Below, piece after piece: positions 1-23,463 of a DNA stretch of 23,463 nucleotides (the stretch's first letter is position 1; each line of letters opens with the position of its first letter). Under the pieces are notes generated by a model. It ran no database searches, was not told where the DNA came from, and was given only the letters and a program-made list of their open reading frames with translations. The DNA is from a virus: the IMG/VR virus record IMGVR_UViG_3300009788_000305, positions 1 through 23,463 of that record, one strand, 5' to 3'. Both the position numbers and the translations under genes were made by a program.

Positions 1-1017
1 ACCCCCAACAGTTGTGCCTGGCGCGCCTTTTGCGACACATAATGTCCCCACGCTTACATCCCCACCACTTCCTCCTGCTCCATTTGTTGCCCCTCCCCCA
101 CCACCCGCACCTATACTTACACTATCAGTTGAACCACTAAAAGAATTGGCAAAGGTAAGAGAAAAACCCCCTGCACCACCACCACCCCCTGGTTGCCCTC
201 CTGTTTGTGTCCCTGGCCCTCCTGCGCCAGCTCCAATACATAAAATCAAAGCTGATTTTGCGACTGTATTTCGTGTCCATGTTCCGTTTGCTGTAAAGAC
301 TGTAAAAGCTATTGGCCCTAAAGAACCAACGCCTGAATCAAGAAGGTTTTTACCCAGAATGTCAGCAAATGCGGGGATATTCCCCACGACAGAACTTGGA
401 GGACCGGATGCAAACTGGACATTACTTTGTATTTCAAGAACAGGCCCGGTTGAATTATAAATAAGTTCAAGTTGCTGGGCTAATTTCACTCCTCCGGATT
501 GGATATTTTCATCATGATTCTTTTTAATAGGAACCCCTGTAGGTGTGGCTCCTGTAACGGTGAGATCCATATTCCCCGTGTTTGTGGCAACCGTTTTTAA
601 AATATATGTCTGACCATCAATGAACGCTGAAAATGGAGGACTGGCTTCCGCAGTGAGTGAATTTGTGCCTTGAATATTGGTTAATTTTACAGGGGCACCT
701 GTGCCTGGGGTTTCCCCTTTGTCCAGATCCTGAAACTGTTCAACACCAAATTTATCCAATTCAAACTCAGAATAACGCTCACCCAACCAAACCTTTGCAG
801 GGACACCATTTACTGCAGTCCTACCATCAAGACCTGTAGAAATAGGATTCGGGAGTGCAGCCCCACCCTCTAACGCTCTGGTGGCCCAAATATCTATTCG
901 GTCACCGGGAACGTTTACAGGATCGCCATTGACCACGCCAAAATATATTTTTCCCCCAACATTAATGGCGCCTGATTTAAGGAATCTAACTGGATGAGTA
1001 TTAAATGTTTCAGACAT
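1..1017 (-). CDS. tailspike/tail fibre protein, P22-like head-binding N-terminus (3' end outside window)
   Basis: The frame is open from an ATG at 1017 to the window edge (339 codons seen, no stop), so this is the N-terminal part of a longer protein. A GAGGAA ribosome site lies 8 nt before the ATG. Residues about 20-95 resemble the head-binding domain of P22 tailspike: a KIYFGVVNGDP segment followed by NPISTGLDGRTAVNGVPAKV and GERYSEFELD. This domain normally attaches the spike to the gp4/gp10/portal end of the tail. After a linker, a fibre-tip-like motif FTVFTANGTWTR (about residue 240) leads into a very glycine-rich stretch, as in many fibres with a 'GTWTKP...GGGGG' region. It is the last gene of the cluster seen here, the place of gene 9 in P22. 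No catalytic (endorhamnosidase-like) domain is visible in the part present. The head-binding call rests on motif resemblance. Confidence 0.75.
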   Translation of the reverse strand, partial: MSETFNTHPVRFLKSGAINVGGKIYFGVVNGDPVNVPGDRIDIWATRALEGGAALPNPISTGLDGRTAVNGVPAKVWLGERYSEFELDKFGVEQFQDLDKGETPGTGAPVKLTNIQGTNSLTAEASPPFSAFIDGQTYILKTVATNTGNMDLTVTGATPTGVPIKKNHDENIQSGGVKLAQQLELIYNSTGPVLEIQSNVQFASGPPSSVVGNIPAFADILGKNLLDSGVGSLGPIAFTVFTANGTWTRNTVAKSALILCIGAGAGGPGTQTGGQPGGGGGAGGFSLTFANSFSGSTDSVSIGAGGGGGATNGAGGSGGDVSVGTLCVAKGAPGTTVGG

Positions 1018-1020
1018 AAT

Positions 1021-1209
1021 TTATTTCCTCTTTCTTTTCGTAACCTGTTTTCCGGGTTTTGATTTTCCCCTTGATTTTCTTGCCAGATCTAAAGCAATGG
1101 CAACATTCTGTTTATTGGTTCGTTTCCTGCCAGCCTTGGTTTTGCTCTTTGAAAGCTCACTGATATTTGCTGATATCGTTTTCTGTGATTTACCTTTTAT
1201 TAATGGCAT
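1021..1209 (-). CDS. small basic phage protein (MPLxKGKSQK family)
   Basis: A 62-residue protein, strongly basic, starting MPLIKGKSQKTISANISE and ending in a KSRGKSKPGKQVTKRKRK tail. I recognise the N-terminal motif and the 'KQNVAIALDLARKS' core as a small family common in phage genomes near structural genes; its function is unknown to me. A longer reading from 1236 adds nine residues but would overlap the upstream gene by 26 nt. The start at 1209 is preferred because a perfect AGGAGG (1218-1223) lies 8 nt upstream and the upstream stop (1211-1213) is only one base away. The lysine/arginine content suggests nucleic acid binding, but that is inference. Confidence 0.8.
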   Translation of the reverse strand: MPLIKGKSQKTISANISELSKSKTKAGRKRTNKQNVAIALDLARKSRGKSKPGKQVTKRKRK

Positions 1210-1210
1210 T

Positions 1211-3217
1211 TTATTGGCCTCCTGCTTGTGGTGCAATGGCCCTGATTAATGTTTCTTCCAGGGTTCGTGGTGCTAACTGTCCGGTTAAAGGAGTCAATTG
1301 AGGAGCTATATTTTGAAGACCCTGAACACTTCGGCCCGTTAAGGTTTCTGCCAAGGCTTCTGCTTGTGCCGGTGGTGTAGTAAGCCTTCGGACTGCACCG
1401 CGAGTCAGATTAATAGCACCTCTCACCAGATCACCTCCTGATAATTGCCGTGCGCCTTCAAGAAGTGGTGCAGGATCAAGAGTTGCCTCTCCTTGTGCTG
1501 CCAATCGTTCAGCCGTTTTCGAATTGCTCAATACATCAGTAACAGCCCTGAATAATTCCTTCTCATTTTCAAGGAACTTCGTATAGTTGGCAAACATCTT
1601 CCGATCCCCAAAAGCTGTCAGAATCTTTTGTTCCAATGCAGGAATATCTAGTAGTTTCTTGGTGGCATCTGCCCTCGATACAGTATCCCCGATTTTAGCT
1701 TTCATTGCCTGTGCTGCTCCTACCCTGAACAGATGCCGCATTTCGGGTGTCATTTCATTTAGAGCTATTCTGAGTTCTTCCGGACTGCCAAACTTAGCCT
1801 TAGACATAAAAGCAGCGCCTTGTTCAAGTGCTTCCTGATTAGCAATCTTATCCCCTGCAAGCAATCGAGCCTGAGAATAATTACCCCCTGTTACATCTGC
1901 ATTATCCAATTCCTGAACGAGCTTTCTTCTTAAAAGTGTGATCGCCCTGGATTTCTCTGTAGGCTTCCCAAATGAGGTTTTTGCCAAAGTCTCCAAATCA
2001 AACAACTCCTTTTTAACCTGGTCAAGGAATTGTAATTTAAAACCACGACCTACACCACTTCCAGTAACTATCCCTGCTTCTTTGGCTTGTGCTGTCAGTT
2101 CAGGGTCAACTTTTGATAAATTGGTCTGAAGATTCCTAAGCGTTGTCCTGGCATTACCCATAGCCTGTCTAGCTGCCGGAGTCTTTAAAAGCCGGTTGAT
2201 AACAGGGGATTCTATAACTTGATTCTGCTTAAAAGCCTGTTCAAATAATTTCCCTGATTCATTTATATTTGCCAGTTGTTGTCTTTGATTAAAGAAGTTT
2301 TCAGGAACAAGTTTATTAATATGCTCCTCGATCCTTGCTATTTGACCACCTTTAATCTGGCCTGTTTCTGGATTTCTCACGCCTTCCTGACGATCTATTA
2401 GTTTTTGAAGAATCTGTTTTTTCCCTTTTCCGGGAATACCAAAAGCCGTGAAAGCTAATGCTCTACTATTAGGTCCCATATCCAACAAAGCGGCTTCAGG
2501 ACCAAGTTCATCCAATCGATTCAATGCCTGATTAAGAGTGAGTCCATCGCGTTCTAAGGCTTCTGCTGTTTTTCTCAATGCAAGGGTTCCCTGTCTTTTA
2601 TCCGAAAAACGGCTTACTAGATTAAGAATTCCAGTACCAGTTCCCTTAACACCAGCAACCGCACCGGGAATGACAGCCCCTATTGTTCCACCTAATGCCG
2701 CACCTTCCGCCGTTTGAATAGCTCTTTCCTGTATATCACCTTGAGATTCTCCAAGAGCCTGTGCGCCACCTAAACCTGCACCCCCACCAGCACCACGCCT
2801 GATAGCCTGTGGAAGTCCTTGGGACTTTCCTATGAAACCACCCACCTTTTGACCCACCGGATTGACAAAGCCACCAATAACGGAAGCTGTGATAGCCAGT
2901 TTGGGATTGTCGGCTCTAAATTGTTCCCTTTGTTCCTTAAGAGTAGGTTCTTCTGATTCACCAAAAATACTTTCCGCTACAAATTTACCAAAATCAGAAA
3001 CCTTTTCACTCAATCCAAAAGTGGCAGTATTAAGGGCTTCGCCTGTAAATCCAGTTAATCCTTGGCTGATATCTTCAAGCAGATTAGTTTCAGGAGGAGG
3101 GGAAACTGTCACTTCACCCCTTGCAACCAATTGCTCAAAAACTTGTTGTTGGGCCGCGTTTAATTCCTCTTGCCTTCCCTGATCGGCTACGGCCTGATAA
3201 CCTTGAATTGTCGGCAT
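1211..3217 (-). CDS. ejection / internal virion protein, P22 gp16-like by position
   Basis: A 668-residue protein. It begins MPTIQGYQAVADQGRQEEL, has an acidic region around residues 85-105, then a long Gly/Ala-rich segment (about 110-200, including GGGAGLGGAQALGESQG and EGAALGGTIGAVIPGA) that could insert in a membrane, followed by a long, mostly helical, charged region. This architecture (glycine zipper-like segments plus helical body) is typical of podovirus ejection proteins carried in the head and pushed into the cell envelope with the DNA. It is the last of three such genes and close in size to P22 gp16 (about 609 residues). An AGAGGA ribosome site precedes the ATG. No lytic transglycosylase motif is visible. 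Sequence identity with gp16 itself is not evident, so the assignment is by position and composition. Confidence 0.65.
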   Translation of the reverse strand: MPTIQGYQAVADQGRQEELNAAQQQVFEQLVARGEVTVSPPPETNLLEDISQGLTGFTGEALNTATFGLSEKVSDFGKFVAESIFGESEEPTLKEQREQFRADNPKLAITASVIGGFVNPVGQKVGGFIGKSQGLPQAIRRGAGGGAGLGGAQALGESQGDIQERAIQTAEGAALGGTIGAVIPGAVAGVKGTGTGILNLVSRFSDKRQGTLALRKTAEALERDGLTLNQALNRLDELGPEAALLDMGPNSRALAFTAFGIPGKGKKQILQKLIDRQEGVRNPETGQIKGGQIARIEEHINKLVPENFFNQRQQLANINESGKLFEQAFKQNQVIESPVINRLLKTPAARQAMGNARTTLRNLQTNLSKVDPELTAQAKEAGIVTGSGVGRGFKLQFLDQVKKELFDLETLAKTSFGKPTEKSRAITLLRRKLVQELDNADVTGGNYSQARLLAGDKIANQEALEQGAAFMSKAKFGSPEELRIALNEMTPEMRHLFRVGAAQAMKAKIGDTVSRADATKKLLDIPALEQKILTAFGDRKMFANYTKFLENEKELFRAVTDVLSNSKTAERLAAQGEATLDPAPLLEGARQLSGGDLVRGAINLTRGAVRRLTTPPAQAEALAETLTGRSVQGLQNIAPQLTPLTGQLAPRTLEETLIRAIAPQAGGQ
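1218..1223 (-). promoter_or_regulatory. Shine-Dalgarno AGGAGG fixing the start at 1209
   Basis: A perfect AGGAGG on the minus strand, 8 nt before the ATG at 1209 and lying inside the last codons of the preceding gene. It favours 1209 over the in-frame ATG at 1236. Confidence 0.75.
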
Positions 3218-3227
3218 TATTAATCCT

Positions 3228-4835
3228 CTATTTAACTGCTAATAGTTCATCAATTGTCATTTCACTAAATGGCTTTTCAGTTGCTATTGTTTCAGGATTT
3301 TCCGTAGCTGTTCCTTGAGCCGTTCCAGAAATTCTCCTTTGTAATTCCGCATCAAATTTGGATTCATTAAGTTGTCCAAGTTCAACTGCATTTCCAGATT
3401 TATCAAAAGTAGGTTTGACTGGATTTCCAAACCTGTCTTCATTAAATCTACCGGAAGGATCAATCAACTGTAGAGTCCCAGACAAAAAATCATCAAACAT
3501 TTCCAATTTTAATCTAGCGATTTCAGCGGTATCAAATATATTAGGCATAAACCTAATGCGAGTATTGTCAACTTCTGCGGGTGGCATAGCAGCCCCAGTT
3601 TCACCTCTAGTTATTCCCTGGATTCCAAATTCCATTTTATTTCGTAATTTTCGGCCATCTGAGAAAGGACTATTAAACCCCGCATTGAATAAATTAGTTC
3701 TATTTAGTTCTATGCCTACTCCTTTTTTATCAAACTTATCGAAAATTAATTCTCTTATCCCCTTTGCTGCTTTTTGTGCAGTTCTTAACATTTGTACTTT
3801 AGCAGCATCTCCGGCACCAAGCCGATCCGCTTTACTACCAGGAATGGGTTTAATACCTGTTATTTTCCCAGTTTCGTCTTTATCAAACATAAAACTTTTG
3901 GGAACTTTAAACCCGGCCAGACCCTCATTTATATTAATTTGCGTTCCTGATTTGGTTAAAGATTCCCTTACAATTTTCTTGCCTTCGTCAGACAATGGAT
4001 CGATGCCAATTGACCTGAGATTTCTAATTAAAGTGGTTTCCTGTTCTGGTTTAGGAGGAGTTGCGGCAACACTCGCAATTTCTTTTCCACCAGGACCAAA
4101 CCGTACTTGTCCCGCACTTAAAGTAAAGTCTGGTGCAACTTCAGGGGGTGCCAAACGATTATCAACCAGCTTTGTCAAGGACTCACCAACAGCCAGGTCA
4201 CTGATTATTTCCCCCTGTAATTCATCGTCACTCATATTCCGCATTCTGAGCAGTTCCTGATCAATATTACCCGTATCAATGATTCGTCTGGACTGTTCAT
4301 CCTCAAGGAGTTTGTTCCTGGCTTTCCTTGTTTTTGCCCGGTCCAGTTTCAAGGCGAAACGCTGTGTATCCTCAATATCTTTCTTTGCCGCTAACATTTC
4401 GTCTTCTCTACCTGATTTAAATATATTGGATAATTGTGCAAAGGCTTCTCTTCCTCCCTTAATGCCGAGCAATCCCACAGCAAGCTTACGTTCTGTGTCA
4501 AGAACAGATTGGGTAGCAGGTTTAACTCGACTTGGTTCTACACCAATAGAGCCCCCTGGAGTAATGCCTTCTCCGGCAACAATACCCTGTGGTGCGGTGA
4601 GCGGTGGCGTACCACCCCCTAATTGCTGTTGCAATACATTCTGAATACCCTGTTGAGCTTCCAAATCATCCAGGCGTTGCAATTCTTTTAAAGCAATTTC
4701 GCGTTGAGCCACATCAATATTGGTGTCCTGCGCCTGTTGAAGGAGAGCCAGCTTCTGTCTCTGATTGATTGCCTGATTTATTCCAGAAAAATCCAGTGCC
4801 AATGTTCTGGGGTCAAAATTCTCTAATGTAGCCAT
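3228..4835 (-). CDS. ejection / internal virion protein, P22 gp20-like by position
   Basis: A 535-residue protein rich in Gln, Lys and Glu. N-terminal residues 15-70 (QRQKLALLQQAQD, QREIALKELQRLDDLEAQQ) look like an extended helix or coiled coil. A proline/glycine linker follows, then a helical region (about 110-210). Near residue 330 is GFKVPKSFMFDKDETGKITG followed by KPIPGSKADR, a pattern I have seen in ejection-type proteins of podoviruses and prophages. The ATG at 4835 is chosen: AAGG (4844-4847) sits 8 nt upstream, and the alternative GTG at 4871 would overlap the preceding gene by 26 nt. It is the second of three ejection candidates, similar in size to P22 gp20 (about 471 residues). 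Function is inferred from context and composition. Confidence 0.65.
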   Translation of the reverse strand: MATLENFDPRTLALDFSGINQAINQRQKLALLQQAQDTNIDVAQREIALKELQRLDDLEAQQGIQNVLQQQLGGGTPPLTAPQGIVAGEGITPGGSIGVEPSRVKPATQSVLDTERKLAVGLLGIKGGREAFAQLSNIFKSGREDEMLAAKKDIEDTQRFALKLDRAKTRKARNKLLEDEQSRRIIDTGNIDQELLRMRNMSDDELQGEIISDLAVGESLTKLVDNRLAPPEVAPDFTLSAGQVRFGPGGKEIASVAATPPKPEQETTLIRNLRSIGIDPLSDEGKKIVRESLTKSGTQININEGLAGFKVPKSFMFDKDETGKITGIKPIPGSKADRLGAGDAAKVQMLRTAQKAAKGIRELIFDKFDKKGVGIELNRTNLFNAGFNSPFSDGRKLRNKMEFGIQGITRGETGAAMPPAEVDNTRIRFMPNIFDTAEIARLKLEMFDDFLSGTLQLIDPSGRFNEDRFGNPVKPTFDKSGNAVELGQLNESKFDAELQRRISGTAQGTATENPETIATEKPFSEMTIDELLAVK

Positions 4836-4845
4836 ATTAAATACC

Positions 4846-5049
4846 TTAAGCTGTAATTTGTGAGGAACCACCCGGTCCAGGAATAAAGCTGGAACCTGTT
4901 GAAAAAAGATTCAAAAGATTATTAAATCTCTGTGTATTGATCTGCTCATCAGTAAGAATCCCGGAACTCTCGGCTTGCCCGATTCCAGTAATATTAGCAC
5001 CCTTTCTTCCTGATAATTGCTCCCTTAAACGGGCCAGCAAACTTGTCAA
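4846..5049 (-). CDS. C-terminal part of the first ejection protein, in the -1 frame
   Basis: A 67-residue open frame from a TTG at 5049. The same frame is meaningful further upstream to about 5101 (GSIGNQLFGQQGQLSG), so this is better read as the continuation of the 190-residue frame (5046-5618) after a -1 shift than as a separate gene. The residues after TTG include SLLARLREQLSGRKG and ITGIGQAESSGILT, then FNNLLNLFSTGSSF. That matches the usual C-terminal ending of small podovirus ejection proteins (repeated GQ/GN, 'GIGxAxAxGI', then 'xNLxxLG'). Joined at the GGGG run, the protein would be about 257 residues, near the size of P22 gp7 (229). Independent initiation at TTG cannot be excluded. 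Confidence 0.6.
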   Translation of the reverse strand: MTSLLARLREQLSGRKGANITGIGQAESSGILTDEQINTQRFNNLLNLFSTGSSFIPGPGGSSQITA

Positions 5050-5618
5050 ATTTCCTGATAATTGACCCTGTTGGCCAAATAACTGATTTCCAATTGACCC
5101 CGCTGGCTCACACCCTGGAATCCTTGACCAGAAAGGAATTCCTGCCTTCCTCTTAAATTACCTGCCAGTTGAAGTGCCAATTGTGGCCCTATCTCGGAAA
5201 GTTGCTGAACCCCCAAACCCGAACCACCTAAACCAGACGCGGATAGTTGCCCCTCGGCTCCCCTTCTTTGTAGATCCTGTAACGCCTGGAAAGTCCCCCC
5301 TCCGGTAATTTGCTGAAGGATTTCATTAAGTCCTTGGGCTGTTGAGCCTCTTTGCAATTCACCCAAAGCCCCTTGACCGGCTTGGATAAATGGATCAAAT
5401 CCAGCTTCAGTTTGCCCTTGTTGCCGTAGGAAATCTTCTCTAAGTTGTCCCTGCGCTCCTCCTATTTCTCCGGATGATATATCAAATTGCCCTTGCAGTT
5501 CTACATTCGCTTTTTCACGCGCGATTCTTTGCTGTTCTGCAGCCCTGCGTCCTATATTGCTACTACCTCCTATCCCTAGTGATTTTCCAAAACCCTTCAC
5601 AACACTAAATAAACCCAT
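5046..5618 (-). CDS. ejection protein, P22 gp7-like, broken by a -1 frameshift
   Basis: A 190-residue frame starting MGLFSVVKGFGKSLGIGG after a GAGGAAAAG ribosome site. The body is Gln/Gly/Ala-rich (FDPFIQAGQGALGELQRG, LNEILQQITGGGTFQALQDL, GQLSASGLGGSGLGVQQL), which is the familiar make-up of the small podovirus DNA-injection protein with its 'F.P...xGxxAL..L' and 'ASGxxGSGxxxxxL' segments. The family-like pattern stops at about residue 173 (GVSQR); the last 17 residues (ending ANRVNYQEI) look out of frame. The correct-looking continuation lies in the -1 frame, ending at 4846. It is the first of three ejection candidates after the gp10 homologue and needle candidate. Confidence 0.7.
   Translation of the reverse strand: MGLFSVVKGFGKSLGIGGSSNIGRRAAEQQRIAREKANVELQGQFDISSGEIGGAQGQLREDFLRQQGQTEAGFDPFIQAGQGALGELQRGSTAQGLNEILQQITGGGTFQALQDLQRRGAEGQLSASGLGGSGLGVQQLSEIGPQLALQLAGNLRGRQEFLSGQGFQGVSQRGQLEISYLANRVNYQEI
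5098..5101 (-). other. apparent -1 frameshift point at a GGGG run
   Basis: On the minus strand the codons CAG CGG GGT switch to a meaningful frame if one base is re-read, giving CAG CGG GGG TCA. The change falls in a run of four G. No classical X XXY YYZ slippery heptamer is present, so a true indel or a homopolymer sequencing error is at least as likely as programmed frameshifting. Confidence 0.6.
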
Positions 5619-5636
5619 AATCTTTTCCTCTTTAAA

Positions 5637-5924
5637 TTAACTTACAATTGCGCGATCCGTTACCCTTCGCCAATTCGTACCATCAGAGAAAGCGGGAACA
5701 CCACCCCCCGTTTCATCACTCACATAAATCATAAAACCTGTTTTTTGTGGCGGAAGAGTTGCGACTGTATAAATTGGCAACTCAATTCCAGATACACCCA
5801 AAAGACTTTCATTTAATGACAATTCAAGATCATCAAACCACTCCAGAAGCTGATCGGTTGCAAGACCTTCCTTATCAACTACCGGATCACTTCTTTGGGG
5901 ATTTGTGGTAATTTCGTCAGCCAT
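5637..5924 (-). CDS. small virion protein with fibre-tip motif; tail-needle (gp26 position) candidate
   Basis: A 95-residue protein. Residues 20-45 (ATDQLLEWFDDLELSLNESL) are probably helical. Residues 50-95 are a motif widespread at the ends of phage fibre proteins: IYTVATLPPQKTGFMIYVSD, then ETGGGVPAFSDGTNWRRVTD. It sits directly after the gp10 homologue, 2 nt from its stop, with GGAG inside the preceding gene's end as ribosome site. In P22 this slot holds gp26, the tail needle that plugs the portal and pierces the membrane. A short helix with a C-terminal beta-knob could be a reduced needle tip, but it is far shorter than gp26 (233 residues). The structural role is well supported; the needle role is inference. 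Confidence 0.65.
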   Translation of the reverse strand: MADEITTNPQRSDPVVDKEGLATDQLLEWFDDLELSLNESLLGVSGIELPIYTVATLPPQKTGFMIYVSDETGGGVPAFSDGTNWRRVTDRAIVS

Positions 5925-5926
5925 AA

Positions 5927-7285
5927 TTATTCTCCAAATTCAACGACAAGATAATCCGAATTAAAAGTAAGGTTTCCAGTGGTCACAAGTTCGTAAGCCA
6001 TGAAACCCTCATAATTACCCAACCCGCCAGGATCATTCCAGATTAACTTTTGATCATAATTTCCTTTTAATGCCAGTTCTCTATAAACTGTGGGACCAAA
6101 AAGGACTCCATTATCACTGGTCCTCAAACCTACTGATTGAGCCTCACCTTCATTGAATCCCTGCGATACACCCAGTTCAAGGCTCGCCACTGTAAAATCG
6201 GCTCTATCAGGATGGCTTATGGTTCCCTTTTGAATTCTTGTTATGCGATTACCATAATCAAAATTAATGTCAGTAAATTTTCCAAACCTGTCATCCGATC
6301 CGGAAAAATATTCGTTATCTATTTCGACAATATAACCGCCGAGCCACGGACGGGAAAGATTATCAACAACGGTGTCAGTGGTTGACCATCGGCCCTCAAA
6401 AAATAAAAGGGAGTTGCGCCTTAACTCAAGCGTTTCAAAATCATAGCTGTTAAGCCAATTGATACGGCCTGGAATGGTCTGTGATAATTCCAGTTCCGTG
6501 TAAGTGGTGAGGATTAAATCAACGGCCTCATTTGAAATTTTAATGACCTGACTGCTACCCATTTCAAATATACCTGGACTCTGACCTCGTTTTCTTCCTA
6601 CAAAAATAAAGCTTTGATCGGCTTCTACCAGTCCCCCGATAAAACCGATATCAAAAGAACCTCCTACTTCTCTGTATGGAGTGGGGAATACTCCTGTGTC
6701 CTTATATCTGATCGTTTCATTTGACCCCGCTATATATAGATAATCTTTTAGAACAAACGCTACTCTTGATTCCAGGGCAGATTTTAAAAAGCTCAAGGCG
6801 TTAATAGTTCCCCCTGCGCCCACATCCGAAAACTTGAACACAGTTCCATCAGCCAATACATAAACAAATCTTTGCCTGTAATGGGTGACACTTGAAAAGG
6901 GAGCAAAATTGGCATTACCGGACGTATCAACCAGCATGTCCGTCTTGTCCAGGGTATAACTCTTTCCTCCCTTGACTATGATTACCGCTTCGTTATCCCC
7001 GATAGCCGAATCAATTTCCTGTGGACCCTCGATTGTACCGATAACAGAAAATGCGCCGGTTTTCCGGTCCGTGAATTTCCTCAGTTCCTGAGAATAGACA
7101 TAATAAAGATTGCCGTTCCATTCAAAACCACCACGGGCCACACCCCCCACACTCGCAATAAGAGGAATACCAGGACGCGAAATAGTCAGACCATCCCCGT
7201 TATTGAGCATATTTCTCAACTCGGTATTGGTGCGCGGGAGCTTGTCAGTTCCCTCTAATCCTATGGGTAGACTGAGTTCTGGCAT
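5927..7285 (-). CDS. packaged DNA stabilization protein, P22 gp10-like
   Basis: A 452-residue protein (P22 gp10 is 472). It opens MPELSLPIGLEGTDKLPRTN and continues LRNMLNNGDGLTISRPGI, the 'NmyP..tG....RPG' opening shared by gp10 and other tail-hub beta-propeller proteins. Later repeats such as FEWNGNLYYVYSQELRKF, RQRFVYVLADGTVFKFSD and DQSFIFVGRKRGQSPGIFEM fit the hub propeller fold. In P22, gp10 hexamers bind the gp4 ring below the portal, stop DNA leaking out and carry the tailspikes. Synteny is exact: gp4 homologue before, needle-position gene after. A GAGAA ribosome site precedes the ATG. Family assignment is strong; individual residues were not checked against an alignment. Confidence 0.85.
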   Translation of the reverse strand: MPELSLPIGLEGTDKLPRTNTELRNMLNNGDGLTISRPGIPLIASVGGVARGGFEWNGNLYYVYSQELRKFTDRKTGAFSVIGTIEGPQEIDSAIGDNEAVIIVKGGKSYTLDKTDMLVDTSGNANFAPFSSVTHYRQRFVYVLADGTVFKFSDVGAGGTINALSFLKSALESRVAFVLKDYLYIAGSNETIRYKDTGVFPTPYREVGGSFDIGFIGGLVEADQSFIFVGRKRGQSPGIFEMGSSQVIKISNEAVDLILTTYTELELSQTIPGRINWLNSYDFETLELRRNSLLFFEGRWSTTDTVVDNLSRPWLGGYIVEIDNEYFSGSDDRFGKFTDINFDYGNRITRIQKGTISHPDRADFTVASLELGVSQGFNEGEAQSVGLRTSDNGVLFGPTVYRELALKGNYDQKLIWNDPGGLGNYEGFMAYELVTTGNLTFNSDYLVVEFGE

Positions 7286-7298
7286 TTAATTTCTCATA

Positions 7299-7763
7299 TC
7301 AAGGGATTATCCTTCTATCTGTTTCGACATCGGATAAAACAAAATCAGCGTTAGCAAATACAGGTGGTTTGATTCCTCTTGTATTTCCAGCGCCCAGCGG
7401 CATTGTTCCAGATACAATCCTGTCAGCCGCTTCTTTGCTCTGGTACTGGTCTTTCACAGTCTGCAGGGAAATGGCCGCATTTGCCAACAGCGTTGAATTT
7501 GCCACCTTACCCACTGATGGTGCCAACCTGACAGCAAGATTAGTGGAAATGGCTGTTTCCAGACCCACCGGGATACTGGTTTCATCACTGACAAACTCAG
7601 TTGCCGAGAACCCGAAATCCATATCATTGTCAATCCATTCCTGCATCATGGCCTGGAACTTGCGCCTTCCAAACTCTATGGCAAAAGAAGAAACAGGTTT
7701 GACCTGTGAATGAACGACCAACTCTGTATAAGCGTCTGTGATTAATTCCGTTGCAGAACTCAT
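7299..7763 (-). CDS. tail accessory factor / head completion protein, P22 gp4-like
   Basis: A 154-residue protein (P22 gp4 is 166). Residues 1-60 are helical with the pattern ELITDAYTELVVH and FGRRKFQAMMQEWIDNDMD, matching gp4's 'A...L...EAMMAEWYQDG'. The middle has ISTNLAVRLAPSVGK, corresponding to gp4's 'NLACRIAPDY', and the end has SGTMPLGAGNTRG, corresponding to 'RMPTGSGN'. gp4 forms a ring on the portal after packaging and links it to gp10. Neighbours agree: coat upstream, gp10 homologue downstream with 13 nt between. An AGGTG ribosome site overlaps the stop of the preceding 68-residue gene. In P22 a muralytic activity has been reported for gp4; nothing visible here confirms that. Confidence 0.85.
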   Translation of the reverse strand: MSSATELITDAYTELVVHSQVKPVSSFAIEFGRRKFQAMMQEWIDNDMDFGFSATEFVSDETSIPVGLETAISTNLAVRLAPSVGKVANSTLLANAAISLQTVKDQYQSKEAADRIVSGTMPLGAGNTRGIKPPVFANADFVLSDVETDRRIIP

Positions 7764-7766
7764 TGT

Positions 7767-7973
7767 TTACACCTGTAAAGTTGTTGCGGCTGAAGATGCA
7801 GCAGCTTTTTCCGCTTCCTCACGTTTGGCCGCTTCCAATGCAGCAGAAGTATTATCAGTCGGTTTCTGGGCATCACCAGGGTTATCAAACCATCCATCAG
7901 CTTCAGCCTGTTCAACTTTATCATTATCAAAAAGTTTTGCTTCGGTCCCTTTGTACATACATGATTGATCCAT
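7767..7973 (-). CDS. small head-region protein, unknown function
   Basis: A 68-residue protein between coat and gp4 homologue. The N-terminal half (MYKGTEAKLFDNDKVEQAEA then DGWFDNPGD) is a pattern I have seen in small phage proteins following coat genes. The C-terminal half is an Ala/Glu/Lys-rich helix (AALEAAKREEAEKAAASSAA). AAAGGA lies 8 nt before the ATG. P22 has no gene in this position. The function is unknown; a minor head or neck component is plausible only from location. Confidence 0.7.
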   Translation of the reverse strand: MDQSCMYKGTEAKLFDNDKVEQAEADGWFDNPGDAQKPTDNTSAALEAAKREEAEKAAASSAATTLQV

Positions 7974-8088
7974 AATTAAATTCCTTTCGTTTATGAATTT
8001 TTATAAACTCTTCCCAAATTTTTTCATAGAGGGCATCCGATTTCCTCATTTCCGCAATAAATCTTGGTACTTTTTTGTTATTTGACAT
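7927..8088 (-). CDS. possible small charged protein (53 residues)
   Basis: An open frame between the coat terminator and the 68-residue gene: MSNNKKVPRFIAEMRKSDAL then YEKIWEEFIKIHKRKEF. The first 40 residues look like a normal helical, charged protein and fill the otherwise empty 7974-8144 gap. The last 15 residues lie inside the start of the next gene (47-nt overlap). I see no convincing ribosome site before its ATG, and it lies just beyond an intrinsic terminator, so it may not be translated. It is reported as tentative. Confidence 0.4.
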   Translation of the reverse strand: MSNNKKVPRFIAEMRKSDALYEKIWEEFIKIHKRKEFNYGSIMYVQRDRSKTF

Positions 8089-8101
8089 AAAAACTCATTT
8101 T

Positions 8102-8130
8102 AAAAAGAAGGGGGTGAGCGTCCCCACCCC
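8102..8130 (-). terminator. intrinsic terminator after the coat gene
   Basis: On the minus strand GGGGTG (8125-8130) and CACCCC (8111-8116) form a 6-bp GC-rich stem around an 8-nt loop, followed by CTTCTTTTT (8102-8110). This is a good Rho-independent signal 14 nt past the coat stop codon. It would reduce transcription of the tail genes relative to coat. The alternative pairing GGGG/CCCC gives the same conclusion. Confidence 0.7.
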
Positions 8131-8144
8131 ATTCAATGTTTAGA

Positions 8145-9452
8145 TTAGGTTTGGCTACCCAAAATGACACCACATTTCTGCGGTACCAGGATATTGGCAG
8201 CACACCAGGCCGTGAGTCGATACTTCGTATCCAGGGTGAGGATATCTGTATTTCTCAACAGAATTAACTCGATCCCTGAATCCGTTATATCCCGAGCAAC
8301 AGCAACACCACTCCCTTCCATATCCAAACCAGAAAGACTGCCATGCACAATCTCGACAGCATCATTGGTAAAGAAAACGCTGGCTCGTTGCGTAACAGTA
8401 TTAAGAAAGACGATTGCCTGGTTGTTAGCGGCACCCGTAGTGCAGTTGGCATATTCTGTCTCTGCCTGTGTGCCACCGTCCAGCGCGATAAGAGCCGGAG
8501 TGATTACCCAGGTTTCGGCACCTATTCCATCGCCTGTGGTAGATACGATGCGGAAAGTCTGGAGTTTCCCAGTGCTTTCCTTGGTGATCATATTCACACC
8601 AAATACACCGGCAATAGTGAAGGCATCGCCTTCCTTAACCGCATTGGTTCCGGTATCAACAAGCAGATTCATAAAGCGATTATCGACAGGTTTGGCATTC
8701 GGTGTGCCGGCATCATTACCCTGTGGAATATGCTTTTGAACTGCAACTTGATTGGTTAAATAGCCGGTTCCACTGGCACCGCCAGCCACAACGATATTGG
8801 GCATCGTATTACCTTTGAACGTATCAAAACCAGCAATCATAGGAAGCCGGTTACGCTCCAAGGCAGCTATCGGGATTTCATTCAACGTCCGAGGACTTAC
8901 CTGGAGTTGATTGGCAACCGCATTGCTGATGAAAGGTTCCAGAAACATACTGCGAGGTTCCATCATATCAATACCGCGAATAGACATTTCAGCCTCGCAC
9001 TGACTGAGCTGGGTATAACTCGTAAGTGCCGCAGATTCCTTGATAAAAATACCACCCTGTTTTGCAGTAAGTTCCTTGATTTTCTGATCTACATCAGAGG
9101 AAATCTTGCGGATAACCCCTTTCAGTTTCCGGTCCCTGGAAGTAGCATCATTCAAATCATTGGCATTCAATTTGAACGTGCTATTAATAAAGTCTGAAGG
9201 TGCAGCTACATTTGAATTCAGACTTGAAGGAACAGAAAGTGCCGTAACATCAGTAAAAGCACTGACGGTTCGACCTTGTGAAGATGCGGAAATATCGTCA
9301 GTAGGACGCCATACCGTATTAGAAGATTGCTCACCTTCTGTCTCAGGCATTTTGTACTTGGGAACGATTTTCCCCATCTCATTTGCATTGTTAAAGGTCT
9401 TGATCAAATCATTGAAAAAGACTTTTATACTTTTTGGTAATGAACTTGCCAT
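8145..9452 (-). CDS. major capsid (coat) protein, P22 gp5-like
   Basis: A 435-residue protein (P22 gp5 is 430). Motifs line up with gp5 in order: QSSNTVWRPTDD (gp5 'RSSNTIWMPVE') near residue 43; NSTFKLNANDLNDATSRDRK (gp5 'FFQLRADDLRDET') near 88; PNAKPVDNRFMNLLVD (gp5 'VNVDNRFATVTL') near 250; RASVFFTNDAVEIVHGSLS (gp5 'TNVFWADDAIRIVSQPI') near 355; and the ending TDILTLDTKYRLTAWCAAN (gp5 'GDISTLSGLCRIALWYGVN'). The stretch after VDNRF, where gp5 has its inserted I-domain, is present at similar length. The protein assembles the icosahedral shell with the scaffold encoded just upstream. A perfect AGGAGG 8 nt before the ATG and a terminator after the stop fit very high expression. Confidence 0.93.
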   Translation of the reverse strand: MASSLPKSIKVFFNDLIKTFNNANEMGKIVPKYKMPETEGEQSSNTVWRPTDDISASSQGRTVSAFTDVTALSVPSSLNSNVAAPSDFINSTFKLNANDLNDATSRDRKLKGVIRKISSDVDQKIKELTAKQGGIFIKESAALTSYTQLSQCEAEMSIRGIDMMEPRSMFLEPFISNAVANQLQVSPRTLNEIPIAALERNRLPMIAGFDTFKGNTMPNIVVAGGASGTGYLTNQVAVQKHIPQGNDAGTPNAKPVDNRFMNLLVDTGTNAVKEGDAFTIAGVFGVNMITKESTGKLQTFRIVSTTGDGIGAETWVITPALIALDGGTQAETEYANCTTGAANNQAIVFLNTVTQRASVFFTNDAVEIVHGSLSGLDMEGSGVAVARDITDSGIELILLRNTDILTLDTKYRLTAWCAANILVPQKCGVILGSQT

Positions 9453-9517
9453 TGTAGTGCCCTCCTGGGACTTTGATGGACCATCCGTGGTCCACTACGT
9501 TTATGTTTTAATACCCG
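9453..9517 (-). promoter_or_regulatory. coat leader: strong Shine-Dalgarno with hairpins
   Basis: The 65-nt gap between scaffold and coat holds AGGAGG (9461-9466), a perfect 6-bp inverted repeat TGGACC/GGTCCA with a 6-nt loop (9477-9494), and a longer-range pair GTAGTG (9493-9498) with CACTAC (9454-9459) that would close a loop around the ribosome site. The two stems share two bases, so the small hairpin would be shortened if both form. There is no T-run, so this is not a terminator. A role in coat translation or mRNA stability is inference. Confidence 0.45.
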
Positions 9518-10468
9518 TTAAACCTTCTTGATTCCGACGCCTCTTTTCTCGGCCTGGGCTTCAATCTCCCTGGCTCTGGCAAAGTTGTCAGACTCAATTG
9601 CGTTGTCAAATTCCTTCTGCAGATTATTGGTCGATACAGGAGGATTGCCATTAGCAATTTTACTTTCCGGATCAGCAGGTATTGTGGATTTGGTTTTAAC
9701 TTTTACCTTCGCAGAAAGTTTCCCCAGTTCCATTACACATTTAAAAGCATCGCCATTATCAGCAAGTCTCCGGATGCGTAGTGCCTCATCAGGGTTTTTC
9801 CCTAACAAATAGGCAACTTCAGGGGAATTATCACAGTTTTTAACAAGCTCGTTGAATACATCATCACCCAATATCTTGATGGCGTTATCTTCCATCTCCT
9901 CAAAGTCAGACACCTTCAAATCCGAAGCCCTTTCATAATGCCTGGACTTACTTTGCTGAAGGTTATCCTGTTGAGTGTGCAGATTCTGGGAATTGGCAGA
10001 CTGTTTCTGCACTTCCTGAATCTGCTGGTTGACCATCTGTTGATTAGATTTCTGGTAGAATTCATTAATCTCTTTAATGTAAAGAGGATCATGCACTCCG
10101 TCCGGAAACCTGTTCAAATCATTGGGATCAGGTTGAACCAATTGGGGCGCCTGGTTGCCTTGAATTGCTTGCAAAGCATTCTTATAGGCTTCCAGTTCTA
10201 TTTCGGCCTTCTCTGCCCGTTCGTTTGATTCAGCAATCTGAGCGTTCTTTCTGTTTATCCTGTGACTAAACTTGTTTCTGCCTTTTTTTGAAGGTTTCGA
10301 ACCTTCATCTCCTTCTAAAACAATTTCAGATTCTTGATCTTCTTCTTTTTGGGAAGGTTCACCCGATTCATCAGTTTGCCCACCGTCTCCAGTTTGCTCA
10401 CCTTCTTCTAGGTTGGTATCAGTATCTAATTCTGTTTCTTCTGGATTCGCTTCTAATTCTGTTTCCAT
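9518..10468 (-). CDS. capsid scaffolding protein
   Basis: A 316-residue protein (P22 gp8 is 303). The N-terminal 60 residues are extremely acidic, with DTDTNLEEGEQTGDGGQTDE as an example. Residues 60-110 are a basic-to-helical region (KKGRNKFSHRINRKNAQIAE, then NERAEKAEIELEAYKNAL) likely to form a coiled coil. A Gln-rich helical stretch follows (about 135-175). The C-terminus is helical with basic residues (RAREIEAQAEKRGVGIKKV), as expected for the coat-binding end of a scaffold. It sits immediately before the coat gene, exactly where scaffolds lie. A GGAG ribosome site (about 10477-10480) precedes the ATG. Scaffolds diverge quickly, so the call rests on composition and position. Confidence 0.8.
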   Translation of the reverse strand: METELEANPEETELDTDTNLEEGEQTGDGGQTDESGEPSQKEEDQESEIVLEGDEGSKPSKKGRNKFSHRINRKNAQIAESNERAEKAEIELEAYKNALQAIQGNQAPQLVQPDPNDLNRFPDGVHDPLYIKEINEFYQKSNQQMVNQQIQEVQKQSANSQNLHTQQDNLQQSKSRHYERASDLKVSDFEEMEDNAIKILGDDVFNELVKNCDNSPEVAYLLGKNPDEALRIRRLADNGDAFKCVMELGKLSAKVKVKTKSTIPADPESKIANGNPPVSTNNLQKEFDNAIESDNFARAREIEAQAEKRGVGIKKV

Positions 10469-10527
10469 GATATCTACTCCTTTCAGAGTGGTTACGGTTT
10501 AACGCTTCGTTGAGCGAAAGTTACTTC

Positions 10528-11304
10528 TTATAAATTTGTCCATGAAAATCCGGTATGTTTATTTTTAAAATAATTGCCAAGGTCGTTCTTTTCAGAATCG
10601 GAAAGTGCCTTATCATATACAGCAAAATCATAGAATTTATAATTCGCCGGGAAACTACCACCTGTGCGTCCACACATTGTTAGGCCATTCTGCGTATTAA
10701 CTCCAGCATTCCCAGTTATGGTTGATCCCCCATCCAAAACAAACTTAGAGGCGGCGCCATCATAAGTTAAAATAAAAATATGTTTATTCAGGTCAGGCGT
10801 GCCAACATCAAATCCTGTATTACCGAACAATTGCCAGTTATTAGTACCCATCGCTAAAAAGGCATTATCATCTTGTCCTGTACCCGTATCAAATACCCAA
10901 ACGATAGCTTGATTTGTCACAGCTTGAGCGGCAAAAGCGTAAGTAAGAGGTTGAGATTTGGCTCCTCCCGCATAAGTTGCAACATCCAAAAAATGATCAA
11001 CCCCGTCAAAATTAATGAATGGCGTTGGATCTGTAGTCGTATCATAAAGCGGTCTGTCGGCAGCATTGGTCTGGGTCACATGATTTGCATTTACACTTTG
11101 ATCGTTCCATTGATCGACATCCCCGCTAACAGTTGACACGTTTTGCCCAGCATCCCACCAACCAATAATGTTGCTTATAGATAAGGGATCGAAAGCCGGG
11201 ACTACACCGGCAACCTCTGGGCCAAAAGCATTTCCAAACGCATTGCCAAAAGCATCACCAAAGGGTGGCCTGTTATACGGAACTGTGTTAAAAAACTTTG
11301 TCAT
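10528..11304 (-). CDS. LamG/ConA-like lectin-fold virion protein, copy 2
   Basis: A 258-residue paralogue of the preceding gene. Residues 1-20 are identical between the two (MTKFFNTVPYNRPPFGDAFG), followed by four-residue AFGN repeats. The body has the pattern of concanavalin-A/LamG-like jelly-roll domains: IIGWWDAGQNVSTVSGDVDQ and WNDQSVNANHV, then RPLYDTTTDPTPFINFDGVD, and later FILTYDGAASKFVLDG. It ends LGNYFKNKHTGFSWTNL, like the paralogue's IGNYEANKFGLTWTDI. Such domains bind sugars or proteins on virion surfaces. Placed between portal and scaffold, it is probably a capsid decoration or attachment protein. The start lies 6 nt after the previous stop, with no strong ribosome site, suggesting coupled translation. 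Confidence 0.7.
   Translation of the reverse strand: MTKFFNTVPYNRPPFGDAFGNAFGNAFGPEVAGVVPAFDPLSISNIIGWWDAGQNVSTVSGDVDQWNDQSVNANHVTQTNAADRPLYDTTTDPTPFINFDGVDHFLDVATYAGGAKSQPLTYAFAAQAVTNQAIVWVFDTGTGQDDNAFLAMGTNNWQLFGNTGFDVGTPDLNKHIFILTYDGAASKFVLDGGSTITGNAGVNTQNGLTMCGRTGGSFPANYKFYDFAVYDKALSDSEKNDLGNYFKNKHTGFSWTNL
11222..11304 (-). repeat. diverged direct repeat encoding the shared lectin-protein N-terminus (copy 2)
   Basis: The first about 83 nt of this gene match the first about 83 nt of the upstream paralogue (11999-12081), 777 bp away. The 20 leading codons give identical residues despite several silent differences. This is a remnant of a tandem gene duplication and a possible recombination point. 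Confidence 0.75.
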
Positions 11305-11310
11305 TTTAAG

Positions 11311-12081
11311 TTATATATCTGTCCAGGTTAACCCGAACTTGTTTGCTTCATAATTTCCGATCAAATTCTTTTGAACATTTGTTGGTTCGCTGTCATAAAC
11401 AAGTGCTTCAAAGACCTCTATATTGGAAAATTGACCTCCTCCTCCAGCAACCGCTCCAAAGTTAAAACCTGATAAAGTTTGACTTCCAACACTCCCGTTT
11501 AGGATATCAGGAAGTCCTTCATAAAACGATTTACTACTATTCACATTAAAAACGGTCATATTTAATCTTCGCGTGTTTATTGGGCCAGGATCTGAAGGAC
11601 TTGTTGTAAACCCTCCTGCAAAATAACCTGTTTGACCTCCGGTTGGTTGAAATTGATTTCTATTACCTGAAGCTATGCCAGAATAAAAACAACCATTGTT
11701 AACGATAGACGGTAAGGAATAAACAATAATTATTGTATTGGGTTGCGTTAATGGAGAACCAAAAGCCATCGTCTCAATAAAATTATCACTCCCATTAAAT
11801 CGAACAAAAGGTGGTGATCCCGCCACGAATAAAGGTTGATTGGTCTGTGTTGCCTGCGCCAAATCATTCCCATTTCCGCTTTGGTCAGCCCAACCCGCAA
11901 CATCCGATCCAGTTCCAAATGTTATTCCGAGAGCCGCATCATACCAACATATAAGATTGGGTACATCAGCAGGAGTAAATGCTGCAACGCTACTTTTCCC
12001 GAAAGCCTTCCCGAATGCAATTCCAAAAGCATCTCCAAAAGGGGGCCTGTTATATGGAACTGTATTGAAAAACTTTGTCAT
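11311..12081 (-). CDS. LamG/ConA-like lectin-fold virion protein, copy 1
   Basis: A 256-residue protein beginning MTKFFNTVPYNRPPFGDAFG then IAFGKAFGKS. The body has the recurrent LamG-like pattern PNLICWYDAALGITFGTGSD, VAGWADQSGNGNDLAQATQT, NQPLFVAGSPPFVRFNGSDN, with strands such as NTIIIVYSLPSIVNNGCFY. The ending LIGNYEANKFGLTWTDI closes the fold and is shared with copy 2. The common N-terminus probably anchors both to the same virion partner while the lectin domains have diverged, which would give two binding specificities. The ATG overlaps the stop of the 106-residue gene by 4 nt (ATGA). The family call rests on the W-x-D-x-SGN-x-N / P-x-F-x-G-x-D pattern; the ligand is unknown. Confidence 0.72.
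   Translation of the reverse strand: MTKFFNTVPYNRPPFGDAFGIAFGKAFGKSSVAAFTPADVPNLICWYDAALGITFGTGSDVAGWADQSGNGNDLAQATQTNQPLFVAGSPPFVRFNGSDNFIETMAFGSPLTQPNTIIIVYSLPSIVNNGCFYSGIASGNRNQFQPTGGQTGYFAGGFTTSPSDPGPINTRRLNMTVFNVNSSKSFYEGLPDILNGSVGSQTLSGFNFGAVAGGGGQFSNIEVFEALVYDSEPTNVQKNLIGNYEANKFGLTWTDI
11999..12081 (-). repeat. diverged direct repeat encoding the shared lectin-protein N-terminus (copy 1)
   Basis: This is the partner of 11222-11304. It includes the phenylalanine-glycine region, where the tetrapeptide AFG plus one variable residue is repeated. Confidence 0.75.
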
Positions 12082-12398
12082 GCTCTCGGTCCCGTATTAA
12101 GGAAAACTCCTACTGCTGGGGTTGTTGCTATTTTAGTCACCCCAATAGTCATCGGTGAATTGATGGCTACGGTGTTGGTGGTTGAGTTAAATATAACAGC
12201 CGATCCAGCTTGTTCTACGGGTATAAAAGTATCCCCTCCATCTGCGCTGATGCTGATCGTAACGGTGCCTGTCGTTATCCCATTACAAAACAAAGTAGCG
12301 GGTAAAGCCTCCTGCCTGATCTTAACTGCTACATTTACCGCTACCGCGAGCAAAGTAGGTGCGATGAGTACTTGTGAATCCTGTGCTGGGAAACCCAT
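12078..12398 (-). CDS. small beta-rich virion protein, unknown function
   Basis: A 106-residue protein, almost entirely alternating hydrophobic and Thr/Ser residues: APTLLAVAVNVAVKIRQEAL, GTVTISISADGGDTFIPVEQ, then NTVAINSPMTIGVTKIATTP. The pattern suggests a beta-sandwich. It has no signal peptide. The segment TVTISISADGGDTFIPVEQ resembles the 'S.DgG.tf..v' strand found in phage structural proteins and propeller blades. It lies between portal and lectin-fold genes, with its stop overlapping the next start. A capsid decoration or fibre-base role is a guess from location. Confidence 0.65.
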   Translation of the reverse strand: MGFPAQDSQVLIAPTLLAVAVNVAVKIRQEALPATLFCNGITTGTVTISISADGGDTFIPVEQAGSAVIFNSTTNTVAINSPMTIGVTKIATTPAVGVFLNTGPRA

Positions 12399-12415
12399 GA
12401 TTTAGTCCTTTCTTT

Positions 12416-12601
12416 TTATTTAAGTGGCAATGGGCGCCAAATCTGCCATTCTCTAGGCGCTCCTGCGTAACTCTCTCCGGGGGGCGCTCCTGCGTAACCC
12501 ACTCCAAGAGGATTAATAACAGGTGTCAATTCAGCTATTTGTATCCGCAATCTGAGAACTTCATTCTCTAACTTCAAATATTCTTCTTCAGTTCGCATCA
12601 T
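12416..12601 (-). CDS. small coiled-coil protein with a 9-residue repeat
   Basis: A 61-residue protein just after the portal gene (8-nt gap). Residues 4-27 (TEEEYLKLENEVLRLRIQIA) form a heptad-like helix. The C-terminal part has a tandem 9-residue repeat, GYAGAPPGE then SYAGAPREW, which corresponds to a 16-bp perfect DNA repeat spaced 27 bp apart. No family is recognised. The coiled coil suggests oligomerisation. Translation is likely coupled to the portal gene. Confidence 0.65.
   Translation of the reverse strand: MMRTEEEYLKLENEVLRLRIQIAELTPVINPLGVGYAGAPPGESYAGAPREWQIWRPLPLK
12456..12498 (-). repeat. 16-bp direct repeat, 27-bp period
   Basis: ggcgctcctgcgtaac occurs at 12456-12471 and again at 12483-12498. 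The spacing of 27 bp keeps the reading frame and produces the YAGAP repeat of the 61-residue protein. Confidence 0.85.
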
Positions 12602-12609
12602 TTATTCCT

Positions 12610-14721
12610 CTATTGAAGTGGTAATCCTGATACGTTTTCGAATAAACTCTGTTGAATCTCCGATTCTATTTTATCTATATCTGCGGCGGTCTTCGCATTA
12701 GTGAGGGGCAGTTCTCGGACAATCTTCTCCGTTTCTGCCGCTTTCTTCTGAGCCGACGCCAGGTTATCGGCAACCTTGGAAGTGCGCTCTTCTGCCTCTG
12801 ACTCAGCCTGTTTGGCAAGCGATTCTTCCAGGTTTGGTCCCTGTTCTGCCTGCTCGGCTTCTGCCTGCGCTTCTGCAAGGAATTTCTCATCTTCGTCATT
12901 TTCAGGTTTAATAATTCCTTTCAAGAGCATGGACTGTCTCACCATTTTCTTGAGTGTTTCCATTCCGGTTCCCTGCGTCAATGTGATAAGGGCTTCCATT
13001 GCAGGGTCCAGATATTTCTCGCCACCCGGGATACCTTTGGCCAACTCAATAAATCCTTTGATATTCTCCACGCTTTCTTCCCGCTGGCTTTCAAAGGCCG
13101 GTCCCACATCAGCATAAGCCTTGAACTTCTTATCCTTGAATATATTACGCTCCTCAAACTGGTTGTCTTCCTCATTGAATACCGTTTCCCCTACCGTCCG
13201 GAGTCCTCGAGTCCCATCCTTCGCCAAGGTCCGAATCAAATCATCGGCATTCGTGATCTCACTCTTGATCGATTGATACACGGTGCCTTCCCATCTTTTA
13301 GCCTGGATCACGTTATCCATCATGGGTGCGGTGTTCATATTCATGCGTTTGATAACCTGCTGGATAGCTTTGCCCGATGCGTCCGGATTCAAGGTATCGA
13401 CATCAACGGCACCAGTCAGCGCATTAATATAGTTGGGGATGATATCAATGAGCTTGCTGGTGTTCGGATCGAGTGGTTTCCCCTGCGTGTAGGCGATATT
13501 CTGAGGACCGGAAATAATATCCCCTGTTTTCGGGTTTATCTTATCGTTCACATAAACAAAAGCCTTTTTGCTCGGGTCTTGCCATTGCTGTACCAACTCA
13601 CCGTTCGGGCTATCCAGTTGCCCCTTGCTGAAGATAGAAATACCGCCCTTATCTGACATAGCGTATTCCATAATCTGAGCAATCAGTACGTTATACATCC
13701 GTTGAGCATCTTTGAACTTGCGGACCAGGCCATACCAGCGTTCCTGCCCATCTGAATAGGATCGATAGCCATAAACCGTGATGACCGGTATCCACATTCC
13801 GGGGATTCTTACATCCTCTTCGAAGAATTCTTCCCCGTTGAATACTGATTTCAATATCTGTGGCCGGATGATTTCGCGCTCACCAATCTTTGTCAGCTTG
13901 GGATTGGTCTTGATTTCATCTTCTATTTCTTTATGCTGATTCTCCCAGAAATGGACGTTCTTGCCGCTTGCCAGGTCACGGTAACGAAACAATATTTCCT
14001 TTTTCTTGATACGTTCATACCGTTCAGCTACCCGGATAATGGCTTCACTGTTGGAGTTATAGTTGAACTCCTCCCGATTCACAGGAGTGAAGACCGTGGA
14101 CAATGAGGCATCAGGATAAAGCCTTTCATACGCTGTCTGGGTGTATTCGGTCAGCACTGTAATCCAGTTGGCATCTGATTTGTTGGGCCGTTTAGCCGAA
14201 GCATCGGTGAACACGCTGTTGTAAGGGTTGACTATCTCATCCCACACCACAATCTGCTTCTCGTTGTTTTTATCGGAATTATCCTCAAACTCTGTGCGGA
14301 GTTTATAAGCCCCGAACCCGGTATCCGCTTGCTCGGTGATCGCCATGTTGAAAGCGATATCACCATTCCCCTCTTTATAATCAGCGCGGTAAGCATCATT
14401 CAGGAGTTTGGCATCATCATCTGTCGTGGCCTTATCATCAGGCTTGAAATCCACACCGATATCATTTTCGAACACTTCACCCACATACCGGTTGCGATAC
14501 TGGGAAATCATATCGAGTTCAGGCTTGGCGCGGTTGGTGAATTGGATTCCGAACTCACCCTCCCATTGACCACCGGGAACATTGATGAACCGGCTGTCCT
14601 CATTGGCCTGGTCGCGCTGTTCATTGATAACCTGGGCATCATTGGTCAAGTCCTTCTTGAACTTTTCCAGCTTGTTAACATCACCTAAACGGCGATCAGT
14701 TTCTTTGTTTTCTTCTGGCAT
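12610..14721 (-). CDS. portal protein, P22 gp1-like
   Basis: A 703-residue protein (P22 gp1 is 725). The N-terminal segment FINVPGGQWEGEF and the following RAKPELDMISQYRNRYVGEV are hallmarks of P22-type portals ('QW....r..RP.l..N.i...v..v.ge'). Then come DFKPDDKATTDDDAKLLNDA, a mixed wing region with WDEIVNPYNSVFTDASAKRP, and the stem/crown part containing ALTGAVDVDTLNPDASGKAI. The C-terminal 110 residues are a highly charged helix (EAQAEAEQAEQGPNLEESLA), reminiscent of the P22 barrel. Twelve copies form the DNA channel at one vertex and dock TerL. It follows TerL by 3 nt, as in P22-like phages. Confidence 0.9.
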   Translation of the reverse strand: MPEENKETDRRLGDVNKLEKFKKDLTNDAQVINEQRDQANEDSRFINVPGGQWEGEFGIQFTNRAKPELDMISQYRNRYVGEVFENDIGVDFKPDDKATTDDDAKLLNDAYRADYKEGNGDIAFNMAITEQADTGFGAYKLRTEFEDNSDKNNEKQIVVWDEIVNPYNSVFTDASAKRPNKSDANWITVLTEYTQTAYERLYPDASLSTVFTPVNREEFNYNSNSEAIIRVAERYERIKKKEILFRYRDLASGKNVHFWENQHKEIEDEIKTNPKLTKIGEREIIRPQILKSVFNGEEFFEEDVRIPGMWIPVITVYGYRSYSDGQERWYGLVRKFKDAQRMYNVLIAQIMEYAMSDKGGISIFSKGQLDSPNGELVQQWQDPSKKAFVYVNDKINPKTGDIISGPQNIAYTQGKPLDPNTSKLIDIIPNYINALTGAVDVDTLNPDASGKAIQQVIKRMNMNTAPMMDNVIQAKRWEGTVYQSIKSEITNADDLIRTLAKDGTRGLRTVGETVFNEEDNQFEERNIFKDKKFKAYADVGPAFESQREESVENIKGFIELAKGIPGGEKYLDPAMEALITLTQGTGMETLKKMVRQSMLLKGIIKPENDEDEKFLAEAQAEAEQAEQGPNLEESLAKQAESEAEERTSKVADNLASAQKKAAETEKIVRELPLTNAKTAADIDKIESEIQQSLFENVSGLPLQ

Positions 14722-14724
14722 AAT

Positions 14725-15975
14725 TTACCAACCTGTAGAGGCCCGTTCAGGCACTCCGTAGTTAAAGTTATCTTCTTTCTTTTGGGTCAATGATGGGAAT
14801 AACTCAGTAAACGCCCAGACCAGAGCATCACATCTATCCGGTGAGCCTTCCCCTTCATACCCTCCTGCTGTCATTTTGCACATCTGGTCCTCTAATTCGT
14901 TGAACGTGCCAACATGGGAAACACGCCCGGTCTTATACAATGCGCTGATTGGCTCGGCTCGGACATGCTTCCCTTTGGTTGCTCTAACCTCCCTGATTGG
15001 CAGACCAGGGCGAATAGAATCAAGCGTATGCCTTACCATATCCCCGCCTTGATTAATCTCGATTACGATACAATCAGCCTCATGCTCATCATAGGCAGCA
15101 ATGGTGCGAGTGGCCCACTGTTCCGGTGAGCCCTTCAAAGACCAGTCAGCCAATACATAACCACGCTGATCAGATCCTATACCCGCGACAATAATCCCAT
15201 GCTCATCACTGTGTTCTTCATTGGATATAGCAGGGTCAACAGCAACCACGACCCTACCCATTTCAGGGAGTTCATGCCTGCGGTGAGCGTGTAATGTCTG
15301 CCGATCCCAGATAGCACCGATAGCCGTTGGTTCATATTCACCCAACCAGATATGAGCGTAGCGGTCTGGGTTGTTCTTCAAATCATATTGTCTTTCTTCT
15401 TCCAGAACAGCAGGGAACCAGGGGTTATCTTGATACGTTGTCTTGATAACCAACGCACTCTTGGGGGGTTCCAATCCCCTGAATAAAGAATCAACAGGGT
15501 CACTTGCGTTTCGCGGATTCCAGGAACACCATATCTCTGAGTTATCCTTCCTGATTGTCGGCCTGAGATATTCCATTGAGCGTTTAGAGGATGTCTGAGC
15601 TTCTTCCACCCATGCCACATCGTAGCCTTCCAATGATTTAATCGATTCAGCAGTATGGTCCTGCAATCCCTGGAAAGAAATGATTCCCCTGCCAGGTGTT
15701 TCAATGCTGTCATTCATTACCCTGAATTCATCCCTCAACCTAAAGCGGTCTATCTTATCCTCAATCAACCGTTTAGCCGATTCTTTCAAGGACTTCTGCA
15801 CTTCCCGAACACAGACCATCCTGAAGCCCGGTTGCATCAATGACCGTTCAATCCCCAACTCACTGAAGAAATGGGACTTCAACGCACCACGACCACCATA
15901 AATGGCCTTGTATCGGCTGGGTTCCAGCATGGGTCGGAGAACCTTAGCTGTCTGAATTTGTAGGGTTGCTGTCAT
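14725..15975 (-). CDS. terL: terminase large subunit (TerL)
   Basis: A 416-residue ATPase-nuclease that packages DNA into the head. The ATPase part has a Walker A-like loop GGRGALKS (27-34) and a Walker B segment EGYDVAWVEEAQ (116-127), followed by the coupling stretch WCSWNPRN (149-156). The nuclease part has VVVAVDPAIS (Asp247), CIVIEINQGGD (Glu306) and a final PDRCDALVWAF (Asp383), the usual acidic triad, with KGKHVRAEPISALYKTGRVS between. In the P-loop the usual small residue before Lys is Leu32, which is unusual. The length is shorter than P22 gp2 (499). The ATG has only a weak ribosome site and follows a 107-nt untranslated stretch with repeats. Confidence 0.92.
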   Translation of the reverse strand: MTATLQIQTAKVLRPMLEPSRYKAIYGGRGALKSHFFSELGIERSLMQPGFRMVCVREVQKSLKESAKRLIEDKIDRFRLRDEFRVMNDSIETPGRGIISFQGLQDHTAESIKSLEGYDVAWVEEAQTSSKRSMEYLRPTIRKDNSEIWCSWNPRNASDPVDSLFRGLEPPKSALVIKTTYQDNPWFPAVLEEERQYDLKNNPDRYAHIWLGEYEPTAIGAIWDRQTLHAHRRHELPEMGRVVVAVDPAISNEEHSDEHGIIVAGIGSDQRGYVLADWSLKGSPEQWATRTIAAYDEHEADCIVIEINQGGDMVRHTLDSIRPGLPIREVRATKGKHVRAEPISALYKTGRVSHVGTFNELEDQMCKMTAGGYEGEGSPDRCDALVWAFTELFPSLTQKKEDNFNYGVPERASTGW

Positions 15976-16082
15976 ATTCTTATTTAATTGTCCCCCATAA
16001 TGTCCAGCTTATTTTCAGCTAAACTATTGTTTTTAAGTTGCTTTCTTATTTAAGCGTGTCTTTTTGTCCGTCATTTTGTCCC
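15976..16082. other. untranslated gap before terL
   Basis: A 107-nt stretch with no convincing gene. Two tiny frames exist on the minus strand, a 17-codon one starting MRDKMTDKK and a 4-codon one. It contains the TGTCC-based repeats described separately and no clear -35/-10 pair. Confidence 0.5.
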
Positions 16083-16088
16083 TCATTT
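15989..16088. repeat. iteron-like 12-bp repeats (consensus TGTCCNNCATWW)
   Basis: Units tgtcccccataa (15989-16000), tgtccagcttat (16001-16012), tgtccgtcattt (16065-16076) and tgtccctcattt (16077-16088) form two pairs, each with exact 12-bp spacing, 76 bp apart. The second pair is identical at 11 of 12 positions. They may be a protein-binding array, for example for a terminase small subunit or regulator. The second agrees with the consensus only in its TGTCC core. Confidence 0.5.
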
Positions 16089-16232
16089 CCAGAACTCCCA
16101 CCACTTCTTAATGCTTGGTTGAATAATATACATTCTTGAAAGACTTGGATTGCCTAACATCCTGTTAACTCTACGAATACGAGCCCTCTTATTTCTTATT
16201 CTGTGCTTGGCAGTTCCCATTTTATTCGTCAT
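16083..16232 (-). CDS. small basic protein (49 residues)
   Basis: A frame starting MTNKMGTAKHRIRNKRARIR and ending in IKKWWEFWK. It is very basic in the first 25 residues, like a nucleic acid-binding tail, and ends with a Trp-rich segment. Its ATG overlaps the stop of the DUF5681-type gene by 4 nt (ATGA), the same coupling seen elsewhere in this operon, and it fills an otherwise empty gap. No family is recognised. It might be a helper of the terminase, but this rests on location alone. Confidence 0.55.
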   Translation of the reverse strand: MTNKMGTAKHRIRNKRARIRRVNRMLGNPSLSRMYIIQPSIKKWWEFWK

Positions 16233-16576
16233 TTCGGTTCAATAATAGTCCGTTCGATTCGTGTTACTGTCAATTCCCCATCCAGCTTGACCTCTTTAGG
16301 CATCGGGGATTCCGTCTGATCAAATATCAGCTTGATAGCATGGTGGTCACTCTTTAACGCCATGTTTTTCAATAAGGTGGCAATCAGTTCCGCGTGGTCG
16401 TTATCTTCCAGATGAACACCTTTAGCCGCCAACTCCTGTATTAAATTGGGTGATATCTTCTGGTCAAGGATACGCATTAATCGGGCTCTCAACCCTGTCT
16501 TGGCTCCCTTTGGCCTGCCATTAGGGTTGCCCGATTGTCCTGGCTTAAAATGCGTTAAATTCTGTTCGTTACTCAC
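16229..16576 (-). CDS. DUF5681-type protein, terminase small subunit candidate
   Basis: A 115-residue protein with FKPGQSGNPNGRPKGAKTG at residues 10-28, the signature of DUF5681 proteins, which often lie next to phage terminase genes. The rest is mostly helical (LRARLMRILDQKI, DHAELIATLLKNMALKSDHH) and ends in a beta-like basic tail TVTRIERTIIEPK. The start is GTG at 16576 with GAGGG just upstream. Position directly before terL (apart from the 49-residue gene) is where P22-like phages have gene 3, which recognises pac. Small terminase function is therefore likely but not proven. Confidence 0.7.
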   Translation of the reverse strand: MSNEQNLTHFKPGQSGNPNGRPKGAKTGLRARLMRILDQKISPNLIQELAAKGVHLEDNDHAELIATLLKNMALKSDHHAIKLIFDQTESPMPKEVKLDGELTVTRIERTIIEPK

Positions 16577-16591
16577 TGTTCCCTCACTGTT

Positions 16592-16837
16592 CTATTTAAC
16601 ATCCAATCCAAGGCGTTTGCGTTCCAGATCACGGTAAAAACTTTCGCTTTTAGCCTTTTCCTCGGCTTCTTTTTGTTCCAGGTAATTGCGCAGTTTCTTT
16701 GTTTCACGTTCCACACAGACCGCATAATCTGCTGAATCAGTGCCGAATCCATACGTTTCACATTGCTTCTGGAATTTTGTCTGACCAGCACAACCAACAA
16801 CCACTAAAGAAATAACTATTAAAATCATTGTTTTCAT
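16592..16837 (-). CDS. small phage-encoded lipoprotein
   Basis: An 81-residue protein with a short lipoprotein signal: MKTMILIVISLVVVGC, lipobox VVGC with Cys16 as the lipidated residue. After cleavage comes a motif common in small bacterial lipoproteins, CETYGFGTDSADYAVCVERE ('C..yGF..gt..fa.Cv..E'), with two further Cys that may form a disulfide, then a charged helix (LRNYLEQKEAEEKAKSES). The ATG overlaps the methyltransferase stop by 4 nt (ATGA). It is not proline-rich, so it is not an obvious Rz1-type outer spanin. Other possibilities are superinfection exclusion or a host-derived passenger gene. Export is well supported; function is unknown. Confidence 0.8.
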   Translation of the reverse strand: MKTMILIVISLVVVGCAGQTKFQKQCETYGFGTDSADYAVCVERETKKLRNYLEQKEAEEKAKSESFYRDLERKRLGLDVK

Positions 16838-17955
16838 TTAACCAATTCTCCTTGCTCAATCAATTCAGCCTTCTTGCCGGTGAACTCTTCCCACCGTGTC
16901 ACAATAACGTCACAATATGCCGGGTCAATCTCCATCATGAAGCATTGGCGGTCCAGCTTTTCACAGGCTATGAGCGTGGAACCGGAACCGCCGAACAGGT
17001 CAGCAATGTTCTTACCCAAATATCCTAAAGCCCATTCGACAACGGCTATTGGTTTCTGGGTTGGGTGATATCTCTTTTCCTGTGACCAGGGCTGATGGTG
17101 GATAATCCTGCAATTTTTACCTAAATTTGTCCATGCCAGTTCAAATTCAGAGAAAGACCGTCCCTCGTTCTTCTTATCCCAACACAACCAATCGTTTGTA
17201 GGGGTTAACCGGTCAGTAAAATAATTCCCTCCCCAGATTATTTGCTTATCAAATAGATGGAGAACATGGAAAAATTCAGGTATTTCTTCATCCCAGTTCT
17301 TTTCCTTTGCCTTTCTTTCCGGTTGTCCCATTACCATTCCCGTTACATCAATTCCGTAAGGTGGGTCAGTGTGCAAATCAGCGTTTTGCCCATCCATCAG
17401 AATCCCCACAGTGATTTCATTGGTCGAATCCCCACACATCAGCCGATGTTCGCCTAACCGATACAAGTCCCCGGCCTTTGTTATCGGGTCAACGGGGGGC
17501 TCGGGTGCTTCGTCTTCCCCTTCTTTATATCCCATATCCGAAGGCAGGTCAATCAATTCATCCAGTTCCAGGGGCATGAATAGTCCTTCCAATAATTCAG
17601 GCATTTCTATCTGGATATCCTTCAGCACATCAGCATCCCATTCCGCCAGTTCAGCAGTGCGGTTATCCCCCACAGAAAGCTCAATCTTCTGTTCGGGTGT
17701 CAGCCCTTTGCGCTGGACCGCGACTATTTCATTTCCATCTGTTTCGACCACCCGCACCTTTTCAATCCCGCACTCGGCCAAGGCTTCCACGGTGCCGTTG
17801 CCGGCCAATATATTACCGTCCTCATCGATAACAATTGACCGGCCGACCCCTACCCTCCCAATGACCTTGGAAATCATGCCGATATTCCTGGGATTATGCT
17901 TCCTGGCGTTCTTCTGGTCAGGCTTTAAATCAGCTAATGTTTTGATTTCGTTCAT
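16834..17955 (-). CDS. ParB-nuclease-like domain fused to beta-class DNA methyltransferase
   Basis: A 373-residue protein. Residues 5-100 are a ParB/sulfiredoxin-like domain: KPDQKNARKHNPRN, then GRSIVIDEDGNILAGNGTVE and ELSVGDNRTAELAEWD. Residues about 165-365 are an amino-methyltransferase: YRLGEHRLMCGDST, catalytic motif IV DPPYG (197-201), then HPTQKPIAVVEW (297-308), motif I IADLFGGSGST (317-327) and CFMMEIDPAYCDVIVTRW. Motif IV before motif I is the beta-class order, and DPPY suggests N6-adenine methylation, though N4-cytosine is possible. Phages use such solitary enzymes to escape host restriction. No cognate restriction gene is nearby. The ATG overlaps the previous stop (TAATG). Confidence 0.88.
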   Translation of the reverse strand: MNEIKTLADLKPDQKNARKHNPRNIGMISKVIGRVGVGRSIVIDEDGNILAGNGTVEALAECGIEKVRVVETDGNEIVAVQRKGLTPEQKIELSVGDNRTAELAEWDADVLKDIQIEMPELLEGLFMPLELDELIDLPSDMGYKEGEDEAPEPPVDPITKAGDLYRLGEHRLMCGDSTNEITVGILMDGQNADLHTDPPYGIDVTGMVMGQPERKAKEKNWDEEIPEFFHVLHLFDKQIIWGGNYFTDRLTPTNDWLCWDKKNEGRSFSEFELAWTNLGKNCRIIHHQPWSQEKRYHPTQKPIAVVEWALGYLGKNIADLFGGSGSTLIACEKLDRQCFMMEIDPAYCDVIVTRWEEFTGKKAELIEQGELVK

Positions 17956-18509
17956 TATCCTAAGTGTGAAAAAATTCCTGTTGTCTGACTTATTGTGAAT
18001 GCCTCAACCGTTTCGAACCATTCATTGCCGCCCGGATCGGTGGCTGTTATCACCTGATCACCGTTATAAGGCGCGGCGCCGGCCGTAAATCCTGAAATCG
18101 TCACCGTCTGCCCAACACTTACAATGGTTCCCGCAAAGTTGAACCGGGCCACCGTGTTATCTGTGACCGAATCAATGGACGTGGAAATAGTGGTAAATAT
18201 GGTCTGCGTAACCTCAAATCGGATTGAACCCCCTTTTACCTGTCGGGCTTCTCCTGTTGTCGCATTATTGAGATTGGCAAAAACATGCCAAAGTCCCACA
18301 TCCAATTGCGCTGTGTCAGCTGAAGTCAATAACCCGGCCCACTGGAAAAGGTTGTCCGGATCCACAGCCAGTTGCCGAACAATGGTCGCATCGTCATTAA
18401 TATGTTGTTTCACATAAATGGTGCATGTCCACCCATCAATGGATTTACCATCACGGTCAAAAGTGACCGGCAAACTACCGCCCTGCGCTATTTGAGTTGG
18501 TTTAGCCAT
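17955..18509 (-). CDS. beta-rich structural protein with a shared YNG module
   Basis: A 184-residue protein. Residues 1-100 are a beta-domain found in phage proteins (MAKPTQIAQGGSLPVTFDRD; a later GLWHVFANLNNATTGEARQV; GSIRFEVTQ). Residues about 110-180 carry a second module: SIDSVTDNTVARFNFAG, then GQTVTISGFT, PYNGDQVITAT and EWFETVEAF. The same module occurs twice in the 631-residue fibre-like protein upstream. It is similar to the small repeats often labelled 'FCCH-like' in phage annotations. The start overlaps the upstream 62-residue gene by 22 nt. An appendage or virion role is inferred from the shared module. Confidence 0.68.
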   Translation of the reverse strand: MAKPTQIAQGGSLPVTFDRDGKSIDGWTCTIYVKQHINDDATIVRQLAVDPDNLFQWAGLLTSADTAQLDVGLWHVFANLNNATTGEARQVKGGSIRFEVTQTIFTTISTSIDSVTDNTVARFNFAGTIVSVGQTVTISGFTAGAAPYNGDQVITATDPGGNEWFETVEAFTISQTTGIFSHLG

Positions 18510-18676
18510 TTTTCATTCTCTTCATTTTCCAGATATTTTCTTATAGATTCGCGACTTGTAACCCCAAACCGTTTGTCACAATCCACACATTGACCCCATA
18601 CTTCTTTTTCATTGCTTGCAGGTGTACCGAGACACCATCCAAATAAACATTTAATTTTCTTAAATAAATTACCCAC
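18488..18676 (-). CDS. small Cys-rich protein (CxxC), GTG start
   Basis: A 62-residue protein: after the start it reads GNLFKKIKCLFGWCLGTPAS, then QCVDCDKRFGVTSRESIRKY and LENEENEKWLNQLK. The CVDC pair plus upstream Cys residues suggest a small zinc-binding or membrane-associated protein like other short phage CxxC proteins. The GTG at 18676 is chosen because it overlaps the stop of the upstream gene (GTGGGTAA) and follows a GGGGG stretch. A TTG at 18769 would give 93 residues, but the added part is an out-of-frame reading of the neighbour's glycine-rich tail. Confidence 0.6.
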   Translation of the reverse strand: MGNLFKKIKCLFGWCLGTPASNEKEVWGQCVDCDKRFGVTSRESIRKYLENEENEKWLNQLK

Positions 18677-18902
18677 AAGAACCCCCACTTCCACCGCTTC
18701 GTTTAGTCCTGCCGGTTCCCCGAATATTCCCCACGCCACCGCCAGAAGAAATCCTGGAAACGGTGCCAATTCCCTGAGTCAAGGGCATCGATGCCTTTCC
18801 CTGGACCGGGGAAATCTCACCACTCGCCGGGTTGCTACCCTCCACCGTGATATTCAAATCCCCGAATCCCCAATGGATTACTTCTAATTGCAGGCCAATC
18901 AT
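18669..18902 (-). CDS. small Gly/Ser-rich protein, unknown function
   Basis: A 77-residue protein starting MIGLQLEVIHWGFGDLNITV, with a middle segment GEISPVQGKASMPLTQGIG and a glycine/serine/arginine-rich end (SGGGVGNIRGTGRTKRSG). Its ATG directly follows the upstream stop (TAA-ATG). No family is recognised. The Gly-rich tail could be a flexible arm. It lies in an appendage block, so a minor virion protein is possible. Confidence 0.55.
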   Translation of the reverse strand: MIGLQLEVIHWGFGDLNITVEGSNPASGEISPVQGKASMPLTQGIGTVSRISSGGGVGNIRGTGRTKRSGGSGGSCG

Positions 18903-19094
18903 TTAAACTGCGACTCCATTTTCTTTTTCATGGAAAATCCCATCTGCAAATTCTAAATCCGCCTTTAGAAGTCCTATAAAATAGATGGCTTCATCAGGTG
19001 TTATTTTGGCCCAATTAGGACAGAAATTCACAGACTTGCATCTTTCATTTATCGGACCTTCATTATCAAAATTAATTTCTATTTTTAATTTCAT
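18903..19094 (-). CDS. small protein, unknown function
   Basis: A 63-residue protein: MKLKIEINFDNEGPINERCK, then SVNFCPNWAKITPDEAIYFI and GLLKADLEFADGIFHEKEN. It looks like a beta-strand start followed by a helix. It has a strong ribosome site (TAGGAG overlapping the previous stop, about 6 nt before the ATG). No family is recognised. It is followed without a gap by the 77-residue gene, so the two are probably coupled. Confidence 0.65.
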   Translation of the reverse strand: MKLKIEINFDNEGPINERCKSVNFCPNWAKITPDEAIYFIGLLKADLEFADGIFHEKENGVAV

Positions 19095-19102
19095 AAAATC
19101 TC

Positions 19103-19564
19103 CTAAATATGCTCCGTAGTTCGTATTGTGTCATTCAAACTCAATCTGCTACCCGATACGTCTTTATCCCGTATGATGGTAGCCGTTCCTTTTTTCCGGG
19201 TGATGGACCGGGTTTTCGTCACCTCAAAATCACCGTCCAGAAGATCCAACACCGTTTGAGTGGTTCCCTCCTCAACATCGATAAAAACCATGATGTCACC
19301 CCATTGATCGCCGAGAACATCTTTACCGATGACCACTATCTTATCCCCTAACATTTCAATCGCACTTAAACTTACCTTCACCACATTTGACAAAGCAGGA
19401 GTCACAACAGGCAACGTGGTCAAATTGGCGAATGCTCCACCATCTATGCTCACCTTAAAATCCGTTGCCCCTATTGTCGGATTGTTGATAAAAAATACAG
19501 GGTCAAATATATCTGTCAGAGATATAAAAAACTCGTATGCCACTCCTTTTTGTGGTTGAGGCAT
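19103..19564 (-). CDS. phage structural protein of unknown role (153 residues)
   Basis: The protein starts MPQPQKGVAYEFFISLTDIF and continues PTIGATDFKVSIDGGAFANL, TTLPVVTPALSNVVKVSLSA, IEMLGDKIVVIGKDVLGDQW, GDIMVFIDVEEGT. This 'xxPTIaagDfKvS.DgGaf.Nl.tlP.v.Pa' pattern is one I have seen in many phages and prophages, usually near fibre or head genes. It is beta-rich, with a basic C-terminal segment (SITRKKGTATIIRDKD). It is probably an appendage or baseplate-type component. The exact function is unknown. Confidence 0.65.
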   Translation of the reverse strand: MPQPQKGVAYEFFISLTDIFDPVFFINNPTIGATDFKVSIDGGAFANLTTLPVVTPALSNVVKVSLSAIEMLGDKIVVIGKDVLGDQWGDIMVFIDVEEGTTQTVLDLLDGDFEVTKTRSITRKKGTATIIRDKDVSGSRLSLNDTIRTTEHI

Positions 19565-19593
19565 TGGCTATACATCTTCTCTGTTAAATTTTA

Positions 19594-20364
19594 TTAACTT
19601 ACTCGTTGAATGTGAAGATTTGTCTGATATACCTTGACCACATCAGACGGTGTATCCGAAACAATATGTATATCTAAATAGTCGTTGGGGGATAAAATTA
19701 TAAAACCAGCAATCACAAGCGGTCGCAGTTCTGAGCTATCACCGGCTCCCGAATCCTTCAAGCGCGGATTCAAAATCTCATTTTTCCGAATCGTCATCGT
19801 GGTATCGTTGCCACCAGCGTTTGTGAAGTTTGTATTACAGTGAACTAAATAATGACCCCCCGCTTCTGCACCAGCTACAAGTCGATCACCATTAGCATGA
19901 TTTAGGAATGTAATAATGTTATGGACATCCATAAACCCTTCGTTTGCTGTAATCCAAGACTTATTGGTTGTGTCCATTGCATCACCTGAATTGTTATCCT
20001 GCCACATCTCACCAAAGGCAACCTTAGTTATGACCCCAGGCCCCCCTACACTCAACCAGTCAATGCCGGACCAATACTCAGCTCTATGCGAATTGATATT
20101 TAATATGGGTGTTCCCTGAGTAATTCCAGTGAGCGCGTTCCTTTGGATAGTTGTCAATCGCGGAAAAGGTCTTTCATCCCCCGCCAATAATTTTTGCCTG
20201 AGATCCAGGTAGGCATCCCATTTTGACATTCTCCAGGCACTGACCGTTGTGACCGTTCCAATAACTGCCGTTGCCACATACCCATCTCCTACCGCTAGAT
20301 CGGTTAATGAAGCAGGAGAAAATCTATTGGTGATATCATCCTTCCAAAGATCATGATTGCTCAT
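19594..20364 (-). CDS. fibre-type virion protein with C1q-like C-terminal domain
   Basis: A 256-residue protein. Residues about 70-115 hold a common fibre segment: FPRLTTIQRNALTGITQGTP, then ILNINSHRAEYWSGIDW ('t.~~R.al.~..~G~~i~n~~t~~~~~~~g~~W'). The C-terminal about 130 residues look like a C1q/TNF-like jelly roll: GGHYLVHCNTNFTNAGGND, TTMTIRKNEI, IILSPNDYLDIHIVSD, KVYQTNLHIQRVS. Such trimeric domains occur at fibre tips and capsid fibres and bind receptors. The ATG lies within the end of the 52-residue gene (14-nt overlap). The fold call rests on pattern recognition. Confidence 0.65.
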   Translation of the reverse strand: MSNHDLWKDDITNRFSPASLTDLAVGDGYVATAVIGTVTTVSAWRMSKWDAYLDLRQKLLAGDERPFPRLTTIQRNALTGITQGTPILNINSHRAEYWSGIDWLSVGGPGVITKVAFGEMWQDNNSGDAMDTTNKSWITANEGFMDVHNIITFLNHANGDRLVAGAEAGGHYLVHCNTNFTNAGGNDTTMTIRKNEILNPRLKDSGAGDSSELRPLVIAGFIILSPNDYLDIHIVSDTPSDVVKVYQTNLHIQRVS

Positions 20365-20509
20365 CTTTTTTCTTTTCCTCTTCCTTTGGTATTATTTCCT
20401 TCAAAGTCTTTCTTGCATCCAAAACCTTTTGCTGGGCTTCTTCCCCTAAATTAATCATGGTACTCATGCAAACATCACTCATAAATTTTAACGCTTCTAC
20501 TGGTTTCAT
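20351..20509 (-). CDS. small helical protein (52 residues)
   Basis: A frame starting MKPVEALKFMSDVCMSTMIN, then LGEEAQQKVLDARKTLKEII and a charged end PKEEEKKKDEQS. It is probably one or two amphipathic helices. AGAGG lies just upstream of the ATG. It fills the gap between the 631- and 256-residue genes and overlaps the latter by 14 nt, typical of coupled phage genes. No family is recognised; it could be a small chaperone for the fibre proteins, but there is no direct evidence. Confidence 0.65.
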   Translation of the reverse strand: MKPVEALKFMSDVCMSTMINLGEEAQQKVLDARKTLKEIIPKEEEKKKDEQS

Positions 20510-20528
20510 GTTGGCCTCTAGTTAAAAG

Positions 20529-22424
20529 TTAAAATACTCCGAATATTGTATCGGTCACTGTTAAATCATTGGTCGTCGATTCTCCTGCCACCATTAACTG
20601 AATGGTATCTCCTGGGCTTAACTGTGCTGAAAATAAAAGCGGGACAACAATCTTCGTGGTCTTTACTTCCATCGGAATATAATTGGCTTCAGCCGATGTT
20701 AAAAAACCTGTTCCAGTGGCAATAAAATCTATACCTTTAATCTCAAAGGATGTAGCATCCGAAAAAGTAACCAGCCCAGTTTTGTTATAACTCCGATTGC
20801 CAGCCGTAAATCCGGTTATGGTGGTAAAAGAACCCACTGGAGGTTCTGGCCCTCCATGATCAAATCTTGCCGTCCCATTAGGACCGGATACGCTGTTAAT
20901 GGCTATCGCACCAATAGCGTTAAAAAGAGGAATGCCCCCGTTAAAAGACATTGCAATTCTATAGTTTTCTGTGCTTCCACTTTTCATTGCAGCAAACGAA
21001 CCTGTCAAAAATCCTGCAAACGGTGTTACTCCGGTGTATGTAAAAATTCCAAAGGTAGGCACTGTTAAGGAGAACCTTTCAGTTACAACGCTTTGAGATA
21101 ATCCATTAAAATCCACCGAAACATAAGCATTTGCAAGCGTGATAGTTGTTGGCGTTGAATTATTATTTACCGCACCCAGAGCAATCTTTTTGCTGCTTTT
21201 TGCTGCACCGTTTTGTTGGACACTCAGAAATTTATCTCTTTCATTAAGCCCACCAGTGACGAAGTTACCGAAATCAAAATTAACGAATGTAGAATTAATG
21301 TTAAAACTAACATTCGGGTCGATCGCTGTGATTGCCTTGGCCGTATCGTGAAATGAAGTGTTTATGATTCCCACTACCTCACCCACAGTAAGCCCTGATG
21401 TGTCTCCTGTATTGCAAGTGAGAGAAGTTGTGGTGCCGGTGCCAACGCTCTCATCGATAACAAATGCAACGAAATTAAAAGTGTTGATTGGTGTTATTCG
21501 ATAAAGTGTGGGACTGACAACAGTAATAATGAACGTGCCATTATATGTAGCGGTAACAAATAGGGTATGGACAATTTCTTGACCGGTATCGTAGTTATGG
21601 TTCCCAAGAACCTCAAATTCTGCCACACCCCCGCTATCACCTACGCTATCTACTGCTTCAGTGATCGCATTATCGAAAAATCCAGTAATGACACCCGTAA
21701 AACTGACATCATCAAAAAATTGTTCTGGTGTGCCTTCGTATGTGTTGTCGGCGATGGAACCTGGTATAGACAAATCCCGCCTTATGTCAAACACCTTGCC
21801 AGCAGGGTCTGGTGTGAGCAAAGATGTAGTGACGTTGATTAACGTATTTGGAAAATCATTTTTAAAAATAGCTCCGGTTGCAGCAGCCTTTTGTGTAAGT
21901 GTGGAACCAGATATACTCACTTCATTGGTTCGTGTAGTCACACCGTTTTCAAAATCAAGAATCACAGTGCCGCCCAACATATTAAAAGACGTGAATCCTT
22001 GAGCAATACCAATAGTCGTAAATCCAAGCGCAAAACAATCCTGGATGGAAACTGGGCCAGTGAAGCCGCCAGTAAGATCAAATAGTAGTGCTGATCCAAA
22101 AAATTTTAAGAACGCCATGTTAGTCAGAACCAACCCATCTATTGCAGTGGTTGATGAACCACCTGTAAATAACGTGCCAAATCCATTGTAAATAATACTA
22201 TTTGAGAAAGGATGCACCGCTTCCATAACTACTGCACCACCAGGAGGGATGAAAAAACGAAGGCTTGTGGAAAGCGGTGCTTTAATTTGGTACTGGGTGG
22301 CAGTGACCAATGTAATAACGTCACCAGATGGAGCCGGGAAGTCAGTCATGGCAAATATTTCCACGATATTGGTGGCCTGTCTGCTTGGAATGCGCGTGGA
22401 TAAATTTGTATTGATATCACTCAT
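20529..22424 (-). CDS. fibre/appendage protein with two YNG beta-modules
   Basis: A 631-residue protein. Residues about 20-220 look like a parallel beta-helix of the tailspike type (VEIFAMTDFPAPSGDVITLV, LRFFIPPGGAVVMEA, ISGSTLTQKAAATGAIFKN). Residues 256-330 and 507-578 carry two copies of a small beta-module: AVDSVGDSGGVAEFEVLG...ATYNGTFIITV, and AINSVSGPNGTARFDHGG...YNKTGLVTFSDATSFE. A third copy is in the 184-residue protein at 17955. The C-terminus (FSAQLSPGDTIQLMVAGEST) resembles fibre-tip strands. It follows the propeller gene by 6 nt, with GGTGA as ribosome site. It is probably a receptor-binding or appendage component; no enzymatic residues are recognised. Confidence 0.65.
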   Translation of the reverse strand: MSDINTNLSTRIPSRQATNIVEIFAMTDFPAPSGDVITLVTATQYQIKAPLSTSLRFFIPPGGAVVMEAVHPFSNSIIYNGFGTLFTGGSSTTAIDGLVLTNMAFLKFFGSALLFDLTGGFTGPVSIQDCFALGFTTIGIAQGFTSFNMLGGTVILDFENGVTTRTNEVSISGSTLTQKAAATGAIFKNDFPNTLINVTTSLLTPDPAGKVFDIRRDLSIPGSIADNTYEGTPEQFFDDVSFTGVITGFFDNAITEAVDSVGDSGGVAEFEVLGNHNYDTGQEIVHTLFVTATYNGTFIITVVSPTLYRITPINTFNFVAFVIDESVGTGTTTSLTCNTGDTSGLTVGEVVGIINTSFHDTAKAITAIDPNVSFNINSTFVNFDFGNFVTGGLNERDKFLSVQQNGAAKSSKKIALGAVNNNSTPTTITLANAYVSVDFNGLSQSVVTERFSLTVPTFGIFTYTGVTPFAGFLTGSFAAMKSGSTENYRIAMSFNGGIPLFNAIGAIAINSVSGPNGTARFDHGGPEPPVGSFTTITGFTAGNRSYNKTGLVTFSDATSFEIKGIDFIATGTGFLTSAEANYIPMEVKTTKIVVPLLFSAQLSPGDTIQLMVAGESTTNDLTVTDTIFGVF

Positions 22425-22430
22425 TTTTCA

Positions 22431-23463
22431 TCACCAGGAAAATAGATTTGCTCCATCACTGTAAAGACGGACAACTCCATAAGGCGTTGTTATTTGAACA
22501 CTGGTTAATCCATCGATTGTTTCTGCGGCCTCGGTAGCGATTGTGATGGGATTGGGATTGCTGGCTGCTCCAGACTCATCTTTAATGATGAACAACTTAC
22601 TAGAGCCTAAGATATTTTTTGTCTGAATAGTGATGGTGCGGCCAACAGATGTATCGGTGACACCGATAATTACCTCTTCCTCGGTGTTAGCACTGACAGC
22701 CGTGCCTGATCTATCAACGGCAAAACTACCTCTTACTTCAAGACCACCCTGCAATATGTTGTTCTGAGAAATCTCATTTATTTCGGTCTTTCCCGATGTC
22801 ATCGCTCTCATTCCGGCAGTTCCACCATTAGCCAGCGAAACAAAAAGTCCGTTGCCATAAGTTACAGCAAACCAACTATTGTCATTTGCACTTACCCTAG
22901 AGATCCAAGTTATACCGTCAGTGGAGGTCATCACCCGATCCCCCGATCCGGTAAGAGATACCGCAACGAACAGACCATTCCCATAAGTGACACCTATCCA
23001 ATTATTAGCGGCAGCAGGTGTTCTTGTGGTCCAATTTATGCCATCGAAGGAGGTCATAACCCTGTCACCCGCTCCTGAAAAAGCTACGGTGACAAATATT
23101 CCATTACCGTAGGCTATACCCAACCAACCATGATCAGCAGCACTTAGCCTTGTATTCCAGGTTATGCCATCGGTTGAAGTCATGACTCTGTCATCACTTC
23201 CAGTTTCACTTACGGCAACGAACAAACCGTTTCCAAATACTACACCTGTCCAATTATTGTTGGTTGGGCTGATTCTTGTAGTCCAATTCACACCGTCAGG
23301 TGACGTCATTACCCTATCGGTACCTCCTGTATTGGCTACAGCTACAAATAAATTATTGCCATAGGTTACAGACCGCCAACCATTATCAATGGAATTTTTT
23401 CTTGTGGTCCAATTTATGCCATCGGGCGAGGTCATAACTCTGTTTTCAAAACCAGAGTTAGCC
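22431..23463 (-). CDS. beta-propeller repeat fibre protein (5' end outside window)
   Basis: The frame is open to the right window edge, so the start is not seen; the ATG at 23435 is an internal repeat residue, since the codons before it (ANSGFENRV) continue the repeat. At least five 42-residue repeats follow the consensus MTSPDGINWTTR...NNW.GVTYGNGLFVAV...G.DRV, each likely one blade of a propeller of the type seen in phage and bacterial surface proteins. After the repeats, about 120 residues form a C-terminal fibre domain (VGRTITIQTKNILGSSKLFI, IKDESGAASNPNPITIATEA, ETIDGLTSVQIT, VRLYSDGANLFSW). It is probably a fibre or receptor-binding protein. The number of blades cannot be counted from this window. 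Confidence 0.75.
   Translation of the reverse strand, partial: ANSGFENRVMTSPDGINWTTRKNSIDNGWRSVTYGNNLFVAVANTGGTDRVMTSPDGVNWTTRISPTNNNWTGVVFGNGLFVAVSETGSDDRVMTSTDGITWNTRLSAADHGWLGIAYGNGIFVTVAFSGAGDRVMTSFDGINWTTRTPAAANNWIGVTYGNGLFVAVSLTGSGDRVMTSTDGITWISRVSANDNSWFAVTYGNGLFVSLANGGTAGMRAMTSGKTEINEISQNNILQGGLEVRGSFAVDRSGTAVSANTEEEVIIGVTDTSVGRTITIQTKNILGSSKLFIIKDESGAASNPNPITIATEAAETIDGLTSVQITTPYGVVRLYSDGANLFSW
22806..23463 (-). repeat. tandem 126-bp coding repeats (propeller blades)
   Basis: Units begin at 23435, 23309, 23183, 23057 and 22931, exactly 126 bp (42 codons) apart. A partial unit runs off the window edge. They keep MTSxDGxxWxxR and YGNGxFVxV while other positions vary, and all remain in frame. 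Confidence 0.85.

Follow-up and report, generated by a model that had tools for sequence, protein, structure and literature searches.

An apparent one-base deletion breaks a predicted gp7-like ejection-protein gene in one record of an environmental P22-like phage

The gene at 4846-5618 on the minus strand of this 23,463-base virus record (the window, meaning the whole stretch analysed) appears to be a gp7-like ejection-protein gene of the ordinary kind, from a short-tailed phage resembling P22. Its reading frame is almost certainly split by a deletion of one base that is found in this record only, and that would stem either from misassembly or from a recent loss-of-function mutation. Loss of one base after codon 176, at 5090/5091, would give 14 wrong residues and then a stop, and would leave the conserved C-terminal third of the protein in the -1 frame. 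On sequence comparison, the split appears to be such a private mutation or assembly error, with no frameshifting mechanism behind it. This is a caution for annotation, since the region is probably best described as one broken gp7-like ejection-protein gene, and neither as two genes nor as a case of slippage.

Two frames on the minus strand make up the gene. The first, of 190 residues, runs from 5618 to 5046, and the second, of 67 residues, runs from a TTG at 5049 to 4846 and is in -1 relative to the first. When coding potential is scored by codon usage, with 11 other genes of the window as the training set, frame 0 scores best to about residue 170 and the -1 frame from that point to the stop at 4846, beyond which the next gene takes the lead. 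From the window alone, the switch can be placed between 5157 (past the last -1-frame stop) and 5048 (the frame-0 stop). The initial annotation had put a -1 frame change at a GGGG run (5098-5101). The frame change itself is borne out by the open reading frames and codon usage, but the site is not, as the change lies at 5090/5091 when the window is compared with the near-identical contig L001. GGGG occurs at 122 positions on the minus strand of the window.

L001 (IMG/VR contig 3300028610_000305) represents nearly the same phage, and is identical to window 4567-8789 in 4219 of 4224 aligned columns (99.9%), with one gap. This gap, at which the window is one base shorter, follows residue 176; the GGGG run (5101-5098) lies seven bases upstream of it and is identical in both. 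Unlike the window, L001 has the gene unbroken, as an uninterrupted frame of 257 codons plus stop that ends just ahead of the next gene. By blastp the 190-residue frame is 100% identical to the L001 protein over residues 1-176, where the alignment stops, and the -1 stretch of the window is identical to L001 residues 177-257. Residues 1-176 of the 190-residue frame thus appear authentic, while residues 177-190 are out of frame. The reading of the two frames as one ejection protein of 257 residues is upheld by this single frame, and of the explanations offered earlier, that of a broken gene holds for this record.

L006 (3300022690_001791; 258 aa) and L002 (3300023443_000127; 369 aa) encode diverged homologues, each in one frame across the break point. 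They have conserved residues on either side of the junction, and beyond it share the motif GIGQAxSxG. The presence of the long frame in these two homologues shows that it is ancestral, and hence that it is the window, not L001, that carries the change. An error in L001 instead is possible in principle, but it would need the chance restoration of a frame common to two diverged homologues. As in the window, Hc3-type and small genes precede the gp7-like gene in L001, L006 and L002. None of the relatives found has a gene ending in the 190-residue frame, an arrangement that would have spoken against a broken gene. At the level of sequence, the comparison with relatives shows the break itself.

Programmed -1 ribosomal frameshifting at the GGGG run, with products of 190 and 257 residues, is the least probable of the readings considered and has next to no likelihood. 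The zone in which the frames overlap (5157-5048) is open and includes the run, but near-identical L001 retains the same GGGG and needs no frameshift, and the full length is directly encoded in L006 and L002 as well. The overlap zone holds no XXXYYYZ heptamer in the -1 register, in agreement with the initial annotation; the only heptamer there, AAATTTG, does not have the required register and extends into the stop codon of frame 0. The downstream RNA structure is no stronger than that of shuffled sequences (-18.5 kcal/mol over 82 nt, z -0.83, in a pseudoknot-free model). The overlapping-frame arrangement is also not conserved, with L001, L006 and L002 each having one continuous frame. The evidence from L001, from the heptamers and from RNA folding led to the rejection of slippage at GGGG, and nothing supports the two slippage products that had been proposed.

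A functional split into two genes, in which the 190-residue protein ends at its TGA and the 67-residue part is re-initiated at the overlapping TTG, is extremely unlikely, although re-initiation at this overlap is formally possible. The TTG overlaps the stop codon (TTGA) and has an AGGA three bases upstream, but in L001 the TTG and AGGA are both internal to the intact frame, which argues that they belong to the coding sequence and did not evolve as start signals. The single frame is present in a strain of 99.9% identity, and no convincing match was obtained for residues 177-190 of the 190-residue frame. The 67-residue frame matches residues 191-257 of the L001 protein and, in L002, the C-terminal half of the protein (E 4e-5), both of these proteins being encoded in a single frame. 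In the relatives its sequence is conserved solely as the C-terminal end of a long frame and not as a protein of its own, and a separate conserved gene starting at the TTG is rejected.

Between the two origins of the private deletion, the balance tips slightly towards a consensus or assembly error over a real mutation in the sampled population. This lean rests on a description of P22 (PMC4992974) in which deletions of the ejection-protein genes, gene 7 included, are lethal; on that ground, a phage population would be less likely to maintain a truncated form. The change lies outside a homopolymer, which weakens the case for a simple miscall and makes a true mutation quite possible. It is very unlikely that the deletion is a real polymorphism whose truncated 190-residue ejection protein still works, with or without a re-initiated C-terminal piece.

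L001 and two further near-identical contigs, L008 and L009, cover window 4567-16898 with about 17.5 kb aligned, L001 alone extending over the break point. They differ from the window by 39 substitutions (one site being counted in two contigs) and a single indel, that at 5090/5091. Of the 28 differences from L009, 26 lie within 200 bases of the terminase gene (15061-15262), a cluster that may be a recombination tract or a chimeric assembly. Six of the seven differences from L008 fall in the coat gene (window 8745-8769), within the final 35 bases of that contig and next to the start of L001; a bubble caused by strain variation seems to have interrupted both assemblies here.

Searches of isolated phages, plasmids and prokaryote genomes found no homologues of the gene, and no solved structure matched by sequence. 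When IMG/VR was scanned for exact matches to the junction carrying 0-2 extra bases, L001 was the only contig returned, in a search that may not have included the window's own record. The gene profile had no match in the contigs that share the terminase (L010, L012 and others). The window and its relatives form a small group of P22-like phages from environmental samples, whose ejection proteins are diverged.

The window has the gene order of P22 (NC_002371), terminase-portal-scaffold-coat-Ad3-Hc3-...-gp7-gp20-gp16. The terminase is at 14725-15975, the P22-type portal at 12610-14721, the coat at 8145-9452, the Ad3 adaptor at 7299-7763 and the Hc3 closure protein at 5927-7285, with a small gene (5637-5924) between Hc3 and the gp7-like gene. 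On the other side, on the minus strand, are a 536-residue protein in the position of gp20 (3228-4838) and a 668-residue protein in that of gp16 (1211-3217), which correspond to the P22 proteins by place only. PHROG and Pfam searches with the first gave no match, and a homologue 51% identical to it adjoins the gp7-like gene in the L002/L004 contig. The second matches phrog_5880, a family of unknown function (E 5e-37).

Other minus-strand genes of the window have features of their own. Two tandem proteins, 10528-11304 and 11311-12081, lie between the portal gene and the gene preceding the coat; they have a common N-terminus (MTKFFNTVPYNRPPFGDAFG.AFG.AFG), diverge afterwards, and both match phrog_10356, a virion structural protein family. 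The gene at 16834-17955, just upstream of the packaging genes, encodes a ParB-like domain fused to an N6/N4 DNA methyltransferase (phrog_498, PF01555). The short overlapping frames 18488-18769 and 18669-18902 have no family matches, and may represent either a pair of overlapping genes or a single gene with a further frame break.

The gp7-like identity of the broken gene follows from its family match together with the P22 gene order, and from these a role in DNA ejection seems probable. In a profile search the 190-residue frame matches phrog_598, annotated as DNA ejection, at E 3.8e-6, and the proteins of L001 and L006 match it at E 1.1e-5 and 1.7e-6, modest scores that span about half of the profile. 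P22 gp7 itself belongs to phrog_598, matching at E 2e-95. The protein of the broken gene and P22 gp7 are placed in the same PHROG family by profile, but they are very diverged, with about 21% identity in a multiple alignment, and hhalign gave no significant result when P22 gp7 alone was compared directly. The intact relative has 257 residues against 229 in P22, slightly exceeding the 181-240 residues given for proteins of the gp7 kind (PMC8954989). Like gene 7 of P22, the gene lies between the neck genes on one side and, on the other, two larger genes in ejection-protein positions; it differs from the P22 gene in that its reading frame is broken in this record.
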